From: Clostridia bacterium
Lineage (GTDB): Bacteria > Bacillota > Clostridia > Lachnospirales > Anaerotignaceae
Length of the DNA: 64,000 bases
Reading direction: 5' to 3'
NCBI GenBank assembly: GCA_022651385.1
Contig: JALCQR010000001.1
Span: 186,001-250,000 of the forward strand
Below are positions 1 through 64,000 of this stretch, piece by piece. Below the pieces are notes generated by a model. That model made no database searches, was not told the DNA's origin, and saw only the letters and a program-made list of their open reading frames with translations. The position numbers were made by a program, and so were the translations under genes. The stretch's first letter is position 1; each line of letters begins with the position of its first letter.

Positions 1-2
1 TG

Positions 3-527
3 AGCATAGGCGCAATAAATACTTCTGGTTATTCTGGCAGAGTGAAAATAGGCACATATAAACCGTCTGAAACAAAAACTGATGACAATAATAATACTGG
101 AAATACAAGCAATGCCGACAAGGAATATGTAAAATTTAAAATCGGAAGCGGAAAATATTATGTATCAAGCGACGGGGCATATTATCTTATAGACAGTGAA
201 AACAGCGGTGTTTTGCCTTTTATTGATGAAAATGACAGAGCAATGGTGCCTTTGAGAGCTGTTGCAAATGCTTTGGGAATAAATGACATAAAATGGGACG
301 ATTCAAGTAAAACAGTTACATTCACAAATTCGGAAGATACTGTAAAAATTAAAATAGGTGAAAATAAAATAACCGTAAACAGTACCGAAGTTTCAATTGA
401 TACTGCTGCTGTAATAAAAGACAACAGGACATTTATTCCTTTAAGAGCTGTTGCAAATGCTTTTGGTATACAAGATGAAAACATTGTTTGGGACGAAGGC
501 ACAAAAACAATAAAAATATATAAATAA
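3..527 (+). CDS. Copper amine oxidase N-terminal-like (stalk) domain protein, 5'-truncated by window edge
   Basis: The reading frame is open to the left edge, so only the C-terminal part (about 174 residues) of a larger, probably secreted protein is seen. It has a short Asn/Thr/Asp-rich linker and then a Cu_amine_oxidN1-type stalk domain. Two repeats of the signature pattern occur (VPLRAVANALG and IPLRAVANAFG), each preceded by an R-x-M/F-V/I-P turn and followed by a W-D-x-x-T/K-x-T-V/I strand. The domain occurs in Clostridia as a cell-surface module attached to proteases, amidases and SLH proteins; it is not itself an amine oxidase. The upstream catalytic or anchoring part lies outside the window, so the full function cannot be given. 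A second protein with this domain is at 35971-37257. Confidence 0.8.
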   Translation, partial: SIGAINTSGYSGRVKIGTYKPSETKTDDNNNTGNTSNADKEYVKFKIGSGKYYVSSDGAYYLIDSENSGVLPFIDENDRAMVPLRAVANALGINDIKWDDSSKTVTFTNSEDTVKIKIGENKITVNSTEVSIDTAAVIKDNRTFIPLRAVANAFGIQDENIVWDEGTKTIKIYK

Positions 528-823
528 TAATATCTAATGGCATCTTCTTCCACGGAGTTTAAAGGCGGAAATGGTTGGAGAAATGAACGAAATAATGAAA
601 ATACACATTTAAAAGGCAATCATGGGGCCGGAGGAAATGGATATAATAGACAACAGGACAATTTATATACGGCTTTTAATACTGTTATTTCGTATTTCTC
701 TATAACGTACCTTTTTACATTTGTAGTTGCCATTATTGATAAATTTATTAGAAATTTAAGGAAGAAAACCGTTATTGCATAAAAAAATACCTGTTCAGTA
801 TTTTTGCTGAACAGGTATTTTTT
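528..823. other. Intergenic stretch, no convincing gene
   Basis: An 81-codon frame at 537-782 opens here (Gly/Asn-rich start, hydrophobic stretch near residues 49-67, basic end), but it has no ribosome binding site. A second small frame starts at 639 behind GGAGGAA and stops after 22 codons. Neither resembles a family I know. The stretch may be a decayed small membrane-protein gene. It ends in a strong bidirectional terminator. Confidence 0.4.
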
Positions 824-827
824 TTAA
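785..827. terminator. Bidirectional rho-independent terminator
   Basis: A 14-bp stem (785-798 with 807-820; core CCTGTTCAG/CTGAACAGG) is flanked by an A-run on the left and a T-run on the right. It can therefore terminate rightward transcripts and the leftward flavin reductase gene. Confidence 0.85.
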
Positions 828-1465
828 CTTTTTTTATGTTTATCTGATATAGCTTTTTTCTTTTTAGTTTTGTCTTTCATTACCGAATATCCAAATGTCC
901 CAAGTTTTTCACCAAGAGTATAGTAGGCACCATGGGAATAACAAATTGGCTTTGTTTGTTCAAAGCAAAACTTGTTTGTTTTGTCAAAATACCTGCGGCT
1001 TACGTTAACAGCCAAAACTTCAGCGATAAACATATGATGTGTTCCAAGAGGTATTATTTCTTTTACTTTGCATTCTATGTTTACCGGACTTTCGGCAATT
1101 ATAGGTGCTTTTACATGTGATGCCTTAGCCGGTGTAAGGTGCATGTCTTTAAATTTGTCTGTGTCACGTCCGCTTTTTACTCCGCAATAGTCACAGGCTT
1201 TTGCAAGATTTTTGGTTGTGAGATTTATTACAAATTCGCCGCTTTTTTTAATTATTTCATAAGAATAACGCTCAGGACGTACTGAAATATATGTCATGGC
1301 AGGATTGGTGTTTACCGTTCCTGTCCATGCTATAGTAATTATGTTCATTTCTTTTCCATATTCACCGCAGCTGACCATAACTGCCGGTACGGGATAAACA
1401 AAGGTTCCGGCTTTCCACACTTCTTTTTCGTTATCCATTTCATTTTTATTATTATTCAAAAACAT
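824..1465 (-). CDS. Flavin reductase family (FMN-binding split barrel) protein
   Basis: A 213-residue protein of the flavin reductase-like, FMN-binding split-barrel family (flavoredoxin type). Such proteins bind FMN and pass electrons in anaerobes. Visible family features are the N-terminal P-V-P-A-V-M-V-S-C strand, the N-I-I-T-I-A-W-T-G segment, the S-V-R-P-E-R-Y-S motif that contacts flavin, and a Cys-rich D-Y-C-G-V-K-S-G loop around residues 90-97. I chose the ATG at 1465 because an AAAGGA lies just upstream; the frame stays open 26 codons further without a Shine-Dalgarno site. The C-terminus is very Lys-rich. It is transcribed alone, convergent with the upstream ORF and divergent from the methyltransferase. 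The physiological substrate cannot be inferred from context. Confidence 0.85.
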   Translation of the reverse strand: MFLNNNKNEMDNEKEVWKAGTFVYPVPAVMVSCGEYGKEMNIITIAWTGTVNTNPAMTYISVRPERYSYEIIKKSGEFVINLTTKNLAKACDYCGVKSGRDTDKFKDMHLTPAKASHVKAPIIAESPVNIECKVKEIIPLGTHHMFIAEVLAVNVSRRYFDKTNKFCFEQTKPICYSHGAYYTLGEKLGTFGYSVMKDKTKKKKAISDKHKKS

Positions 1466-1588
1466 CAATCCTTTCACTAAAATAATTATATAAAAATCAG
1501 AATATTTGTAAAGAGTTTTTAAAAATGTTGAAATAGTACACATTTTAAAGTAACATAGTATATATTAAAATTTTGGAGGATAATAAAG

Positions 1589-2953
1589 GTGAAACTTCCT
1601 GAAAAATACATAGAGAGAATGAAAACTCTATTGGATAAAGAATATGATGATTATATGAAGTCTTTAGATGAAAAAAGTGTTAACGGAATAAGAATAAACA
1701 CTCTTAAAACAGATAAGGGCAGTTTTAAAAATATTTGTAATTGCCAGCTTGAAAATGTTAAATGGTGCGATGAGGGATTTTACTGCGGTGAAAATGATAA
1801 ACCGGGGAAAAGTATTTTTCATCATGCGGGGCTTTTTTATATTCAGGAACCAAGCGCTATGTCAGCGGCGTCTGTGCTTCCGTCAGGACGTGGAATGAAA
1901 ATTCTTGATATATGTGCTGCTCCCGGGGGAAAAACTACGCAGACAGCAGCCAAAATGGGAAACAGCGGACTGCTTTTTGCAAATGACATCAGCAGTGCAA
2001 GAGCAAAGGCCATTGTAAAAAATATAGAGCTTATGGGTATAAAAAACTGTATAGTTATGAGCGAGAACCCAAAAAATATAACAGACAGATTCCATAATTT
2101 TTTTGACTGCATACTTATTGATGCCCCTTGCAGCGGAGAAGGCATGTTCAGAAGAAAGTCAGATTTAATAAAAAGCTGGAATGAAGAAATGCTTGATTTT
2201 TGTGAGAAAACTCAAAGAGAAATACTCGATTCGGCTGAAAAAATGCTTAAAAAAGACGGGTTTATTGTTTATTCAACCTGTACTTTTTCTCCAGAGGAAG
2301 ACGAGAGAGTTATAGAAGATTTTTTGGACTTACACAGCAATTATGAGCTGATAGAAATTGACGAAAAATTCGGCTTTGAAAAAGGAAGGCCGCAGTGGAC
2401 TAAAAGCCAAGATGAAAAATTCAGCAGATGCCGCAGAATATGGCCTCACAAAATGAAGGGTGAAGGACATTTTATAGCGCTTATGAAAAAAATAAGCGGA
2501 GATACATGTTTTGATTATGAGAAAGAACAAAGCGACAATGACAAACATATTGAGATTTTTAGAGAATTTGTTAGTGAAAACCTCAATGTTAAACTTGAGG
2601 GTATATTTAAAATTATAAACAACAACATTTATTTGCTTCCTGAAGATACACCAAAACTTAAAGGCATAAGAATTTTGAGAAGCGGGCTGCTTTTAGGTGA
2701 ATTTAAAAAGGAAAGGTTTGAACCGTCGCAGGCATTTGCTATGTTTCTTAAAAAGGAGGAAGCAAAAAACAGCTGGGATTTTAGTTTTGATGATGAAAGA
2801 GTAATAAGATATTTAAAAGGAGAGACGGTTGAGGCTGAAACAGAAAAAAACGGCTGGTGTCTTGTATGTGCAGGCGGTTTCCCTTTGGGCTGGGCAAAAG
2901 CTCAAAACGGAAGGCTTAAAAACAAATATCAGACAGGCTGGAGATGGGAGTAA
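1589..2953 (+). CDS. rsmF: rRNA cytosine-C5 methyltransferase, RsmF/YebU type
   Basis: A 454-residue S-adenosylmethionine-dependent RNA m5C methyltransferase of the NOL1/NOP2/Sun family, probably acting on 16S rRNA. The SAM-binding motif I (D-I-C-A-A-P-G-G-K-T) lies at about residues 107-116. The catalytic motifs D-A-P-C-S-G-E-G-M-F-R and Y-S-T-C-T-F-S-P-E-E contain both cysteines of the two-cysteine mechanism. The C-terminal ~150 residues match the RsmF extension (FLD domain plus PUA-like end, with a terminal G-W-A-K segment). The start is GTG at 1589, behind GGAGG. The next gene (YgiQ) begins 6 bp after the stop, so the two are almost certainly co-transcribed. Confidence 0.9.
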   Translation: MKLPEKYIERMKTLLDKEYDDYMKSLDEKSVNGIRINTLKTDKGSFKNICNCQLENVKWCDEGFYCGENDKPGKSIFHHAGLFYIQEPSAMSAASVLPSGRGMKILDICAAPGGKTTQTAAKMGNSGLLFANDISSARAKAIVKNIELMGIKNCIVMSENPKNITDRFHNFFDCILIDAPCSGEGMFRRKSDLIKSWNEEMLDFCEKTQREILDSAEKMLKKDGFIVYSTCTFSPEEDERVIEDFLDLHSNYELIEIDEKFGFEKGRPQWTKSQDEKFSRCRRIWPHKMKGEGHFIALMKKISGDTCFDYEKEQSDNDKHIEIFREFVSENLNVKLEGIFKIINNNIYLLPEDTPKLKGIRILRSGLLLGEFKKERFEPSQAFAMFLKKEEAKNSWDFSFDDERVIRYLKGETVEAETEKNGWCLVCAGGFPLGWAKAQNGRLKNKYQTGWRWE

Positions 2954-2959
2954 TAAAAA

Positions 2960-4846
2960 TTGGCATTTTTACCAGTAACATATAAAGAAATGAAGGAAAG
3001 AGGCTGGGAGCAGCCTGATTTCGTATATGTGTGCGGTGACGCGTATGTGGACCATCCGTCATTTGGAGCCGCAATAATATGCAGACTTCTTGAAAGCAGA
3101 GGATACAAAGTATGTTTTCTTGCTCAGCCGGATTGGAAAAGCACAGATGATTTTAAACGCTTTGGCGAGCCTCGTCTTGGATTTTTAGTAAGCAGCGGAA
3201 ACATAGACTCAATGGTAAACCACTACACCGTAGCTAAAAAGAAACGCAGTCAGGATTTATATTCACCGGGCGGAAAATCAGGTATGCGCCCAGACAGAGC
3301 CGATATTGTTTACTGCAACAAAATAAGGGAAGTATACAAAGAAGCAAACATTATAATCGGAGGAATAGAAGCGAGTTTAAGAAGACTCAGCCATTATGAT
3401 TATTGGGACAACAAGGTAAGACGTTCAATACTTCTTGACTCAAGTGCCGACCTGCTTATTTACGGAATGGGTGAAAAGCAGATAGTGGATATTGCCGAAG
3501 CTCTCGAAAGCGGTCTTCCGGCATCTGAAATTACATTTATAAGAGGTACTGTTTATAAAACAAAGGACTGGGAAAGGCCTTATGACTATATAGTTTTGCC
3601 AAAATACGCGAATGCAGCAAAAGATAAATATGCCTACTGCGAAAGTTTTATGAAGCAGTATGAAAATACGGATTCCGTTATAGGCAAAACTTTAGTTGAG
3701 GAATATGACAAGGGCTGGCTTGTGGTTCAAAATCCGCCTGAAAAACCGCTTACCACAGAGGAACTGGACGAGGTATATGCCTTGCCGTATATGAGAAATT
3801 ATCATCCTATGTACGAAAAAGACGGCGGTATACCGGCCATAAAAGAAGTAAAATTTAGCATAACGAGCAGCAGGGGATGTTTTGGAAACTGCAATTTCTG
3901 TGCTCTTGCCTTTCATCAGGGACGAGTTGTATCTTCAAGAAGTCACGAAAGCATAATAAATGAGGCAAAAAAAATAATAAACGACAAAGATTTTAAAGGT
4001 TACATACACGATGTGGGCGGGCCTACGGCAAATTTCAGAAAGCCGGCTTGCAAAAAACAGCTGAAAAGCGGTGCATGTAAAAACAGGCAGTGTCTGTGGC
4101 CGAAGCCATGTGAAAATCTTGAGGTAAGCCACAAAGATTATGTTTCTCTTTTAAGAAAACTTAGGGCGCTCCCTAGAGTCAAAAAGGTATTTATACGTTC
4201 CGGAATTAGATATGACTATCTTATTTATGATAAAGATGATACTTTTTTCAAAGAGCTTTGCATGTATCATATAAGCGGTCAGCTTAAAGTTGCTCCTGAG
4301 CACGTTGTGCCGAGAGTGCTTGAAAAAATGGGAAAACCAAGCCGCAATGTGTATGACAGGTTTGTAAGAAAATACGAGGAGATAAACAAACAGCTCGGAA
4401 AAGACCAGTATCTTGTTCCGTATCTTATAAGCAGTCATCCCGGAAGTGACCTCAACGCTGCAATTGAGCTTGCGGAATATCTTCGGGATATAGGACACAA
4501 TCCTGAACAGGTACAGGACTTTTATCCTACTCCCGGAACACTTTCAACGGCTATGTATTATACGGAAATGGACCCAAGGACAATGGAAAAAGTGTATGTG
4601 CCTAAAAATCCTCATGAAAAGGCATTGCAGAGAGCACTTATGCAGTACCGAGTCCCTTCAAACTACGACCTTGTGCTTGAGGCTTTAAGAAAGGCCCACA
4701 GAACTGACCTTATAGGTTTTGACAGAAAATGTCTTATACGTCCGAGAAAAATAACTGATTCTAAAGTTAAGCAAAAAGAAACATTTTCAAATTGTAAAAA
4801 GCAGACAGATTTTAAAAAGAAACACAGTAAGTATAAACGAAAATAA
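2960..4846 (+). CDS. YgiQ family radical SAM protein
   Basis: A 628-residue radical SAM protein of the YgiQ family (UPF0313), whose reaction is not established. The order is an N-terminal YgiQ_N domain, then the [4Fe-4S] motif C-F-G-N-C-N-F-C (about residues 310-317, C-x3-C-x2-C), then the SAM barrel, then a Lys-rich tail. A second Cys group ([16 protein letters not shown]) around residue 380 is typical of the family. The start is TTG at 2960, preceded by GGGAG at the end of the upstream gene. The length matches the family. Confidence 0.9.
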
Positions 4847-4898
4847 CAGTTTTTAAAATATAGTGCGTAATAAACACAAATGTCCTTGCCAAAAAGCG

Positions 4899-4944
4899 TT
4901 GACAAAAATATAATTAAATGTAAAAATATGAGTTATTGATAACT
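4899..4944 (+). promoter_or_regulatory. thrC promoter with an adjacent dyad
   Basis: A TTGACA -35 (4899-4904) and a TAAAAA -10-like hexamer (4921-4926) are separated by 16 bp. A 6-2-6 palindrome, AGTTATTGATAACT (4931-4944), sits at the expected transcription start, a good position for a repressor. The regulator is unknown. Confidence 0.55.
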
Positions 4945-4964
4945 TACACTGAAAGGACGATACT

Positions 4965-6437
4965 ATGGAAAATCTGAAATACGTCGGCACAAGAAATAAA
5001 AATATAACGGCAACGGCTTCACAGGCTATTTTAAAAGGTATCTGCGATGACGGCGGGCTTTTTATTCCTGAAAAAATGCCTAAGCTTGATAAAACACTTG
5101 AACAGTTGTCTGAACTTGATTACAAAGGACTTGCTTACGAAATATTAAAGCTGTTTCTTACCGATTATACAGAAGAAGAACTCAAATACTGCATTAACGG
5201 TGCATATGATGAAAAGTTTGATACTCCTGAAATTGCTCCTGTTGTAAAAAAAGCTGATGTTTCAATACTTGAGCTTTTCCACGGAAAGACTATTGCTTTT
5301 AAAGACATGGCTCTTTCAATTCTGCCGTATCTTATGAAAACGGCAGCAAAGAAAAACGGAATTGATAAAAAAATAGTAATTCTTACGGCAACAAGCGGCG
5401 ACACTGGAAAAGCGGCTCTTGAGGGGTTTGCGAATGTTGAAGGCATAAAAATAATAGTTTTCTTCCCTGAAGACGGCGTAAGCCCGGTTCAGAAACTTCA
5501 AATGGTTACTCAGGAGGGCTCAAACACATGCGTTGCCGGTATAAATGGCAATTTTGATGATGCTCAGACTGCCGTAAAAACCATATTTACCGACAAAGAA
5601 CTTGAAAAAGAACTAAATGACAATGGATTTATGTTCTCATCGGCCAACTCTATAAATATAGGACGCCTTTTGCCTCAGGTTGTTTATTATTTTCAGGCTT
5701 ACATTAAAATGGCAAAAATGGGTGAAATTAAACTTGGGGATAAAATAAATGTTGTTGTGCCAACAGGCAATTTCGGAAATATTCTTGCAGGGTATTTCGC
5801 AAAACAGCTCGGGCTTCCTGTAAAGACTTTTATATGTGCGTCAAATATCAACAATGTGCTTTATGATTTCTTTAAAACTGGCAAATATGACAAAAACAGA
5901 AAATTCAATGTAACTATGTCGCCTTCAATGGATATACTTATATCAAGCAATCTTGAAAGGCTTATTTGCATGTCGTCATCTCAGGAAAAAACAAAAGAAC
6001 TTATGGAGAGTCTTTCAAAAGACGGAAAATACACTCTTGATTTAACAAACGGCATTATAAAAGGCGAATACGCCACTGAAGAAGAAACGGCAGAGGCTAT
6101 AAAAGACATATACAAAAAGACCGGTTATGTTATGGACACTCATACCGCTGTTGCTTACGCTTCTTATGAAAAGTACAAAAAAGAAAGAAATGACAATACG
6201 CCTACTGTTATTGTATCTACAGCAAGCCCTTATAAATTTACAAAAGACGTGCTTAAATCAATTGACAAAAAATATGCCGATATGGAATTTTTCCCGCTTA
6301 TGAAAGAACTTGAAAAAATTTCAGGTGTAAAGATACCTGAACCTATTAAAGGTTTAGAAAACAAGCCTATTCTTCATAAAAATGTAATAGAAAAAAACGA
6401 AATAAAAGAATTTATTAAAAAGCAACTTATAAAATAA
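4965..6437 (+). CDS. thrC: Threonine synthase
   Basis: A 490-residue PLP enzyme that converts O-phosphohomoserine to threonine. The N-terminus (Y-V-G-T-R-N, then G-I-C-D-D-G-G-L-F-I-P) is the classical ThrC start. The PLP lysine is in F-K-D-M-A (about residue 108), and the S-G-D-T-G-K-A loop and the glycine-rich P-T-G-N-F-G-N-I-L-A-G phosphate-binding loop are present. The length is that of the long, fungal/enteric-like class. The ATG follows GAAAGGA. It is a single-gene unit with its own promoter; no hom or thrB is nearby. Confidence 0.95.
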   Translation: MENLKYVGTRNKNITATASQAILKGICDDGGLFIPEKMPKLDKTLEQLSELDYKGLAYEILKLFLTDYTEEELKYCINGAYDEKFDTPEIAPVVKKADVSILELFHGKTIAFKDMALSILPYLMKTAAKKNGIDKKIVILTATSGDTGKAALEGFANVEGIKIIVFFPEDGVSPVQKLQMVTQEGSNTCVAGINGNFDDAQTAVKTIFTDKELEKELNDNGFMFSSANSINIGRLLPQVVYYFQAYIKMAKMGEIKLGDKINVVVPTGNFGNILAGYFAKQLGLPVKTFICASNINNVLYDFFKTGKYDKNRKFNVTMSPSMDILISSNLERLICMSSSQEKTKELMESLSKDGKYTLDLTNGIIKGEYATEEETAEAIKDIYKKTGYVMDTHTAVAYASYEKYKKERNDNTPTVIVSTASPYKFTKDVLKSIDKKYADMEFFPLMKELEKISGVKIPEPIKGLENKPILHKNVIEKNEIKEFIKKQLIK

Positions 6438-6476
6438 TCTGACTGTCGATAAATAAAAAAATATAAATAAGAAGTG

Positions 6477-6737
6477 CTGTAAAATGGTTTAGAGTATAAA
6501 TTTTGGGGAAACATTCCGGACTAGTGGCGAAGCCTATATGCACCTATAAGCAATTAAGGCCGGCGGGACTCCGTCCCACTAACCCTGCAAGCCTTTTAGT
6601 ATCGCAAAGATATGCGGACGCCGCAGGCGGATTTTGCTTTAGCAAAATTACTGAAAATGAAGGCTTGACCTAAACTTTAATATGCCTTCGGCACCAGAAT
6701 ATATATTATACAATAAAACTTATACTTTAATTTACAG
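6477..6737. repeat. 261-bp foldback element with terminal inverted repeats (MITE-like or structured RNA)
   Basis: This fills most of the 333-bp gap between thrC and tkt. The ends are imperfect inverted repeats: CTGTAAAATGG-TTTAGAGTATAAATTTT on the left (from 6477) and, read on the other strand from 6737, CTGTAAATTAAAGTATAAG-TTTT. Nested inside are CAAGCCTT (6588-6595) with AAGGCTTG (6660-6667), ATTTTGC-TTTA-GCAAAAT (6631-6648), CGCC-GCA-GGCG (6619-6629), and AGTGG (6523-6527) with CCACT (6576-6580). There is no ORF. The local base composition is far more GC-rich than the surrounding spacers. It could be a non-autonomous transposable element or a structured RNA; no target-site duplication is obvious to me. 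Confidence 0.55.
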
Positions 6738-6770
6738 TTTTAAAAACAATACAATGGAGGATTCAGCAAA

Positions 6771-8750
6771 ATGGACAAAGATACACTTTCGGTAAATACC
6801 ATAAGATTTTTAAGTGTTGAGGCTATACAGAAGGCAAAAAGCGGACATCCGGGGCTTCCTATGGATGCTGCTCCGGCTGCGTTTACATTATGGTCAAAGG
6901 AAATGAAGCATAATCCGAAAAATCCGGACTGGATAAACAGAGACCGTTTTATTCTTTCAGCAGGACACGGCTCAATGATGCTTTATTCACTTCTTCATCT
7001 TTTCGGATACGGAACAACAATTGAAGATATAAAAAATTTCAGACAGCTTGACAGCAAAACACCGGGACATCCTGAATATGGTATTGCCAAGGGAATTGAA
7101 ACAACTACCGGTCCTCTTGGACAGGGCATTGCAAATGCCGTTGGTTTTGCCATGGCCGAAAGTCATCTTGCAGCAGAGTTTAACAAGCCGGGATATGAAG
7201 TTATAGACCATTATACTTTTGTGCTTTGCGGCGACGGATGTCTTATGGAGGGCGTAAGCTCTGAAGCGGCTTCTCTTGCCGGTACCCTTGGCCTTGGAAA
7301 GCTTATACTCATTTATGATTCAAACAATATTACAATTGAGGGAAGTACAAAAACTGCTTTTGCCGAAAATGTACGTGACAGGTTTAAGGCATATGGCTGG
7401 CAGACACTTCTTGTTGAAGACGGAAACGACCTTGAAGAAATAGACACGGCAATTAAAGAAGCAAAGGCTGAAACAAATAAACCTACTATTATAGAAATTA
7501 AGACAATTATAGGTTATGGCGCTCCTAACAAGCAGGGCAAGGCATCGGCTCACGGAGAACCGCTTGGAGACGAGGAAATTGCTCTTACAAAGGAAAACCT
7601 CGGCTGGGAATATAAGGAAGAATTTTACGTTCCGGAAGAAGTCAAAGAAAATTGTGCAGCATATACCAAAAAAGGTGAAGAGGCAAACAAAGCTTGGGAC
7701 AGCATGTTTAAAGAATACTGCGGGAAATACCCTGAAATGGCTAAAAAATGGGATGCATTTTTCTCAGATAAACTTCCGGTTGACCTTTTAAACAGTGAAG
7801 ATTTCTGGACATATGAAGGTGACCTTGCAACAAGAGCTTCATCTGAAAAAGTTCTTAACAAACTTTCAAAACTTATACCTAATTTATTTGGCGGTTCGGC
7901 AGACCTTGGGCCTTCAAACAAGTCTGTAATGAAAGACAGGGAATATTACTCAAAGGAAAATCCAAGCGGCTCAAATATTCACTTTGGTATAAGAGAATTT
8001 GCTATGACTGCAATGGCAAACGCTTTTGCGCTTCATGGAGGATTAAGGCCATATATTGCCGGATTTTTTGTATTCAGTGATTATATGAAAGCCGGACTCA
8101 GACTTTCGGCTCTTATGAAACTTCCTGTTATAAGTATTTTTACTCATGATTCCATCGGCGTAGGCGAAGACGGACCTACACATCAGCCTGTTGAGCATCT
8201 TGCGGCTTTAAGAAGCATGCCGGGATATACAGTAATTCGACCTTGCGACAGCCATGAAACAGCTGCAGCATGGTACCTTGCTCTTACAAGAAAACAGCCT
8301 ACTGGCATTGTCCTTTCAAGACAGAAACTGCCGCTTCTTAATGAAACCGGAAAGGGTGCACTTAAAGGAGCTTATATTCTCCGAGACTGTGAAGGTACAC
8401 CGGATATACTTCTCATGGCAACGGGTTCAGAGGTTGAGCTTATATATAAAGCATATGACGTGCTTAATAAAAAGGGAATAAAAGCAAGGGTTATATCAAT
8501 GCCGAGCTTTGAAGTATTTGAGGAACAAAGTGATGGATACAAAGAAAGTGTTATTCCAAACAGCGTAAGAAAGAGACTTGCTGTTGAAGCTGCATCTGAT
8601 TTTGGCTGGTATAAATATGTAGGCCTTGACGGAAAAGTAATTTCTATGAAAGGTTTTGGTGCTTCGGCTCCTGCTGATAAACTTTTTGAAAAATTTGGTT
8701 TTACAGTCGAAAATGTAGTTAACACGGCTCTTGAAATTTGCTCAAAATAA
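6771..8750 (+). CDS. tkt: Transketolase
   Basis: A 659-residue full-length thiamine-diphosphate enzyme of the pentose phosphate pathway that moves two-carbon units between sugar phosphates. The N-terminal S-G-H-P-G-L-P-M-D motif, the ThDP-binding [12 protein letters not shown] stretch followed by the Asn of D-S-N-N-I, the pyrimidine-domain G-I-R-E-F-A-M and the D-G-P-T-H-Q-P motif are all present. The ATG follows GGAGG at good spacing. It is monocistronic between the foldback element and a terminator. Confidence 0.96.
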
Positions 8751-8769
8751 AAGGTTTATTTATGCCTTA

Positions 8770-8796
8770 GGCTGTAGGAAAAAACTACAGCCTTTT
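8770..8796 (+). terminator. tkt terminator
   Basis: GGCTGTAG (8770-8777) pairs with CTACAGCC (8785-8792) across a 7-nt A-rich loop, followed by TTTT. A second hairpin, GGCAGGA with TCCTTGCC, and seven Ts follow at 8825-8853, making a tandem terminator. Confidence 0.8.
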
Positions 8797-8969
8797 GGCA
8801 GTAAATTGAACTTGCTGTTTTTGAGGCAGGAATTTCTATCCTTGCCTTTTTTTATTTAAAAAAATGATAAAATAGTATCGCAGTAGTAGCAATTTGAATT
8901 TATTTAGCATGCTAATGATTGTTGAGTCATTAACAAACTTGAACAGTTTTAAGCTGAAAAGGAGACATT

Positions 8970-9512
8970 ATGAGAGCGTTTATTGCAATAGATTTCGACA
9001 GAGAAACAAAAAAATATCTACTTTCATTGCAGTCAAGACTTAAAGAGAAAAGCAGAAGCGGCAATTTCACAAATGAAGATAATTTTCATCTGACTTTAAG
9101 ATTTATAGGTGAAGTTGATGAATATGGTATGAAATCTTTGTCTGAAGCTGTAAGAGAGGCTGCGGCGTCGTTTAAGGCGTTTGACATGAGTTTAAAAGGC
9201 ATAGGCTTTTTTACAAGAGGAAACAAATGTATCACATGGGCAGGGATTGAAAAGAGCAAAAGTCTTGAGATTTTCTATAAAAAACTTGAAAAATGTCTTA
9301 TGCGGGAGGGTTTTGCACGTGACCGTAAGGGCTTGAGTCCGCATATTACACTTGGCAGAGAAGTAAATTTAAGAATCGGATATGATGATGCAAGAGATGA
9401 GTTTTCAGATTGCAAAAAAGATTTTCATGTAGGAGAAATAACTCTTTTTGAAAGCATAAGAAGGGGGCCGAAACTTATATATAAGCCGATTTTTGTGGGG
9501 AAATTGAAGTAA
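8970..9512 (+). CDS. thpR: RNA 2',3'-cyclic phosphodiesterase (2H family)
   Basis: A 180-residue member of the 2H phosphoesterase superfamily (ThpR/LigT). It has the start M-R-A-F-I-A-I-D and the two H-x-T/S-x catalytic signatures (H-L-T-L at about residue 44 and H-I-T-L at about residue 128). It hydrolyses 2',3'-cyclic phosphate ends on RNA in vitro. The length is normal. The ATG follows AAAGGAG. It stands alone; the -10/-35 region is not clear. Confidence 0.9.
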   Translation: MRAFIAIDFDRETKKYLLSLQSRLKEKSRSGNFTNEDNFHLTLRFIGEVDEYGMKSLSEAVREAAASFKAFDMSLKGIGFFTRGNKCITWAGIEKSKSLEIFYKKLEKCLMREGFARDRKGLSPHITLGREVNLRIGYDDARDEFSDCKKDFHVGEITLFESIRRGPKLIYKPIFVGKLK

Positions 9513-9609
9513 AAATTCATCAACAAAAACAATATATTTATTTTTAGGTATTTTTATGTATTGTATGACAAAAAAAACACAATATTGAGTAGTATTCTAC
9601 TTAAAAACC

Positions 9610-9638
9610 TTGACATTTGTATGTCAAACTGGTAACAT
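9610..9638 (+). promoter_or_regulatory. Promoter of the acyl-CoA dehydrogenase/etf operon with 18-bp operator-like dyad
   Basis: This lies in the 315-bp gap 9513-9827. The -35 TTGACA (9610-9615) and -10 TAACAT (9633-9638) are separated by 17 bp. The -35 is the left half of a perfect 7-4-7 dyad, TTGACATTTGTATGTCAA (9610-9627), so a bound repressor would block polymerase. The 18-bp geometry is that of Rex operators, but the half-site differs from TTGTTAA. About 180 nt of leader follow, in which I see no riboswitch. Confidence 0.65.
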
Positions 9639-9827
9639 GTCTATAGAAAACGGATGGGTTTGATTGTTTTTTTGTTTATTATAAATCCATTTGTGTTTCG
9701 GCTGTGTAATTTACTGTAAGATGGGTTATTGTGGTCTGATTATCAGGGCGTTTCTTTCAGTTTGGCAGCCAAAAGGGAAATAGAGTTTTTATTCATTTTC
9801 TTATATATTAAAAGGAGGAAAAGAGTA

Positions 9828-10970
9828 ATGGATTTTGCATTATCAAAAGAACACGAGTTATTACAGAAGCTGTACAGAGAATTTGCAGAAAACGAAGTTA
9901 AGCCTCTTGCTCAGGAAATTGATGAAGAAGAAAGATTCCCAAGGGAGACAGTAGAAAAATTAGCTAAATACGGTCTTCTTGGTATTGCATACCCTGTAGA
10001 ATATGGCGGACAGGGTGCTGATTACCTTGCCTATATTATGTGTTGTGAGGAAATGGGTAAGGTTTGCGCAACAACGGCTACAATTATAGGCGCTCATTCT
10101 ACTTTGTGTGTTTACCCAATTTTTACATTTGGTACAGAAGAACAGAAACAGAAATATCTTCCAGACCTTCTTTCGGGAAGAAAGCTCGGTGCTTTCGCAC
10201 TTACAGAGCCTGGTGCTGGTTCAGACTCATCTATGCAGCAGACAAAGGCTGTAAAAGAAGGAGATCATTACATACTTAACGGTACTAAATGCTTTATTAC
10301 AAATGCCGGTGAAGCTGATGTATATGTAGTTTCAACAATGACTGATAAATCAAAAGGCAACCATGGTATAACAACATTTATAATTGATAAAGATACACCT
10401 GGTTTCTCATTTGGTAAACATGAAAAGAAAATGGGTATCAGAGGTTCTGCAACAGCCGACCTTATTTTTGAAAATGCTATAGTACCTGCTGAAAATGTAA
10501 TTGGTACAGAAGGCCAGGGCTTTAAGATTATGATGAAAACCCTTGATGCAGGACGTATTTCAATGGGTGCTCTTGCGCTTGGCATTGGTGAAGGTGCTTT
10601 TGATATTACTGTTAAATATGTTAAGGAAAGAAAACAGTTCGGTAAACACATTGCTGCTTTCCAGAACACAAAGTTTGAACTTGCTGACATAAAGACAAAA
10701 CTTGATGCTGCACAGCTTATCTGCTATAAGGCAGCATGCGAAAAGGATGCAGGACGTCCTTATGGTTTATATGCAGCAGAGTGCAAATACCTTTGTGCTG
10801 CAACTGCATCTGATGTAACAAGAAGATGTCTCCAGCTCTTTGGTGGTTACGGCTACATGAGAGAGTATGACATCGAAAGAATGATGAGAGATGCCAAGAT
10901 AACAGAAATCTATGAAGGCACAAGCGAAGTACAGAAGATTGTTATGTCAAATCACCTTAATATAAGATAA
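9828..10970 (+). CDS. bcd: Acyl-CoA dehydrogenase (butyryl-CoA dehydrogenase type)
   Basis: A 380-residue flavoprotein that reduces short-chain enoyl-CoA (crotonyl-CoA to butyryl-CoA in Clostridia) and, in complex with EtfBA, can bifurcate electrons from NADH to ferredoxin. The FAD/substrate-contact motif A-L-T-E-P-G-A-G-S-D-S is at about residues 123-133. The C-terminal Y-E-G-T-S-E-V-Q segment carries the catalytic glutamate of short-chain acyl-CoA dehydrogenases. The start is ATG 9828 behind AGGAGG; the frame extends upstream without a better site. etfB and etfA follow directly. The other butyrate genes (thl, hbd, crt) are not in the window, so the exact acyl chain cannot be fixed. Confidence 0.88.
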   Translation: MDFALSKEHELLQKLYREFAENEVKPLAQEIDEEERFPRETVEKLAKYGLLGIAYPVEYGGQGADYLAYIMCCEEMGKVCATTATIIGAHSTLCVYPIFTFGTEEQKQKYLPDLLSGRKLGAFALTEPGAGSDSSMQQTKAVKEGDHYILNGTKCFITNAGEADVYVVSTMTDKSKGNHGITTFIIDKDTPGFSFGKHEKKMGIRGSATADLIFENAIVPAENVIGTEGQGFKIMMKTLDAGRISMGALALGIGEGAFDITVKYVKERKQFGKHIAAFQNTKFELADIKTKLDAAQLICYKAACEKDAGRPYGLYAAECKYLCAATASDVTRRCLQLFGGYGYMREYDIERMMRDAKITEIYEGTSEVQKIVMSNHLNIR

Positions 10971-11035
10971 TTATTTTTAATACGACATAATCCTATTTTT
11001 AAATATAAATTAAATTACCGAAAGGAGTTAGCATT

Positions 11036-11833
11036 ATGAAAATTGTTGTTTGCGTAAAGCAGGTTCCTGATACAACAGAAGTTAAGCTCGATCCAAAAAC
11101 AAATACTCTTATCAGAGATGGTGTTCCTTCAATAATTAATCCTGATGACAAAGCTGGTATTGAAGCTGCACTTGAATTAAAAGAAAAATTAAATGATGGT
11201 TCTACAGTAACAATAGTATCAATGGGACCTCCTCAGGCAGATGTTGCTTTAAGAGAGGCACTTGCTATGGGCGCTGATGAGGCTTATCTTTTATCAGACA
11301 GAAAGTTCGGTGGTTCAGATACATATGCTACATCAACTATTGTTGCAGCAGGTGTTAAAAAGATTGGCTTTGACATTGTAATAACAGGACGTCAGGCTAT
11401 TGATGGTGATACAGCTCAGGTTGGTCCTCAGATTGCTGAACATCTTGGAGTACCTCAAGTAAGCTATGCTGAAGATATTAATGTTGAGGGCAACAAGGTT
11501 ATTGTTAAGAGAAAATATGAGGACAGAGAGCATATACTTGAACTTCCTATTCCTTGTCTTATAACAGCTCTTTCAGAACTTGCTACACCAAGGTATATGT
11601 CAGTTAAAGGTGTTATGGATGCCTACAGAGCAAAAGAAGTTAAGGTTCTTACATTTGAGGATCTCAAGGATATGTTTAATCCTGATTATATCGGACTTAA
11701 GGGTTCTCCTACAAACGTATTTAAATCATTCCCTAAACAGGCTAAAGGCAAAGGCGAATTTTATCCGGATCTTTCAGCTGATGAGGCAGTTAATACTATC
11801 GTAACTAAATTAGAAGAGAAACACATTATATAA
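11036..11833 (+). CDS. etfB: Electron transfer flavoprotein, beta subunit
   Basis: A 265-residue EtfB with the family start (K-I-V-V-C-V-K-Q-V-P-D-T) and the adenine-nucleotide-fold motifs G-R-Q-A-I-D-G-D-T-A-Q-V-G-P-Q. In bifurcating Etfs this region of EtfB holds the FAD next to the NADH site. The C-terminal arm wraps EtfA in known structures. AAAGGAG precedes the ATG. It is the middle gene of the dehydrogenase-etfB-etfA operon, 65 bp after the dehydrogenase and 24 bp before etfA. Confidence 0.95.
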   Translation: MKIVVCVKQVPDTTEVKLDPKTNTLIRDGVPSIINPDDKAGIEAALELKEKLNDGSTVTIVSMGPPQADVALREALAMGADEAYLLSDRKFGGSDTYATSTIVAAGVKKIGFDIVITGRQAIDGDTAQVGPQIAEHLGVPQVSYAEDINVEGNKVIVKRKYEDREHILELPIPCLITALSELATPRYMSVKGVMDAYRAKEVKVLTFEDLKDMFNPDYIGLKGSPTNVFKSFPKQAKGKGEFYPDLSADEAVNTIVTKLEEKHII

Positions 11834-11857
11834 TATGAAGGGGAGGAGAGACCTACA

Positions 11858-12898
11858 ATGAGTAAAGACGTATTTGTATTTGTAGAACAGAGAGACGGAG
11901 CAATCGCAAAAGTAGGTATTGAGCTTATAGGTGAAGCTACAAGACTTGCTGCAAAATTAAATGAAAAAGTAGTTGCAGTCCTTCTTGGATCAGGCATTAA
12001 AAATAAAGCTAACATGTGCATTGAATATGGTGCTGATAAAGTTGTAGTAGTAGATGCTCCGGAACTTGCTGAGTATCTTACAGATCCATATGCAAGGGCA
12101 ATTGAAACAGTAATAAAGAAATATGATCCTGAAATATTTATCTATGGTGCAACATCAATCGGCCGTGACCTTGCTCCAAGAGTATCGGCAAGAATACATA
12201 CAGGACTTACAGCAGATTGTACAGGACTTGATATTCAGCCGGACCCTAAGGCAGAAGATCCTTCAAAAGCACAGCTTCTTCTTTATATGACTCGTCCTGC
12301 ATTTGGTGGTAACCTTATGGCTACAATCATCTGCCGTGACTATAGACCTCAGATGGCTACAGTTCGTCCTGGTGTTATGCAGGCTCTTGACAAAGATACA
12401 TCAAGAAAAGGTGAAATCGAAGAAGTTAAAGTTGAATTCAAACCAGAGGATTCAAGAGTTAAAATCAGACAGATTCTTAAAGAAGAAAAGAAATCAGCAG
12501 ATATTACAGAAGCTAAAGTACTTGTATCCGGCGGACGTGGTATAGGCGGACCTCAGGGCTTTGGCATTCTTAAAGACTGCGCAAAAGTTCTCGGCGGCGA
12601 GATTTCTTCATCAAGAGCATGTGTTGATGCAGGCTGGATTGAAAAAGACAGACAGGTTGGCCAGACAGGTAAGACAGTTAGACCTGACCTTTATATGGCA
12701 TGCGGCATCTCAGGTGCTATCCAGCATCTTGCAGGTATGGAGCAGTCAAACTATATTGTAGCTATTAACAAGAATGATACAGCTCCTATATTTGATGTTG
12801 CCGACCTCGGTATTGTTGGTGACCTTAAAGTTATCGTTCCAAAGCTTACAGAAGCTATCAAGAAAGTTAAAGCTTCTAAGGAAGTTAAAAAAGACTGA
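11858..12898 (+). CDS. etfA: Electron transfer flavoprotein, alpha subunit
   Basis: A 346-residue EtfA. The C-terminal FAD-binding domain is clear: V-S-G-G-R-G-I-G-G, S-R-A-C-V-D-A-G-W, Q-V-G-Q-T-G-K-T-V-R-P-D-L-Y, A-C-G-I-S-G-A-I-Q-H and A-I-N-K-N-D-T-A-P-I-F. There is no ferredoxin extension. Together with EtfB and the adjacent dehydrogenase it forms the Bcd-Etf complex. GGGGAGGAG precedes the ATG. A strong terminator follows 20 bp after the stop, closing the operon. Confidence 0.95.
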   Translation: MSKDVFVFVEQRDGAIAKVGIELIGEATRLAAKLNEKVVAVLLGSGIKNKANMCIEYGADKVVVVDAPELAEYLTDPYARAIETVIKKYDPEIFIYGATSIGRDLAPRVSARIHTGLTADCTGLDIQPDPKAEDPSKAQLLLYMTRPAFGGNLMATIICRDYRPQMATVRPGVMQALDKDTSRKGEIEEVKVEFKPEDSRVKIRQILKEEKKSADITEAKVLVSGGRGIGGPQGFGILKDCAKVLGGEISSSRACVDAGWIEKDRQVGQTGKTVRPDLYMACGISGAIQHLAGMEQSNYIVAINKNDTAPIFDVADLGIVGDLKVIVPKLTEAIKKVKASKEVKKD

Positions 12899-12916
12899 TT
12901 TAATAAAACAATTTTT

Positions 12917-12950
12917 CAGGCAGAGTATTTTTATACTCTGCCTGTTTTTT
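12917..12950 (+). terminator. etfA operon terminator
   Basis: CAGGCAGAGTA pairs with TACTCTGCCTG over a short T-rich loop and is followed by six Ts. Confidence 0.9.
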
Positions 12951-13008
12951 ATGTGATTTTATGCTATAATATAAACAAAATTAAGCAACTTAAGAAAGGA
13001 CGATATAT

Positions 13009-13167
13009 ATGAGTTGTTGCAGAAAAAGACTTTATGATATATATACAGGAAAAGAAAAAGAATGTGATAGCGAAGATAAAAAAGAAGAAAAAAAGAAAAA
13101 TATACAGTATTTAATATTATGTGGGGCATGCATAGCTGTTGGGGTTATAAGCGTTTTGCTTAAGTGA
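13009..13167 (+). CDS. 52-residue single-pass membrane protein, unknown function
   Basis: A small gene starting ATG 13009 behind AAAGGA, encoding M-S-C-C-R-K-R at the N-terminus, a highly charged Lys/Glu middle (residues 14-31) and a C-terminal hydrophobic helix (about residues 33-51, with two cysteines). It would sit in the membrane with most of its mass in the cytoplasm. Its stop codon overlaps the upstream edge of the next gene, so the two are probably coupled. I do not recognise a family. Confidence 0.6.
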   Translation: MSCCRKRLYDIYTGKEKECDSEDKKEEKKKNIQYLILCGACIAVGVISVLLK

Positions 13168-13172
13168 AATTT

Positions 13173-14768
13173 ATGATTAGAGTTAATGGTATAAAACTTC
13201 ATTATGGAGAAAAAAAAGAACTGATATTAAAAAGAACATGCAATATACTTAGAATTGAACCAAAAAGCGTTATTTCTTGGGAGATTTTCAAAGAATCATT
13301 AGACGTCAGGAAAAAAGAAGATATATTTTATATTTATACAGTAGATGTCAATATTAAAAATGAGATAAGCATTTTAAAAAGAATTAAAGATAAAAGGGTA
13401 TCTGAGGCAATTTATGCAAGCTATAATTTACCTGAATTAAAAACTGTTCCAAAAGAAAGGCCTGTAATAATAGGTTTTGGCCCGGCAGGCATATTTTCGG
13501 CTTTAATATTATCTCGAATCGGTTTAAAGCCTATTATATTTGAGCGTGGAAAAGATATTAAGAGCAGAATAAATGATATTGACAAAATGCAAAAATGCGG
13601 TATTTTGAATACTTCAAGCAATATCCAGTTTGGCGAAGGTGGTGCAGGTACGTTTTCCGACGGTAAGCTTACAACGCGGATAAAGAATCCAAGATGTCGT
13701 TTTGTAATGGAAGAATTTGTAAAAGCAGGAGCCCCTAAAGAAATAATGTATGTTCATAATCCGCATATCGGTACCGACAAACTTAGAAATGTGATTAAAA
13801 ATATAAGAGATGAAATTGTTTCTCTTGGCGGTGAAATACATTTTGAAAGTACAGTTACTGATTTTGGATTAGAAAATGAAAAGCTGTGTTTTGTTGAAAT
13901 AAATGGGAAACATAAAGTAAAATGCAGCAATGCAATACTTGCTGTGGGGCATAGTGCACGTGACACATTTGAAATGCTAAAGAAAAATAAAGTTACTATG
14001 GAAAAGAAGCCATTTGCGGTAGGAGTCAGAATAGAGCACAGCCAAAGAGATATAAATATAGCTCAATACGGAAGTGAGAAAGCTGCCGAGTATTTTGGCC
14101 CGGCGGAATATAAACTGACACATACTGCGGCAAACGGCAGAGGAGTGTACACGTTTTGTATGTGCCCCGGCGGATATGTGGTACCAGCTGCAAGCGAAGA
14201 AGGGATGGTTGCCACAAACGGCATGAGTTTTTATGACAGAGCCGGCGAAAATGCCAACAGTGCTTTATTGGTTCAGGTATGGCCTGATGATTTTGAAGGA
14301 GAAGATGTGCTCGGAGGAATGTATTTTCAAAGACGGATTGAGAAAAAAGCATTTGAAATGGGCAGAGGTAATTATGCTGCTCCTGTTCAGAAAGTCGGGG
14401 ATTTTATTTTAGGCAGAAAAAGCAAAAATGAAGGCAAAGTTAAAAGCACTTATAAGCCTAAAATTACTTTAACTGACTTAAACGACTTATTTCCTGATTA
14501 TATCTGCGACGCTCTAAAAGACGGAATTAAAAACATGGGCAGAAAAGTAAAAGGATTTGATAATCCTGATGCTTTAATGACTGCACCAGAAAGCAGAAGC
14601 TCATCTCCTGTAAGAATATTAAGAAATGCCGAAACAGCGGAAAGTATAAATATCAATGGACTATATCCTGCAGGTGAAGGTGCGGGATATGCCGGAGGAA
14701 TAATGTCTTCGGCAGTTGACGGAATATATGTTGCAGAAAAAATTATAGAAAAGTATATAAAAAACTGA
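13173..14768 (+). CDS. NAD(P)/FAD-dependent oxidoreductase (conserved 'FAD-dependent dehydrogenase' family)
   Basis: A 531-residue cytosolic flavoprotein. An N-terminal ferredoxin-like domain (about residues 1-75) precedes a Rossmann dinucleotide motif G-F-G-P-A-G-I-F-S-A (about residues 100-109), then F-G-E-G-G-A-G-T-F-S-D-G-K-L near residue 155. The final F/I-N-G-L-Y-P-A-G-E-G-A-G-Y-A-G-G-I is the usual C-terminal FAD contact. These features define a widespread uncharacterised family annotated as FAD-dependent protein. I prefer ATG 13173, which gives the conserved start M-I-R-V-N; a GTG at 13164 overlaps the previous stop. Substrate unknown. Confidence 0.88.
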   Translation: MIRVNGIKLHYGEKKELILKRTCNILRIEPKSVISWEIFKESLDVRKKEDIFYIYTVDVNIKNEISILKRIKDKRVSEAIYASYNLPELKTVPKERPVIIGFGPAGIFSALILSRIGLKPIIFERGKDIKSRINDIDKMQKCGILNTSSNIQFGEGGAGTFSDGKLTTRIKNPRCRFVMEEFVKAGAPKEIMYVHNPHIGTDKLRNVIKNIRDEIVSLGGEIHFESTVTDFGLENEKLCFVEINGKHKVKCSNAILAVGHSARDTFEMLKKNKVTMEKKPFAVGVRIEHSQRDINIAQYGSEKAAEYFGPAEYKLTHTAANGRGVYTFCMCPGGYVVPAASEEGMVATNGMSFYDRAGENANSALLVQVWPDDFEGEDVLGGMYFQRRIEKKAFEMGRGNYAAPVQKVGDFILGRKSKNEGKVKSTYKPKITLTDLNDLFPDYICDALKDGIKNMGRKVKGFDNPDALMTAPESRSSSPVRILRNAETAESININGLYPAGEGAGYAGGIMSSAVDGIYVAEKIIEKYIKN

Positions 14769-14786
14769 GGATAAAACCCCAGTTTT
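14762..14786. terminator. Bidirectional terminator between convergent genes
   Basis: AAAACTG-GG pairs with CC-CAGTTTTTT around ATAAAA. It lies between the convergent FAD oxidoreductase and asnB genes. Confidence 0.7.
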
Positions 14787-14795
14787 TTATTTTTT

Positions 14796-16646
14796 TCAAA
14801 CAATTTCTATATCAAATTTTTTCATCCAGTAATTAACCTGAATCAAATACCCCATCATCTGCGGACCTGCCATTAGCTGACCAAACCATGGCTTTCCGTA
14901 GTCTGAAGGACTGGAAAGGAATTTATATACTTTCTTTTTATCCAAAAACTGCAAAACGGGTGAAGAATTATCTTCAATTACGTCTGTAAGCTCAGATTTT
15001 AAAAGTTTTTCATAATTTGGGTCGTATACCTTTGGGTATGGGCTTTTTTTTCTAAAAAGAATTTCATCAGGCACAAGACCTCTGGCAGCTTCTCTTAAAA
15101 GACCTTTTACGGTATTATTGTAGTATTTGAATTTCCATGGCACATTCCAAACATACTCAATTATTCTGTGGTCGGCAAATGGTACTCTTGCCTCAAGGCC
15201 GGAAAACATACTTGTTCTGTCCATTCTGTCAAGAAGTGTCTGCATAAACCACTTTAAATTTAAGTAAGATATCTCTCTTCTTCTTTTTTCATCACTGTTT
15301 TCACCATCAAGCAGCGGCGTTTCCGCAACGGATTTTTCATATGTTTTTTTAACGTATTCATCCATTTTAAGTTCGTTTAAAAACTCATCCGAAAGCATAA
15401 CTTTCCTTGGCTCTAAATCAGGCATCCATGGGAAAGTATCTTTTTCAAAAAATTCTTTTTTATGAAACCACGGATAACCGCCGAAAATTTCATCTGCACA
15501 TTCTCCTGTCAGAACAACTTTATTATATCTTTTTACTATTTTGCAGAAGTAAAGCAATGAGGAATCAATATCAGCCATAGCAGGCAAATCTCTTGCGTCA
15601 ACTGACTTATAAAGATAATCAGCCAAATCTATATTATTACATTCCAAAAAATTATGATTTGAATTAATGTATTTGACCATTTTTTCCGCATACGGCCTAT
15701 CTTGAGACGGCTGAAAATTATTAGCTTTGAAATATTTATCGTTATTTACAAAGTCAAATGAAAATGTATTAAGTCTTTCACCTTTTTTAGATAATTCTTT
15801 TGCACAAATGGCAGAAACCAAGCTGCTGTCTACCCCGCCTGATAAAAAAGTACAGATTGGTACATCGGACTTCATCTGTAAGGTTATAGAGTTTATTAAA
15901 AGATTACGCGTTTTCTCTACGGTTTTTTCAAAACTGTCTTCATGAGGCTTGCTTTTTACCTTCCAGTATTCAATTTCTTTGCATCCTTTGTCACTGCATA
16001 TAATATAATTGCCCGGCAAAACCTCGTCGATATCTTTAAAAACGCCGCAGCCGTAAGTTTTGGAGGGCCCAATTGAAAATATCTCGTTAAGCCCGTTTAT
16101 GTCAAGTTTTGCTTTTACACCGGGATATTTAAAAAGTGCCTTAATTTCTGAACCGAAAACAACAGTACCGTCTTTTACAGTATAAAACAGAGGCTTTATG
16201 CCGCACCTATCCCTGTATAATATAAGTTCATTTTTTTGTTCATCCATAATAGCAAAAGCAAAGATTCCGTTTAGTTTGTTTACAAAATTATATCCGTATT
16301 CCAAATAAGAAACAAGAATTACCTCTGTATCTGAAGTGGTATTAAACTCCCAGCCTGCATCTATAAGTTCGGCTTTTAATTCATCCATGTTGTAAACTTC
16401 ACCATTATACACAATGCCGAAAGCTTTGCCGTTGATATGTTTAATCATGGGCTGATGACCGTTTGAAAGGTCAATTATAGATAATCTGTTATGTCCTAAA
16501 GCAAAGTTTTTTGATATAAATATTCCGTTATCATCCGGTCCTCTGTGAACAAGCTGTTTATTTATATTTTCAATTGTATTTTTAGTCCAATCATATTTTT
16601 TATTGTAATCTTCATAAGCATTAAAAAATCCCGCAATTCCGCACAT
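14796..16646 (-). CDS. asnB: Asparagine synthase (glutamine-hydrolysing)
   Basis: A 616-residue two-domain enzyme. The class II glutaminase domain starts M-C-G-I-A-G-F-F, so Cys2 is the nucleophile after Met removal; R-G-P-D-D and the N-G-E-V-Y-N motif follow. The ATP-pyrophosphatase synthetase domain has the P-loop L-S-G-G-V-D-S-S at about residues 262-269. It makes asparagine from aspartate, glutamine and ATP. The start is ATG 16646 behind a G-rich Shine-Dalgarno site. It is monocistronic and divergent from dpaA. Length and motifs are complete. Confidence 0.95.
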   Translation of the reverse strand: MCGIAGFFNAYEDYNKKYDWTKNTIENINKQLVHRGPDDNGIFISKNFALGHNRLSIIDLSNGHQPMIKHINGKAFGIVYNGEVYNMDELKAELIDAGWEFNTTSDTEVILVSYLEYGYNFVNKLNGIFAFAIMDEQKNELILYRDRCGIKPLFYTVKDGTVVFGSEIKALFKYPGVKAKLDINGLNEIFSIGPSKTYGCGVFKDIDEVLPGNYIICSDKGCKEIEYWKVKSKPHEDSFEKTVEKTRNLLINSITLQMKSDVPICTFLSGGVDSSLVSAICAKELSKKGERLNTFSFDFVNNDKYFKANNFQPSQDRPYAEKMVKYINSNHNFLECNNIDLADYLYKSVDARDLPAMADIDSSLLYFCKIVKRYNKVVLTGECADEIFGGYPWFHKKEFFEKDTFPWMPDLEPRKVMLSDEFLNELKMDEYVKKTYEKSVAETPLLDGENSDEKRRREISYLNLKWFMQTLLDRMDRTSMFSGLEARVPFADHRIIEYVWNVPWKFKYYNNTVKGLLREAARGLVPDEILFRKKSPYPKVYDPNYEKLLKSELTDVIEDNSSPVLQFLDKKKVYKFLSSPSDYGKPWFGQLMAGPQMMGYLIQVNYWMKKFDIEIV

Positions 16647-16877
16647 TTTCTTGCCCCCAAACCTATTTTAATCACTACTTTCTTATATATATTAAATTCT
16701 GAACTTTATATGTGTTTTATGAGCAATTATTCCAAACTGAAATTTATATTATATTTTATAGGGAAATTATCAATAAAAATTCTTAATATTAATATTATGA
16801 AAAAATTAAGTTTTTGGTACCAAACACAAATATTTTTTAAAAACATATATTAACAAATAAGGGAGGAGTGAGTTTTA

Positions 16878-17708
16878 TTGAAAAACGTTCTCGTAATAGG
16901 CGGAGATTTGCGCCAACGCTATTTAGCTGAAGATATTGAAAAAACCGGAACCAATACATCAGTTTATTTTGAAAATAATAAAGATTTATCATCATTAGAG
17001 GAAAAAATTAAAAATTCAGATATAATTGTATGTCCAGTGCCTTTTACAAAGGATAAAAAAAATATTTTTTCGACGCAATGTTCAACAGATTTGGACATTG
17101 AGGATTTTTTAAACTATATTAATTCAAAGCATACAGTTTTTGGGGGAAATATTCCTCAAAACATAAAAACTAATTTTAAAGAAAAAGGTGTCGATTATGT
17201 TGATTTTATGAACATTGAGGAAGTAAGTGTAAAAAACGCGATAGCTACAGCCGAAGGCACAATTGCGGAGGCAATTAGGCATAGCAGTATTAATATTCAT
17301 AATAGTAAATGCCTTGTTTTAGGATACGGAAGATGCGGCAAAGTGATTGCGCAAAAACTTAAAGCTCTTGACGCCCATGTAACGATTGCCGACAGAAGCG
17401 AAGAAAAACTCGCTAACGGATTTTCATTTGGACTGGAAACAGCCGATATATACAATTTGGAAGGCACAATAGATAATTTTGATTTTATTTTTAATACTGT
17501 TCCCAAATTATTAATTAAAAAAAATATTATAGATTTGATGAAAAAAGACGTAGTTATAATAGATATATCATCTGCACCGGGCGGAGTTGACTTTGAATAC
17601 TGCAAAGCATTGGGCGTTAATGCAAATTTATGTCTCGGCCTTCCGGGAAAATACTCACCAAAGACGTCTGCGGATATATTGTTTGGTGCAGTTAAAAAGT
17701 ATTTATAA
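16878..17708 (+). CDS. dpaA: Dipicolinate synthase subunit A
   Basis: A 276-residue SpoVFA protein. With DpaB it makes dipicolinic acid from the lysine-pathway intermediate (4S)-4-hydroxy-tetrahydrodipicolinate in the mother cell, for loading into the spore core. The N-terminal V-I-G-G-D-L-R-Q-R-Y motif and the Rossmann loop G-Y-G-R-C-G-K-V-I-A (about residues 148-157) are typical. The start is TTG 16878 behind GGGAGGAG. dpaB follows 14 bp later. Unlike the Bacillus spoVF operon, no asd or dapG follows. Confidence 0.92.
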   Translation: MKNVLVIGGDLRQRYLAEDIEKTGTNTSVYFENNKDLSSLEEKIKNSDIIVCPVPFTKDKKNIFSTQCSTDLDIEDFLNYINSKHTVFGGNIPQNIKTNFKEKGVDYVDFMNIEEVSVKNAIATAEGTIAEAIRHSSINIHNSKCLVLGYGRCGKVIAQKLKALDAHVTIADRSEEKLANGFSFGLETADIYNLEGTIDNFDFIFNTVPKLLIKKNIIDLMKKDVVIIDISSAPGGVDFEYCKALGVNANLCLGLPGKYSPKTSADILFGAVKKYL

Positions 17709-17722
17709 GGGGGGATTTTTAT

Positions 17723-18301
17723 ATGAAACTCAAAGGTAAAAATGTAGGATTTGCTTTTACCGGCTCTTTTTGTACTTTTGATAAAATAGAAACTCAAGTT
17801 AAAAATTTATTGAATGAAGGGGCAAATATTTTCCCTATATTCTCAAAAAACGTGCAGACAATAGATTCAAGATTTGGGGATACACAGGAATATATCAAAA
17901 AAATTTCTGAAATGACGGGAAACAAACCGATTCTCACAATTGAGGAAGCCGAACCCATTGGGCCAAAATCATATCTTGATATTCTTATAATTGCTCCATG
18001 CACAGGAAACACATTGGCTAAACTTGCAAACGGAATTACGGATACTTCTGTGCTTATGGCAGCAAAAGCACACATGAGAAACGGAAAACCTCTTGTAATT
18101 TCAGTTTCAACTAATGATGCTTTAGGCATGAATTTCAAAAATATAGGTTTGCTTTTTAACTTAAAAAACATATATTTTGTGCCGTTTGGACAGGACAATG
18201 TTGCAAAGAAGCCGACTTCTATGATAGCCCACACTGAATTAATTGTTGATACACTTGAAAAAGCTCTCGACGGGCAGCAAATCCAGCCGGTTATAATTTA
18301 A
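17723..18301 (+). CDS. dpaB: Dipicolinate synthase subunit B (flavoprotein)
   Basis: A 192-residue SpoVFB protein of the homo-oligomeric flavin-containing Cys decarboxylase (flavoprotein) fold. The start L-K-G-K-N-V-G-F-A-F-T-G-S-F-C and the central I-I-A-P-C-T-G-N-T-L-A-K-L-A-N-G motif are diagnostic. It is the partner of DpaA and its strict neighbour in spore formers. The ATG follows AAGGGGGG. The presence of both subunits shows that the organism makes dipicolinate-containing spores. Confidence 0.93.
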   Translation: MKLKGKNVGFAFTGSFCTFDKIETQVKNLLNEGANIFPIFSKNVQTIDSRFGDTQEYIKKISEMTGNKPILTIEEAEPIGPKSYLDILIIAPCTGNTLAKLANGITDTSVLMAAKAHMRNGKPLVISVSTNDALGMNFKNIGLLFNLKNIYFVPFGQDNVAKKPTSMIAHTELIVDTLEKALDGQQIQPVII

Positions 18302-18592
18302 ATCCGCAGACGGAATTTATTTCTGCCGAGGAAAACAGTGAGTTTCAAGGCATTTGTGTCTCTGGAACTCATCTGTTTATACATACAATACTTGTCAAAA
18401 GCCTGATTTTGACAAAAGGCTACCGATAAGTAATGATAGTCTTAAATAAGAGGTTTTATATTATAAAGATGAATTGGACAAGCATTAGCCTATAATTGTT
18501 TCCATATAGAAAATTTGAAATTTTTTTTAAATCTGTGATATTTGACTTCAAATCAGTAGTACATGTTTGAGACAGAAAGGATGGATGGCACA
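18302..18592. other. Intergenic region with inverted repeat and a dispersed word
   Basis: There is no gene. TTGTCAAAA-GCCTGA-TTTTGACAA forms a perfect 9-bp stem (about 18392-18415). The word ATTTTGACAAAAGGCT (18406-18421) recurs exactly at 37315-37330, in another intergenic region, in both cases followed a few bases on by CGAT. The stretch may serve as the dpaB terminator and holds the promoter for the sigma factor gene. Confidence 0.4.
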
Positions 18593-19147
18593 ATGGATGA
18601 TAGCGAAATTATTAATTTGTTCTTTGAACGCTCAGAGCAAGCGATTATTGAACTATCTAAAAAATACGGCAAAGTATGTAAGAAAGTATCTCAAAATATT
18701 TTGAATAATGTGTCTGATGCAGAGGAGTGTGTAAACGATGCTTATTTAGGTACGTGGAATAGTATTCCGCCCCAGAGACCAAATCCATTGCTTACTTATG
18801 TCTGTCGCATTGTACGTAACCTTTCTATCAAAAGATATCATATGAATACGGCTGTTAAGCGCAATAGTTTTTATGATATCGCGCTTGAAGAATTGGAAGA
18901 TTGTATACCGTCGTCAAATACAGACGAAGAATTCGACGCCAAAGAACTTGCAAAAGTCATTGACAATTTTCTTGATACTCTTAATAGAGACAGCCGCGTT
19001 ATGTTTGTTCGCCGGTATTGGTTTTCTGATTCATTATCGGAAATTGCAAAGATGTTTGGTATTAACGAACATAATGTTTCTGTTCGTCTTTTCCGTATAC
19101 GTAAGAAAATGAAAAAATATTTAAAGAGGGAGGACGTTTATCTATGA
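18593..19147 (+). CDS. ECF-type RNA polymerase sigma factor
   Basis: A 184-residue sigma-70-family protein with only regions 2 and 4. Region 2 is at about residues 10-75 (A-E-E-C-V-N-D-A-Y-L-G-T-W-N, region 2.2). Region 4 is at about residues 118-175 (L-D-T-L-N-R-D-S-R-V-M-F-V-R-R-Y-W, then a helix-turn-helix S-L-S-E-I-A-K-M-F-G-I). The ATG at 18593 fits the family start; two in-frame ATGs lie just upstream. Its TGA overlaps the ATG of the next gene, a membrane protein that is probably its anti-sigma partner. The regulon cannot be inferred. Confidence 0.85.
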   Translation: MDDSEIINLFFERSEQAIIELSKKYGKVCKKVSQNILNNVSDAEECVNDAYLGTWNSIPPQRPNPLLTYVCRIVRNLSIKRYHMNTAVKRNSFYDIALEELEDCIPSSNTDEEFDAKELAKVIDNFLDTLNRDSRVMFVRRYWFSDSLSEIAKMFGINEHNVSVRLFRIRKKMKKYLKREDVYL

Positions 19148-20199
19148 ATAAAGAAAATATTTCAAAAGCTATTGGAGAGATTGATTCAAGACATATCAAT
19201 GAAGCTATAAATTATCATTCATGCCGTTCATTAAGCTGTAATACCAGTATTTTTAGAAAACCATTTGGCAGGTTTATGATAGCTATCTTTTGTATTTGTC
19301 TGCTTATAGGCTTCAGTATGTTTATGCCGTTTGACAAACAAACTATAAAAGCATATGCCTATGGAACAGATAAAGAAATCATGAAAACTAACACAGTCTT
19401 ATCCTCAGGCACGATTACAGATGATGGTGAAATGAAGGGTCCTCAGGTGCAATTTTATATTGTTGGCAAGGACATTAAGACGATACGCTTTTCATGCAAA
19501 AATCAATGGATTGACTTTGTCGATTGGACGGGAAAGCGCAATGAATTCGGCATGGGAAAAAATTTTACCGTTCCCTATGGTTCGGATGAAAGCGAGTATT
19601 GTTATCTGATAATAGACTGGATTCCGGATGATACGATTCGAATGCTTACAGATAACAAGAATGTTGGGATTAAAGATTTACCGATTAAGTTGCGCAAAGA
19701 TATTGTTGTTTTAGAAATCACATATGAAAATGGCAAATCAGCTACTAAAGCTATAAAAATAAATTTACAGGATAATGGCAAGTTTGCTGCTTCTTTTGAT
19801 GACTACACAATTACAAAACAGGACAAGTTTGTTAAATGCCCGGACAGTAAGCCAATCAACAATGATGTTTTACATGCCCATGTAAACGATTCTGTTTCAC
19901 AAAGCACAGATAAAGGATGCATATCATATCAGGCTGCCTTGTCAAAACAGGAAATCGAGGAAGCAAAAACTGCAGCGCTGGATTATTACAAAAACACTGT
20001 TTGGCATGTTGAAAGTATTGATGTTACCTCAGATGATAACAGGCAATATAAAAATATTGGAATTGAGGCAAATTATTCTGCCGGTAATATTATTATTTTT
20101 AATGTAACTGCGATTTTTAATGGAAAAACAGAAAACCGTACAATTAGTGTTGCGAGAACAAAAAACGGTAATTGGTCTGTCATTAATGAAGGGTTCTAA
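19144..20199 (+). CDS. Single-pass membrane protein, probable anti-sigma/sensor partner of the ECF factor
   Basis: A 351-residue protein. A short cytoplasmic N-terminus (about 43 residues) is followed by one transmembrane helix (about residues 44-62, M-I-A-I-F-C-I-C-L-L-I-G-F) and a ~290-residue extracytoplasmic domain with beta-rich character and no obvious catalytic motif. The 4-bp overlap (ATGA) with the sigma gene is the arrangement of ECF sigma/anti-sigma pairs. The cytoplasmic part would bind the sigma factor and the outer part would sense an envelope signal. The family is not recognised beyond this topology. A terminator follows at 20296. Confidence 0.65.
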   Translation: MNKENISKAIGEIDSRHINEAINYHSCRSLSCNTSIFRKPFGRFMIAIFCICLLIGFSMFMPFDKQTIKAYAYGTDKEIMKTNTVLSSGTITDDGEMKGPQVQFYIVGKDIKTIRFSCKNQWIDFVDWTGKRNEFGMGKNFTVPYGSDESEYCYLIIDWIPDDTIRMLTDNKNVGIKDLPIKLRKDIVVLEITYENGKSATKAIKINLQDNGKFAASFDDYTITKQDKFVKCPDSKPINNDVLHAHVNDSVSQSTDKGCISYQAALSKQEIEEAKTAALDYYKNTVWHVESIDVTSDDNRQYKNIGIEANYSAGNIIIFNVTAIFNGKTENRTISVARTKNGNWSVINEGF

Positions 20200-20295
20200 A
20201 GTAGCAGTATAGAAAGCAACTGAAAATTAATACTGTTATTGCTGACAGAATAATATCCGCTATCGTAAATAAAATTATGTAAAACAATAAAAAAG

Positions 20296-20341
20296 AAAAA
20301 CGGATATAATTTCACTATTTTGCGAAACTATATCTGTTTTT
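20296..20341 (+). terminator. Terminator of the sigma/anti-sigma operon
   Basis: AAAAACGGATATA (20296-20308) pairs with TATATCTGTTTTT (20329-20341). It lies just left of the island's attachment core. Confidence 0.7.
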
Positions 20342-20401
20342 AATATGTTAATCTTGTGGTTAAATTGTTTTTTTATATGGATGTATTTGTTTTAATAACT
20401 T

Positions 20402-20417
20402 TTATTATTCGTCCCAA
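20402..20417. repeat. attL core (16-bp direct repeat)
   Basis: TTATTATTCGTCCCAA is identical to 33219-33234, which is the last 16 bp of yebC on the minus strand. This is the copy left by site-specific integration; host sequence is to the left and the island to the right. Confidence 0.85.
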
Positions 20418-20483
20418 GTCACGTTGTTTTTGATGTATATTGTTCATAAATTTTTTAATTTTTTGGGGTTTTAATAAACTGGC

Positions 20484-20500
20484 AGTACGTTTTTAGTACG
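20484..20500. repeat. Left arm-type integrase repeat
   Basis: AGTACGTTTTTAGTACG occurs here, 66 bp inside attL, and again in the same orientation at 33146-33162, 56 bp inside attR. Each copy contains two AGTACG half-sites. Placement next to the integrase gene and at both ends suits arm-binding sites of a tyrosine recombinase. Confidence 0.65.
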
Positions 20501-20501
20501 C

Positions 20502-21563
20502 TTATTTATTGAAAATATCCTCTAATTTTTCGCATACGGTACTTTGTTTATTAGGGTATAAATGAGCATATGTTTCAAGTGTTGTTTTTATATTCTCATG
20601 CCCTAAACGGTCAGCAACGATTAAAGGCTGAAAGCCAAGCTCTATCAATAATGAGGCATGGGAATGTCTAAGGTCATGCAATCTTATTTGTTTAACGCCT
20701 GCTTTTTGAGCATATTTATTTAAGTTTACTCTTAACGCTGGACGGCTGACTGTGATTAGCCGGTCTGATGGTTTGCAATCATATAACTGTGACGAATACT
20801 CTTTTATTTCATTGCAAAGGAACGAGGGTATTTCAACTATTCGTTTACTCTTTTTTGTTTTTGGCGTTAGTATTAATTCTTTATTGTGAAGTTTAGCGTA
20901 ATTTTTATTAATTGATATAGTTTTGGATTTTAAATCTATGTCACCAACAGTAAGGGCAAGCAATTCACCAGAACGCATGCCGGACCAAAACAATATATCA
21001 TAAGCAACTCTATATTCCATAGGTTTAACAGCATTTATAAACTGCTTATACTCGTCAAGTGTCCAGAACTGTATATCAGATTTTGTTTTGCCTTTAATGC
21101 CTTCATAAAGTTTACAAGGATTTGAGGACAGATTATAATACTTCACAGCAAAGTTAAATACACATGAAATTTGACCATTAACCTTTTTTAAATACAGTGT
21201 ACTGTAATCTTTATTATCCTTAAGGAGCTTATTGTTAAACTGCCTTAAGGTATTAGGTGTTATAGAGTTTATAGGCATTTCTCCGATTTCCGGCAGTATT
21301 CGTTGATTTAGTACAGTCTCTTTTACGTAGAATGATGTTGGCTTTAGCTTGGTTTTGCAGTCATCAAGGTATAATTTAGCCATGCTCTCAAATGTCATGT
21401 CGGGAGATCCACTGTGTTGCTTTATAAATTCCTTTTCATATTCTGCTGCTTCTCTCTTTAATTTAAAGCCTTCTTTTTTCTTACGCTTATTATTTCCCTG
21501 CCAGTCTTTATAGTAAAAAGAGCAGTACCATGTATTACGTGTTTCGTCTTTATAAACAGGCAT
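20502..21563 (-). CDS. int: Tyrosine recombinase / phage-type integrase
   Basis: A 353-residue integrase. The N-terminal AP2-like arm-binding domain is at residues 1-45 (W-Y-C-S-F-Y-Y-K-D, then K-K-K-E-G-F-K). A SAM-like core-binding domain spans about 55-155. The catalytic domain has the R in S-G-M-R-S-G-E-L-L-A-L, the H-x-x-R box in L-H-D-L-R-H-S-H-A, the L-G-H motif and the terminal tyrosine in E-T-Y-A-H-L-Y. All five core residues appear present, so the enzyme should be active. The gene is at the extreme left end, reading outward, next to the attachment core and the arm repeat. AAAGGAGG precedes the ATG. Confidence 0.93.
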   Translation of the reverse strand: MPVYKDETRNTWYCSFYYKDWQGNNKRKKKEGFKLKREAAEYEKEFIKQHSGSPDMTFESMAKLYLDDCKTKLKPTSFYVKETVLNQRILPEIGEMPINSITPNTLRQFNNKLLKDNKDYSTLYLKKVNGQISCVFNFAVKYYNLSSNPCKLYEGIKGKTKSDIQFWTLDEYKQFINAVKPMEYRVAYDILFWSGMRSGELLALTVGDIDLKSKTISINKNYAKLHNKELILTPKTKKSKRIVEIPSFLCNEIKEYSSQLYDCKPSDRLITVSRPALRVNLNKYAQKAGVKQIRLHDLRHSHASLLIELGFQPLIVADRLGHENIKTTLETYAHLYPNKQSTVCEKLEDIFNK

Positions 21564-21583
21564 AAAATAAGCCTCCTTTACAA

Positions 21584-21649
21584 TTTAGGTATAGTAAATA
21601 AGGCGGTCTTATGCTATAATTTTAATAAGTTTAGGTATAGCTTGACCGC
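21584..21649. promoter_or_regulatory. Repeated and inverted sites in the int upstream region
   Basis: The 11-bp word TTTAGGTATAG occurs at 21584-21594 and 21630-21640. GCGGTC (21604-21609) and GACCGC (21644-21649) form an inverted pair around the same stretch. The position between int and the secreted-protein gene suggests binding sites for the excisionase or a repressor of int. Confidence 0.4.
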
Positions 21650-21690
21650 TATATGTTTTCCTCTCTTGTTGGCGCAGGAGGGGAGTTTTT

Positions 21691-22224
21691 TTATCTATTT
21701 TCTATTTTACTATAACATTCAGCAGCCTGAGAACCGCCTGCCGCTTCATATGCTTTTATAAATTCGTCCTCTGAGTTAGATAAATAATTTATTGTAGCGT
21801 TTTCATCACCTTTTATTTTAACAGAATACGCACTATCAAAGTAATTTTTACATGTTGTAAGGTTGCCATACACTGTTTTCAATGTATTTATTTCATCAAT
21901 GGTATATACTCCTGATGTATTTTCGATTTCGGTAACGTATTTAGTAATTCTATTATAGATTGAGTCGCATGTGTCTTTATCATAAGATAAAGTGCTGGTA
22001 TCGCAACTGAAAAAACTTCCTGCATACATTGAGTCAGCGTAATGGTCGGTCAAATTTTCACATTTGTTGTATACAAGCATTAATTTCGCGTTTTTCTTGT
22101 AAAAAGTTTCATCGTTAGTAGTATCTTGCGTTAGGTAAACTGGCTGCTCTTGAGCGAACACATGAATAGCAGGCGTAAAACATAGAGCAATACTTAACCC
22201 TAAAACTAAAATTTTCTTTTTCAT
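21691..22224 (-). CDS. Secreted protein of unknown function carried by the island
   Basis: A 177-residue protein with a clear signal peptide (M-K-K-K-I-L-V-L-G-L-S-I-A-L-C-F, cleavage near A-x-A/F-A-Q at about residues 24-25). The mature part is Asp/Thr/Tyr-rich, has four to five cysteines (D-K-C-E-N-style spacing) and is probably helical; no family is recognised. The start is ATG 22224 behind GGAGGG; the longer frame upstream lacks a site. It lies between int and the repressor on the minus strand, where satellites and prophages often carry lysogenic-conversion genes. Confidence 0.6.
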   Translation of the reverse strand: MKKKILVLGLSIALCFTPAIHVFAQEQPVYLTQDTTNDETFYKKNAKLMLVYNKCENLTDHYADSMYAGSFFSCDTSTLSYDKDTCDSIYNRITKYVTEIENTSGVYTIDEINTLKTVYGNLTTCKNYFDSAYSVKIKGDENATINYLSNSEDEFIKAYEAAGGSQAAECYSKIENR

Positions 22225-22364
22225 ATATATCCCTCCATAAAATGTGATACAATAGTTATAAAGAGTTACATGCTCTTTAAATTCTGCTTGCAGCTTCGGT
22301 ATTGACGGTACCGGAGCTATTTTCATATACTCAGATATGCTTTTGTTTTACTCCATACTTTATT

Positions 22365-22570
22365 TAAACGCGTGGGCTCTCGCCCACACGTTTTACATCA
22401 TCACCATTCGCCATTGAGGGTGAAAAGATTACTCTTCATCAATGACGAGCAAAATTATTAGCATTCGTCATGAAAGACGAACGAACTAAGGCTATGCTTG
22501 ACATAGGGTGTATTTTATTTTTTATTTCATGTCCCACGTTAGTTACTAACCACCATTTGGGGGTGAGTAA
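22365..22570 (+). other. Hairpin array, copy 1 (candidate structured RNA/DNA element)
   Basis: This is most of the 350-bp gap between the secreted-protein gene and the repressor. Successive hairpins are GTGGGC-TCTC-GCCCAC (22372-22387), TTCGTC-ATGAAA-GACGAA (22464-22481), CTATG-CTTGA-CATAG (22492-22506), GTTAG-TTA-CTAAC (22538-22550) and CACC with GGTG (22551-22565). The layout and several words (CACACGTT, TCATG loop, AAGG-TATGC, ATT-GGGGGT) recur in copy 2 at 29018-29207. No ORF is present. Confidence 0.45.
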
Positions 22571-22574
22571 AGTG

Positions 22575-23150
22575 TTAAAATGGCAAATCATCACTATTAG
22601 GGTTTATATCTTCAGATGGTTTGGGATCCGTTTCTTCTTTTTTGTCTTTTGTTATTTTAAAATTATATTTTTTTAATGTTTTTTCAATCCATAAGTCATA
22701 TATGTCACTATCAATAATTTCTTCTTTTAGTGAAGTATTCATTTTATCCCAATCTTTTAAAATCTTTTCCATTGTTTGATTTTGAAACGTAATTCCGCTG
22801 TAATCTATGAATGAATCATGTGAATATTCGTCATAACGCTGAATGCCAATGTAAAATTCTAATTCTGGATTTGATTCGAGTAAAATTAATATTCTTACAA
22901 CATCACTATAGGTTACAATTTTTTTACTGACATTTTTTTCATTGCTAAGACCGCAGAGCCAGTCTAAAGAAACATTATATTTTTTTGATATATTCATTAT
23001 TATATCTAAAGAAGGGTTTTTTGTAGCATTTTCATAAGCAGATATGGTTGCAGGTGTACTTTGAACAGATGATGAAAAAGCTTTTTGTGTCATTCCAAGT
23101 TCTTCTCTCAATTCTTTTAACCGTTTTGAAAATTCAATTCTATTATCCAT
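22575..23150 (-). CDS. XRE-family repressor (CI-like)
   Basis: A 191-residue protein. The N-terminal helix-turn-helix of the XRE/Cro-CI family is at about residues 6-60 (L-R-E-E-L-G-M-T-Q-K-A-F-S, S-T-P-A-T-I-S-A-Y-E-N, P-S-L-D-I-I-M-N-I-S-K). The ~120-residue C-terminal domain is of unknown type and acidic at the end; no Ser-Lys LexA-type autoprotease motif is visible, so induction may work by binding a partner protein, as with satellite Stl repressors. The start is ATG 23150 behind AGAGAGG. It is divergent from the Cro-like gene across perfect operators, the standard lysogeny switch layout. Confidence 0.85.
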   Translation of the reverse strand: MDNRIEFSKRLKELREELGMTQKAFSSSVQSTPATISAYENATKNPSLDIIMNISKKYNVSLDWLCGLSNEKNVSKKIVTYSDVVRILILLESNPELEFYIGIQRYDEYSHDSFIDYSGITFQNQTMEKILKDWDKMNTSLKEEIIDSDIYDLWIEKTLKKYNFKITKDKKEETDPKPSEDINPNSDDLPF

Positions 23151-23192
23151 TTCATAACCTCTCTTTCGTTCCTTATAAGTTATGATAACACT

Positions 23193-23311
23193 ATAATAGA
23201 ACAAATACTACCATAAAGTCAATACAACACAATAATATATTTTACGTTAAAATAAAGTATTGACAAATATAGTATAGTAGAATATACTATATTTAAGTAG
23301 AAAAAACTACT
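23193..23311. promoter_or_regulatory. Divergent promoters with overlapping operators (genetic switch)
   Basis: The minus-strand promoter reads TTGACT (23222-23217), an 18-bp spacer and TATTAT (23198-23193). The plus-strand promoter has TTGACA (23260-23265), a 17-bp spacer and TATACT (23283-23288). A perfect 9-6-9 dyad, TATAGTATA/TATACTATA (23268-23291), covers the plus -10, and AGTAG-AAAAAA-CTACT (23296-23311) covers its start point. These are good operator candidates for the adjacent repressor. Confidence 0.8.
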
Positions 23312-23337
23312 ATATACTTACACAAGAAGGTGAGGAA

Positions 23338-23532
23338 ATGAGAATTGACCCAGCAAAACTTGCTTATGAACTTGTTAAAAATGATTTAACACTTAAAGCA
23401 CTATCAGCGAAAAGTGGTGTGTCTCGTCCGACTCTTTGCTACATAAAAGGAGGGAAACGCTGTAGTGATACAACAGGTATCAAGATAGCTAATGCACTTG
23501 ATGTTGACATCAAAGATTTATTAGAAGATTAA
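23338..23532 (+). CDS. Cro-like XRE helix-turn-helix protein
   Basis: A 64-residue protein that is nearly all one XRE domain: L-A-Y-E-L-V-K-N-D-L-T-L-K-A-L-S-A-K-S-G-V-S, then the recognition helix R-P-T-L-C-Y-I-K-G-G, then I-A-N-A-L-D-V-D-I-K-D-L. It is the first gene of the rightward transcript, 27 bp after the operator dyads and behind GAAGGTGAGG. By position it is the counter-repressor, or the first activator of the lytic/excision arm. Confidence 0.85.
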   Translation: MRIDPAKLAYELVKNDLTLKALSAKSGVSRPTLCYIKGGKRCSDTTGIKIANALDVDIKDLLED

Positions 23533-23625
23533 AAGTTACTCGTTAGGTAAGCAACTAAGCAAAGATTGAGTGTATATACACTTGATGTGCAACAGACGCA
23601 CAACAATTTGAAAGGAGGCTTAAAC

Positions 23626-23805
23626 ATGGAGAGTGTGAGGTATTATTTTTGCAAAGATGTTATGCAACTCTTAGACGTATCTGAAAGTAAAGCATATGGC
23701 ATAATACGTCAACTTAATAAAGAGCTGAGAAATACCGGCTTTTTAACAATTGCAGGAAGAGTACCTATAAAGTACTTTGAAAAGCGCTTTAACATAGAAA
23801 GGTAG
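23626..23805 (+). CDS. Small DNA-binding protein, excisionase-like
   Basis: A 59-residue protein from ATG 23626 (behind AAAGGAGG; an upstream in-frame ATG lacks a site). The start Y-Y-F-C-K-D-V-M-Q-L-L-D-V-S-E-S-K-A-Y-G-I-I-R-Q-L-N is a winged-helix/MerR-like recognition helix of the type seen in phage excisionases and ICEBs1-type Xis proteins, and R-V-P-I-K-Y-F-E-K-R closes the wing. By family and position it would bend DNA at attL/attR and direct Int to excision. Confidence 0.65.
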   Translation: MESVRYYFCKDVMQLLDVSESKAYGIIRQLNKELRNTGFLTIAGRVPIKYFEKRFNIER

Positions 23806-23814
23806 GCGGTATAA

Positions 23815-23895
23815 ATGGGAATTACATATTTAGGCTTAGGAATTATCCCCGGCTTTGCGTTTGGAATATTGTTCCTATGCTTATATCTGAGGTGA
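23815..23895 (+). CDS. 26-residue hydrophobic peptide (predicted micro-membrane protein)
   Basis: ATG 23815 follows AGGCGG. The peptide is almost one continuous transmembrane helix (about residues 4-24) with a single terminal Arg. The stop is 4 bp before the GTG of the replication ATPase, and the Shine-Dalgarno site of the ATPase (AGGTGATAAGG) lies across this stop, so translational coupling is likely. The tight spacing on both sides argues that it is a real gene. Function unknown. Confidence 0.5.
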   Translation: MGITYLGLGIIPGFAFGILFLCLYLR

Positions 23896-23899
23896 TAAG

Positions 23900-25417
23900 G
23901 TGAAAATTGATAACGAGGTGTTTTTAGACCTGTTTCGCCGAAAACCAAAAGAGGGAAACAAGTATATCATCATTGTGAGTGACTCAATACTCCATGAGCG
24001 TTTATGGAGCATAGGATATTACTCAATGCTTATATCGGACGCAGAGTCAGCAGAGAACGCAAAGAGTCTCATATACGATGCCTTAATAAAAAAGGGCCTA
24101 AATGTAAAAGATTATGTGTTTTTAGCTGCTTATATGAAAGACAGAGCAATAAATGATGAGCTTAGCAATGCTTTTGGAAGCTATGGAATAAAATACGATG
24201 TACAAGCCTACAAAATATTTTATAAAAAGAATTTCGCATTAGCTGATGATAAAACAATCAAGCAATGGATTAATGTTTACATCAAGAATATTGAAAACAA
24301 TAATGAAGCTACAGTTTTTGAGTCCCCGATAAATGCAGTAGACTTGCAAAGTGAAAATATTAAACCAATAGAATGGATAGTGTATAGACTCATTACAAGC
24401 GGTGAAAGCCTATTGACCGCGCCGTCTAAGTTCGGCAAGTCTTGGTTTGGCATGGACTTAGCCATATCTGTGGCAGAAGGCACACCATTCTTAGGAAGGG
24501 TAACACAAACCGCACCAGTTTTGTATTTGGCCTTAGAAGACAGTAAAAGACGATTGCAAAGGCGTATGAATAAACTGTTAGCAGGGAAAAAGGCACCTGA
24601 AAACTTGTATTTTATGACAAAGGCGCCAACGCTTGATGATGGCTTAATTGAAACATTGGAGCAGGAAATAAAGTCAAAAAACCTAAAATTGATTATTATT
24701 GACACATTCCAAAAAGTAAGAGGCATCTCAAATGGCAAAAATCCATATGCAACAGATTATGCTGATATGGGTAAACTCAAGGACCTCGCAGACAAACATG
24801 ATATTGCTATCTTATTAATTCATCATAACAGAAAAATGAAAGATGATGATGATGTATTTAATCAAATTTCAGGAACTAACGGCATAATGGGTGCAGCAGA
24901 CACAATAATTGTGCTGACAAAAAACAAAAGGGATGATAAAGAAATAAAAATGCACCTTACGGGGCGCGATGTTGAACAAAATGTTTTTGTTCTTAATTTT
25001 GATAAGGAAACGTGCAGGTTTAAGCTTATTGGCTCTGAGCAAACGCTTGAGGAACAAGAGGCAGATTTTTATTACAGACATAATGAAATTGTCATAACAA
25101 TAAAAGCCCTGTTGTCTGAGCATTGCGAAGGCTGGCAAGGAACAGCAAGGCAACTTCGTACAGAGATAATAAAAAAGTGCAAATATTTTATAGATGAAAG
25201 AGCTGTTGGAAAACGTCTAAGAGCATTAGCTCAAGATTTATACGAAAAGGATAACATCATATATGTTGAACCAAGTAGTACAAGAAACAAATTACATAAA
25301 TTTTCATATGCTCCGGTTGTAGATATATTAAATACAAACGATACACATGATACAAACGATACACATGATACAAACGATACACATGATACAAACGATACAC
25401 ATGATATTGTATCATAA
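23900..25417 (+). CDS. RecA-fold (RepA/AAA_25-type) replication ATPase of the island
   Basis: A 505-residue protein. The N-terminal ~150 residues are unassigned. The ATPase core has Walker A A-P-S-K-F-G-K-S at about residues 174-181, Walker B L-I-I-I-D-T-F and the I-L-L-I-H-H-N-R-K sensor, as in hexameric RepA-type plasmid and phage helicases. The C-terminal ~100 residues resemble a winged-helix domain. The last ~25 residues are a Thr-Asn-Asp-Thr-His-Asp repeat encoded by the 18-bp iterons. The GTG start is coupled to the preceding micro-ORF. By position it is the replication initiator/helicase of the element; no primase domain is visible. Confidence 0.8.
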   Translation: MKIDNEVFLDLFRRKPKEGNKYIIIVSDSILHERLWSIGYYSMLISDAESAENAKSLIYDALIKKGLNVKDYVFLAAYMKDRAINDELSNAFGSYGIKYDVQAYKIFYKKNFALADDKTIKQWINVYIKNIENNNEATVFESPINAVDLQSENIKPIEWIVYRLITSGESLLTAPSKFGKSWFGMDLAISVAEGTPFLGRVTQTAPVLYLALEDSKRRLQRRMNKLLAGKKAPENLYFMTKAPTLDDGLIETLEQEIKSKNLKLIIIDTFQKVRGISNGKNPYATDYADMGKLKDLADKHDIAILLIHHNRKMKDDDDVFNQISGTNGIMGAADTIIVLTKNKRDDKEIKMHLTGRDVEQNVFVLNFDKETCRFKLIGSEQTLEEQEADFYYRHNEIVITIKALLSEHCEGWQGTARQLRTEIIKKCKYFIDERAVGKRLRALAQDLYEKDNIIYVEPSSTRNKLHKFSYAPVVDILNTNDTHDTNDTHDTNDTHDTNDTHDIVS

Positions 25418-25510
25418 AGTATCATGTTGAGCATTTGAAAATGATACACTTGAAAGCCTTGATTTATAAAGGCATGAGTATAAAAGTATCGTTTGTATCG
25501 TTTGTATCAT
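25333..25510. repeat. Iteron-like repeats, candidate replication origin
   Basis: Four exact tandem copies of the 18-mer TACAAACGATACACATGA (25333-25404) lie inside the 3' end of the ATPase gene. They are followed by GTATCATAAAGTATCATG (about 25409-25426) and then, inverted, two GTATCGTTT units ending GTATCAT (25486-25510). The shared word is GATAC/GTATC. Iterons within or next to the initiator gene are the rule in plasmid, phage and satellite origins. Confidence 0.7.
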
Positions 25511-25539
25511 CACATACAAGAAATGGAGGGAAAATTCAG

Positions 25540-25731
25540 GTGATAAAAACAATAGCATTACCAGTCAGTAACAATATTGCTGTCCTTGCGCAAAATGAAG
25601 ATGTGCTAAAGGACGACATATTAACCGTATATATTAAAGAACGAGTAAATCCTGAAAATATAATTTCAGTAAATGCGGTTTCAAACAATAACACAATATT
25701 TATAGTTATTACTTATGAGTGCAGGGAGTGA
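25540..25731 (+). CDS. 63-residue island protein, unknown
   Basis: Start GTG 25540 behind GGAGGG. The frame runs open upstream through the iterons without a ribosome binding site, so I take the short form. It is a small soluble protein with a beta-strand-rich pattern and no recognised domain. It is the first gene after the iterons and overlaps nothing. The next gene's ATG is 4 bp past its stop, so it belongs to the island's rightward operon. Confidence 0.55.
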   Translation: MIKTIALPVSNNIAVLAQNEDVLKDDILTVYIKERVNPENIISVNAVSNNNTIFIVITYECRE

Positions 25732-25735
25732 CGAT

Positions 25736-25933
25736 ATGAGCAATCAGGAAAAAGACATATTTCGGTCTGTGTATAACTTCTTTGCGAAGTATAACCACAA
25801 ACTTAATGATGATGAGTGGCCGGCGTTTGTTACGGACATGCAGGCCGTAAACGAAGAACATAACTGTTATCTATGTGCAAGACTATTGGGTGTTATATTC
25901 TGCTACATAGAGAAAAAGAATTATGACCGATAA
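25736..25933 (+). CDS. 65-residue island protein, unknown
   Basis: ATG 25736 follows GGGAGTG. It encodes a mostly helical, acidic protein with two cysteines in a C-Y-L-C-A-R pattern near residue 45. I do not recognise the family; small proteins of this kind are frequent downstream of replication genes in clostridial phages. It is tightly packed between neighbours in the same operon. Confidence 0.55.
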   Translation: MSNQEKDIFRSVYNFFAKYNHKLNDDEWPAFVTDMQAVNEEHNCYLCARLLGVIFCYIEKKNYDR

Positions 25934-25949
25934 AGGAGGACTAAAAACA

Positions 25950-26204
25950 ATGAGTGAAGTAATTGACTTTAATGCTGATGATTTAAAGATTAATGTATCA
26001 GCGGGCAGAACACAAAAGTTTTTTGATACGGCAAGGGCTGTAAGTAAGTATTTGAAAGGATTAAGCATATCCGCAGAGGAAAACGACAGGCTTGTTGAAC
26101 TAATGATACAGCACACAAACGCCGCAGAGGAAAGCGGTTTCAACTTTGGGTTAAAATTAGCCACTGATATTTTAAAAAGCAGGCTTGACCAGAAAGAAGG
26201 CTAA
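25950..26204 (+). CDS. 84-residue island protein, tandem paralogue A
   Basis: Start ATG 25950 behind AAAGGAGGA. The C-terminal half (L-V-E-L-M-I-Q-H-T-N-A-A-E-E-S-G-F-N-F-G) aligns without gaps to that of the next gene (L-I-D-L-I-S-N-Y-V-T-A-V-E-K-N-G-A-K-F-G). The pair therefore arose by tandem duplication and then diverged. Predicted all-helical. Function unknown. Confidence 0.6.
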   Translation: MSEVIDFNADDLKINVSAGRTQKFFDTARAVSKYLKGLSISAEENDRLVELMIQHTNAAEESGFNFGLKLATDILKSRLDQKEG

Positions 26205-26208
26205 AACA

Positions 26209-26424
26209 ATGGCAGTAATTGAACGTGATATTGAGTTTTATAAAACCCGTCATATTTTGTACGACTACATTTTAAAGCTTTTACTGACGGTTGAGCAGAA
26301 AAATAAACTCATTGATTTAATCAGCAATTATGTAACGGCAGTTGAGAAAAACGGTGCAAAATTTGGCGTTGATATGGTTATAGAGATTATGGAAAGTCAG
26401 GAGGAGAAAAACAATGAAATGTGA
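26209..26424 (+). CDS. 71-residue island protein, tandem paralogue B
   Basis: ATG 26209 is 4 bp after the preceding stop. It shares the E-x-x-x-x-L-I/V-x-L ... A-x-E-x-x-G-x-x-F-G helical module with its upstream neighbour, but its N-terminus differs (E-R-D-I-E-F-Y-K-T-R-H-I-L-Y). It overlaps the following gene by 11 bp. Function unknown. Confidence 0.6.
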   Translation: MAVIERDIEFYKTRHILYDYILKLLLTVEQKNKLIDLISNYVTAVEKNGAKFGVDMVIEIMESQEEKNNEM

Positions 26425-26710
26425 TAATGAAATTGACGACAAAATAGCTGATTTATACTGTGCAGCTGCAAAATGCAGACAGGTACTTGCGGATTTATCC
26501 GTTATGCTTGATGAGGAGGATGACAAGTATTTAGTATGGACAAGGGACCGTAAGAGTACATATGCCGATATAGCCCTTGATTATGCTGTACAGCTTGACA
26601 AAGGACTTGATGATATCTGCAAAAATTCTGAGATAATAAAAAACGCCCCTGCACCTACCACAGCACAAGGGGCAACAAAAACCACTTCAAGTTTAACACA
26701 GGAGGAATAA
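26414..26710 (+). CDS. 98-residue island protein, unknown
   Basis: ATG 26414 lies inside the end of the previous gene, behind GGAGGAG. It is helical, acidic and Cys-containing at the N-terminus (Y-C-A-A-A-K-C-R-Q), with a low-complexity Ala/Pro/Thr/Ser tail. Proteins with this L-D-E-E-D-D-K-Y length and pattern are common in Firmicutes prophages, but I cannot name a function. Confidence 0.55.
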   Translation: MKCDNEIDDKIADLYCAAAKCRQVLADLSVMLDEEDDKYLVWTRDRKSTYADIALDYAVQLDKGLDDICKNSEIIKNAPAPTTAQGATKTTSSLTQEE

Positions 26711-26711
26711 A

Positions 26712-26882
26712 ATGTCTATAAAAATTCATGCTTCAAGTGAAAAAGCTGAGGACCTAAAAGAGTTTTTAAGAATAAATAAGCCTATAATCAGAGCAGGAGC
26801 CAAAGTTAAACAGAAACATGACGGAAAGTTTTATCATGCTTGGATACTCTCAAAAAGCCGCGATAAAGGCGATAAAAGGTAA
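26712..26882 (+). CDS. 56-residue basic island protein
   Basis: ATG 26712 follows GGAGG directly at the end of the previous gene. The product begins M-S-I-K-I-H-A-S-S-E-K-A-E-D and ends in a Lys/Arg-rich tail, with K-Q-K-H-D-G-K-F-Y-H-A-W in the middle. Small size, strong basic charge and operon position suggest nucleic-acid binding, but no family is recognised. Confidence 0.6.
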   Translation: MSIKIHASSEKAEDLKEFLRINKPIIRAGAKVKQKHDGKFYHAWILSKSRDKGDKR

Positions 26883-26934
26883 TTAAAATCATACATAAAA
26901 GTGCTTGCAAGCATTGAGTTTATGGGCTTTTTGC

Positions 26935-26963
26935 TTGCATACCCCTACTATTTATGGTATAAT
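26935..26963 (+). promoter_or_regulatory. Consensus promoter for a candidate small RNA
   Basis: TTGCAT (26935-26940) and TATAAT (26958-26963) are separated by exactly 17 bp, in the 305-bp gap 26883-27187. A terminator follows about 85 nt after the predicted start, and no ORF with a ribosome binding site lies between. Confidence 0.7.
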
Positions 26964-26969
26964 TAAATT

Positions 26970-27060
26970 ACAAATAAATAGTGTAGGTAGTACCGCAATA
27001 GAAATATTGTAAGTCTTTAATGACGTGGGAAAAGGTTAAGAGCCGGCCCACGTCTTTTTT
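26970..27060 (+). ncRNA. Candidate ~90-nt small RNA
   Basis: It is predicted from promoter plus terminator. Hairpin 1 is CAATA-GAAA-TATTG (26996-27009) with a GNRA tetraloop. Hairpin 2 is the terminator GACGTGGG (27022-27029) with CCCACGTC (27047-27054), then six Ts. The terminator loop contains a second small CCGG. An attenuated leader for the 203-aa gene at 27188 is the alternative reading. Confidence 0.55.
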
Positions 27061-27187
27061 ATTTGTAGAAGCTCCTTTTAAAATTTATACATCCGGCCCC
27101 GAGCATGGCCTAAAAAGGCTCCCTCTGTAGAATAAAAGTAATTAACCGTAAATATAGATTTAAAATTTGTGAACTGGAGGAAAGACA

Positions 27188-27799
27188 ATGGATATAAAAT
27201 CAAGACTTAATCAATATGCAGACGAATACGAACGTTTTAAGAAAAGTAAGGAAAATGAAATTAAAAAGATATATGAACAGTATCAGCCGCAAGCAGCAAA
27301 TGAAAAGTTTTCAGCGATAAAAAAAGAAGTCGAGGCAAAACGAATTGAATGCGTATCAGCCGTATCAAACGAATTGAAAAGTATTGCAAACGATTTTGAA
27401 AAACAGTATTTAAAAAGGCCGGACAACTACGACATTAAGCTTAATACTACAATAAATCTTCTTACATCTATCGGCAAGGACGCAACCGAAAGCGACTTAA
27501 AAGAATGGCTTGCACCGTTTAAGTACGATTACAAGACTATGCTTACATTCAGTAAAATAATTAAATCTTCGTCAGCAGGATTTACGCTTTCCGGATATAA
27601 CCAAATACCTGAAATTATAAAGAAGCTTAAAAATGCTGCTGAGAAAACAGAAAACTTTTTCTCAGGTCCGGCTATGCCGCCGGGAACGGCCTTAAATGGT
27701 AATGTTCAGCCTGATTATTCAAGTTTAAACTTATTGTTTTTCTGTGATGCAATGACTGACAAAATGGAAAGCGTAAAAGAATTTGTTGATAATTTTTAA
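27188..27799 (+). CDS. 203-residue helical island protein, unknown
   Basis: ATG 27188 follows GGAGG. The N-terminal ~75 residues are strongly charged and probably coiled-coil (E-Y-E-R-F-K-K-S-K-E-N-E-I-K-K-I-Y). The rest is helical, with a short Gly/Pro loop (G-P-A-M-P-P-G-T-A-L) near residue 160. There is no signal peptide and no membrane segment. It precedes the tail LysM protein by 23 bp, so it may be a partner of that protein (chaperone or scaffold-like), but this is inference from position only. Confidence 0.6.
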   Translation: MDIKSRLNQYADEYERFKKSKENEIKKIYEQYQPQAANEKFSAIKKEVEAKRIECVSAVSNELKSIANDFEKQYLKRPDNYDIKLNTTINLLTSIGKDATESDLKEWLAPFKYDYKTMLTFSKIIKSSSAGFTLSGYNQIPEIIKKLKNAAEKTENFFSGPAMPPGTALNGNVQPDYSSLNLLFFCDAMTDKMESVKEFVDNF

Positions 27800-27822
27800 T
27801 AATTACTTAGGGGGAAACAACA

Positions 27823-28485
27823 TTGTATAAATTTTATCTTGACGGCTTTGTGCTGCCGATAACTCCGGAAGAAGTAACAATAAAGATAGGAAATAACAAC
27901 AAGACAATTGACCTTATAAATGGTGGGGAAATTAATATCTTAAAAGCTCCGGGACTTACAGAAATAAGTTTCGACTTTGAAATACCATCTGTAAAGTATC
28001 CTTATAGGAACAAAGAGTCTGATGACATTACAGCTCAGAATTATATAAATATACTTAAAGAGCTTAAAGTAAATCGCCTGTATTTTCCTTTTAAAATTTT
28101 ACGTGAAGAAGGTAGTATTACACTTCCGGAATCAGATGATATGAAAGTATCACTTGAAGAATATACCTTAAAAGAGTCAGCAAAAAATGGCACTGATATA
28201 ACCGCTTCGGTAAAACTTAAGGAATACAGAGAGTACAATACAAAAACTCAAACTGCTACGGTAGTTGGTACAACGTCAGACGGTAAAAAGATAGTGCGGA
28301 TTACCAAGAAAAGACCGTCAAACAGGGTAGCCCCGGATACATACACAGTAAAAAAAGGTGATACCTTATGGACTATCTGCAAGTCATGGTTTGACGACGG
28401 CTCAAAGTATAAGGAGATTGCAAAGCTTAACGGTATTTCAAATCCGAACAAAATATCAGTAGGACAGGTTATTAGGCTTAGATAA
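27823..28485 (+). CDS. Phage tail LysM protein, XkdP type (orphan)
   Basis: A 220-residue protein. The N-terminus (F-V-L-P-I-T-P-E-E-V-T-I-K-I-G-N-N-N-K-T-I-D-L, then G-G-E-I-N-I-L-K-A-P-G-L-T-E-I-S-F-D-F) is the signature of the contractile-tail baseplate protein XkdP of PBSX-like phages. A LysM domain occupies the last ~50 residues (Y-T-V-K-K-G-D-T-L-W-T-I-C ... I-S-V-G-Q-V-I-R-L). The start is TTG 27823 behind GGGG. In phages it sits between tape measure and XkdQ; here no other tail gene is present. It is either the remnant of a tail module or a part used to modify a helper phage's tail. Confidence 0.8.
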   Translation: MYKFYLDGFVLPITPEEVTIKIGNNNKTIDLINGGEINILKAPGLTEISFDFEIPSVKYPYRNKESDDITAQNYINILKELKVNRLYFPFKILREEGSITLPESDDMKVSLEEYTLKESAKNGTDITASVKLKEYREYNTKTQTATVVGTTSDGKKIVRITKKRPSNRVAPDTYTVKKGDTLWTICKSWFDDGSKYKEIAKLNGISNPNKISVGQVIRLR

Positions 28486-28494
28486 TTTGGATTT

Positions 28495-28526
28495 AAAGGG
28501 TGTAGGTTAAATCTACACCCTTTTTT
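28495..28526 (+). terminator. Terminator after the tail LysM gene
   Basis: AAAGGGTGTAG (28495-28505) pairs with CTACACCCTTT over a 7-nt loop, with a T-run to 28526. Confidence 0.85.
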
Positions 28527-28543
28527 ATTAAGAAGGTGAGAGT

Positions 28544-28822
28544 ATGAAAAATATAGACAAGTTACTTATTGAAGCGGCTAAGATAATACCGGCATTAAAA
28601 TTCAATGTTGGCTTTGTATCGTTTGAAAATGGTAAGTGGATGTCAGTAACCAGATTGCAAAATGGAAGCCGTGAACAGGACTTCATAAGCTATCACAGCA
28701 CAAAAGACGAGGCAATAAACGAACTTAAAGAACTGGCTGTAAAATACGGTAACACAGACCCTGCAATAATTATTGACGATATACCGGGAGTGATAAGTTA
28801 TGAGCCGTCGCTTAACATTTAA
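28544..28822 (+). CDS. 92-residue island protein, unknown
   Basis: ATG 28544 follows AAGGTGAG. The product is a mixed alpha/beta cytosolic protein with no motif I know. Its end overlaps the start of the next gene by 23 bp in another frame, typical of dense phage-type operons. No function proposed. Confidence 0.55.
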   Translation: MKNIDKLLIEAAKIIPALKFNVGFVSFENGKWMSVTRLQNGSREQDFISYHSTKDEAINELKELAVKYGNTDPAIIIDDIPGVISYEPSLNI

Positions 28823-29018
28823 AGTAAAAACACCTACAGATATTAAAAGAACACTCTCAAGGGTTATGAACATGGTTGCTAATGATGAAATGGACACTAA
28901 GACGGCCAACACAATTATTTTGGGCTGTAATGCTATATTAAGCAGCATACGAACGGACGAGCAGCAGCAGAAAATAATAGAGCTTGAGAAGATATTAAAT
29001 ACAATACGACCATTGTAA
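28800..29018 (+). CDS. 72-residue phage-type protein, unknown
   Basis: ATG 28800 follows GGGAGTGATAAG. It begins M-S-R-R-L-T-F-K-V-K-T-P-T-D-I-K-R-T-L-S and continues as two helices. Short proteins of this pattern (K-T-P-x-D-I-K-R-T-L-S-R-V-x-N) are frequent in Firmicutes prophages and integrative elements, usually near a recombinase or replication region. No biochemical role is known to me. Its stop abuts hairpin array copy 2. Confidence 0.65.
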   Translation: MSRRLTFKVKTPTDIKRTLSRVMNMVANDEMDTKTANTIILGCNAILSSIRTDEQQQKIIELEKILNTIRPL

Positions 29019-29207
29019 ACGTGTGCGTGGGAGCCACACGTTGGAACGTAGTAACGAGATTACCACGTGTCAGCGAGGCAGGCACGTTAAAGGTATCGTT
29101 CATGGCGATAACAAGGTATGCGTTAGGCGCAGACGTTAAAACGTGCTTATCTGGCAAACACGTTAAAAGTTGATAATCCGGTTACCAGCTATTGGGGGTT
29201 TGAGTTT
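29018..29207 (+). other. Hairpin array, copy 2 (candidate structured RNA/DNA element)
   Basis: The hairpins are AACGTGTG (29018-29025) with CACACGTT (29035-29042), TATCG-TTCATGG-CGATA (29094-29110) and TGCG-TTAGG-CGCA (29119-29131). The word CACGTT or GACGTTAAA recurs at about 29037, 29083, 29133 and 29160 as a spacer between modules. Compared with copy 1, hairpin order and loop words are shared while stem sequences differ. It ends at the GGGGG that serves as the ribosome binding site of the sigma factor gene. Confidence 0.5.
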
Positions 29208-29987
29208 ATGACAAATGAGGAACTGGCTGAAAGAGTACAAGCCGGAGACAATGAGCTTTTGCCTCTGCTATGGGAACATGTGTCAAAATTAGTTAGGCTC
29301 AAAGTTAATGAGTACATGACATCAAGGGCCGAGACATGTCAGCGTTCAGGGGTTACATTTGATGATTTATTCAATGAAGGCTATATTGCGTTTACCGAAG
29401 CTATAAGCGCATACAAGCCAACCCAAGGGTACAAATTCACGTCATACATCAATTATCCTCTGCTTAATAGATGTAATGAAGCTTTGGGACTTAGGACATC
29501 GGCAGGAAAGCATAATATACTTAATAATTCCGTAAGTCTTGATATGCCTATTGGTGATGATGAAAACGGCGCAACTCTTGAGGATATCGTTCCGGACGAC
29601 GACAATAGTTTTTTGGAAGCCGATGAGAAAATATATAATGTAGGTTTACATGATGATTTGGAAAAATGTTTTAAGGAATTACCGGAGAATGAAGAAAGGG
29701 TTATCCGACTTAGATATTATAATAACGCTACATATGAAGCTATAGGGAATGAAACAGGAAATAGCAGACAGAATGCAAGACAGTTGGAACATAAGGCGTT
29801 GAGGAAGCTCAGGAAGGGAAGGAGTATAGCAAGACTTAGAGCATACAGAGACGATATAATATCAACGCATGCTTATAAGAGCAGCTTTGAACGGTGGAAA
29901 AACAGCGGTTACAGCTCAACGGAGTATACGGCTCTTAGGCTGTGTGGATACAGTAATAAGGAATTGATAAATGCTATAGATCTATAA
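29208..29987 (+). CDS. Phage/island-encoded sigma-70 family protein
   Basis: A 259-residue protein. Region 2 is recognisable (D-L-F-N-E-G-Y-I-A-F-T-E-A-I, then Y-K-F-T-S-Y-I-N-Y-P-L), and region 4 near residues 155-200 has a helix-turn-helix (Y-E-A-I-G-N-E-T-G-N-S-R-Q-N-A-R-Q-L-E). It then carries a ~55-residue basic C-terminal extension not found in housekeeping factors. Such proteins occur in clostridial prophages, where they are thought to direct late or element-specific transcription. GGGGG precedes the ATG. By inference it could switch on the island's right arm. Confidence 0.82.
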   Translation: MTNEELAERVQAGDNELLPLLWEHVSKLVRLKVNEYMTSRAETCQRSGVTFDDLFNEGYIAFTEAISAYKPTQGYKFTSYINYPLLNRCNEALGLRTSAGKHNILNNSVSLDMPIGDDENGATLEDIVPDDDNSFLEADEKIYNVGLHDDLEKCFKELPENEERVIRLRYYNNATYEAIGNETGNSRQNARQLEHKALRKLRKGRSIARLRAYRDDIISTHAYKSSFERWKNSGYSSTEYTALRLCGYSNKELINAIDL

Positions 29988-30000
29988 ATAAAATAGTTTT

Positions 30001-30034
30001 AGCCTACAGATTTCTATGTAGGCCTTATTTTTTT
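30001..30034 (+). terminator. Terminator of the sigma gene
   Basis: GCCTACA (30002-30008) pairs with TGTAGGC (30017-30023), followed by CTTATTTTTTT. Confidence 0.85.
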
Positions 30035-30141
30035 GTAGGAATTATTTATAAACTCAAAATGCCATATTTAATAGAATAATTGGTTATTATGTCAATGGAA
30101 TAATTTAGGTTATGGTGGTATTCTCATAAAGAAATAGATAG

Positions 30142-30930
30142 GTGACAGTAATGATTTGGGATGTTAAATCAAAGAGTGGATTGAATATTATGATTGAAAA
30201 TTTTTTAGGAACTATAGTTATATGTGCTTTCTTAATTTGTGTTTCTGTATCACTAATTTATTATTTGTCAATTAGGTTTGGGATAAAAAGCCATGAGGAC
30301 GATGCAATTGATTTTATGGATTATGCAATTAGCATGATTATTTTTGTATTTTTATCAGCAATAGTTCTATTAAATTTTGTATATTTTTATATTGTAAATA
30401 TTAAAGATTCTGCTTTGTATAATAGCGGATTGCTTTTCATTTTTTTAGAAGTAGCATCAGGACTTATAATAAAGTGGCTCTATTTAGTTATAACAAAAGT
30501 TTTCTGTGTTTTTTTTAAAAATACAAGCATCTATAAGCTTAAAAAATATGAAATAACGTGGACATGGATTTTTATTTCGTTAGGACTTATGGTTTTCTAC
30601 CTTATTGAACATGGAATTGTATATGCATTTTCTTACTTAGCTATTATATTAAGTTATTTTATTTGGATCGAATTATCTATTAGTTCTCTAAAAGGCAAAC
30701 TGAAAGAACTTAAATCTTTAACAATATCTTACTGGAGTGTGATTTCATTTATAATTATTTCTGGATTTACAACAATTAGGTATAATTCTAGATTAGGATT
30801 TGTAGCTTCAACAGCAGGAATGGTTTTAGGTTTAATACTTAGTATTTTTTGCATAGATGCTTTAAACAAAAAGTTAAAAAATAAGTATCAAACAGGTACT
30901 AACTCCAAAAACAAAATTTCAAAAACATAG
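30142..30930 (+). CDS. Polytopic membrane protein, unknown
   Basis: A protein of about 262 residues with seven or so hydrophobic helices (roughly 20-45, 62-85, 95-120, 140-158, 163-180, 198-215, 225-245) separated by short basic loops. The start is uncertain: GTG 30142, ATG 30151 or ATG 30190 are possible, none with a strong site. No family or catalytic motif is seen. The very AT-rich codon use and isolated position between two terminator-like hairpins suggest a separate acquisition. Given its position next to a defence pair it could be exclusion or defence cargo, but nothing in the sequence proves that. Confidence 0.6.
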   Translation: MTVMIWDVKSKSGLNIMIENFLGTIVICAFLICVSVSLIYYLSIRFGIKSHEDDAIDFMDYAISMIIFVFLSAIVLLNFVYFYIVNIKDSALYNSGLLFIFLEVASGLIIKWLYLVITKVFCVFFKNTSIYKLKKYEITWTWIFISLGLMVFYLIEHGIVYAFSYLAIILSYFIWIELSISSLKGKLKELKSLTISYWSVISFIIISGFTTIRYNSRLGFVASTAGMVLGLILSIFCIDALNKKLKNKYQTGTNSKNKISKT

Positions 30931-31179
30931 AATTTATACGTATGTGAGGCTCGAGAACGTGAAAAATTCTGTAAAAATCATCCTTCTATATAAGATTTTT
31001 ACTGTCAGACATGCTTTTATGAACAATATACGTTTAAACGGTCTGTTTAATGTCTAAAGTGAAATAAAACAGTGTGAAAAGGCTTAATTTCAGGCCTTTC
31101 AGACTTCGAATAGAGCGTGACATTCTGAATTTGCAAGAAGAACGAGATACTAAAGTATCAGAGAGGGTGGTGGGTTGTT
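30931..31179. other. Intergenic region upstream of the Kiwa-like pair
   Basis: It holds a perfect 9-bp hairpin GTAAAAATC/GATTTTTAC (30971-31002), probably the terminator of the membrane-protein gene, and a small dyad GATACT-AA-AGTATC near 31147-31160, about 20 bp before the start of kwaA. No small ORF with a ribosome binding site is apparent. Confidence 0.4.
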
Positions 31180-31824
31180 GTGCAAACTGAGAATTTAAAT
31201 TTAAAGAAAAGTCTTGTCATGCAATCCTTTGCACCTCTTTTCTTATTGTTGACTATCAAGCATTTAGACTTTAAATTATATTGGAATTTGGTTTGTAAAT
31301 TTATCAGTACCTTTGTCAAAAGGGGAACAGTAGCATTTTCAATCGCATTAAACCATTCTTCATTTGGCGGTTTCGTAGTTTCGTTTATGGGCATCTTCTG
31401 GTTGTTGCTCACGATAGCTATTGCGTTAGGCTTTAATGGAATGCAAAAAGCTGGATTCAAAGCGGTTGGTGAAAAGATAATAATCGAGGAAGAGCCTAAT
31501 GATAGTAGTGCAACATTCTTAGTGACCTATGTGCTGCCTCTTCTGACAGATGATGTGGAATCAGTTAGGGGACTGATAGTATTCTTAACAATACTTATAA
31601 TGGTTATCATGCTCTTAACTAGTTCTAATACTTTTTATCAGAATCCAGTGCTTGCAGCAATGAAGTATAGAACATTTTCGTTTAAATTTTTGAATCCCGC
31701 AAACGACATTGCTCATTCAGATAGAGTATATATAGGAATTACGCATGGAGTGCCGATAGTAGAAGATACTGTAATAAAACGGAAATACATCTCGGATGGT
31801 GTTTTTGTTATTTACAATGACTAA
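31180..31824 (+). CDS. kwaA: Kiwa anti-phage system membrane protein, KwaA-like
   Basis: A 214-residue membrane protein. Hydrophobic helices lie at about residues 11-28, 62-85 and 131-147, with a further hydrophobic stretch near 111-121; the C-terminal ~60 residues are soluble and beta-rich. The start (S-L-V-M-Q-S-F-A-P-L-F-L-L-L-T-I-K-H) is the pattern of KwaA proteins. In Kiwa, KwaA is the membrane component that senses phage attachment or infection and KwaB is the effector partner. GTG 31180 follows AGAGGGTGG. The identification leans on the strict two-gene pairing with the DUF4868 gene 19 bp downstream and on the membrane topology; sequence similarity alone would be weaker. Confidence 0.75.
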   Translation: MQTENLNLKKSLVMQSFAPLFLLLTIKHLDFKLYWNLVCKFISTFVKRGTVAFSIALNHSSFGGFVVSFMGIFWLLLTIAIALGFNGMQKAGFKAVGEKIIIEEEPNDSSATFLVTYVLPLLTDDVESVRGLIVFLTILIMVIMLLTSSNTFYQNPVLAAMKYRTFSFKFLNPANDIAHSDRVYIGITHGVPIVEDTVIKRKYISDGVFVIYND

Positions 31825-31843
31825 ATAAAGAGAGGAAGAAAAA

Positions 31844-32824
31844 ATGCCTGAAGGAACCTTAAATGAAAAACAAATTAGAGCGAAACTTAAAGATTATTAT
31901 GATAATTCTATACAATGCGGGTTGGAGGCATTTGTGGTCAAGAAAGATTCTCCGAAACTAAAAAGAATGTCACTATCCGAAGACACTAATGGGCAGGGAA
32001 AGAATTTTCGAACAATTCTAAAGGAGATGTTCTTTAATATTCTTGGCGAACAGTATTTATCGCAAGAAGCAGAATATGCAGATGGACGTCAATTGGCAGA
32101 TAACCAACATAAATACTTGATTTTTGAACAGGGAGAAAATTTTCAGCCATTTACATATTTTGATGATGAGAGTGAAATCGGAGAATTCATCTTAGAGGAT
32201 TTGACCGATGCTTCTGGTCTTGCATTCCGGTTAAGGAAAGGTGAAAATACTATCTGGTTGTATCAGCATCTTTGGAGCATCATGGTGCCGAATAAGAAGA
32301 AAACAAATATTATGGCACGACTGATGCAGTTTGAAAATCAGGTTGTGTTTTCGGAACAAAATGAAAGTTTACTTACAATAGCAAAAAAGGTAGATGTTTT
32401 AATTATGGATAACTGCCTAATTACGAGCAATATAATCCTTTTGCAGAAGTATTTTGGATTCCAAGATTACATTTACCAATCTGCACAACAGGCTGTTCAA
32501 AGTATTGTTCAGAAGAATCTTGTTGTGAATACTGAGAAATTGACTGAATATATCAGCCGGGGAAAATCGAAATACGCCAAGAAAATGATGCGTATTGGCT
32601 CATCAAAAGTATTGAATTTGACACAAGAACAGCTAATAGATAAAATAAATTCATTAGCAAGGTGGCGGGGAAAATTCAATGTCAATCAAGATACGAATCA
32701 AATCACATTGAATACATATGGCGAAGTAGAAAGCTTGATTGATCTGTTTGATGAGAGGTATACTCGTTCCGATGTAACAAACACAGAATATGATACTAAT
32801 GTAAAAACAGTAGCTCAACCATAG
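31844..32824 (+). CDS. kwaB: Kiwa anti-phage system protein KwaB-like (DUF4868)
   Basis: A 326-residue soluble protein. The central-to-C-terminal region (V-D-V-L-I-M-D-N-C-L-I-T-S-N-I-I-L-L-Q-K-Y-F-G-F, about residues 183-206) has the D-x-x-x-I-x-N ... F-x-x-x-F pattern of DUF4868, the KwaB domain. A basic patch (S-R-G-K-S-K-Y-A-K-K-M-M-R-I) follows near residue 250. KwaB is the cytosolic effector of Kiwa, reported to bind DNA and to limit phage replication and transcription. ATG 31844 is behind GAGAGGAAG, and a strong terminator follows, so kwaAB is a self-contained operon at the attR end, where mobile elements commonly carry defence cargo. Confidence 0.8.
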   Translation: MPEGTLNEKQIRAKLKDYYDNSIQCGLEAFVVKKDSPKLKRMSLSEDTNGQGKNFRTILKEMFFNILGEQYLSQEAEYADGRQLADNQHKYLIFEQGENFQPFTYFDDESEIGEFILEDLTDASGLAFRLRKGENTIWLYQHLWSIMVPNKKKTNIMARLMQFENQVVFSEQNESLLTIAKKVDVLIMDNCLITSNIILLQKYFGFQDYIYQSAQQAVQSIVQKNLVVNTEKLTEYISRGKSKYAKKMMRIGSSKVLNLTQEQLIDKINSLARWRGKFNVNQDTNQITLNTYGEVESLIDLFDERYTRSDVTNTEYDTNVKTVAQP

Positions 32825-32846
32825 GGAAAAGAATAAATGTATAAAT

Positions 32847-32897
32847 AGCCCTACTAATAGAACAGCTATATATTCTCTATTAGGAGGGCTTTATTTT
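32847..32897 (+). terminator. kwaAB terminator
   Basis: AGCCCT-CTAATAGA (from 32847) pairs with TCTATTAG-AGGGCT (to 32890), followed by TTTATTTT. The stem is about 14 bp. Confidence 0.9.
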
Positions 32898-32904
32898 ATG
32901 AAAA

Positions 32905-32985
32905 TTATTCGTTAATATCGACACTGACACCAGACTTAAATTCAACGGTGGATTTGTTCTCGTAGACAGAGACGCTTTTAATTAG
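32905..32985 (-). pseudogene. Possible 3' remnant of a serine recombinase gene
   Basis: On the minus strand a 26-codon piece ends in a normal TAA at 32905. It reads L-I-K-S-V-S-V-Y-E-N-K-S, then V-E-F-K-S-G-V-S-V-D-I-N-E, and is cut off upstream by a stop. The V-Y-E ... V-E-F-K-S-G pattern is like the extreme C-terminus of large serine recombinases of clostridial transposons. The match is short and from memory. The rest of 32898-33145 shows nothing more than AT-rich sequence. Confidence 0.35.
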
Positions 32986-33145
32986 TTATTAAGTTTTATT
33001 TGAGAAAAAAATTTAAATGCTTTGAAATCAACAAAATTCAAGCTAAAATAATCATGATGAAAATAAAAGTTTTAGAACAAAAAAATTAAAATCAGAGAGT
33101 TTAAATAAAATATAACTGTCAAAGCTATTAATTTATGAATAAAAT

Positions 33146-33162
33146 AGTACGTTTTTAGTACG
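33146..33162. repeat. Right arm-type integrase repeat
   Basis: AGTACGTTTTTAGTACG is identical to the copy at 20484-20500 and in the same orientation, 56 bp inside attR. Confidence 0.65.
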
Positions 33163-33218
33163 ATATAAAATAAAAAAAGCGGCAAAACCTCATAAATAAA
33201 GGCTTTCCGCTGTTTTTA

Positions 33219-33234
33219 TTATTATTCGTCCCAA
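33219..33234. repeat. attR core within the yebC 3' end
   Basis: TTATTATTCGTCCCAA; read on the minus strand it encodes Trp-Asp-Glu-stop plus a second TAA, the end of YebC. It is identical to attL at 20402-20417. Integration therefore leaves yebC intact and displaces only its downstream DNA. Confidence 0.87.
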
Positions 33235-33950
33235 TTATGGTATACGTTTTGAACATCATCATCATCTTCAAGCATTTCAAGAAGCCTGTTCATTTTTTTA
33301 ACATCTTCTTCTTTTGTAAGCTCTGTATATGTCTGAGGAATTTTAGTAAGTTCAGCACTTGCCATAGGGATACCTGCTTTTTCAAGAGCATCTCTTACAG
33401 CCGAGAAATCATCAGGAGCAGTTGTTATTTCATAGCTGTCTTCTTCGATGCCGAAATCTTCAGCACCTGCATCTATTGCAAGCATCATAAGCTCATCTTC
33501 ATCAATTTCGCATTCCTCTTTATCTATAACAATAAGACCTTTATCGTCAAACATGAAAGACACACAGCCGCTTGTACCTAAATTTCCCCCGCCTTTTGTA
33601 AAGGCATTTCTAACATTTGCTGCAGCTCTGTTTCTGTTATCTGTAAGAGCTTCAACTATTATTGCCACTCCGCTTGGGCCATAGCCCTCATATATTACAT
33701 TTTCGTATTCAACGCCTTCTCCGGCTGAAGAAGCCTTTTTTATGCTTCTGTCAATTGTGTCATTTGGCATATTATTTGATTTTGCCTTTGCAATAATATC
33801 TCTGAGCTTTCCGTTATTCGCAGGATCTGGTCCGCCTGCTTTTACGGCAACTGCTATTTCTCTGCCGAGCATTGTAAACACTTTTCCCTTGGCAGCATCA
33901 TTTTTTTCCTTTTTGTGTTTGATATTGGCAAACTTTGAATGTCCAGACAT
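33222..33950 (-). CDS. yebC: YebC/PmpR family probable transcription/translation regulator (TACO1 family)
   Basis: A 242-residue full-length protein beginning [14 protein letters not shown], the family signature. The three-domain YebC/TACO1 fold is shown by [22 protein letters not shown] and the [10 protein letters not shown] motif. Members act as DNA-binding regulators or help ribosomes through difficult stretches such as polyproline. GAGGAGG precedes ATG 33950. Its last codons are the attachment site of the island, and the duplicated core preserves the stop. Upstream, yigZ reads in the same direction. Confidence 0.95.
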
Positions 33951-34018
33951 TCGGATAACCTCCTCTAAAAATTTTCAGCAACTTTTATTCTAACATTTTT
34001 TTACGTTCAATACAAGGT

Positions 34019-34672
34019 TTAATCATATATTTTAAAGCATTCTGATGTTTGAACACCTTTAATGTCACCAATTTTTTGTATTTCAGCTTTGCCATTCGTT
34101 ATTTCAGTAATAAGATTTACAAATTTTTCACTGCTCATTATAGGTGTAAGAATTATAAATTTAACTTTGTCCAAGAAGAGTGTATCTTCTATAATGTATC
34201 CTGCTTTTATTACTTCAAACTGTACTTTTCCGTTTAAAGAATAATCAACTGTAACAGAAAACCGGCTGTATGATTTTACATTATATATGCCGGCATTATT
34301 AAGGCCTTCTTTTGCTGATTTTGTATAAGCCCTTACAAGACCACCTGTACCAAGCAGTGTTCCTCCGAAATATCTTGTTACAACTATAACAGCGTTTTTT
34401 ACATCTTCACCGTTTAAAACCGTAAGTATCGGCATGCCTGCCGTACCCTGAGGCTCTCCGTCGTCACTATAACGCTGAAGTTCATTTTTTTCGCCTATTT
34501 GATAAGCGAAAACGTTATGTCTTGCGTCATAGTATTTCTTTTTTACCGCATCTATAAACGCTTTTGCTTCATCTTCTGTTTTTGCAGGCATAACGTTTGC
34601 GATAAATCTGGACTTTTTCTCAACTATCTCGGCAGTACCGCTTTTAAATATAGTTTTAAAGTCTTCAAGCAT
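34019..34672 (-). CDS. YigZ/IMPACT family protein
   Basis: A 217-residue protein of the UPF0029/IMPACT family. The N-terminal domain has S-R-F-I-A-N, A-R-H-N-V-F-A-Y and the highly conserved D-D-G-E-P-Q-G-T-A-G-M-P-I-L block, then V-V-T-R-Y-F-G-G-T-L-L-G-T-G-G-L-V-R-A-Y. A C-terminal DUF1949 domain (about residues 140-205) completes the bacterial form. Its molecular role in bacteria is unsettled. It is 68 bp upstream of yebC on the same strand; the spacing suggests possible co-transcription. Confidence 0.92.
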   Translation of the reverse strand: MLEDFKTIFKSGTAEIVEKKSRFIANVMPAKTEDEAKAFIDAVKKKYYDARHNVFAYQIGEKNELQRYSDDGEPQGTAGMPILTVLNGEDVKNAVIVVTRYFGGTLLGTGGLVRAYTKSAKEGLNNAGIYNVKSYSRFSVTVDYSLNGKVQFEVIKAGYIIEDTLFLDKVKFIILTPIMSSEKFVNLITEITNGKAEIQKIGDIKGVQTSECFKIYD

Positions 34673-34776
34673 AAATTAATCACCCATAAAAAAGTATAAC
34701 ATTATTAATAAAATTTTACTATAAGTTTCTTTGTACACAAAAATCAAAAAACATTCACACATGTTGTACACTTATA

Positions 34777-34785
34777 CATATTATA
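34777..34785 (+). promoter_or_regulatory. Possible mother-cell sigma (SigE/SigK) -10 element
   Basis: CATATTATA (34777-34785) fits the CATA-N3-TA -10 consensus of SigE/SigK promoters. The matching -35 is weak. It lies about 47 bp upstream of the coat-type protein gene, which would be expected in such a regulon. Confidence 0.35.
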
Positions 34786-34831
34786 TACCAAAACCTAAAT
34801 TCAATGTTTATCCAAAAGGAGGACATAAACT

Positions 34832-35842
34832 ATGGCAAAAATTGAAATATGCGGTAATTGCGGTAATTGTAATCCTGCAACATTGCCTCAAAGGTGCGAA
34901 TGTATAAGTGTGCCAAAGATTTTTGATCAGTGTCGTCTTCAGATATGTTTAACACCTGGTGTACTTGGCCCTGCAAAAATAGATACTTCTCCAAGCGCAT
35001 GCTGCAGAGGCGGATGCACAAATGAAAAGGTAACACCGCCGGCTTCAGCAGCATCAGTAACAACTGAAAATTTCTGTATTAAAAATATTGCTGTTGTCAA
35101 TAAAACACGCAGTTCATTTAAAAGCGGATGCTTTGATGTCACGGTAAAATTTACATTCAGCTACTGTCTTGTATTCTTTAACAATGACAGTGATGAAATA
35201 ACAAGAGTTCCTGCATGCAGCTCCTACACAACAACAGTTTCACTCTTTGGCGGAGAAGACTTATGTGTTGCTGTATTAAATGAACTCTACGGAAAATTTA
35301 TGCCAAACGGACCTTTTGCATCAGTAGAAGCAAGTGCAATGCCTTTAGCAACAGAACTTAGATACCCTTGTTTCTTTAACTGGGGATGCAGACCGTGTGG
35401 ACCAAGCAACTGCGGATGCGGGCCGAACAACTGCGGATGCGAACCAAATAACTGCGGATGTGGCTCTAACAACAACTGCGGCTGCAATAATGGAACAAAC
35501 ATATGCTGCAGCGGGTCAAACGGATGCTGCAACGGAAATAACAACTGCTGTGACAACAACTGCGGTCAGGTAAGCCCTATAGCTGTTGATATCACAATTG
35601 GTCTTTTCGCTGTAGTAAAACTTCTCAGACTTTCAAATATCTCCGTTCATTCCTATGGCAACTGCACACCATGTGAATGTACGAACGTATCACCTGATGT
35701 CGATGATCCTTGTGAATTCTTTGATAACCTTCAATTCCCAACAGGACTTTTTGCACCACAGACACCTTACCATCCATGTTCACCTGAAGGCACAGCAAAT
35801 GTACCTACAGGAAACGGCAAATGCTGCGATAAAAACTGCTAA
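34832..35842 (+). CDS. Cysteine-rich spore coat/exosporium-type protein
   Basis: A 336-residue protein with 41 cysteines by my count. The N-terminal domain (about 1-180) has C-G-N-C-G-N-C and then a beta-rich part (F-D-V-T-V-K-F-T-F-S-Y) of a kind seen in clostridial coat proteins. The central ~55 residues are a low-complexity Asn/Cys/Gly run: four to five N-C-G-C-G/E-P-N heptads, then C-C pairs. A second folded part and a C-C-D-K-N-C end follow. There is no signal peptide, as expected for mother-cell-made coat proteins. Dense Cys would allow disulfide cross-linking, as proposed for CdeC-type exosporium proteins, though no homology to CdeC is claimed. GGAGG precedes the ATG. Confidence 0.65.
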   Translation: MAKIEICGNCGNCNPATLPQRCECISVPKIFDQCRLQICLTPGVLGPAKIDTSPSACCRGGCTNEKVTPPASAASVTTENFCIKNIAVVNKTRSSFKSGCFDVTVKFTFSYCLVFFNNDSDEITRVPACSSYTTTVSLFGGEDLCVAVLNELYGKFMPNGPFASVEASAMPLATELRYPCFFNWGCRPCGPSNCGCGPNNCGCEPNNCGCGSNNNCGCNNGTNICCSGSNGCCNGNNNCCDNNCGQVSPIAVDITIGLFAVVKLLRLSNISVHSYGNCTPCECTNVSPDVDDPCEFFDNLQFPTGLFAPQTPYHPCSPEGTANVPTGNGKCCDKNC

Positions 35843-35850
35843 AGATATTA

Positions 35851-35888
35851 ACAGGCATGCCTCTTTAAGGTGTGCCTGTAATTTTTTT
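35851..35888 (+). terminator. Terminator of the coat-type protein gene
   Basis: ACAGGCA (35851-35857) pairs with TGCCTGT (35873-35879), with an inner CCT/AGG pairing, followed by AATTTTTTT. Confidence 0.85.
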
Positions 35889-35970
35889 GCATTTAAATTC
35901 TTAAAAATACACAGTATGTTCACAGATTTATATTATAATTTTATATTATACATAATTTGGAGGATTTTTT

Positions 35971-37257
35971 ATGAGATTAAAAAAAATATTAAAAGCATTG
36001 TTTTTCTTTTCTTTGGCGCTATGTTTTTCTGTGCCGTGTGCAGCCTCTAATAAACAGATTAAAGTGACGCTTGACGGAAAAGAGCTGAATTTTACGTCGC
36101 AGCCTTTTATATATAATTCAAGAACTATGGTACAGATGCGCCCTATATTTGAGTCATTATCATTTAAAATAGACTGGGACGACTCAACAAAAACAGTGAC
36201 TGCAAAAAAAGACGGTCTCAAAATTAAACTTACAGCTGATTCCAATAAGGCATATATTAATGGCGAAAAAATAAATATGGATACAAAACCTGTTATAAAA
36301 AATGATTATGTTTATGTACCTCTTAGATTTATTGCGGAAAGTACGGGCTGTGATGTAAACTGGGACAGCGGCACATATACTGCTGCAATTACTTCATCTA
36401 AGACCGATACATATATTCCTGATGGCGACGTAACTGATTCTGACAGTGTGGTTATGATAAATACAGATAAGATACAGGGAAGCGGCATTATATTATCATC
36501 AGACGGATATATTGCAACTAATTTTCATGTAATAGAAAAGGCATCAACCGTTAACATAATATTTAACAATAAAACAGTTTACACAGGAAATGTGTTTCTT
36601 GCGGCATATGATACTGCAAGAGACATAGCAATAATTAAAATAGATTATTCAGGGCTTTATCCGGCTTTTATATCTCAAGACAAAGTATCTGCAAATGATA
36701 ATGTATTTACGATTGGTTCTTCAGACGGTCACCTGAATACATTTTCACAGGGACAAATAAAAGAAGTAAGTGATTACATGATAAGCACGACGGCTGCTTT
36801 TTCAAAGGGAAACAGCGGGGGAGCGCTTTTTGACTCAAACGGAAAACTTATAGGCATAACTTCATACTATGATAATAAAGGAAACTATATGGCAATACCT
36901 ATAAATTTTGTGACTTCTCTTGACATTGAAAATCTTATACCCTTATCGGAGTGGAAAAATATAAAACTTTCCGGTGAAACACCAAAGTTCTTTTCCGTAT
37001 CAAAAAATCTTAGTAAAATATATCTAAGCTGGGCGCCGGTATATGGTGCAGAAGGGTATAAGGTATATTACTCATTTGAAAAAGACGGTAATTATAATAT
37101 ATTAAAGAGCAGTAATTCCACAGAATTATTTCCGTGGTCGTTTCCGAATTGTACCGAACTTTCTGTAAGTGGAAATGGAAATATTTATTTTAAAGTTTCG
37201 GCTATCATAAATGGCGTAGAATCACCAAAAAGTAATGCAGAAGGAATTTTAAATTAA
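35971..37257 (+). CDS. Secreted HtrA-like trypsin-family protease with stalk domain
   Basis: A 428-residue protein. A signal peptide (residues 1-26, ending C-A-A-S) is followed by a copper-amine-oxidase N-terminal stalk domain (about 30-135, with V-P-L-R-F-I-A-E-S-T-G), a trypsin-like serine protease domain (about 150-320) and a fibronectin-III-like C-terminal domain (about 330-428, Y-L-S-W-A-P-V-Y-G-A-E-G-Y-K-V-Y-Y). The catalytic triad is visible: His in T-N-F-H-V-I, Asp in A-R-D-I-A-I and Ser in G-N-S-G-G-A-L. No PDZ domain is seen, unlike HtrA. It would act at the cell surface. Start ATG behind GGAGG. Confidence 0.87.
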   Translation: MRLKKILKALFFFSLALCFSVPCAASNKQIKVTLDGKELNFTSQPFIYNSRTMVQMRPIFESLSFKIDWDDSTKTVTAKKDGLKIKLTADSNKAYINGEKINMDTKPVIKNDYVYVPLRFIAESTGCDVNWDSGTYTAAITSSKTDTYIPDGDVTDSDSVVMINTDKIQGSGIILSSDGYIATNFHVIEKASTVNIIFNNKTVYTGNVFLAAYDTARDIAIIKIDYSGLYPAFISQDKVSANDNVFTIGSSDGHLNTFSQGQIKEVSDYMISTTAAFSKGNSGGALFDSNGKLIGITSYYDNKGNYMAIPINFVTSLDIENLIPLSEWKNIKLSGETPKFFSVSKNLSKIYLSWAPVYGAEGYKVYYSFEKDGNYNILKSSNSTELFPWSFPNCTELSVSGNGNIYFKVSAIINGVESPKSNAEGILN

Positions 37258-37328
37258 AATAATCTTAACAATTGAAAAAAGCATGTATTTGTACATGCCG
37301 AATTGTCCATCAGGATTTTGACAAAAGG

Positions 37329-37356
37329 CTGTCGATTTTATCGACAGCCTTTATAT
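37329..37356 (+). terminator. Terminator of the surface protease gene
   Basis: GGCTGTCGAT pairs with ATCGACAGCC (37328-37351), followed by TTTATAT. The hairpin overlaps the dispersed word ATTTTGACAAAAGGCT (37315-37330) also found at 18406. Confidence 0.8.
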
Positions 37357-37371
37357 AAAAATAAATATGTA

Positions 37372-38112
37372 TCAAAACATACATCCATCGGCAGTTACAA
37401 CCTGGCCTGATACAAATGAAGCTCCGTCTCCGGCAAGAAAAACCACAAGCTTTGCTATTTCATCAGGCTGGCCAAAACGCATAAGTGAAATCTCATCTGC
37501 CAAAACAGCTCTTTCTTCACTTGTAAAACATTGATTCATGCTTGTATCAATAACGCCGCAAGATATTGCATTTACCCTTATGCCGCTTGGCCCAAGCTCT
37601 TTTGCCATTGCTTTCGTAAATGCATTTATTGCGCCCTTGCTTGCAGAGTATACAGCTTCACAGGAAGCACCTCGGTCACCCCAAATTGAAGTTATGTTTA
37701 TTATTGTTCCAGATTTGTTGCTTACCATTTTGGGTACGGCAAGATGTGTGCAGTTTAAAACCGATTTGAGATTTACATCTATTATTTTGTTCCACTCGTC
37801 TGGAGTCATGTCTGTAAAAAGCCCAACATGGGATATTCCGGCGTTATTTACAAGCACATCAACATTTCCGTATACAGTTGCTATGTTGTTAAACATTTGG
37901 CGGCATTGTTCGTAATCGGACACATCGGCCAAATACGAGTAAGAATAATACCCGTCTTTTTTTAACTCCTCTTGAGTTTGGAGCAACTCTTCAGAGCTTT
38001 TTGATGCATTTAAAACAAGGTTACAGCCTTCTTTTGCAAATGCAAATGCTATTGCCTTACCGATACCTCTCGAAGAACCCGTTATCAAAACAGTTTTACC
38101 TTTAAGTGACAT
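37372..38112 (-). CDS. Short-chain dehydrogenase/reductase (FabG-like)
   Basis: A 246-residue classical SDR. The NAD(P) motif T-G-S-S-R-G-I-G-K is near residue 12, N-N-A-G near residue 89, and the catalytic Ser (I-T-S-I-W), Tyr and Lys (Y-S-A-S-K) are in order. It resembles 3-oxoacyl-ACP reductases, but there are no fatty-acid genes around, so the substrate is open. GGAGG precedes ATG 38112. Single gene, convergent with the surface protease gene. Confidence 0.88.
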   Translation of the reverse strand: MSLKGKTVLITGSSRGIGKAIAFAFAKEGCNLVLNASKSSEELLQTQEELKKDGYYSYSYLADVSDYEQCRQMFNNIATVYGNVDVLVNNAGISHVGLFTDMTPDEWNKIIDVNLKSVLNCTHLAVPKMVSNKSGTIINITSIWGDRGASCEAVYSASKGAINAFTKAMAKELGPSGIRVNAISCGVIDTSMNQCFTSEERAVLADEISLMRFGQPDEIAKLVVFLAGDGASFVSGQVVTADGCMF

Positions 38113-38215
38113 AAAAAAGCCTCCAATAGAATATAATCGCTCTCCTCTTATAATTATAAGTTACCATAAAACATCATTATATTCAATCAAAGATACAAAA
38201 TTATTTATATTAACA

Positions 38216-39496
38216 TTAAATTTTTTTGATAAAGTACATATTATTTAAAATCATCCAGTTTTGCGGAAACGGGCGTTCAAGGTTCCAATAGCCGCATCCG
38301 GAAAGGCCGTATTCACTTATTAGCTGAAGTTTTGAGTATATGCTTCTTGCGTCCTCAAACCAAACTTCATGTACTCTTGAATCTTCATCGGTATAGAAAA
38401 AATACGGGGACTGTGCTTGCTCATCAAATTTAATATCAGCCTTATATTTTAAAGCTGTTTCTACAGCCCTCGAATTTGATATTGATAATGCCGGTTCGCC
38501 GCCTCTTACAAACGGCAATGTCCAATCGTATCCGTATGTAGGTACGCCCATCCAGATTTTTTCAGGAGGAATAACACTTACAGCATAGTCAAGCACACGC
38601 CTTACGTTGTTTATTGGAGCAACGGCCATTGGAGGGCCGTATGTGTAACCCCATTCATATGTCATTACAAAACAATAATTGCTGTTTTCTGCTATAAGTG
38701 GATATATATGGCCTTCATAAACAGCACCTTTTTGCTCGGCAGATACTTTGGGAGCAAGGGCTGTTACAGTAATGTAACCCTGAGCATTTAGTTTTTCTGT
38801 CAGAAGCCCTATAAATTTGGCGTATTTTTCAGCGTCTTCCGCAGGAAGATACTCAAAATCCACATCAACTCCGCAATATCCTTTTTGTATTATATTTTGC
38901 AGTATGTTTTCAGCCAATACATTCTGAACATCAGGGGAATTTAATATTGTTGACGCAAGCTGAGACGAAAAATTGCCTTTGGATGAAAATGTTGAAAGGT
39001 GCATGAGAGGGCATACACCGAAATACGCAACATTTTTTATGGCGTTTATGTCATTTGCATATACGAGACTTCCTGTTGTTTCAAAACCATATGTAAATGG
39101 TGTTACATATGTAAGATACGGATATGAAAGGTTTTCTTCATCAGTTTTAAGATTGCCGTATGTATAGGCGTTTGAAATAACGGTTTTTTCCCTGTCTGTT
39201 TCATATGATATAACTATTGTTTCGCCTTCATATAAGTATGTTCTGCTGTATAAAAACGGGTTATTCTGTAAAATAGTTATTATATCCGTACCATAACTGC
39301 GAGATATGGAATAAATAGTCTCGCCTGCTTTTACAGTGTGCGAAACTTCAGGAAACAGTATTATTATTGACTGACCTACAACAAGACGGAGAGGATTTGG
39401 AAGCAGATTTATATTTTGAATAAACTGCGGTGATAGTCCGTAATTGGCACCTATGCTGCTTAATGTATCATTTGGCTTTACTGTATAGATTATCAT
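38216..39496 (-). CDS. sleL: LysM-LysM-GH18 spore peptidoglycan hydrolase (SleL/YaaH type)
   Basis: A 426-residue protein. Two LysM domains (about residues 2-46 and 50-95; Y-T-V-K-P-N-D-T-L-S-S-I and H-T-V-K-A-G-E-T-I-Y-S-I) are followed by a glycoside hydrolase family 18 barrel (about 110-420). The catalytic D-x-D-x-E is present as V-D-V-D-F-E-Y. This is the layout of SleL/YaaH, an N-acetylglucosaminidase acting on spore cortex muramic-lactam peptidoglycan during germination. There is no signal peptide, which is usual for coat-assembled enzymes. GGAG precedes the ATG. It belongs with dpaAB and the coat-type gene as spore functions in this window. Confidence 0.88.
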   Translation of the reverse strand: MIIYTVKPNDTLSSIGANYGLSPQFIQNINLLPNPLRLVVGQSIIILFPEVSHTVKAGETIYSISRSYGTDIITILQNNPFLYSRTYLYEGETIVISYETDREKTVISNAYTYGNLKTDEENLSYPYLTYVTPFTYGFETTGSLVYANDINAIKNVAYFGVCPLMHLSTFSSKGNFSSQLASTILNSPDVQNVLAENILQNIIQKGYCGVDVDFEYLPAEDAEKYAKFIGLLTEKLNAQGYITVTALAPKVSAEQKGAVYEGHIYPLIAENSNYCFVMTYEWGYTYGPPMAVAPINNVRRVLDYAVSVIPPEKIWMGVPTYGYDWTLPFVRGGEPALSISNSRAVETALKYKADIKFDEQAQSPYFFYTDEDSRVHEVWFEDARSIYSKLQLISEYGLSGCGYWNLERPFPQNWMILNNMYFIKKI

Positions 39497-39614
39497 TTTT
39501 ATTATACAACTCCTTTTTACCTGAAAAATACAATGTCCTTTTAATTCTTACTAATTTATAGTATAATGAAAACAAAAACAGTATGTTTTTTACTGTGGGA
39601 AAGGTTGGAGTACA

Positions 39615-40391
39615 ATGCTTGATAAACTGAAAAATCAGGAACTGAGCATATTTGAAATAATGGGTATGGCGTTTTCTGTTTTCAAAGAAAACATACTATC
39701 ATTTTTTGCCATAGCGCTTATAATAGGTATACCAATTAATTTTATATTTGCCTTTGTTTCTTCAAAATTTGAGGCTGTAACTATGAGTGTGGATTTTGTT
39801 AATATGCTTAAAAATGCCCAGTTAATTGAAAATTTTATTAGTACAGGAAAGTTTAAAGACGTAATGCTGTGTGAAACCGTATTGTTAATTTTAAATGGAT
39901 TATTTTATCCTCTTATAACGCTGGCGGTAGCCCACATGACAGAGGATATACTTGAAGGCCGAAAAGCCGATATTAAAAAAAGTATTCTTGCGGCATTTGA
40001 AAAGGGACCTGTACTTATACCGGCAGCTATATTATACCAAATAATAATTTGGGGCGGTTTTATGCTTTTTGTAATACCTGCTCTTGTATTTACTGTATGG
40101 TTTTACTTTTACAAATATGCGATAATTTTGGATAATGAAACGCCCGTCGAATCATTAAGATTAAGCAGAAATATATCAAGAGGCAATTTTGCCAGAGTAG
40201 CAGTTTCGCTTTTAGCTTTATATATACTTGAGTATGCTCTTGCTGGTGTGTTTAGCAATATATTTATGTCGTTTGGAATAAATGTTTCGATGAAGTTTAT
40301 TTCAAGCTGTATAAAAAATTTAATTGATACATTTTTCTGGTGTGCATCGGCGATGCTTTATTTGAATTTGAAATATGTAAAGAGTAAGTGA
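39615..40391 (+). CDS. Polytopic membrane protein (YciC/DUF975-like), unknown
   Basis: A 258-residue integral membrane protein with about six helices (roughly 25-50, 88-110, 130-150, 148-170, 190-215, 225-248). A cytoplasmic start (L-S-I-F-E-I-M-G-M-A-F-S-V-F-K-E-N) and internal amphipathic segments are similar to the glycerophosphoryl-diester-phosphodiesterase membrane domain and DUF975 groups. There is no catalytic motif. It is 45 bp upstream of fbp, in the same direction, so it may be part of that transcript. Function unknown. Confidence 0.65.
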   Translation: MLDKLKNQELSIFEIMGMAFSVFKENILSFFAIALIIGIPINFIFAFVSSKFEAVTMSVDFVNMLKNAQLIENFISTGKFKDVMLCETVLLILNGLFYPLITLAVAHMTEDILEGRKADIKKSILAAFEKGPVLIPAAILYQIIIWGGFMLFVIPALVFTVWFYFYKYAIILDNETPVESLRLSRNISRGNFARVAVSLLALYILEYALAGVFSNIFMSFGINVSMKFISSCIKNLIDTFFWCASAMLYLNLKYVKSK

Positions 40392-40436
40392 ATTTAAAAA
40401 GGTTTGACCTTTTTATGATATTGGAGGAGTTTAAAC

Positions 40437-42413
40437 ATGGAAATAAAAAAGGAATTTAGTCCAACGGATCTGAGATATCTGAAACTGCTTTCAAAACAAT
40501 ATCCCAATATAAACAGCGCAAGCACTGAGATTATAAATCTTCAGGCTATACTTAATCTGCCTAAAGGCACAGAGCATTTTGTAAGCGATATCCACGGCGA
40601 ATATGACTCATTTAATCATGTTTTAAAAAATGCTTCGGGAGTTATAAAAAATCAGATTACGGCAATATTTGGCTCCAATATGCGAGAGGCGGAAAAAAAA
40701 TCTCTTGCAACCCTTATATACTATCCGGAAAGAAAACTTGAAAGGATAAAAAAAGAAGAAAAAGACTTGGCTGACTGGTACAGAATTACTCTCAACCGCC
40801 TTGTAAAGATTTGCAAGGTACTTAGTTCAAAATATACTCGTTCTAAAGTAAGAAAAGCACTTCCGCAGGAATTTTCATACATACTTGAAGAGCTTATACA
40901 TGAAGACGGCTCAGGAGAGGACAAGCAGCTATATTATCAGCAGATAATTGAAACAATAATAAGTCTTGACCAGGCCGACCGATTTATAATATCTATTTCA
41001 AACCTTATCCAGCGTTTGGCAATTGACCAGCTTCACGTAATCGGAGATGTATATGACAGAGGACCTAAAGCCGCTAAAATTATGGACCTGCTGCAAAACT
41101 ATCATTGTGTTGACATACAGTGGGGAAATCACGATCTTTCTTGGATGGGCGCAGCGGCAGGATGTCAGGCACTTATATGCAATGTTGTAAGAATATCGGC
41201 AAGATACGCAAATCTTGATACTATTGAGGAGGATTACGGAATAAATCTTATACCCCTTGCTACTTTCGCAGCGGAAAAATATGCTGATGATCCATGCGTT
41301 GATTTTATGCCTAAAGTTCCTGAGGGTGAAATAACGACCAAAGACGCCGTTTTTATAGCTAAAATGCACAAAGCCATTTCTATTATGCAGTTTAAAGCCG
41401 AGGGCAAAATAATACAGCGCAACAAAGACTTTAAAATGGAAGACAGACTGCTTCTTGATAAAATAGACTTTGAAAAAGGCACAATAATGCTTGACGGAAA
41501 TGAATATGTGCTTAATGATACCAATTTTCCTACCGTTGATCCAAAGGATCCATATGCTTTTTCACCGGAGGAAGCATTTGTTATGGACAAAATAAAATCA
41601 TCTTTTGTAAACAGCGATAAGCTTCAGTCACACATGCGTTTCCTGTACTCAAACGGAAGCCTTTATAAGAAATTCAACTCAAATTTAATGTTTCACGGCT
41701 GTATGCCTATGGAAGAGGACGGAACGCTTAAAAAGGTGAAAATGTGGGGCAAATGGCTTTCAGGAATGGAACTTTTTGACGCAGTTGACAGAACAATAAG
41801 AGAAGCATATTTTAATAAGCCGCATTCTGAAAGAAAACGTGCCTGCATGGATGTTGTATGGTATCTGTGGTGCGGCGAAAACTCACCTCTTTTCGGCAAG
41901 AAAAAAATGGCTACCTTTGAAAGATATTTTCTTGATGATAAGGAAACCCATAAGGAAGAGAGATGCCCTTATTACAGATTAAGAAACGATGAAAACGTAT
42001 GCAATATGATTCTTGAGGATTTCGGGATGAACCCTGAAAACTCGCATATTATAAACGGACATGTGCCTGTAAAAGTTGTAAAAGGCGAAAGCCCTATTAA
42101 GGCCAACGGAAAGCTTTTTGTAATTGACGGAGGTTTTGCCAGAGCATACCAAAAAGAAACCGGAATTGCCGGATATACACTTATTTACAATTCTCACGGG
42201 CTTGTTCTTGTATCCCATGAGCCTTTTGAATCCCTTGAAAAAGCAATTGACGAGGAAAAGGACATACATTCATCAACAGTTGCTTTACAGTATTCTCATG
42301 AGAGAATAAGAATAATGAATACGGATATTGGAACAGAACTTAAGGAAAGCATAAAAGAACTTACAAAACTTCTTGATGCTTATCAAATTGGTATAATAAA
42401 GGAACAAAAATAA
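40437..42413 (+). CDS. fbp: Fructose-1,6-bisphosphatase, class III
   Basis: A 658-residue gluconeogenic phosphatase of the Firmicutes-specific class III, which uses a calcineurin-like metallophosphoesterase fold. Metal-binding motifs are [20 protein letters not shown] and [10 protein letters not shown]; a later I-N-G-H-V-P-V gives another ligand. Length and order match the family. It acts in the cytosol and is typically manganese-dependent. ATG follows GGAGGAG. Its stop codon overlaps the truA start by one base, so both are co-translated. Confidence 0.95.
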
Positions 42414-43150
42414 TGCAAAACTATAAAATTTTAATACGGTATGACGGCACACATTATAGCGGATGGCAGAAACAAAAAAACACTCTCGACACTATTCAGG
42501 GGCGGTTTGAAAGAATACTCTCCCAGCTTAACGGAGGAGATGTTGAAATATCTGGTTCCGGAAGAACAGATGCCGGTGTTCATGCAATAGGACAAGTTGC
42601 CAATTTCAAACTGCATAAAAAACTGGATAAGAAATATGTGTTTGATTATTTAAACAAATATTTGCCTGATGATATAGCGGTAACAGACATAGACTATGCC
42701 GATGACAGATTTCACGCAAGACTTAATGCCAAAAGGAAAACTTATGTGTACAGAATGTGGATAGGAGAATATTCCAATGTTTTTGAACACAGGTTTTTAT
42801 ATACATTAAGGCAGTTACCCGACATTGAAAAAATGAAAACGGCGGCCAATCTTTTAACGGGAAGACATGATTTTTTTGGATTTAGTTCTGTTAAGAAGAC
42901 TAAAAAATCAACTGTAAGGGAAATATACAAAATAGTAATTAAAAAAAATGAAAATGAAATCAAGATAATTTTTGAAGGAAACGGTTTTTTATACAATATG
43001 GTCAGAATACTTGCAGGAACTATATATGACTGCGGTATTGGAAAAATGACATGTGACAGTATAAAAACGGTTTTTGAAACAGGTCAAAGAGAATATGCTG
43101 GAGAAACATTGCCGCCCTGTGGCTTGACACTTTTAAAGGTCGAATATTGA
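42413..43150 (+). CDS. truA: tRNA pseudouridine(38-40) synthase
   Basis: A 245-residue TruA. The start Y-K-I-L-I-R-Y-D-G-T-H-Y-S-G-W-Q-K-Q and the catalytic Asp in G-S-G-R-T-D-A-G-V-H-A (about residue 52) are complete. The enzyme isomerises uridines in the anticodon arm. It starts at ATG 42413 within the fbp stop (TAATG), so translation is coupled. It ends the fbp-truA transcript just before the glnA promoter. Confidence 0.95.
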   Translation: MQNYKILIRYDGTHYSGWQKQKNTLDTIQGRFERILSQLNGGDVEISGSGRTDAGVHAIGQVANFKLHKKLDKKYVFDYLNKYLPDDIAVTDIDYADDRFHARLNAKRKTYVYRMWIGEYSNVFEHRFLYTLRQLPDIEKMKTAANLLTGRHDFFGFSSVKKTKKSTVREIYKIVIKKNENEIKIIFEGNGFLYNMVRILAGTIYDCGIGKMTCDSIKTVFETGQREYAGETLPPCGLTLLKVEY

Positions 43151-43180
43151 CGTGTTTTTTAAATAATACAAAAACAGGTA

Positions 43181-43266
43181 TTGACTTTTTATAAATTTCA
43201 GGTATAATATTCAACATATTTAAGAGAACAAGGGCGTTCCTAATGGGGGAACGCCCTTTATTTTTT
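43181..43266 (+). promoter_or_regulatory. glnA promoter and leader attenuator
   Basis: TTGACT (43181-43186) and TATAAT (43203-43208) are separated by 16 bp. About 15 nt after the predicted start comes an 11-bp hairpin (43230-43240 with 43248-43258; loop TAATGGG), immediately followed by T6 (43261-43266). It is thus a complete terminator inside the leader, 25 nt before the GTG. The loop holds an A-x-x-G spacing, as in ANTAR targets, but is 7 nt, not 6. Attenuation is the natural reading. Confidence 0.75.
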
Positions 43267-43290
43267 AAGTGATATTTAGGAGGTCTCATT

Positions 43291-44625
43291 GTGGGATATA
43301 CTAAGGATGACATTAGGATTTTAGTACAGGAAAATGATGTTAAATTCATAAGACTGCAATTTACTGATATTTTTGGAGTGCTTAAAAATGTTGCGGTAAC
43401 GGCAAGTCAGCTTGAAAAGATTTTAAGCGGAAAATGTATGTTTGACGGTTCATCAATTGATGGTTTTGTAAGAATTGAAGAATCCGATATGTTCCTTGAG
43501 CCTGATTTGGATACATTTGTGGTTTTTCCATGGAGACCGCAGCATGGCAAAGTTGCAAGATTTATATGTGATATCGTTAATTTTGACGGTACACCTTTTG
43601 TCGGTTCACCAAGATATGTTCTAAAAAAGATTATAAACAAAGCAAAACTTATGGGCTTTCATATGAACATAGGACCTGAATGTGAGTTTTTCCTTCTTCA
43701 GACAGACGATAATGGCAGCCCTATAATGAAGCCGCATGACAAGGCAAGTTACTTTGATCTCGGGCCAGCAGATAAAGGCGAAAACTCAAGACGTGAGATA
43801 TGTCTTACACTTGAGGACATGGGCTTTACTATTGAATCAAGCCACCATGAACAAGCTGCCGGACAGCACGAAGTTGATTTCAGGTACTGCGAAGCTCTTA
43901 AAGCAGCTGATAATCTTGAGACTCTTAAGCTTGTGGTAAAAACAGTAGCTCAGAGAAACGGCTATTTTGCAACATTTATGCCAAAACCTTTTAATGGTCA
44001 GAATGGTTCCGGTATGCATATAAATATTTCGCTTTCAAACGGTGAAAAAAATTTATTTGATGATCCGGATGATAAGAATGGTCTTGGGCTCAGTGAAACA
44101 GCATATCAGTTTTTAGCAGGTGTCCTTTTTCACATAAGAGGTCTTTCGCTTCTTACAAACCCTATTGTAAATTCGTATAAAAGAACTAATTCTGGTTTTG
44201 AGGCACCATCATATATTGCTTGGTCTCTTGCCAACAGAAGCCCTCTTATAAGAATTCCTTCAAGAAGAGGGGAATATACAAGAATTGAAATGAGAAACCC
44301 TGATACATCAATAAATCCGTATTTGGCTTTTGCCGGCATACTTGCTGCTGGCCTTGACGGTATAGAAAAGAAAATGACCCCGCCTGCTTGCATAAACGGC
44401 AACATTTATGAAATGACTGATGCTCAGAGGGCCGACCTTGGGATTGAAAAATTTACGCAAACCCTTGGAGAGGCTATAAAAGCATTTGAAAAGGATGATA
44501 TTTTGAAGGAATGTCTTGGCGACCACTTATGTACAAAGTATATCCAGGCCAAAAAAGAGGAATGGAAAGAATACTGCAACACGGTAAATACTTGGGAAAT
44601 TAACAAGTATATTGACATCTACTGA
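43291..44625 (+). CDS. glnA: Glutamine synthetase, type I
   Basis: A 444-residue GSI of the alpha form (no adenylylation-loop insertion). Motifs include M-F-D-G-S-S-I-D-G-F, the metal-site G-P-E-C-E-F-F, H-H-E-Q-A-A-G-Q-H-E, the active-site N-G-S-G-M-H-I-N and R-I-E-M-R-N-P-D. It makes glutamine from glutamate, ammonia and ATP. GTG 43291 follows AGGAGG. Expression is expected to depend on read-through of the leader terminator. The ANTAR regulator gene follows 28 bp downstream and an ammonium transporter after that: a complete nitrogen-assimilation unit. Confidence 0.95.
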   Translation: MGYTKDDIRILVQENDVKFIRLQFTDIFGVLKNVAVTASQLEKILSGKCMFDGSSIDGFVRIEESDMFLEPDLDTFVVFPWRPQHGKVARFICDIVNFDGTPFVGSPRYVLKKIINKAKLMGFHMNIGPECEFFLLQTDDNGSPIMKPHDKASYFDLGPADKGENSRREICLTLEDMGFTIESSHHEQAAGQHEVDFRYCEALKAADNLETLKLVVKTVAQRNGYFATFMPKPFNGQNGSGMHINISLSNGEKNLFDDPDDKNGLGLSETAYQFLAGVLFHIRGLSLLTNPIVNSYKRTNSGFEAPSYIAWSLANRSPLIRIPSRRGEYTRIEMRNPDTSINPYLAFAGILAAGLDGIEKKMTPPACINGNIYEMTDAQRADLGIEKFTQTLGEAIKAFEKDDILKECLGDHLCTKYIQAKKEEWKEYCNTVNTWEINKYIDIY

Positions 44626-44653
44626 TAAAACAGTCCGATTCGGAGTGGTTTAA

Positions 44654-45202
44654 ATGGAAAATATTATCATAGGGTTTACAGACAGAGCAAAAGCTGAAAT
44701 CATAAGGGATATCGTAGCCAAAGGCGGTTTTTATAATACAATCGTTTGTACATCAGGGGATGAAATACTTAGAACTGCCAACGAAATTGGCGACGGTGTA
44801 ATCATATGCGGTTACAAAGTTTCGGATATGATTCATACTGAAATATTTGAATTGATGCCGGAAAGCTTTGGTATGCTCGTTTTGCTTTCAAGAAGACAGG
44901 CGGACCTTGTTGATAACCAGGAAATATTTTCTCTTGTACTTCCGGTAACAAAAAATGATGTTATTAAAACTGTAAAAATGATACTAAGCTTTAATCAGGA
45001 AAGCGGAAAAAAATCCGCTGATGAAAAGGGCGAAAAGTTATTAAGAAGTGAAAGTGACAGGATTATAATAGAAAGAGCTAAGCTCTATCTTATGAATAAG
45101 TATAAAATTACAGAAGATGCTGCCCATAGGTTTATGCAGAAACAGAGCATGAATCATGGTATGAAAATGGTAGACACAGCAAAAAATCTATTGAATTATT
45201 AA
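44654..45202 (+). CDS. ANTAR-domain RNA-binding regulator with degenerate receiver
   Basis: A 182-residue protein. The N-terminal ~115 residues have a receiver-like fold, but the usual phospho-acceptor Asp at the end of strand 3 is replaced (G-V-I-I-C-G-Y-K-V), so it is probably not controlled by phosphorylation. The C-terminal ANTAR domain (about residues 130-182; I-I-I-E-R-A-K-L-Y-L-M-N-K-Y-K-I, then A-H-R-F-M-Q-K-Q-S-M-N) binds hexaloop RNA hairpins and prevents termination in EutV/NasR systems. Located between glnA and amt, it should be the antiterminator for this locus. It may respond to glutamine synthetase or P-II rather than to a kinase; none is adjacent. Confidence 0.88.
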   Translation: MENIIIGFTDRAKAEIIRDIVAKGGFYNTIVCTSGDEILRTANEIGDGVIICGYKVSDMIHTEIFELMPESFGMLVLLSRRQADLVDNQEIFSLVLPVTKNDVIKTVKMILSFNQESGKKSADEKGEKLLRSESDRIIIERAKLYLMNKYKITEDAAHRFMQKQSMNHGMKMVDTAKNLLNY

Positions 45203-45222
45203 AATAGTTAAGTTTGTCAATG

Positions 45223-45265
45223 AGGACAGAATTACTTGTGAAAACAGGTAAACTGTCCTTTTTTT
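45223..45265 (+). terminator. Terminator after the ANTAR gene
   Basis: AGGACAG (45223-45229) pairs with CTGTCCT (45253-45259) enclosing a TTACTTGT/ACAGGTAA inner stem with GAAA loop, then T6. It ends the glnA-ANTAR transcript or limits read-through into amt. Confidence 0.85.
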
Positions 45266-45342
45266 AAATTTTATACATATTCAGGTGTTCGGCCGGCACT
45301 TAGCATATGTATAGTGTGGCATTTAAAAATATTGTACACATG

Positions 45343-45396
45343 AAAACATGAATGGATGCGACAGTTTGAGAGGGAACTCAAACGTATCATGTTTTT
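45343..45396 (+). promoter_or_regulatory. amt leader: hexaloop hairpin nested in a terminator-like stem
   Basis: GTTTGAG (45364-45370) and CTCAAAC (45377-45383) form a perfect 7-bp stem closing the six-base loop AGGGAA, with A at position 1 and G at position 4 as required for ANTAR recognition. AAAACATGA (45343-45351) pairs perfectly with TCATGTTTT (45387-45395) around it and runs into TTTTT. The ribosome binding site AGGGG follows at 45403. A clear second (P1) hexaloop hairpin is not found. Confidence 0.65.
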
Positions 45397-45414
45397 AATG
45401 AAAGGGGAATGCAT

Positions 45415-47127
45415 ATGTTATCATCAATTAATACTATTTGGGTGCTGCTTGGAGCGGCACTGGTGTTTTTCATGCAGGCTGGATTTGCCATGTGTGAGGC
45501 AGGTTTTACAAGAGCAAAAAATACAGGCAATATCCTTATGAAAAACCTTATGGATTTTTCTATTGGAACACCAGCTTTTTGGATAATCGGTTTTGGCGTT
45601 ATGTTTGGAGCCGGAAACGGTATATTCGGTTGGCTTGACCCATTTGTAATGAAAGACTACAGCCATATTCTTCCGGATGGCGTTCCGGTAATGGCATTTT
45701 TAATTTTTCAGACAGTTTTTTGCGCAACAAGCGCAACAATAGTTTCAGGCTCAATGGCTGAAAGAACTAAATTTTCATCATACTGTATTTATTCATTATG
45801 TATATCATTATTTATTTACCCTATATCAGGACATTGGATATGGGGCGGCGGATGGCTTTCAAGCCTTGGTTTTCATGATTTCGCAGGCTCTACGGCAGTA
45901 CATATGGTAGGCGGCGTATGTGCCCTTATAGGTGCTAAAATGCTTGGACCACGTATTGGCAAATATGACAAAAACGGAAATCCTCGTGCTATCCTTGGCC
46001 ATGACCTTGCTATTGCGGCTCTCGGCGTATTTATACTTTGGTTCTGCTGGTTTGGATTTAACGGTTGTTCTACAGTTGGATTTACCGGAGATGATACTAT
46101 ACTTTCAGCTTCAAGCATATTTGTTACAACAAATCTTTGCGCTGCAGTTGCCTGCTGTACAACAATGATTTTTACTTGGCTTAGATACAAGAAACCTGAT
46201 GTTTCAATGACATATAATGCTGCTCTGGCAGGTCTTGTCGGCATAACAGCAGGATGTGACCAGGTAAGTCCTATCGGTGCAGCAATAATGGGTGTGATTT
46301 TTGGTATAGTAATTGTACTTTCAGTTGAATTCTTTGATAAAGTTGTTAAGATTGATGACCCTGTAGGTGCCATTTCAGTTCATGGTGTATGTGGTGCTTT
46401 AGGTACAATTCTTGTAGGGGTATTTGCTGTAAACGGCGGTTTACTTTACGGCGGCGGATTTAAATTTGTTGGAATTCAGATACTTGGAGTTTTATCCGTA
46501 GCAATTTATGTAGCAATTATTATAACTATAGTATTTACGATAATTAAGAAAACAATCGGACTTCGTGTTACTCCTGAAGAAGAAATTCAAGGACTTGATT
46601 CTACAGAACATGGTCTTGCTTCAAGTTATGCAGACTTCTTTATGCCGGCTGTTAAAGGCACAACATTCAGCAAAGACGTATCTGAATTAATTGCCGATGC
46701 CGACAACGTACCAGTTGAAAAAGCTGTTCCTGTTACTAAAGTAAGCACTGTTTCAAACGACGTTGACAAGAATAAATTTACAAAGATTGTTATGGTAATA
46801 AAACAAGAAAAATTTGAAGCTCTTAAGGATGCAATGAATCAGATTGGAGTTACAGGTATTACAGTAACTCAGGTACTTGGCGCAGGCATGCAGAAAGGCA
46901 ATGGAGAATACTATAGAGGTGTTCCTGTTGATATAAGCCTTCTTCCTAAAGTTAAGGTTGAGGTTGTTGTATGCAAAGTTCCTGTGGAAACAGTTGTTGA
47001 AGCGGCTAAGAGTGCTCTTTATACAGGTCATATCGGTGACGGCAAGATATTTATATATGATGTTGAAAACGTTATAAAGATAAGAACTGGTGAAGAAGGC
47101 TATGATGCTCTTCAGGATGAAGAATAA
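45415..47127 (+). CDS. amt: Ammonium transporter fused to a C-terminal P-II signalling domain
   Basis: A 570-residue fusion. Residues ~1-395 are an Amt/MEP/Rh channel with about eleven helices (W-V-L-L-G-A-A-L-V-F-F-M-Q-A-G-F-A start; pore-lining H-M-V-G-G and H-G-V-C-G histidine motifs). After a ~60-residue linker, residues ~452-565 are a complete P-II (GlnB/GlnK) domain: K-F-T-K-I-V-M-V-I-K, the T-loop with K-G-N-G-E-Y-Y-R-G, L-P-K-V-K-V-E-V-V-V, and G-H-I-G-D-G-K-I-F-I. The T-loop can plug the pore, so gating would be built in cis. ATG 45415 is chosen over 45409 because AGGGG is then 7 nt away. Confidence 0.93.
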   Translation: MLSSINTIWVLLGAALVFFMQAGFAMCEAGFTRAKNTGNILMKNLMDFSIGTPAFWIIGFGVMFGAGNGIFGWLDPFVMKDYSHILPDGVPVMAFLIFQTVFCATSATIVSGSMAERTKFSSYCIYSLCISLFIYPISGHWIWGGGWLSSLGFHDFAGSTAVHMVGGVCALIGAKMLGPRIGKYDKNGNPRAILGHDLAIAALGVFILWFCWFGFNGCSTVGFTGDDTILSASSIFVTTNLCAAVACCTTMIFTWLRYKKPDVSMTYNAALAGLVGITAGCDQVSPIGAAIMGVIFGIVIVLSVEFFDKVVKIDDPVGAISVHGVCGALGTILVGVFAVNGGLLYGGGFKFVGIQILGVLSVAIYVAIIITIVFTIIKKTIGLRVTPEEEIQGLDSTEHGLASSYADFFMPAVKGTTFSKDVSELIADADNVPVEKAVPVTKVSTVSNDVDKNKFTKIVMVIKQEKFEALKDAMNQIGVTGITVTQVLGAGMQKGNGEYYRGVPVDISLLPKVKVEVVVCKVPVETVVEAAKSALYTGHIGDGKIFIYDVENVIKIRTGEEGYDALQDEE

Positions 47128-47266
47128 TTAAGGCATCCCCAATATTTTTATATATCTATTTTTACAACACGGAGACTGTCCATTTTGGCAGTCTTTGTGT
47201 TTTTTTGTTCAAAATTCATATTGCGGTCACAAATATGATATAATATTGTCCAAATGGAGGTGCAAT

Positions 47267-47941
47267 ATGGAAAAGATACTTGTTGTTGATGATGAGGAAA
47301 ATATTAGGAATATTATAAGCAAATACGGAAAATTTGAGGGTTACGAAGTTTATGAGGCATCAAACGGCATGGAAGCTATTGAAGACTGCAAAAACAATGA
47401 TTATGACATAATTATAATGGATGTTATGATGCCTGAGCTTGACGGGTTTTCGGCATGCAGAGAAATCAGAAAAATAAAAAATATTCCTGTAATCATGCTT
47501 TCGGCAAGAGGTGAAGAATATGATAAAATACATGGTTTTGAGCTTGGCATAGACGACTATGTTGTAAAGCCATTTTCCCCAAAAGAACTTATGATGCGTG
47601 TTGCTGCCATACTTAAAAGAAGCAATTCAAACGAAAATATTCAAAAACGTGATATATATGAAAAAGACGGCATCAAGGTTGATTTTACGGGACGTATTGT
47701 AACTATTGACGGTAAAAGAGTTGAAATGGCTCCGAGAGAGTGCGAACTATTCTTTTATCTGATTAAAAACAGAAATATTGCTCTAAGCCGTGAGAAACTT
47801 ATAACGGAAGTATGGGGATATGATTTTTACGGGGATGACAGAACTCTTGACACACATATTAAAATACTTAGAAAAAGCCTTGGAAAACATAGCAAAAGGA
47901 TAGTAACTTTGAGAGGAGTTGGATATCGTTTTGAAGGCTGA
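47267..47941 (+). CDS. Response regulator, OmpR/PhoB family
   Basis: A 224-residue transcription factor. The receiver has acidic residues near D-D-E-E-N, the phospho-acceptor Asp in I-I-M-D-V-M-M-P-E (about residue 53), and the switch Thr/Ser and Lys (M-L-S-A-R-G, V-V-K-P-F). The winged-helix output domain (about 128-224) has the R-E-C-E-L-F-F-Y-L and D-D-R-T-L-D-T-H-I-K-I-L-R signature. ATG 47267 follows GGAGG. The kinase gene overlaps its end by 11 bp, so both are one operon. The signal and targets are not deducible. Confidence 0.93.
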   Translation: MEKILVVDDEENIRNIISKYGKFEGYEVYEASNGMEAIEDCKNNDYDIIIMDVMMPELDGFSACREIRKIKNIPVIMLSARGEEYDKIHGFELGIDDYVVKPFSPKELMMRVAAILKRSNSNENIQKRDIYEKDGIKVDFTGRIVTIDGKRVEMAPRECELFFYLIKNRNIALSREKLITEVWGYDFYGDDRTLDTHIKILRKSLGKHSKRIVTLRGVGYRFEG

Positions 47942-49457
47942 TAAAGTCAGTATAAAGTGGAAACTTATCGGATATATGGTAAGCTTTGTCGCCATGGAAT
48001 TTATACTGCTTAATATATTTCAGGTCTTTTTCCTGGATTCATTTTACAAAAAAATTAAAGTTGGCGAAATCAAAAACGCTGCCAAAACAATTGTAAATAT
48101 TATTGATGATACAGATAATGTTGATTATCAAAATACACTCAAAAATATTGCAAGAGAAAGCAGTTTAAGCATTGAGGTTTTTGACTCATATGGAAATATA
48201 CATTATTCGGTTGACAGGCCTTTCGGTATTGCATCAAACATGACCGTGGAGGAAAAAAACAATTTTTTTACCAAAACTAAGGCAAATGGCGGATCAATGC
48301 TTATGTTTGAAGACTTTGATTCTATCAAACGCAGAAGCTGGTTTAAAAACATACCGGGCATAGAACCTATGCCTAATGATAATAAAGAATTGTCGACTCA
48401 TAATGAGCACAATCAAAAAAACGATGTGCAGCGTGGAAAAAATTTAATATACAGTCAAATAATTGAGTATGACAATAAGGAAATGCTTCTTCTGCTCTGC
48501 ACAGCCATTACACCTTTGGGAGCCACAAGTCAGATTATCTCCGTAACCATAAGATATGCAAATGCAATACTGCTTGTATTTTCTATTCTTTTGGCTTTTG
48601 TTGTATACAGAAAAATATCAAAGCCGATTATGATGACAAACAGCAAGGCAAAACTTTTAGCTGAGGGAAATTATAATATTTCTTTTAATGAGGGCGGATA
48701 CCGTGAAATTTCACAGCTTAATAAAACTCTTGATTATGCTGCTTCAGAGCTTTCTAAAACGGAACAGCTGCAAAGAGATCTTATTGCAAATATTTCCCAC
48801 GACTTGCGAACTCCGCTGACAATGATACGAGGTTATGCTGAAGTAATGCGGGATATACCCGGCGAAAATTCGCCTGAAAATATTCAGACAATTATTGATG
48901 AAACAAATAGACTTTCTAATCTTGTAACAGATATTCTTGACATATCCAAGCTTCAAAGCGGTGTAACTAAACTTAATCTTAAGGTGTTTTCTATAACTGA
49001 TAGCATTAAGAGTGTAATTGAAAGATACGAAAAATTTATGGGCTCAAAGGGTTATAATGTGGTTTTTGAGTATGACAAAAATGTATATGTAAATGCCGAT
49101 GACATAAAAATAACACAGGTATTATATAATCTTATTAATAATGCAATAAAATACACAGGCAATGACAAAAAGGTAATAATTCGTCAAACTGTTGACAGTT
49201 ACAGGGCAAAAATTGAGGTAGTTGACACCGGAGAAGGCATTGACGAGGAAGAACAAAAACTTATTTGGGACAAGTATTACAAAGCCGGAAAAAACCATAA
49301 GCGTTCTACCGTAGGTACTGGCCTTGGGCTTTCAATTGTTAAAAATATATTTATTCTTCACGGTCTGAAATACGGTGTAGAATCAAAAAAAGGCAGTGGC
49401 AGCACATTCTATTTTTATATTGATGCCGTTAAAATTGAAAACGTTGAAAAATGCTGA
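47931..49457 (+). CDS. Membrane sensor histidine kinase
   Basis: A 508-residue kinase. TM1 (about residues 7-30) and TM2 (about 195-218) flank a ~165-residue extracytoplasmic sensor. HAMP (about 218-270) precedes HisKA with the phospho-acceptor His in N-I-S-H-D-L-R-T-P-L (about residue 285), and HATPase_c has N-L-I-N-N-A-I-K-Y, D-T-G-E-G-I and G-T-G-L-G-L. I place the start at TTG 47931 (AGGAG 12 nt upstream); TTG 47919 directly abuts that site. Partner of the overlapping OmpR-type regulator. Confidence 0.92.
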   Translation: MKADKVSIKWKLIGYMVSFVAMEFILLNIFQVFFLDSFYKKIKVGEIKNAAKTIVNIIDDTDNVDYQNTLKNIARESSLSIEVFDSYGNIHYSVDRPFGIASNMTVEEKNNFFTKTKANGGSMLMFEDFDSIKRRSWFKNIPGIEPMPNDNKELSTHNEHNQKNDVQRGKNLIYSQIIEYDNKEMLLLLCTAITPLGATSQIISVTIRYANAILLVFSILLAFVVYRKISKPIMMTNSKAKLLAEGNYNISFNEGGYREISQLNKTLDYAASELSKTEQLQRDLIANISHDLRTPLTMIRGYAEVMRDIPGENSPENIQTIIDETNRLSNLVTDILDISKLQSGVTKLNLKVFSITDSIKSVIERYEKFMGSKGYNVVFEYDKNVYVNADDIKITQVLYNLINNAIKYTGNDKKVIIRQTVDSYRAKIEVVDTGEGIDEEEQKLIWDKYYKAGKNHKRSTVGTGLGLSIVKNIFILHGLKYGVESKKGSGSTFYFYIDAVKIENVEKC

Positions 49458-49726
49458 AAAGTTTTGGGAAAAAACTTCCTGAACTATAACCTAAAACGGA
49501 AAATTTTTGCTTAGGAAACAATGAGTTTTAATTAATTTTTTTTAGATATAATTTATTGCTTAAATCTGATTTTGACAGAAGAATGTTAGCTTTATTGATA
49601 GCCTTGTAATATTACAATATGTTAACTTTTTTGAATATTTTATTAAATTTGTTAATTTTACTGAAAAACTGTAGTATAATGGAAAAGTGCTATTGCATTA
49701 TTTTTAAAATTAGGAGGTTATTTTTT
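49458..49726. other. Intergenic region and probable promoter of the SLH repeat protein gene
   Basis: TATAAT at 49675-49680 is a strong -10, with a poor -35 (TTAATT, 49652-49657) 17 bp upstream. The AT-rich tract TTTTTTTTAG near 49535 and the word CTGATTTTGACA (about 49566), shared with 18402, are the only other landmarks. No gene. Confidence 0.45.
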
Positions 49727-52480
49727 ATGAAGCTAAAGAAATTGATTGCTGTTTTTTCAGCATCGGCTATAGCTATGGGAAGCATAAGCATACCTGTATT
49801 TGCCGCAGACTTTTCGGACATAAATGATGTGCCTTGGGAAGGTGCCAAAACTTATATAAGTGCTGTTGCCAATGATGGTCTTATGGTTGGGGACTATGAT
49901 GACAGCGGAAGAAAAGTATTCAGGGCAAGGGATAAAGTAAACTATTGTGAGACAATGCAGCTTGTTTATGAACTTATGAAAAATTATTCGGGTTCTGCTA
50001 TTTCATCGGATATAGTAACAAAATACACTACGGTTATGAATGGATACGGTATACCTGAATGGGCTCATGAGGCAGTTGCATATGGTCTTGAAAATAAGAT
50101 AGTTACTATTTCAGATATACCGTATTTTATGTCGAAAGGGAAAGGTGTCTCTGCTACAAGACAAGATGTTGTACTTATGATAGGCCGTGCAATTTCAAGC
50201 CTTGACAGTGTAAATTCAAATCCTACTCTTACTTATGCAGATGCTTCGTCAGTTTCTTCTGTTGCAGCACCATATGTTGATTTACTTACAAGACTTAAAA
50301 TAGTTTCAGGTGACACGGACGGAAACTTTACACCAAAAGCTTACATAAACAGAGCTGAAATGTCAGTTCTTGTATCAAAAACATATGATTATCTAAAATC
50401 AAAGAAACAAAATAATACCAATACCAATACTAATACCACACCTACGAGCAATACAAAATCTGGGTCTGTAACTGGAGTAGTAACAGCAAATGAAAATGTT
50501 GGAAACAATGTGGTGCTTTCTGTTAATACAAGCTCTGGAACAGTAAACTATATGGGCAGTGCATCAACTCAGGTATTAAACGGCTCTACGTTAACAAATC
50601 TGTCTTCGGTATCAGTTGGTGATACGGTTCTTATTTCTTATGAGGGACAAAATATCAAAAGTGTTTTGATAACAAGCTCAAAATATTCGCCATCTCCGTC
50701 AAGCAGCACTTCTTCTACAGTTAAAGGTACTTTTTCAAGTATTTCGCGAAGCGAAATAAAGATAAAAGAAGACGGAACAAAGAGAACGTATGATTTCGAT
50801 AATGTTGACGATGTAAAGTTTTATTATGACGGAACATTATTGTCGTCATACTCGAAATTTGATGATAAAGCAGACAGCGGTGACTCTGTTACACTTACTC
50901 TTTATGGAAAAGATAAAGATTATGTAATAAGAGTTGACTGTAATTCAGACAGCAACGGCGATGACGATGTCGATTATGACAAAAAAGGCTATTTTTCAGC
51001 AATTACTTCATCATACATAAAACTCAAAAGCAGTACGTCTTCATCAAGCACGTCTAAGTATGCCTATGAAGATGATGATTATGACAATGTTACGTTTTAT
51101 GTAAAGGGCAGTGAAAAAACATATTCATCGTTTAAGAGTGCGGTTTCAACTAATGATAAAATAGGACTTGTATATGGCAGTGATGACGAGGTTAAAAAGG
51201 TATATCTTATTTCATACGATGATGATGACGACGATGATGATGATTATGACAAAACAGGATATTACAGCGGCATAAGTGACGAATATATCAAGCTGAAGAA
51301 AAAAACATCGTCTTCTGACTATGATAAATATCACTTTGAAGACGATGATATAGACAATGTTACATTCTATGTTCACGGTTCTAAAAAAAGCGAGTCGACA
51401 TTTAAAGATGATGTTTCAACTAATGACAAGATAGGAGTTACATACAACAGCGACGACGAAGTTACAAAAGTATATCTTATAGATGACGATGACGATAGTG
51501 ACCACAAAACTTTATACTATGACAGCATGTCATCGACATATATGAAACTTAAATCATCAAAATCAGGTTCAACGAAAAAATATTACTATGAAGACGACGA
51601 CTCCGACAATGTTAGATTTTATATAGACTCCTCAAGCAAGACATATTCAAGATTCAGTGACGATGTTCATGACGACGACAAACTTAAAGTATATTTTAAT
51701 GATGATGATGAAATAACAAAGGTATATCTTGTTGATTCTGATGATGACGACGATGACTATAAGAATTTATATTTTGACAGCATGTCATCGTCATATATGA
51801 AACTTAAATCATCAAAATCAGGTTCAACGAAAAAATATTACTATGAGGACGACGACTCCGACAATGTTAAGTTTTATATAGACTCCTCGAGCAAGACATA
51901 TTCAACATTTAGTAGAAAAGTTGATGAAGATGATAAACTTAAAGTATATTTTAACGACGATGATGAAATAACAAAGGTATACTACGGTTCATCTTCAGAT
52001 GATACGAACGGTGAGATTTCTTCAATTTCATCAAGCAGACTTAAGCTAAAAGATGACAGCTCTTCATACAGAATTGATGATGATAAGCTTGATGATGTTG
52101 ATGTTACCGACGGCAAGAGTTCAATTGATAGATTTAATGATTTAGATGATGCAATAAATGATGATAGTAAGACTGTTAAAGCTACAATAAAATATAATGA
52201 TGATTATTATGTTACTTCAATTGACGGATATGTCTCAAAAGCTACAGGTAATGTATATTCGGCAAGTGATTCATCAGATACGATTACAATTAAGTTTAGC
52301 AGCGGTGAAAAGACAACGTATAAAGTTGATAGTGACTGCGATTTTAATTTAAGTTATTACAGAAACTCACTTGACGGGATAGAAAAAGCTGTTGATGAAG
52401 AGAACATTGGAGACAGAGAAATTACAATTAAAGTAGATGATGACGGACATGTCACAAACATTGAATCAAGTGAGATATAA
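49727..52480 (+). CDS. S-layer homology protein with Asp-rich tandem repeats
   Basis: A 917-residue exported protein. The signal peptide is 1-25 (cleavage after V-F-A-A). Three SLH domains (about 26-85, 103-160, 165-225) anchor it to cell-wall polymers, and a Thr/Asn linker follows. Then come about eight ~75-85-residue modules of pattern G-x-x-x-x-I-S-S-x-Y-I/M-K-L-K ... N-V-x-F-Y ... K-V-Y-L, joined in the middle by runs of up to nine aspartates. Two modules (51505-51745 and 51760-51985) are almost identical in DNA, so they duplicated recently. The poly-Asp linkers and S-D-D-D-D stretches should bind calcium. Function unknown; probably a structural surface protein. AGGAGG precedes ATG 49727. 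Confidence 0.88.
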   Translation: MKLKKLIAVFSASAIAMGSISIPVFAADFSDINDVPWEGAKTYISAVANDGLMVGDYDDSGRKVFRARDKVNYCETMQLVYELMKNYSGSAISSDIVTKYTTVMNGYGIPEWAHEAVAYGLENKIVTISDIPYFMSKGKGVSATRQDVVLMIGRAISSLDSVNSNPTLTYADASSVSSVAAPYVDLLTRLKIVSGDTDGNFTPKAYINRAEMSVLVSKTYDYLKSKKQNNTNTNTNTTPTSNTKSGSVTGVVTANENVGNNVVLSVNTSSGTVNYMGSASTQVLNGSTLTNLSSVSVGDTVLISYEGQNIKSVLITSSKYSPSPSSSTSSTVKGTFSSISRSEIKIKEDGTKRTYDFDNVDDVKFYYDGTLLSSYSKFDDKADSGDSVTLTLYGKDKDYVIRVDCNSDSNGDDDVDYDKKGYFSAITSSYIKLKSSTSSSSTSKYAYEDDDYDNVTFYVKGSEKTYSSFKSAVSTNDKIGLVYGSDDEVKKVYLISYDDDDDDDDDYDKTGYYSGISDEYIKLKKKTSSSDYDKYHFEDDDIDNVTFYVHGSKKSESTFKDDVSTNDKIGVTYNSDDEVTKVYLIDDDDDSDHKTLYYDSMSSTYMKLKSSKSGSTKKYYYEDDDSDNVRFYIDSSSKTYSRFSDDVHDDDKLKVYFNDDDEITKVYLVDSDDDDDDYKNLYFDSMSSSYMKLKSSKSGSTKKYYYEDDDSDNVKFYIDSSSKTYSTFSRKVDEDDKLKVYFNDDDEITKVYYGSSSDDTNGEISSISSSRLKLKDDSSSYRIDDDKLDDVDVTDGKSSIDRFNDLDDAINDDSKTVKATIKYNDDYYVTSIDGYVSKATGNVYSASDSSDTITIKFSSGEKTTYKVDSDCDFNLSYYRNSLDGIEKAVDEENIGDREITIKVDDDGHVTNIESSEI

Positions 52481-52499
52481 AAAATAAATTAAGATTTTG

Positions 52500-52536
52500 C
52501 TGCCGCAATATATATTGCGGCAGTTTTTATATTTTT
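52500..52536 (+). terminator. Terminator of the SLH repeat gene
   Basis: CTGCCGCAATATATATTGCGGCAG (two arms CTGCCGCAAT/ATTGCGGCAG, 52500-52523), followed by TTTTTATATTTTTT. Confidence 0.9.
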
Positions 52537-52554
52537 TAGGCAGGTGATTATAAT

Positions 52555-53370
52555 ATGAAAATTATTGATGCACATATACATTGTTGTTTTGATTTTGAGC
52601 CTTTTTCTGAAACGGCCGCATTTGCCGGGCATAAAAATACAAAAGAACACATTGAAAAAGTTTTTGCAGAGAATAATATCGTTCACGCCGTTGTTATGGG
52701 AAATATCAGCGTGGAGCCTTCGGAAAACAAGTATCCGAAAAATATGAGCTATTGCGTAGGCCTTGACTCAAATTGTTTTGAGAAAGACAAAAAAGAGTAC
52801 TTTATAAACAAAGTTGAAGAAAATCTTAAATTAAGGGAATGCGTAGGCATAAAAATTTATCCGGGATATTGCCAATATTACGTTAATGACGAGGTTTATG
52901 CACCTTTTTATGAGCTTGCTGCAAAATATAATAAACCTGTTGCTATACACACAGGTGCTCTTTCACGTCCGGACGGAAAATTGAAATACAGCCATCCTAT
53001 AAGAATTGACGACATAGCCGTGGACTTTCCGAAAACGAGATTTGTTATGTGTCATTTCGGAAATCCTTTTTTGCAAGAGGCTGCCGCGGTAGCTGAAAAA
53101 AACAGCAATGTATCAATTGACCTTTCAGGTTTAATTGAAGGGAATTTTGACTTGGAAGATTATTTTAAAAAAAATAAATATTATATTAATGTTTTAAAAT
53201 GCTGGATAAACTATTTTGGAGATTACAAAAGAATTATGTATGGCTCAGACTGGCCGATTGTAAATATAAAAAAATATATAGAATTTATTAAACGTATTAT
53301 CCCTGAAAAATATCACGAGTACGTATTTTATAAAAACGCTGTTGAAATATATGGTCTTGAAGAAAAGTAA
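52555..53370 (+). CDS. Amidohydrolase family protein (Amidohydro_2 type)
   Basis: A 271-residue metal-dependent hydrolase of the TIM-barrel amidohydrolase superfamily. The N-terminal D-A-H-I-H (residues 5-9), A-I-H-T-G-A (strand 5), C-H-F-G-N-P-F and the late G-S-D-W-P-I Asp are the usual metal ligands. It resembles the uronate-isomerase-unlike, decarboxylase-like Amidohydro_2 proteins; the substrate is unknown. ATG 52555 follows AGGTGA. Single gene between terminators. Confidence 0.82.
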   Translation: MKIIDAHIHCCFDFEPFSETAAFAGHKNTKEHIEKVFAENNIVHAVVMGNISVEPSENKYPKNMSYCVGLDSNCFEKDKKEYFINKVEENLKLRECVGIKIYPGYCQYYVNDEVYAPFYELAAKYNKPVAIHTGALSRPDGKLKYSHPIRIDDIAVDFPKTRFVMCHFGNPFLQEAAAVAEKNSNVSIDLSGLIEGNFDLEDYFKKNKYYINVLKCWINYFGDYKRIMYGSDWPIVNIKKYIEFIKRIIPEKYHEYVFYKNAVEIYGLEEK

Positions 53371-53651
53371 AATATTTACAAACAGTTCACAGAAGATATA
53401 TATATTATTCATACAAGAAAGATATAATTGATAGCATCAAGAACGAAGCAGCCAAGCGGCCCGTTCTTTTAATATATAGCGTTATTCTCATAAACCAATC
53501 ATCTGTACAACAGGAAAAGCACCGTTTATAACGGTGCTTTTCCTGTTTAAATATGAGTTAATTAAATAAATGTTCATTTTGCTTGAAAATACATCGGTTA
53601 TAATATAAAATAATCCAATGGGTATACATAAAATTAATACGGAGGTTAATT
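53371..53651. other. Intergenic region with two hairpins, one an 18-bp perfect stem
   Basis: AAGAACG...CGTTCTT with an inner GCC-AAGC-GGC (about 53440-53471) probably terminates the amidohydrolase gene. AACAGGAAAAGCACCGTT (53509-53526) pairs without mismatch with 53530-53547 over a TAT loop; the 18-bp stem is followed only by TTTAAAT, not a long T-run. No ORF. A short RNA between them is possible but no clear promoter is seen. Confidence 0.55.
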
Positions 53652-54617
53652 ATGAATTTTAAAAAAATATTAGCTGTTATTTTAGCTGTTTTTGCAGTTG
53701 CGCCTTTAACAGGATGCAGTTCGGGCGGACTTAGCAAAGCTCAGCTTTCGGACATTTTGAAAACTGCATCTGAAAAGACGGCAGATGAGAAAAGCTACAC
53801 AGCTGCAATGGATGTAGATTTTGTTGTAAAAGGCGAGGGGAAAAGTTCAGAGGCAACAGTTGATACATCAATCAACTCTATGGAATCACCTTTAAACAGG
53901 CACATAAAAATAAGTACCAAACAAAGCGGAAAGGAAACAAACAATTCAGAGTTTTATGTGGATACTCAAGATAAAACTCAAGATGTTTATTTTTCATATC
54001 AGGACGGCTGGTATAAGGTAAATGTTAATAGTGATGAGCTTAATTCAATGCTGGGACAGTATGACATAAAAGAAGTTCTTAATATCCTTCTTACAAACTC
54101 GACTAATGCAACTGTCGGTGACAAAGAAGACGTAAACAAAACCGAATGTTACAAAGTAGACGCTGTTATTCCGGCAGATAATGTGCCTAAAACAATTTTA
54201 AGCACCGGCGTTTTTGTGGTAACGGGGCTTGTAAATCTTACAGAAGAGCATATGTCAGGTGTAAAAGATATGCCTGTGACTTTCTGGGTAAACTCCAAAA
54301 CCGGAGAAGTAATGAAATTTGCATTAGATGCCGGACCTGTTTATCAGAAAATTGTCGATAACGCTTATGAAGCGCTTAAAAATAATAAAGATGCTGATGT
54401 AAAAGAAGATGCAAAAAATATATCTGTGGGTAAGTTTGAAATTACAACAGATATATCAGAAATTAACAATACTAAAAAAACAGAAATACCTAAAGATGTG
54501 CTTTCTGCAAAGGATGTTACCAGTGCATTATCCGGTGAGACAGGAAATAGCTCATCAGCATCACAAAGCAGTGCTTCTTCATCACAGCAATCGTCGGAAC
54601 AGACAGAAAATAAGTAA
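53652..54617 (+). CDS. Lipoprotein, LolA/LppX-like or DUF6612-like
   Basis: A 321-residue lipoprotein. The signal peptide ends in the lipobox L-T-G-C (Cys about residue 22). A ~230-residue beta-rich domain follows (pairs of strands with Y-V-D-T-Q-D-K-T-Q-D-V-Y-F and a conserved W-Y-K), resembling half-barrel lipoproteins that bind hydrophobic ligands. The tail is Ser/Gln-rich low complexity. GGAGG precedes the ATG. It is 20 bp upstream of the ABC-F gene, so the two may share a transcript. Exact family not certain. Confidence 0.7.
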   Translation: MNFKKILAVILAVFAVAPLTGCSSGGLSKAQLSDILKTASEKTADEKSYTAAMDVDFVVKGEGKSSEATVDTSINSMESPLNRHIKISTKQSGKETNNSEFYVDTQDKTQDVYFSYQDGWYKVNVNSDELNSMLGQYDIKEVLNILLTNSTNATVGDKEDVNKTECYKVDAVIPADNVPKTILSTGVFVVTGLVNLTEEHMSGVKDMPVTFWVNSKTGEVMKFALDAGPVYQKIVDNAYEALKNNKDADVKEDAKNISVGKFEITTDISEINNTKKTEIPKDVLSAKDVTSALSGETGNSSSASQSSASSSQQSSEQTENK

Positions 54618-54637
54618 TTAAAATTAGGAGAATAAAA

Positions 54638-56257
54638 ATGATAAGTGCAAACAATGTTTCTTTACAGTACGGCGGGAGAGTGCTATTTAAAGACGTAAAT
54701 ATAACTTTTACGGCCGGCAACTGCTATGGACTTATAGGCGCAAACGGTGCCGGAAAATCAACTTTTCTTAAAGTGCTTTCAGGAGAAATAGAGCCAAATA
54801 AAGGGGATGTGTCGATACAGCCGGGAAAAAGGCTTTCAGTCTTAAAACAGGATCATTTTGAATTTGACAGTTTTGATGTAATAAGCACTGTTCTTTATGG
54901 CAATAAAAAATTATATGATATTATGAAGGAGAAAGAAGCACTTTACAGCAAACCTGATTTTTCAGACGAAGACGGAATAAAGGTATCAGAGCTTGAAGGA
55001 GAGTTTGCCGAGCTTGGAGGATGGAATGCCGAAAGTGATGCGGAGATTCTGTTAAACGGACTTGGTATACCTAACGAGCTGCATTATGCTCAAATGAGTG
55101 AGCTTACAGGCAATCAAAAAGTCAAGGTGCTTCTTGCTCAGGCATTATTTGGAAATCCTGACATACTTTTATTGGATGAGCCTACAAACCATCTTGATTT
55201 GAAATCCATAACATGGCTTGAAAATTTCCTTATGGATTTTGAAAATACTGTTATAGTTGTATCTCATGACAGACATTTTCTTAACAAAATCTGTACTCAT
55301 ATAGCCGATGTTGATTACGGCAAAATTACGCTGTACGTGGGAAATTATGATTTTTGGTATGAATATACACAAATGACACAAAGACAGCTTAAAGACCAAA
55401 ACAAAAGAACAGAGCAAAAGATAAAAGAGCTTCAGGAATTTATACAGCGCTTCAGTGCCAACGCTTCAAAAAGCAAGCAGGCAACATCAAGGAAAAAACT
55501 TCTTGATAACCTTCAGCTTGACAATATTAAAATTTCTTCAAGGCGTTATCCTTTTGTAAACTTTAAACAGGACAGAGAAGTTGGAAACGACCTTCTTGAA
55601 GTTAAGGGAATATCCAAAACAATAGGTGAGAGAAAAGTATTGAATAACATAAGTTTTATGATAAATCCTAACGAGAAAGTTGCTTTTGTCGGCGCAGACG
55701 AGCTTGCAAGAACTACTCTTTTTAAAATACTTATGGGCGAAATGGAACCTGATGAAGGCAGCTTTAAATGGGGAATTACAACTTCAAGAGCTTATTTTCC
55801 AAAGGACAACTCAAAATATTTTGAAAATGTTGATGACTCTCTGATTGATTGGCTGAGACCATATGCAAAAGAAGGAGAACAGTATGACGCAGATATCAGA
55901 GGATGGCTTGGCAGAATGCTTTTCTCAGGTGAGGAAGCAATGAAAAGTGCAAAGGTTCTTTCCGGCGGTGAGAGGGTTAGGTGCATGCTTTGCAAAATGA
56001 TGATTTCGGGAGCAAATGTACTGATTTTGGACGAGCCTACAAACCATCTTGATTTGGAAAGCATAACTGCTCTTAATAATGGCCTTATGGATTATAAGGG
56101 AACACTCTTTTTTGACAGCCATGACCATCAGTTTGTGCAGACTATTGCAGACAGAATAATTGAAATACTGCCAAAAGGTATTATTGACAGACAGGAAACA
56201 TATGATGAATACCTTGAAGATACGATTGTAGATGAAATGAGAGAAAAACTAAGCTGA
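54638..56257 (+). CDS. ABC-F family ATPase (YbiT-like) with divergent motifs
   Basis: A 539-residue cytosolic protein with two ABC domains and no membrane segment, the ABC-F layout (ribosome-associated translation factors). NBD1 has a normal Walker A (G-A-N-G-A-G-K-S-T-F) and Walker B (L-L-L-D-E-P-T-N-H-L-D-L), but its signature is L-T-G-N-Q instead of L-S-G-G-Q. NBD2 has a degenerate P-loop (G-A-D-E-L-A-R-T-T-L, Lys to Arg) with a normal S-G-G-E-R and Walker B. The linker (about 240-310) is Lys/Gln-rich. ABC-Fs of the YbiT group show a similar E-x-A-K/R-T-T-L P-loop. ATG follows AGGAG. Confidence 0.88.
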   Translation: MISANNVSLQYGGRVLFKDVNITFTAGNCYGLIGANGAGKSTFLKVLSGEIEPNKGDVSIQPGKRLSVLKQDHFEFDSFDVISTVLYGNKKLYDIMKEKEALYSKPDFSDEDGIKVSELEGEFAELGGWNAESDAEILLNGLGIPNELHYAQMSELTGNQKVKVLLAQALFGNPDILLLDEPTNHLDLKSITWLENFLMDFENTVIVVSHDRHFLNKICTHIADVDYGKITLYVGNYDFWYEYTQMTQRQLKDQNKRTEQKIKELQEFIQRFSANASKSKQATSRKKLLDNLQLDNIKISSRRYPFVNFKQDREVGNDLLEVKGISKTIGERKVLNNISFMINPNEKVAFVGADELARTTLFKILMGEMEPDEGSFKWGITTSRAYFPKDNSKYFENVDDSLIDWLRPYAKEGEQYDADIRGWLGRMLFSGEEAMKSAKVLSGGERVRCMLCKMMISGANVLILDEPTNHLDLESITALNNGLMDYKGTLFFDSHDHQFVQTIADRIIEILPKGIIDRQETYDEYLEDTIVDEMREKLS

Positions 56258-56416
56258 TAATAGACGAAAGTTAATAAAGCTTTTGGCAGCATAAATGTTA
56301 AATAATAAGTTTTAGAATATCTTTGCGGTACTTAAAAGTGCAGACGTAAACTTTAATTAGCTTTGCGCAATATTACAGTAAATCAAGATTTTGCAATCAA
56401 AAAGGAGGAACTGAAA

Positions 56417-56995
56417 ATGGAACTTAAAGAAGCCGTATACGGACGCAGGAGTGTCAGAAAATATAACGATAAACAAATATCAGATACAGACCTTCAGGAG
56501 ATAATAGATGCCGGACTTCATGCTCCTTCAGCCGTAAATCTCCAGCATTGGTATTTTGTGGTATGCAAAAGTGAGGATGCCAAGAGCAGACTTTCAAAAA
56601 TAATGGGCGGAAGCATTTTCGGTTTAAAAAAGGTTCTTAATAACCGTTTTGGAAATCATCCTGAAGTAATTGAAGAAACGGTTAATTTTGTGAAAAGCAT
56701 GGGAAACGCCAATGTTATTATACTAACTTTTCTGCAAAAAGAAGAATATGACGGTCATGAGGGCATAATGGGTGCTATTGAAAGCTCGGCTGCAGCTATG
56801 GAAAACATGGTGCTTACGGCATACTCGAAAGGCATTTCAAGCTGTTGGCTTACGGCGCCTATTCATGTTGAGGATGAGCTTAGAAAAGAATTTGCGCCGG
56901 GAAAAGGCAGGCTTATGGCTGCCATAACATTAGGATACAGCGACAGTAAGCCAAAAATGCCTAAAAGAAAAGACGGAAGATATATTATAATTTAA
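56417..56995 (+). CDS. Nitroreductase family protein
   Basis: A 192-residue FMN-dependent oxidoreductase. The N-terminal R-R-S-V-R-K-Y and H-A-P-S-A-V-N-L-Q-H-W-Y are FMN-contact motifs; S-S-A-A-A-M-E-N-M-V-L-T-A and G-I-S-S-C-W-L are the conserved helix and turn. The start is ATG 56417 behind AAAGGAGG; the frame extends upstream without a site. It lies 9 bp before acpS, so it may be co-transcribed. The natural electron acceptor is unknown. Confidence 0.88.
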   Translation: MELKEAVYGRRSVRKYNDKQISDTDLQEIIDAGLHAPSAVNLQHWYFVVCKSEDAKSRLSKIMGGSIFGLKKVLNNRFGNHPEVIEETVNFVKSMGNANVIILTFLQKEEYDGHEGIMGAIESSAAAMENMVLTAYSKGISSCWLTAPIHVEDELRKEFAPGKGRLMAAITLGYSDSKPKMPKRKDGRYIII

Positions 56996-57004
56996 GGCGA
57001 TATT

Positions 57005-57373
57005 ATGATTAAAGGTGTCGGAACAGATATAATTGAGATAAATAGAATTGAAAAAGCAGTAAAAAAAGATGCTTTTTTAAAAAAATGCTATACTGAAAAT
57101 GAAATAAAAAATTTTGGTAAAAGTACTTTTGCACAGTCGGCAGCAGGTGCTTTTGCTGCCAAGGAGGCTGTATCTAAGGCTTTTGGGACGGGGTTTAGGC
57201 ATTTTTCGGCAAATGACATTGAGATTCTAAAAGATGAAATGGGAAAGCCGATTGTTAACCTTAGTGAAAAAGCATCGGATACTGCTAAAGAACTTGGAAT
57301 TAAAAAGATATATATAAGCATTTCCCACTGCAATGAATATGCAGTGGCTTTTGCGGTTGCGGAAGGGGATTGA
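57005..57373 (+). CDS. acpS: Holo-[acyl-carrier-protein] synthase
   Basis: A 122-residue AcpS that transfers 4'-phosphopantetheine from CoA to ACP. The two metal-site motifs are present: G-V-G-T-D-I-I-E-I-N-R-I at residues 4-15, and A-A-K-E-A-V-S-K-A-F-G-T-G at about 54-66. ATG 57005 has only a weak upstream site. Its stop lies one base before the nnr start, so they are translationally linked, a common pairing in Firmicutes (acpS-nnr-lipoprotein-alr). Confidence 0.93.
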   Translation: MIKGVGTDIIEINRIEKAVKKDAFLKKCYTENEIKNFGKSTFAQSAAGAFAAKEAVSKAFGTGFRHFSANDIEILKDEMGKPIVNLSEKASDTAKELGIKKIYISISHCNEYAVAFAVAEGD

Positions 57374-57374
57374 A

Positions 57375-58889
57375 ATGAAAATAGCTTATGGTTCTCAAAT
57401 GCGTGAAATGGACTCAAAAACAAGCAGTGAATATCTTATACCTTCAATAGTGCTTATGGAAAACGCAGCTGCGGCGATACTTGACAGATGTCTTGAAAAA
57501 GCAATGCCCAAAACACGTTTTCTTTGTGTATGCGGAGGCGGAAATAACGGCGGCGACGGGTTTGCCGTTGCAAGACTTTTATTTATAAATGGATACAGTG
57601 TAGCGATACTTTTCGTCGGCAAAGAGGAAAAACTAAAAGGTGACGCTCTTATAAATTTTAAGGCTGATGAAAAAATAGGCATTGAAATAGAAAAAGAAGA
57701 AAAAACTATGGAAATGCTTGAAAAAAGTGATATAGTAATAGACGCAGTTTTTGGAACGGGATTTTCAGGTGTACCGAGAGAACCACAGGCGTCTGTTATA
57801 AAGGCAATGAATGAAAGCGGAAAATATATAATTAGTGTTGATATTGCATCTGGCGTTGACTCTCAAAACGGCCATGCTTCTGAATTTTCAGTTAACGCCG
57901 ACGAAACGGTAACATTTGAAATGGCAAAGATTGGAAACATACTTTATCCGGGAGCAGAAAAATGCGGAAAGCTTACAGTAGCTAAAATTTCCATTCCTCG
58001 GGCAGTTTCAGAAAGCGTAGATGTAAGAATTGAAGCACTTACAGATAGCGAAGCCAAAAAACTTCTTCCTGCCAGAAAAAAAAGAAGCAACAAAGGTACT
58101 TTTGGAAAACTTTTTGTTTTTGCCGGTTCCAAAAATATGTTTGGTGCGGCTTTTTTATGCGGCAAAGCAGCATATGAAACAGGATGCGGCCTTGTGTATT
58201 CATGTGTTGTTAATGAAAACCTTGAGAGAATACAGATAAGTCTGCCGGAAGCTGTGGCAAAGCCTGTAGTGTCAAAGAACGGAAAATTCTGTGCGGAAAG
58301 CCTTGACACAGAAGATTTAAAAAATGCAGATATTATTGCTGTAGGCCCGGGAATAGGCAGGGGAAAAGACGTTACGGAATTTATTGAAAAACTTCTTTTA
58401 GAAGCTGAAGTTCCATGCTTAATTGACGCCGACGGACTAAACGCTATAGAAAACAAGGAAATACTGAAAAATATGAAGTGTATGCCTGTAATAACTCCTC
58501 ATCCGGGCGAAATGAGCAGGCTTACAGGAAAAAGCATAGGGGAAATACTTGATGATACAATAAATGTAGCTGAGAATTTTGCAAAAGAATATAACTGTGT
58601 TGTTGTACTTAAGGACGCGAGAACAATAATTGCTTCTCCCGACGGACATGTGTATATAAATATGACCGGAAACGAATCTATGGCAAAGGGCGGAAGCGGA
58701 GACGTATTAAGCGGTATAATTGCGGCTTTGATGTGTCAGAAAATGGACGCATTTCATGCTGCTGCTTTGGGAGCGTATATACATGGCAGAAGCGGCGAGA
58801 TAGCATCTGAAAAACGAGGAAGCTACAGTGTGCTTGCTTCTGATTTATGTGAAAATGTTGGAGGTGCCATTAAAAGTATAAGTTTATGA
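57375..58889 (+). CDS. nnr: Bifunctional NAD(P)H-hydrate epimerase / ADP-dependent NAD(P)H-hydrate dehydratase
   Basis: A 504-residue repair enzyme for damaged nicotinamide cofactors. The N-terminal YjeF-N epimerase domain (about 1-210) has G-G-G-N-N-G-G-D-G and D-A-V-F-G-T-G-F. The C-terminal ribokinase-like dehydratase domain (about 220-500) has T-P-H-P-G-E-M-S-R-L and G-S-G-D-V-L-S-G-I. ATG 57375 has GGGG just upstream and sits one base after acpS. Full length for the fused form. Confidence 0.93.
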   Translation: MKIAYGSQMREMDSKTSSEYLIPSIVLMENAAAAILDRCLEKAMPKTRFLCVCGGGNNGGDGFAVARLLFINGYSVAILFVGKEEKLKGDALINFKADEKIGIEIEKEEKTMEMLEKSDIVIDAVFGTGFSGVPREPQASVIKAMNESGKYIISVDIASGVDSQNGHASEFSVNADETVTFEMAKIGNILYPGAEKCGKLTVAKISIPRAVSESVDVRIEALTDSEAKKLLPARKKRSNKGTFGKLFVFAGSKNMFGAAFLCGKAAYETGCGLVYSCVVNENLERIQISLPEAVAKPVVSKNGKFCAESLDTEDLKNADIIAVGPGIGRGKDVTEFIEKLLLEAEVPCLIDADGLNAIENKEILKNMKCMPVITPHPGEMSRLTGKSIGEILDDTINVAENFAKEYNCVVVLKDARTIIASPDGHVYINMTGNESMAKGGSGDVLSGIIAALMCQKMDAFHAAALGAYIHGRSGEIASEKRGSYSVLASDLCENVGGAIKSISL

Positions 58890-59044
58890 GGATACATAAG
58901 CCGATATGGTTTATGTTAAACAAAAAAAATCTTATAAATTAACCTTGTTCTTTATTTGATAATCTTATAAACGAAGCATTTTGTAATAAAATGCCTGTAC
59001 CTGTTCATAGGATTTAATGAAAAAAACATGGAGTTCTTTCTCTT

Positions 59045-59665
59045 ATGGGATTTAGAAAAATACTGCTGTTTTTGCTGGTACCTATGCTTTTTGTCGGATG
59101 CGGGCAGAAAGAAAAAACACCTATGGAAAAAATACAGGTAAGGCTTGGCTCAATAAAAAGCTATGAATGCAGTGCAACTCTTACAAGGATATCAAATAAA
59201 AGCTCAAATACATACGGAACAAAGCAGTATTATAAAAACACCGGTCAATATAGGCTTGAGCTTACATCTCCTGATGATGTGGCTGGAAACTATACTGTTT
59301 TTGACGGAAAAACCGTGTGCCAGTATAATCCTCACTGCCAGAAAAAAATAATTCGTAACGTTCCTCAAAATCAGGCACGAAATGAGCTTTTTTTAGGCAG
59401 CTTTTTTAAAAATTACTTAAACAGCGAAGATGTTGCCATAGACACTGTATCAATTGACGAAAGCGCCTGCACCGTTCTTGAGGCAAATATGCCCGGCGGT
59501 AACAAAAACATGGTAACTGAAAAACTTTGGATAAATGACACAACTTTAAAGCCGGTAAAACTTGTTATATACGATAAAGATAAAAAAGAAAGATACATAC
59601 TTGAATATGGTAATTTTGAATATGATGTACAGCTTTCAAATGATATTTTTACTATAAAAGAATGA
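59045..59665 (+). CDS. gerS: GerS-like germination lipoprotein
   Basis: A 206-residue lipoprotein. The signal peptide ends F-V-G-C (Cys about residue 19). The mature part is a LolA-type half-barrel (C-S-A-T-L-T-R-I-S, Q-Y-Y-K-N-T-G-Q-Y-R-L-E, Y-T-V-F-D-G-K-T-V), in which C. difficile GerS is placed. GerS there lies directly upstream of an alanine racemase (alr2) and is needed for cortex muramic-lactam formation and germination; here the alr gene follows 48 bp downstream. Fold, length and neighbour together support the name. A 14-bp tandem duplication (AAAAGAATGACATG twice) spans its stop codon. Confidence 0.72.
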   Translation: MGFRKILLFLLVPMLFVGCGQKEKTPMEKIQVRLGSIKSYECSATLTRISNKSSNTYGTKQYYKNTGQYRLELTSPDDVAGNYTVFDGKTVCQYNPHCQKKIIRNVPQNQARNELFLGSFFKNYLNSEDVAIDTVSIDESACTVLEANMPGGNKNMVTEKLWINDTTLKPVKLVIYDKDKKERYILEYGNFEYDVQLSNDIFTIKE

Positions 59666-59713
59666 CATGAAAAGAATGACATGATTTTTAACACACGAAG
59701 GGAGCTCTTTAAA

Positions 59714-60871
59714 TTGGGGTACAAAAGATTAGTAGCGGAAATTGATTTGGACGCACTTGATTTTAATATCAAAAGCATTATTAAAAAAGTTGGCCAAAAA
59801 GCCAAAATAATAGGAACAATAAAAGCCGATGGATATGGACACGGAGCTTGGGAAGTTGCAAAAGTTCTTATGGCAAACGGTGTCGATATGTTTTCCGTAG
59901 CTATGCTTGATGAGGCTGTTAACTTAAGAAATGACGGACTTGACAAACCTATCCTTATCCTTGGCACTACGCCTCCGGAGTATTACAGCGATATTGTTAA
60001 GTATGATATTACCCAGCAGGTATCTTCTTTATCGCAGGCAGAGGGACTTAATAAAACTGCTGAAAATCTTGGCAAAAAGGTGTCAGTACATATTGCGCTT
60101 GATACGGGTATGGGAAGGATAGGTTTTGCACCTTGTGAGAAATCAATTGATGATATTATTAAAATTTCGAGTATGAAAAATCTTGAAATTACAGGTTTGT
60201 TTACACATTTTTCAACAAGTGACGAAAAAGATAAAACATATACTCTTGAACAAAAGAAAAAGTACATGTGGACGGTTACGCACTTGGAGGAAAAAGGTGT
60301 CCATATACCGTTTAAGCATATTGCAAACAGTGCTGCAATAATGGATTTTAATGACCTGATGTTTGATGCGGTAAGGCCGGGCATAATTCTTTATGGTTTA
60401 TATCCGTCAAAAGATGTAATAAAGAAGAACCTTCCGCTAAAACCTGTAATGAGCCTTAAGGCAAGAATAAATTACATAAAAACAGTTGACAAAGACACAT
60501 CCATAAGCTACGGCAGAACATATCGCACCGAAGGCAAAAAAACAATTGCAACTATTCCGGCAGGATATGCAGACGGGTATAGCCGTTTGCTTTCAAACAA
60601 GGGGCACATACTTATAAGTGGTAAAAGAGCACCTATTATAGGCCGAATATGCATGGACCAGTTTATGGCAGATATAAGCGGTATTGAAGCCGATGAATGG
60701 GATGAGGCAGTGCTTATGGGACGTCAGGGCAATGAAGAAATTACAGCTGACGAGATAGCCGACGCTATAGGAACTATAAATTATGAGGTTGTATGTATGA
60801 TAAACAAAAGGGTACCGAGAGTTTATATAAAGGGAGGAAAAGTTGTAAAAGTAATAAATCTTCTTGTGTAA
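59714..60871 (+). CDS. alr: Alanine racemase
   Basis: A 385-residue PLP enzyme that makes D-alanine for peptidoglycan. The PLP Lys is in I-K-A-D-G-Y-G-H-G (about residue 39); the second catalytic base Tyr is in S-Y-G-R-T-Y (about residue 267), and G-R-I-C-M-D-Q is the family hallmark. I set the start at TTG 59714 with GAAGGGAG 9 nt upstream; ATG 59681 lies upstream without a site and would add 11 residues. It follows gerS and precedes mazF. Confidence 0.93.
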   Translation: MGYKRLVAEIDLDALDFNIKSIIKKVGQKAKIIGTIKADGYGHGAWEVAKVLMANGVDMFSVAMLDEAVNLRNDGLDKPILILGTTPPEYYSDIVKYDITQQVSSLSQAEGLNKTAENLGKKVSVHIALDTGMGRIGFAPCEKSIDDIIKISSMKNLEITGLFTHFSTSDEKDKTYTLEQKKKYMWTVTHLEEKGVHIPFKHIANSAAIMDFNDLMFDAVRPGIILYGLYPSKDVIKKNLPLKPVMSLKARINYIKTVDKDTSISYGRTYRTEGKKTIATIPAGYADGYSRLLSNKGHILISGKRAPIIGRICMDQFMADISGIEADEWDEAVLMGRQGNEEITADEIADAIGTINYEVVCMINKRVPRVYIKGGKVVKVINLLV

Positions 60872-60988
60872 TGAATATATAACGCGGTATAAGGGAACAA
60901 TTTTAATACCGCAGTGTGAACGAAATTAATTGTACATAAAATATAGTAAAATCACACTTGCAGGACATATTTTTGGAGTGTGGTAGGT

Positions 60989-61330
60989 TTGACAGTAAAA
61001 AGAGGAGATATATTTTATGCGGACCTGAGCCCCGTTGTTGGTTCGGAACAAGGCGGAATCAGACCTGTGCTTATTATACAAAATGATATTGGAAACAAAT
61101 ACAGTCCTACGGTTATATGTGCCGCAATTACATCACAGATAAACAAGGCTAAGCTTCCTACACATATTGAGCTTGATGCCCAAAAATATTCTCTTGTTAA
61201 AAATTCTGTTGTACTGCTTGAACAGATACGTACCATAGATAAAAGAAGGTTAAGAGAAAAAGTATCGCATTTAGACGGTGACATAATGAATAAGGTCAAC
61301 AAATCCATACTTATAAGTCTTGCTTTGTAA
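60989..61330 (+). CDS. mazF: MazF/EndoA-type mRNA interferase (no antitoxin gene seen)
   Basis: A 113-residue PemK/MazF endoribonuclease. The start [26 protein letters not shown] is nearly invariant in EndoA; the conserved Arg (R-P-V-L) and Thr/Ser (A-A-I-T-S-Q) that act in catalysis are present. TTG 60989 follows GGAG at good spacing. In Bacillus the order is alr-antitoxin-endoA; here the 117 bp between alr and this gene holds only a GCGGTAT/ATACCGC hairpin (about 60893-60914) and no antitoxin ORF. The antitoxin must be encoded elsewhere or be dispensable. Confidence 0.93.
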
Positions 61331-61334
61331 ACTT

Positions 61335-61362
61335 ATGCGTACCATTTTTGGTACGCATTTTT
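61335..61362 (+). terminator. mazF terminator
   Basis: ATGCGTACC (61335-61343) pairs with GGTACGCAT (61350-61358) over ATTTTT, then TTTT. Confidence 0.88.
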
Positions 61363-61510
61363 GTATAATAAAACAGCAATTTTCAGGTGTTTTTAAACAA
61401 ATGCAAAATCATTGAGAAATTGGCTCATATTTTGTATTGCAAAAATTTCTTTCAGGCGGTATCATAATATGAACATAATAAAATGAAAATGAGGAAAATG
61501 AGGGTAAATC

Positions 61511-62896
61511 ATGTTTCATAAAGCTTTAGATACAGTTAAAAAATATAATATGCTGTCTATAGGAGACAGTGTTGTATGTGGTGTATCAGGCGGCGCTGAC
61601 TCAACAGCACTATTGCTTTTTATGTGCAGCATAAGAGAAATTTACAAACTAAATATATTTGCCATACATGTACACCACGGAATAAGAGGAAAAGAAGCAG
61701 ATGATGACTGCCAATTTGTGGAGGAACTTTGTAAAAGCCTTGATGTACCCCTTACTGTTAAAAAGTATGCCATAATTGAAATTGCAAAACAAAGCGGACT
61801 TTCTGAAGAAGAAGCAGGCAGAAAGGCTCGCTATTATGAGTTTGAAGAGGAACGTAAAAAGCATGAAAACTGCAAGATAGCTATAGCTCATAACATGAAC
61901 GACCAAGCAGAGACAGTTTTAATGCGTCTTTGCAGAGGCTCCGGACTTACAGGGCTCTGCGGAATACGCCCGGTAAGAGGAGATATTATAAGACCTCTTA
62001 TTTTCTGTTCAAGAAGTGAAATTGAAGATTATTTAAAGGAAAAATGCCAAGATTTCAGAAACGACAGCACAAATTTTATGGAAGACTATACAAGAAACAA
62101 AATTCGGCTTAGGATTTTGCCGTATATTGAAAAAAACATAAACAGCGCGGCCACAAAAAACATTGCCAATGCCGCTACACTGCTTTTGGAAGATGAAATG
62201 TATATTGAAAATGCTGCCGTAAGAGCTTTTGAATATGCTTTGCTGGATATATCTGAAAAAAAAGTTACAATTGATTTAGCTAAGTTTTCTGAATTTGACA
62301 GAGTTATACAAAAACGAATTGTAAGAAAAGCAGCGTGGAAACTAAAAAGCGGAATAAAAGACGTTTCAAATGTACATGTGGAAGAAGTGCTTAAGCTTTC
62401 AAAAATGATTAAAGGACATTTTGACTTGCCTAACGGAATAAAAGCTGACTCAAGATACGGTAAACTTTCATTATCATTAAATGAAAATATAAAAGAAAGT
62501 ACAGGTTATTCGTATGAACTTTTGGAAGACAAGATTATTTATGTAAAAGAAGCAGGACTTTTTTTTGAATTAACCAGAAAAAACAAAAAAAATGAAAGTA
62601 ATTTAAACAATATGTATACGAAATCATTTGATTATGATAAAATAAGCGGTGTTGCCTATGTTAGGACAAGAAAACAAGATGATAAAATAAGTATTAATAA
62701 AAATGGTAATTCAAAAAAAATAAAAAAACTTTTTATCGACTGCAAAATACCTGCTGAAAAACGTGACAGTATACCTTTAATAGCTTTTTCAAATGAGGTA
62801 ATATGGGCGGTCGGCATTAGATGCGGAACATACTATGAGGCATCAGAAAATACCAAAAATGTTTGCCATATTAATATTTGGAGGTTAAAAAAATGA
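61511..62896 (+). CDS. tilS: tRNA(Ile)-lysidine synthetase
   Basis: A 461-residue enzyme that lysinylates C34 of tRNA-Ile (anticodon CAU), changing its decoding from AUG to AUA. The P-loop S-G-G-A-D-S-T-A-L is at about residues 24-32, and the H-V-H-H-G-I-R-G and A-H-N-M-N-D-Q-A-E-T motifs are present. A C-terminal TilS_C domain ends W-R-L-K-K. ATG follows GAGGGT. The hpt start overlaps its stop (ATGA), and ftsH follows: the conserved Firmicutes order. Confidence 0.95.
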   Translation: MFHKALDTVKKYNMLSIGDSVVCGVSGGADSTALLLFMCSIREIYKLNIFAIHVHHGIRGKEADDDCQFVEELCKSLDVPLTVKKYAIIEIAKQSGLSEEEAGRKARYYEFEEERKKHENCKIAIAHNMNDQAETVLMRLCRGSGLTGLCGIRPVRGDIIRPLIFCSRSEIEDYLKEKCQDFRNDSTNFMEDYTRNKIRLRILPYIEKNINSAATKNIANAATLLLEDEMYIENAAVRAFEYALLDISEKKVTIDLAKFSEFDRVIQKRIVRKAAWKLKSGIKDVSNVHVEEVLKLSKMIKGHFDLPNGIKADSRYGKLSLSLNENIKESTGYSYELLEDKIIYVKEAGLFFELTRKNKKNESNLNNMYTKSFDYDKISGVAYVRTRKQDDKISINKNGNSKKIKKLFIDCKIPAEKRDSIPLIAFSNEVIWAVGIRCGTYYEASENTKNVCHINIWRLKK

Positions 62897-63423
62897 TTGA
62901 GAAAATAAGCACACTTATTTCGAAGGAGGAAATTGAACAGAAGGTCAGAGAAATTGCATCCCAGATTGAAAAAGAATATGAGGGAAAAGATATTCATTTT
63001 ATATGTGTTTTAAAAGGCGGGGTAGTATTTATGGTTGACCTTGCCAGAGCAATCAAGAAAAACGTATACATGCACTTTATGGATGTATCAAGCTACGGAG
63101 ACGATACAGAAAGCAGCGGAAACATAAAAATATTGATGGACCTTGATGAGCCTATAAAGGACAAGCATGTAATAATAGTTGAGGACATTATAGATTCGGG
63201 AAGAACTCTCAGCATACTTAAAAAACTGCTTTTAAGCAGAGGGCCTGCAAGCCTTAAAATTTGTACGCTTCTTGACAAGCCGGACAGAAGGGTTGCCAAC
63301 GTTGATATAGATTACACGGGATTTAAAATACCTGATGAGTTTGTTGTAGGCTGCGGCCTTGACTATGCTCAAAAATACAGGAACCTTGACTACATAGGCA
63401 TCATATCTTTTGAAGAAGAATAA
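62893..63423 (+). CDS. hpt: Hypoxanthine-guanine phosphoribosyltransferase
   Basis: A 176-residue purine salvage enzyme. The PRPP-binding motif V-I-I-V-E-D-I-I-D-S-G-R-T-L is at about residues 95-108. C-V-L-K-G-G-V-V-F near residue 42 holds the flexible-loop Lys, and the C-terminal V-G-C-G-L-D-Y-A-Q-K-Y-R-N-L is typical. I chose ATG 62893, which has GGAGG 8 nt upstream inside tilS and overlaps the tilS stop. Confidence 0.95.
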   Translation: MIEKISTLISKEEIEQKVREIASQIEKEYEGKDIHFICVLKGGVVFMVDLARAIKKNVYMHFMDVSSYGDDTESSGNIKILMDLDEPIKDKHVIIVEDIIDSGRTLSILKKLLLSRGPASLKICTLLDKPDRRVANVDIDYTGFKIPDEFVVGCGLDYAQKYRNLDYIGIISFEEE

Positions 63424-63542
63424 AAAATATTGATTTTGGATAAACAATAGATGTTTAAATGTGTTATTGCTGACTTTTTACCAATAATGGTATAGTCTTT
63501 TTGTTGCCTATTTTTTTTATATATGATAAAATATAAAACTGA

Positions 63543-63558
63543 CCGACAGAAGTGTCGG
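63543..63558 (+). promoter_or_regulatory. Hairpin in the ftsH leader
   Basis: CCGACA-GAAG-TGTCGG forms a 6-bp stem with a tetraloop about 33 nt before the ftsH start. A possible promoter with -10 GATAAAAT lies just upstream (near 63525). The hairpin has no T-run, so it is more likely an RNA-stability or regulatory element than a terminator. Confidence 0.45.
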
Positions 63559-63590
63559 CTTTGCAAAATATTAAACAGGGAGGCAGGATT

Positions 63591-64000
63591 TTGAAAAAAT
63601 ACTGGAAAAGTTTTGGCCTGTATGCCGTTATTTTCATGTTTGTATTAGTAATACTTGCTTTTATAAACAACGGATACACTGCTCCTCAGGTGCAGACGTA
63701 TACATACAGTGACCTTATAGAGAAAATTGAAAAAGGAGACGTTTCTAAATTACAGATAGAAAAAAGTACAGAGGCAAGTGACTACGGCACTGTTACGGCG
63801 CAGCTTAAAGACGGAACAGAAATAAAAACAAATGTTGCAAGTCTAAGCACTTTTTCAGATTATGTCAACAAAAAAATACTTGAAAATGGTCTTAATACAA
63901 CTGTTGAGGATATACCGAGAACAAATATGCTAAGCTCGATACTTCCCTCTGTGGTACTTATGATTCTTGCTGTTGCTCTTTTCTCATTTATGTTCCAAAG
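63591..64000 (+). CDS. ftsH: ATP-dependent membrane protease FtsH, N-terminal part (cut by window end)
   Basis: The first 136 codons of FtsH. The start is TTG 63591 behind GGGAGG. TM1 is at about residues 8-25 (Y-A-V-I-F-M-F-V-L-V-I-L-A-F). The extracytoplasmic FtsH-ext domain (about 28-110) begins T-Y-T-Y-S-D-L-I and has K-G-D-V-S-K-L-Q-I. TM2 starts at about residue 118 (S-S-I-L-P-S-V-V-L-M-I-L-A). The AAA and zinc protease domains lie beyond the window. The name rests on this N-terminal architecture plus the tilS-hpt-ftsH context. Confidence 0.9.
   Translation, partial: MKKYWKSFGLYAVIFMFVLVILAFINNGYTAPQVQTYTYSDLIEKIEKGDVSKLQIEKSTEASDYGTVTAQLKDGTEIKTNVASLSTFSDYVNKKILENGLNTTVEDIPRTNMLSSILPSVVLMILAVALFSFMFQ

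Follow-up and report, generated by a model that had tools for sequence, protein, structure and literature searches.

Introduction

In the 64,000-nucleotide stretch of clostridial DNA analysed here (the window), short repeats run through the last codons of an ATPase gene and continue, in the opposite orientation, past its stop codon, which raises the question of whether such an array acts as DNA, as peptide or as both, and of what it does. A preliminary description, made from the sequence alone, had read it as an origin of the iteron type that shares its DNA with the coding end of a replication ATPase, and comparison across relatives appears to support this well. The array is probably a SaPI/PICI-like origin with two opposed iteron sets, which is used by a RecA-fold initiator helicase and overlaps the gene of that helicase.

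Anatomy of the repeat array

The 18-bp direct repeats first noted in the coding tail of the ATPase are real, with 4.2 copies and 100% matches at 25332–25406 (TRF), and the unit can be refined to 9 bp. Eight forward units, GATACA(AAC/CAT), occupy 25331–25402, the first with one mismatch, so that the start of the array, previously placed at 25333, is corrected to 25331/25332. The units are codons in the final part of the ORF at 23900–25417, and their translation, NTNDTHDTNDTHDTNDTHDTNDTHD-IVS, forms its C-terminal end. As the four 18-bp copies are identical, the last expansion appears to be recent.

Inverted units had also been reported after the stop codon (25415–25417). These are present directly past it (GTATCAT, 25419–25425) and further down, where three units with 9-bp spacing (GTATCG, GTATCG and GTATCA) occupy 25486–25510 and are also found as GTATCGTTT with a period of 9 (2.6 copies, 100% matches, 25486–25508; TRF). 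One more inverted unit, GTATCAT at 25409–25415, shares the first base of the stop codon. The spacer up to the distal inverted block (25426–25485), which contains a lone forward unit (ATGATAC, 25441–25447), is the candidate melting region. The 78-bp gap between the blocks paired at 9 bp (25408–25485) is 72% AT against 66% in the surrounding 15.5 kb, slightly AT-richer than the flanking DNA.

With at most one mismatch, GATACANNNGATACA has 11 matches in the window, nine of them within 25331–25508 (0.33 expected), and a count of 11 was reached in 0 of 100 shuffles. Of 391 genomes sampled from the class, one, the window's own, had four exactly spaced GATACA units. The arms 25347–25371 and 25486–25510 are inverted with respect to each other (25 nt, 92% complementary), and the fold of 25325–25530, calculated with DNA parameters, has an energy of −32.5 kcal/mol against a shuffle mean of −15.8 (z −5.8), equalled by 0 of 200 shuffles. 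No intrinsic terminator was found at the array; terminator-like sites number two in 3.6 kb against 1.9 expected, and both lie elsewhere.

Domains and predicted fold of the ATPase

The gene 5' of the array (23900–25417, forward strand, GTG start as listed) encodes a 505-residue AAA_25/RSF1010-RepA-like helicase, whose AAA_25 domain (3.6e-31) scores 108.7 bits against a curated cut-off of 27. RepA of RSF1010 (PDB 1g8y; 4.2e-5) was the sole PDB sequence match at E-values up to 0.1. The protein thus appears to belong to the AAA_25/RepA-like hexameric helicases and would be expected to form hexamers.

An AlphaFold2 model of residues 140–505, built from 38 alignment rows, has a mean pLDDT of 90.5; an earlier model from five rows (pLDDT 45) was discarded. 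The RecA-like core (model residues 1–245) matches DnaB and RepA chains with Z of about 22–24 over about 200–234 residues. Residues 396–470 (25085–25309, forward strand) are modelled as a helix, a strand, two helices and two strands, which suggests a C-terminal winged helix; this assignment relies on the order of helices and strands in the model because the VIA-align rows span mainly the helicase core (residues 1–245). The repeat-coded tail follows the predicted winged helix and is disordered in the model (pLDDT about 45). No Pfam primase match was found in the ATPase, and the PHROG primase/helicase families cover only its helicase part. The N-terminal parts of three relatives discussed below (L043, L192 and L032) are longer, and look primase-like by eye.

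The probable mobile element that carries the array

The region 20402–33234 (12.8 kb) looks like an integrated mobile element, bounded by 16-bp direct repeats with an integrase beside one end. The left att repeat, TTATTATTCGTCCCAA, lies at 20402–20417, and the right copy (33219–33234) covers the final codons and stop of yebC, whose product is YebC/PmpR (NCBIfam 1e-103). The tyrosine integrase (20502–21563, reverse strand) matches Pfam Phage_integrase (3e-25), Phage_int_SAM_3 (1.3e-16) and Arm-DNA-bind_4 (3.3e-11), as well as PHROG 1 integrase (1.9e-79). A 17-bp direct repeat, AGTACGTTTTTAGTACG, occurs just inside both ends (20484–20500 and 33146–33162), and the two copies are perhaps integrase arm sites.

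Between the integrase and the ATPase are a divergent cI-like repressor (22575–23159, reverse strand; HTH_3 1.8e-15), a Cro-like HTH protein (23338–23532, forward strand; HTH_26 7.8e-7) and an excisionase-like protein (23566–23805, forward strand), which matches PHROG 989 (unknown function, 3.5e-25) and an NCBIfam ICEBs1 excisionase at 4.3e-16, 58 bits being under the cut-off of 100. The remaining genes include small ORFs 3' of the ATPase, a LysM protein and a sigma factor. The LysM protein (27823–28485) resembles phage PHROG 380 (4.5e-56); no other phage structural genes were recognised, and no significant terminase match was found, among the element proteins scanned. KwaA-like (31180–31824; PADLOC KwaA 4.9e-93) and KwaB-like (31844–32824; PADLOC KwaB 3.7e-128) cargo genes, both on the forward strand, form a Kiwa-like anti-phage pair that adjoins the right att repeat and scores under the NCBIfam cut-offs. 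Elsewhere in the window, a 255-bp tandem repeat (1.8 copies at 91%, 51511–51981) lies within the gene of a 953-residue protein.

Survey of related ATPase genes

Relatives of the ATPase were drawn from genomes (one per species), named contigs, a few phage and plasmid records (2 of 334 and 3 of 10, respectively) and viral contigs; the genome searches, run with strict E-value limits, were confined to the loci of the best matches. Each gene end was scored over a span of 120 bases upstream and 230 downstream of the ATPase stop, by counting 7-base windows that recur, with at most one mismatch, 9 or 10 bases further on. This lag count superseded a first motif score, which was stricter and flagged fewer loci. 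Equal spans at other ORF ends of the same loci served as controls, and their 95th percentile in a first set (56 genes, 555 controls) gave the threshold. A second set of 48 viral genes (591 controls) had no overlap with the first; it alone tests a pre-fixed threshold, as the threshold was derived from the first set.

Left out were two copies of the window (L001 and L003), eight loci with ORFs shorter than 300 residues, near-identical loci (20/57) and, from the first set, one further locus (1/57). L211, a 25-residue match, was outside the scoring, and L212 and L224, from the window's own genome, were scored once only. A first protein search of the viral contigs gave 0 relatives. The second set was drawn from the best 80 of 186 relatives, and of 79 new viral loci, three without downstream DNA, two without a stop, 21 duplicates and five matching earlier loci were removed; L225 was omitted for lying on the same contig as L206. 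A search of the viral contigs for the spaced GATACA pattern gave at least 120 stretches; among the matches listed, seven loci showed both orientations by eye and were kept out of the counts.

Nine-bp repeats at the gene ends of relatives

Within the first set, which includes the window, 27 of 56 gene ends exceeded the control 95th percentile (p 1e-18) and 10 exceeded the 99th. At the fixed threshold, 28 of the 48 viral genes passed, compared with 4.4% of their controls (p 8e-15). When only the 230 bases past the stop were counted, the 104 genes had 6.28 windows per end at lag 9, while lags 8 and 10 gave 1.91 and 2.09; in the control ends the figures for lags 9, 8 and 10 were 1.09, 0.50 and 0.75. 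The 9-bp spacing is therefore not due to tail codons, since the excess holds in non-coding DNA alone, and part of the signal is general, as the control ends too show an excess of about twofold over lag 8.

Some arrays extend upstream of the stop. Ten or more lag-9 windows preceded the stop in 13 of the 104 ATPase genes, compared with 0 of the 1146 control ends; for five or more, the counts were 21 of 104 and 22 of 1146. Seventeen of the 55 positives have at least five such windows wholly before the stop, and tail peptides among the relatives include THATNATHATN, VTKVTKV, VTPVTPVTPVT and GDTGDTGDS. At least two inverted copies beyond shuffles were present in 37 of 56 positives (one a near-duplicate). 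Both orientations occur as 9-bp pairs in 38 of 55 positives, with a median gap of 37.5 bp and interleaved orders in six of the 38, and one of the two sets is absent as 9-bp pairs in the other 17. Where the gap is at least 10 bp (29 positives), it is AT-richer than the locus in 25 (60% AT versus 51%; p 1e-5). A similar layout thus seems, from these sequence comparisons, to recur across many related mobile elements and phages.

The repeat motif differs from element to element. Across 31 loci, motif similarity had a partial association of 0.24 with ATPase-domain similarity (0 of 2000 permutations) and of 0.13 with C-terminal-domain similarity (40 of 2000). There is no specific tie of motif to winged helix, as similarity in the ATPase domain tracks the motif at least as much. 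By eye, a GCTAC core appears common to L043, L206 and, in degenerate form, L042, and CGTTC to L192 and L205.

Elements with a related ATPase and no repeats at this place, which the preliminary description had set against its own reading, do exist: 49 of 104 relatives fail the threshold (29 of 56 in the first set and 20 of 48 in the second). Four named close relatives with 45–48% identity were used (L032–L035), L036 having been dropped for its short ORF. L032, L033 and L034 have neither direct nor inverted repeats at the ATPase gene end, and their top-scoring 9-bp windows lie at least 0.6 kb away from the ATPase stop; the lag score of L035 equals the threshold without exceeding it. These cases limit the origin claim and do not overturn it, because the equally close L192 (46–49% identity) has an array that passes. 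The window's own genome has a further ATPase gene (L002), which carries GTGACG in both orientations directly past its stop; its lag score also equals the threshold and does not exceed it.

The best parallel to the window's layout, with another motif, appears to be L043, which comes from another genome and encodes a longer ATPase with 35% identity in the shared part. Eight ATGCTAC units lie in its coding tail, followed past the stop by three inverted, one forward and three inverted units, and its gene order (integrase, repressor, Xis, sigma) resembles that of the window. A leftover second copy of the part encoding the ATPase C terminus (54 bp at 81%, E 5e-10) lies downstream, with repeats of another kind behind it. 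Of 102 loci tested, 4 had the gene end duplicated in the following 2 kb, in L043 and L012 also at the protein level. The leftover ATPase end occupies 5765–5932 in L195 (2709–2876 in L043); a second repeat set lies beyond it, and inspection by eye showed a third, GATTCAGTAC-like one further along. The 200-residue genes upstream of the sigma factors in the window and in L195 show no similarity (BLASTP E 0.59).

Among plasmid homologues, the one on L041, a 214-kb circular record filed as a plasmid, passes the threshold. The small autonomous plasmid pATHE01 of Caldicellulosiruptor bescii also encodes a homologue, but one without a passing array, so that pATHE01 does not provide an example of a replicon with the window's layout. 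Several of the ATPase genes on contig 2 of genome G031, which has four (L004, L016, L021 and L024), and on contig 1 of G029, which has seven (L005, L017, L022, L025, L027, L030 and L031), lie about 11–15 kb from one another, a pattern that would suit elements accumulating next to each other; stops interrupt two of the G029 frames.

Comparison with known origins

The element carries an integrase and an attachment site, as PICIs do, and it shares with SaPI/PICI elements the order of integrase, divergent repressor, xis, initiator and ori, as judged from homologues whose functions are presumed. According to the available excerpts of two studies, SaPI/PICI origins lie directly 3' of rep and consist of two iteron sets around an AT-rich region, the C-terminal domain of the initiator recognises the iterons, and a cloned PICI rep-ori sustained plasmid maintenance (PMC6092414, PMC7581432). 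The window's array likewise lies at the 3' end of the putative initiator gene and has two opposed sets of putative iterons, between which the DNA is only slightly AT-richer than its surroundings, and the helicase has a predicted C-terminal DNA-binding domain. The initiators differ: those of SaPI and SCC elements are, in the excerpts, DUF927 (Cch, SaPIbov1 Rep) or Primase_Cterm/D5 (Cch2, SaPI5 Rep) helicases, whereas that of the window would be a RecA-fold RepA/DnaB-like AAA_25 helicase. Unlike those of SaPI/PICI, the window's iterons extend into the reading frame, one set overlapping the coding end. The element is not classed as a PICI here: no primase was found, and PICIs are further defined by phage-dependent induction and packaging.

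The origin of lambda lies within the gene of its initiator, O, and the initiators of lambda, TP901-1 and Tuc2009 are replisome organisers, not helicases. In all three, as in the window, direct repeats lie within the coding sequence of the known or putative initiator; those of the window specify a C-terminal end modelled as disordered, and inverted units follow beyond the stop. For TP901-1 ORF13 and Tuc2009 Rep2009, the available part of one report places the origin inside the initiator gene and describes its direct repeats as initiator-bound (PMC8965321).

RSF1010 (RepA/RepC/oriV) shares a RepA-like helicase with the window and has an iteron origin, as the window would; there, as excerpted, a separate RepC recognises the iterons (PMC4234260), whereas in the window a predicted winged helix is fused to the helicase. 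ORF904 of pRN1 has a C-terminal winged helix and an origin just 3' of its gene, as the window would, and differs in being a primase/SF3 helicase with a stem-loop, its authors seeing no iteron structure in the portion available (PMC4234260). Skunavirus ATPases are distant matches of the window protein, and GP46 of the Skunavirus phage F13 is an AAA_25/RepA-like protein with proven 5'-3' helicase activity; winged helix, iterons and origin binding go unmentioned for it in the excerpt (PMC8965321). Origins inside initiator genes and the SaPI/PICI-like layout are therefore already known, and what appears to differ here is the type of initiator and the presence of iterons in frame.

Alternative explanations

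Iterons of known plasmids often double as regulatory and origin sites, and the array could be an operator or termination site only, by which the ATPase would control its own or downstream transcription, or an RNA attenuator, with no origin function. The sites do lie between the ATPase gene and the next small ORFs, and the strand can fold (DNA parameters); they are, however, at the far end of the gene, away from its promoter, no intrinsic terminator accompanies them, and the 9-bp phasing and unequal unit numbers fit protein sites better than an RNA stem, which leaves regulation alone an unlikely account. A partition (parS-like) or copy-control site is a very improbable substitute for an origin. 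Plasmid iteron arrays do serve such roles, and the second gene 3' of the ATPase in the relative L039 is annotated ParB, but no ParA/ParB match was found among the scanned proteins of the window's element (some small ORFs lay outside the scan), and across relatives the array is tied to the helicase gene.

The inverted blocks might instead form a hairpin or cruciform that is recognised as a structure in place of iterons, as proposed for pRN1, which, in the part of the source available, needs a 100-nt stem-loop 3' of its initiator gene for replication (PMC4234260). The 25-nt arms, with their complementarity and z of −5.8, suit this idea, yet a bare stem predicts no 9-bp tandem phasing, and the 17 positives without one set as 9-bp pairs and the six interleaved ones fit it poorly; such an origin is quite improbable. 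The large cruciform envisaged in the preliminary description is possible in the window's copy and is apparently not a shared feature, because in relatives the unit numbers are unequal, the two orientations are interleaved or a paired inverted set is missing. That the repeat is retained for its peptide, or is a functionless product of slippage, is hardly probable at all: the four identical 18-bp copies, and the recent expansion they imply, would suit this reading, but the units recur inverted in non-coding DNA, the tails of relatives differ while the 9-bp phasing persists outside coding DNA, and the tail has a pLDDT of about 45. Of the dual role once proposed for the repeats, the DNA side is supported; the peptide looks like a tolerated by-product, since it is disordered in the model and all 16 other positives with an array in the coding tail have a peptide different from the window's.

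A model for initiation and its possible reach

The reading of the array as a SaPI/PICI-like origin builds on its anatomy, the family-wide 9-bp enrichment independent of coding and the turnover of motifs, together with the helicase fold, predicted winged helix and disordered tail of the structural model. Regularly spaced direct repeats lie beside the putative initiator gene, as in iteron-type origins, and the array would serve as the replication origin of the 12.8-kb element. The gene 5' of it would supply a RepA/DnaB-like helicase that forms hexamers and binds DNA through a winged helix of its own. Once the element had excised, the winged helices would bind the 9-bp iterons in two opposite sets, one of eight units in the coding tail and the other of two units next to the stop plus the three of the distal block; this would load two helicase rings face to face across the melting spacer, from which replication would proceed. 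The forward set would have grown into the reading frame in the window's element, and its translation would therefore be a disordered peptide, which has to be tolerated and nothing more.

More tentatively, and with the balance leaning slightly against it, AAA_25/RepA-type helicases with a C-terminal winged helix may make up a large and so far unrecognised family of replication initiators, spread over phages and integrative elements, in which a single protein both unwinds DNA and binds the origin; the 3' end of the gene that encodes it would carry the 9-bp iterons, often within the coding sequence. As specificity domain and origin are contiguous, one crossover could swap them jointly, and the leftover C-terminal ends and extra downstream repeat sets of L043 and L012 would then be relics of such swaps. 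No description of iterons at AAA_25 genes or tails was found in the literature searched, which included few subscription papers and so lends little weight to the absence.

If the origin reading is true, an AAA_25 helicase gene whose stop codon is flanked by opposed repeats phased at 9 bp would point to an origin, a rule applicable to many phages, satellites and integrative elements. The self-loading initiators of SaPI and SCC elements would be joined by a RecA-fold helicase, odd tripeptide-repeat tails would be explained as translated DNA sites, and the array would be a clear example of two demands placed on a single sequence.
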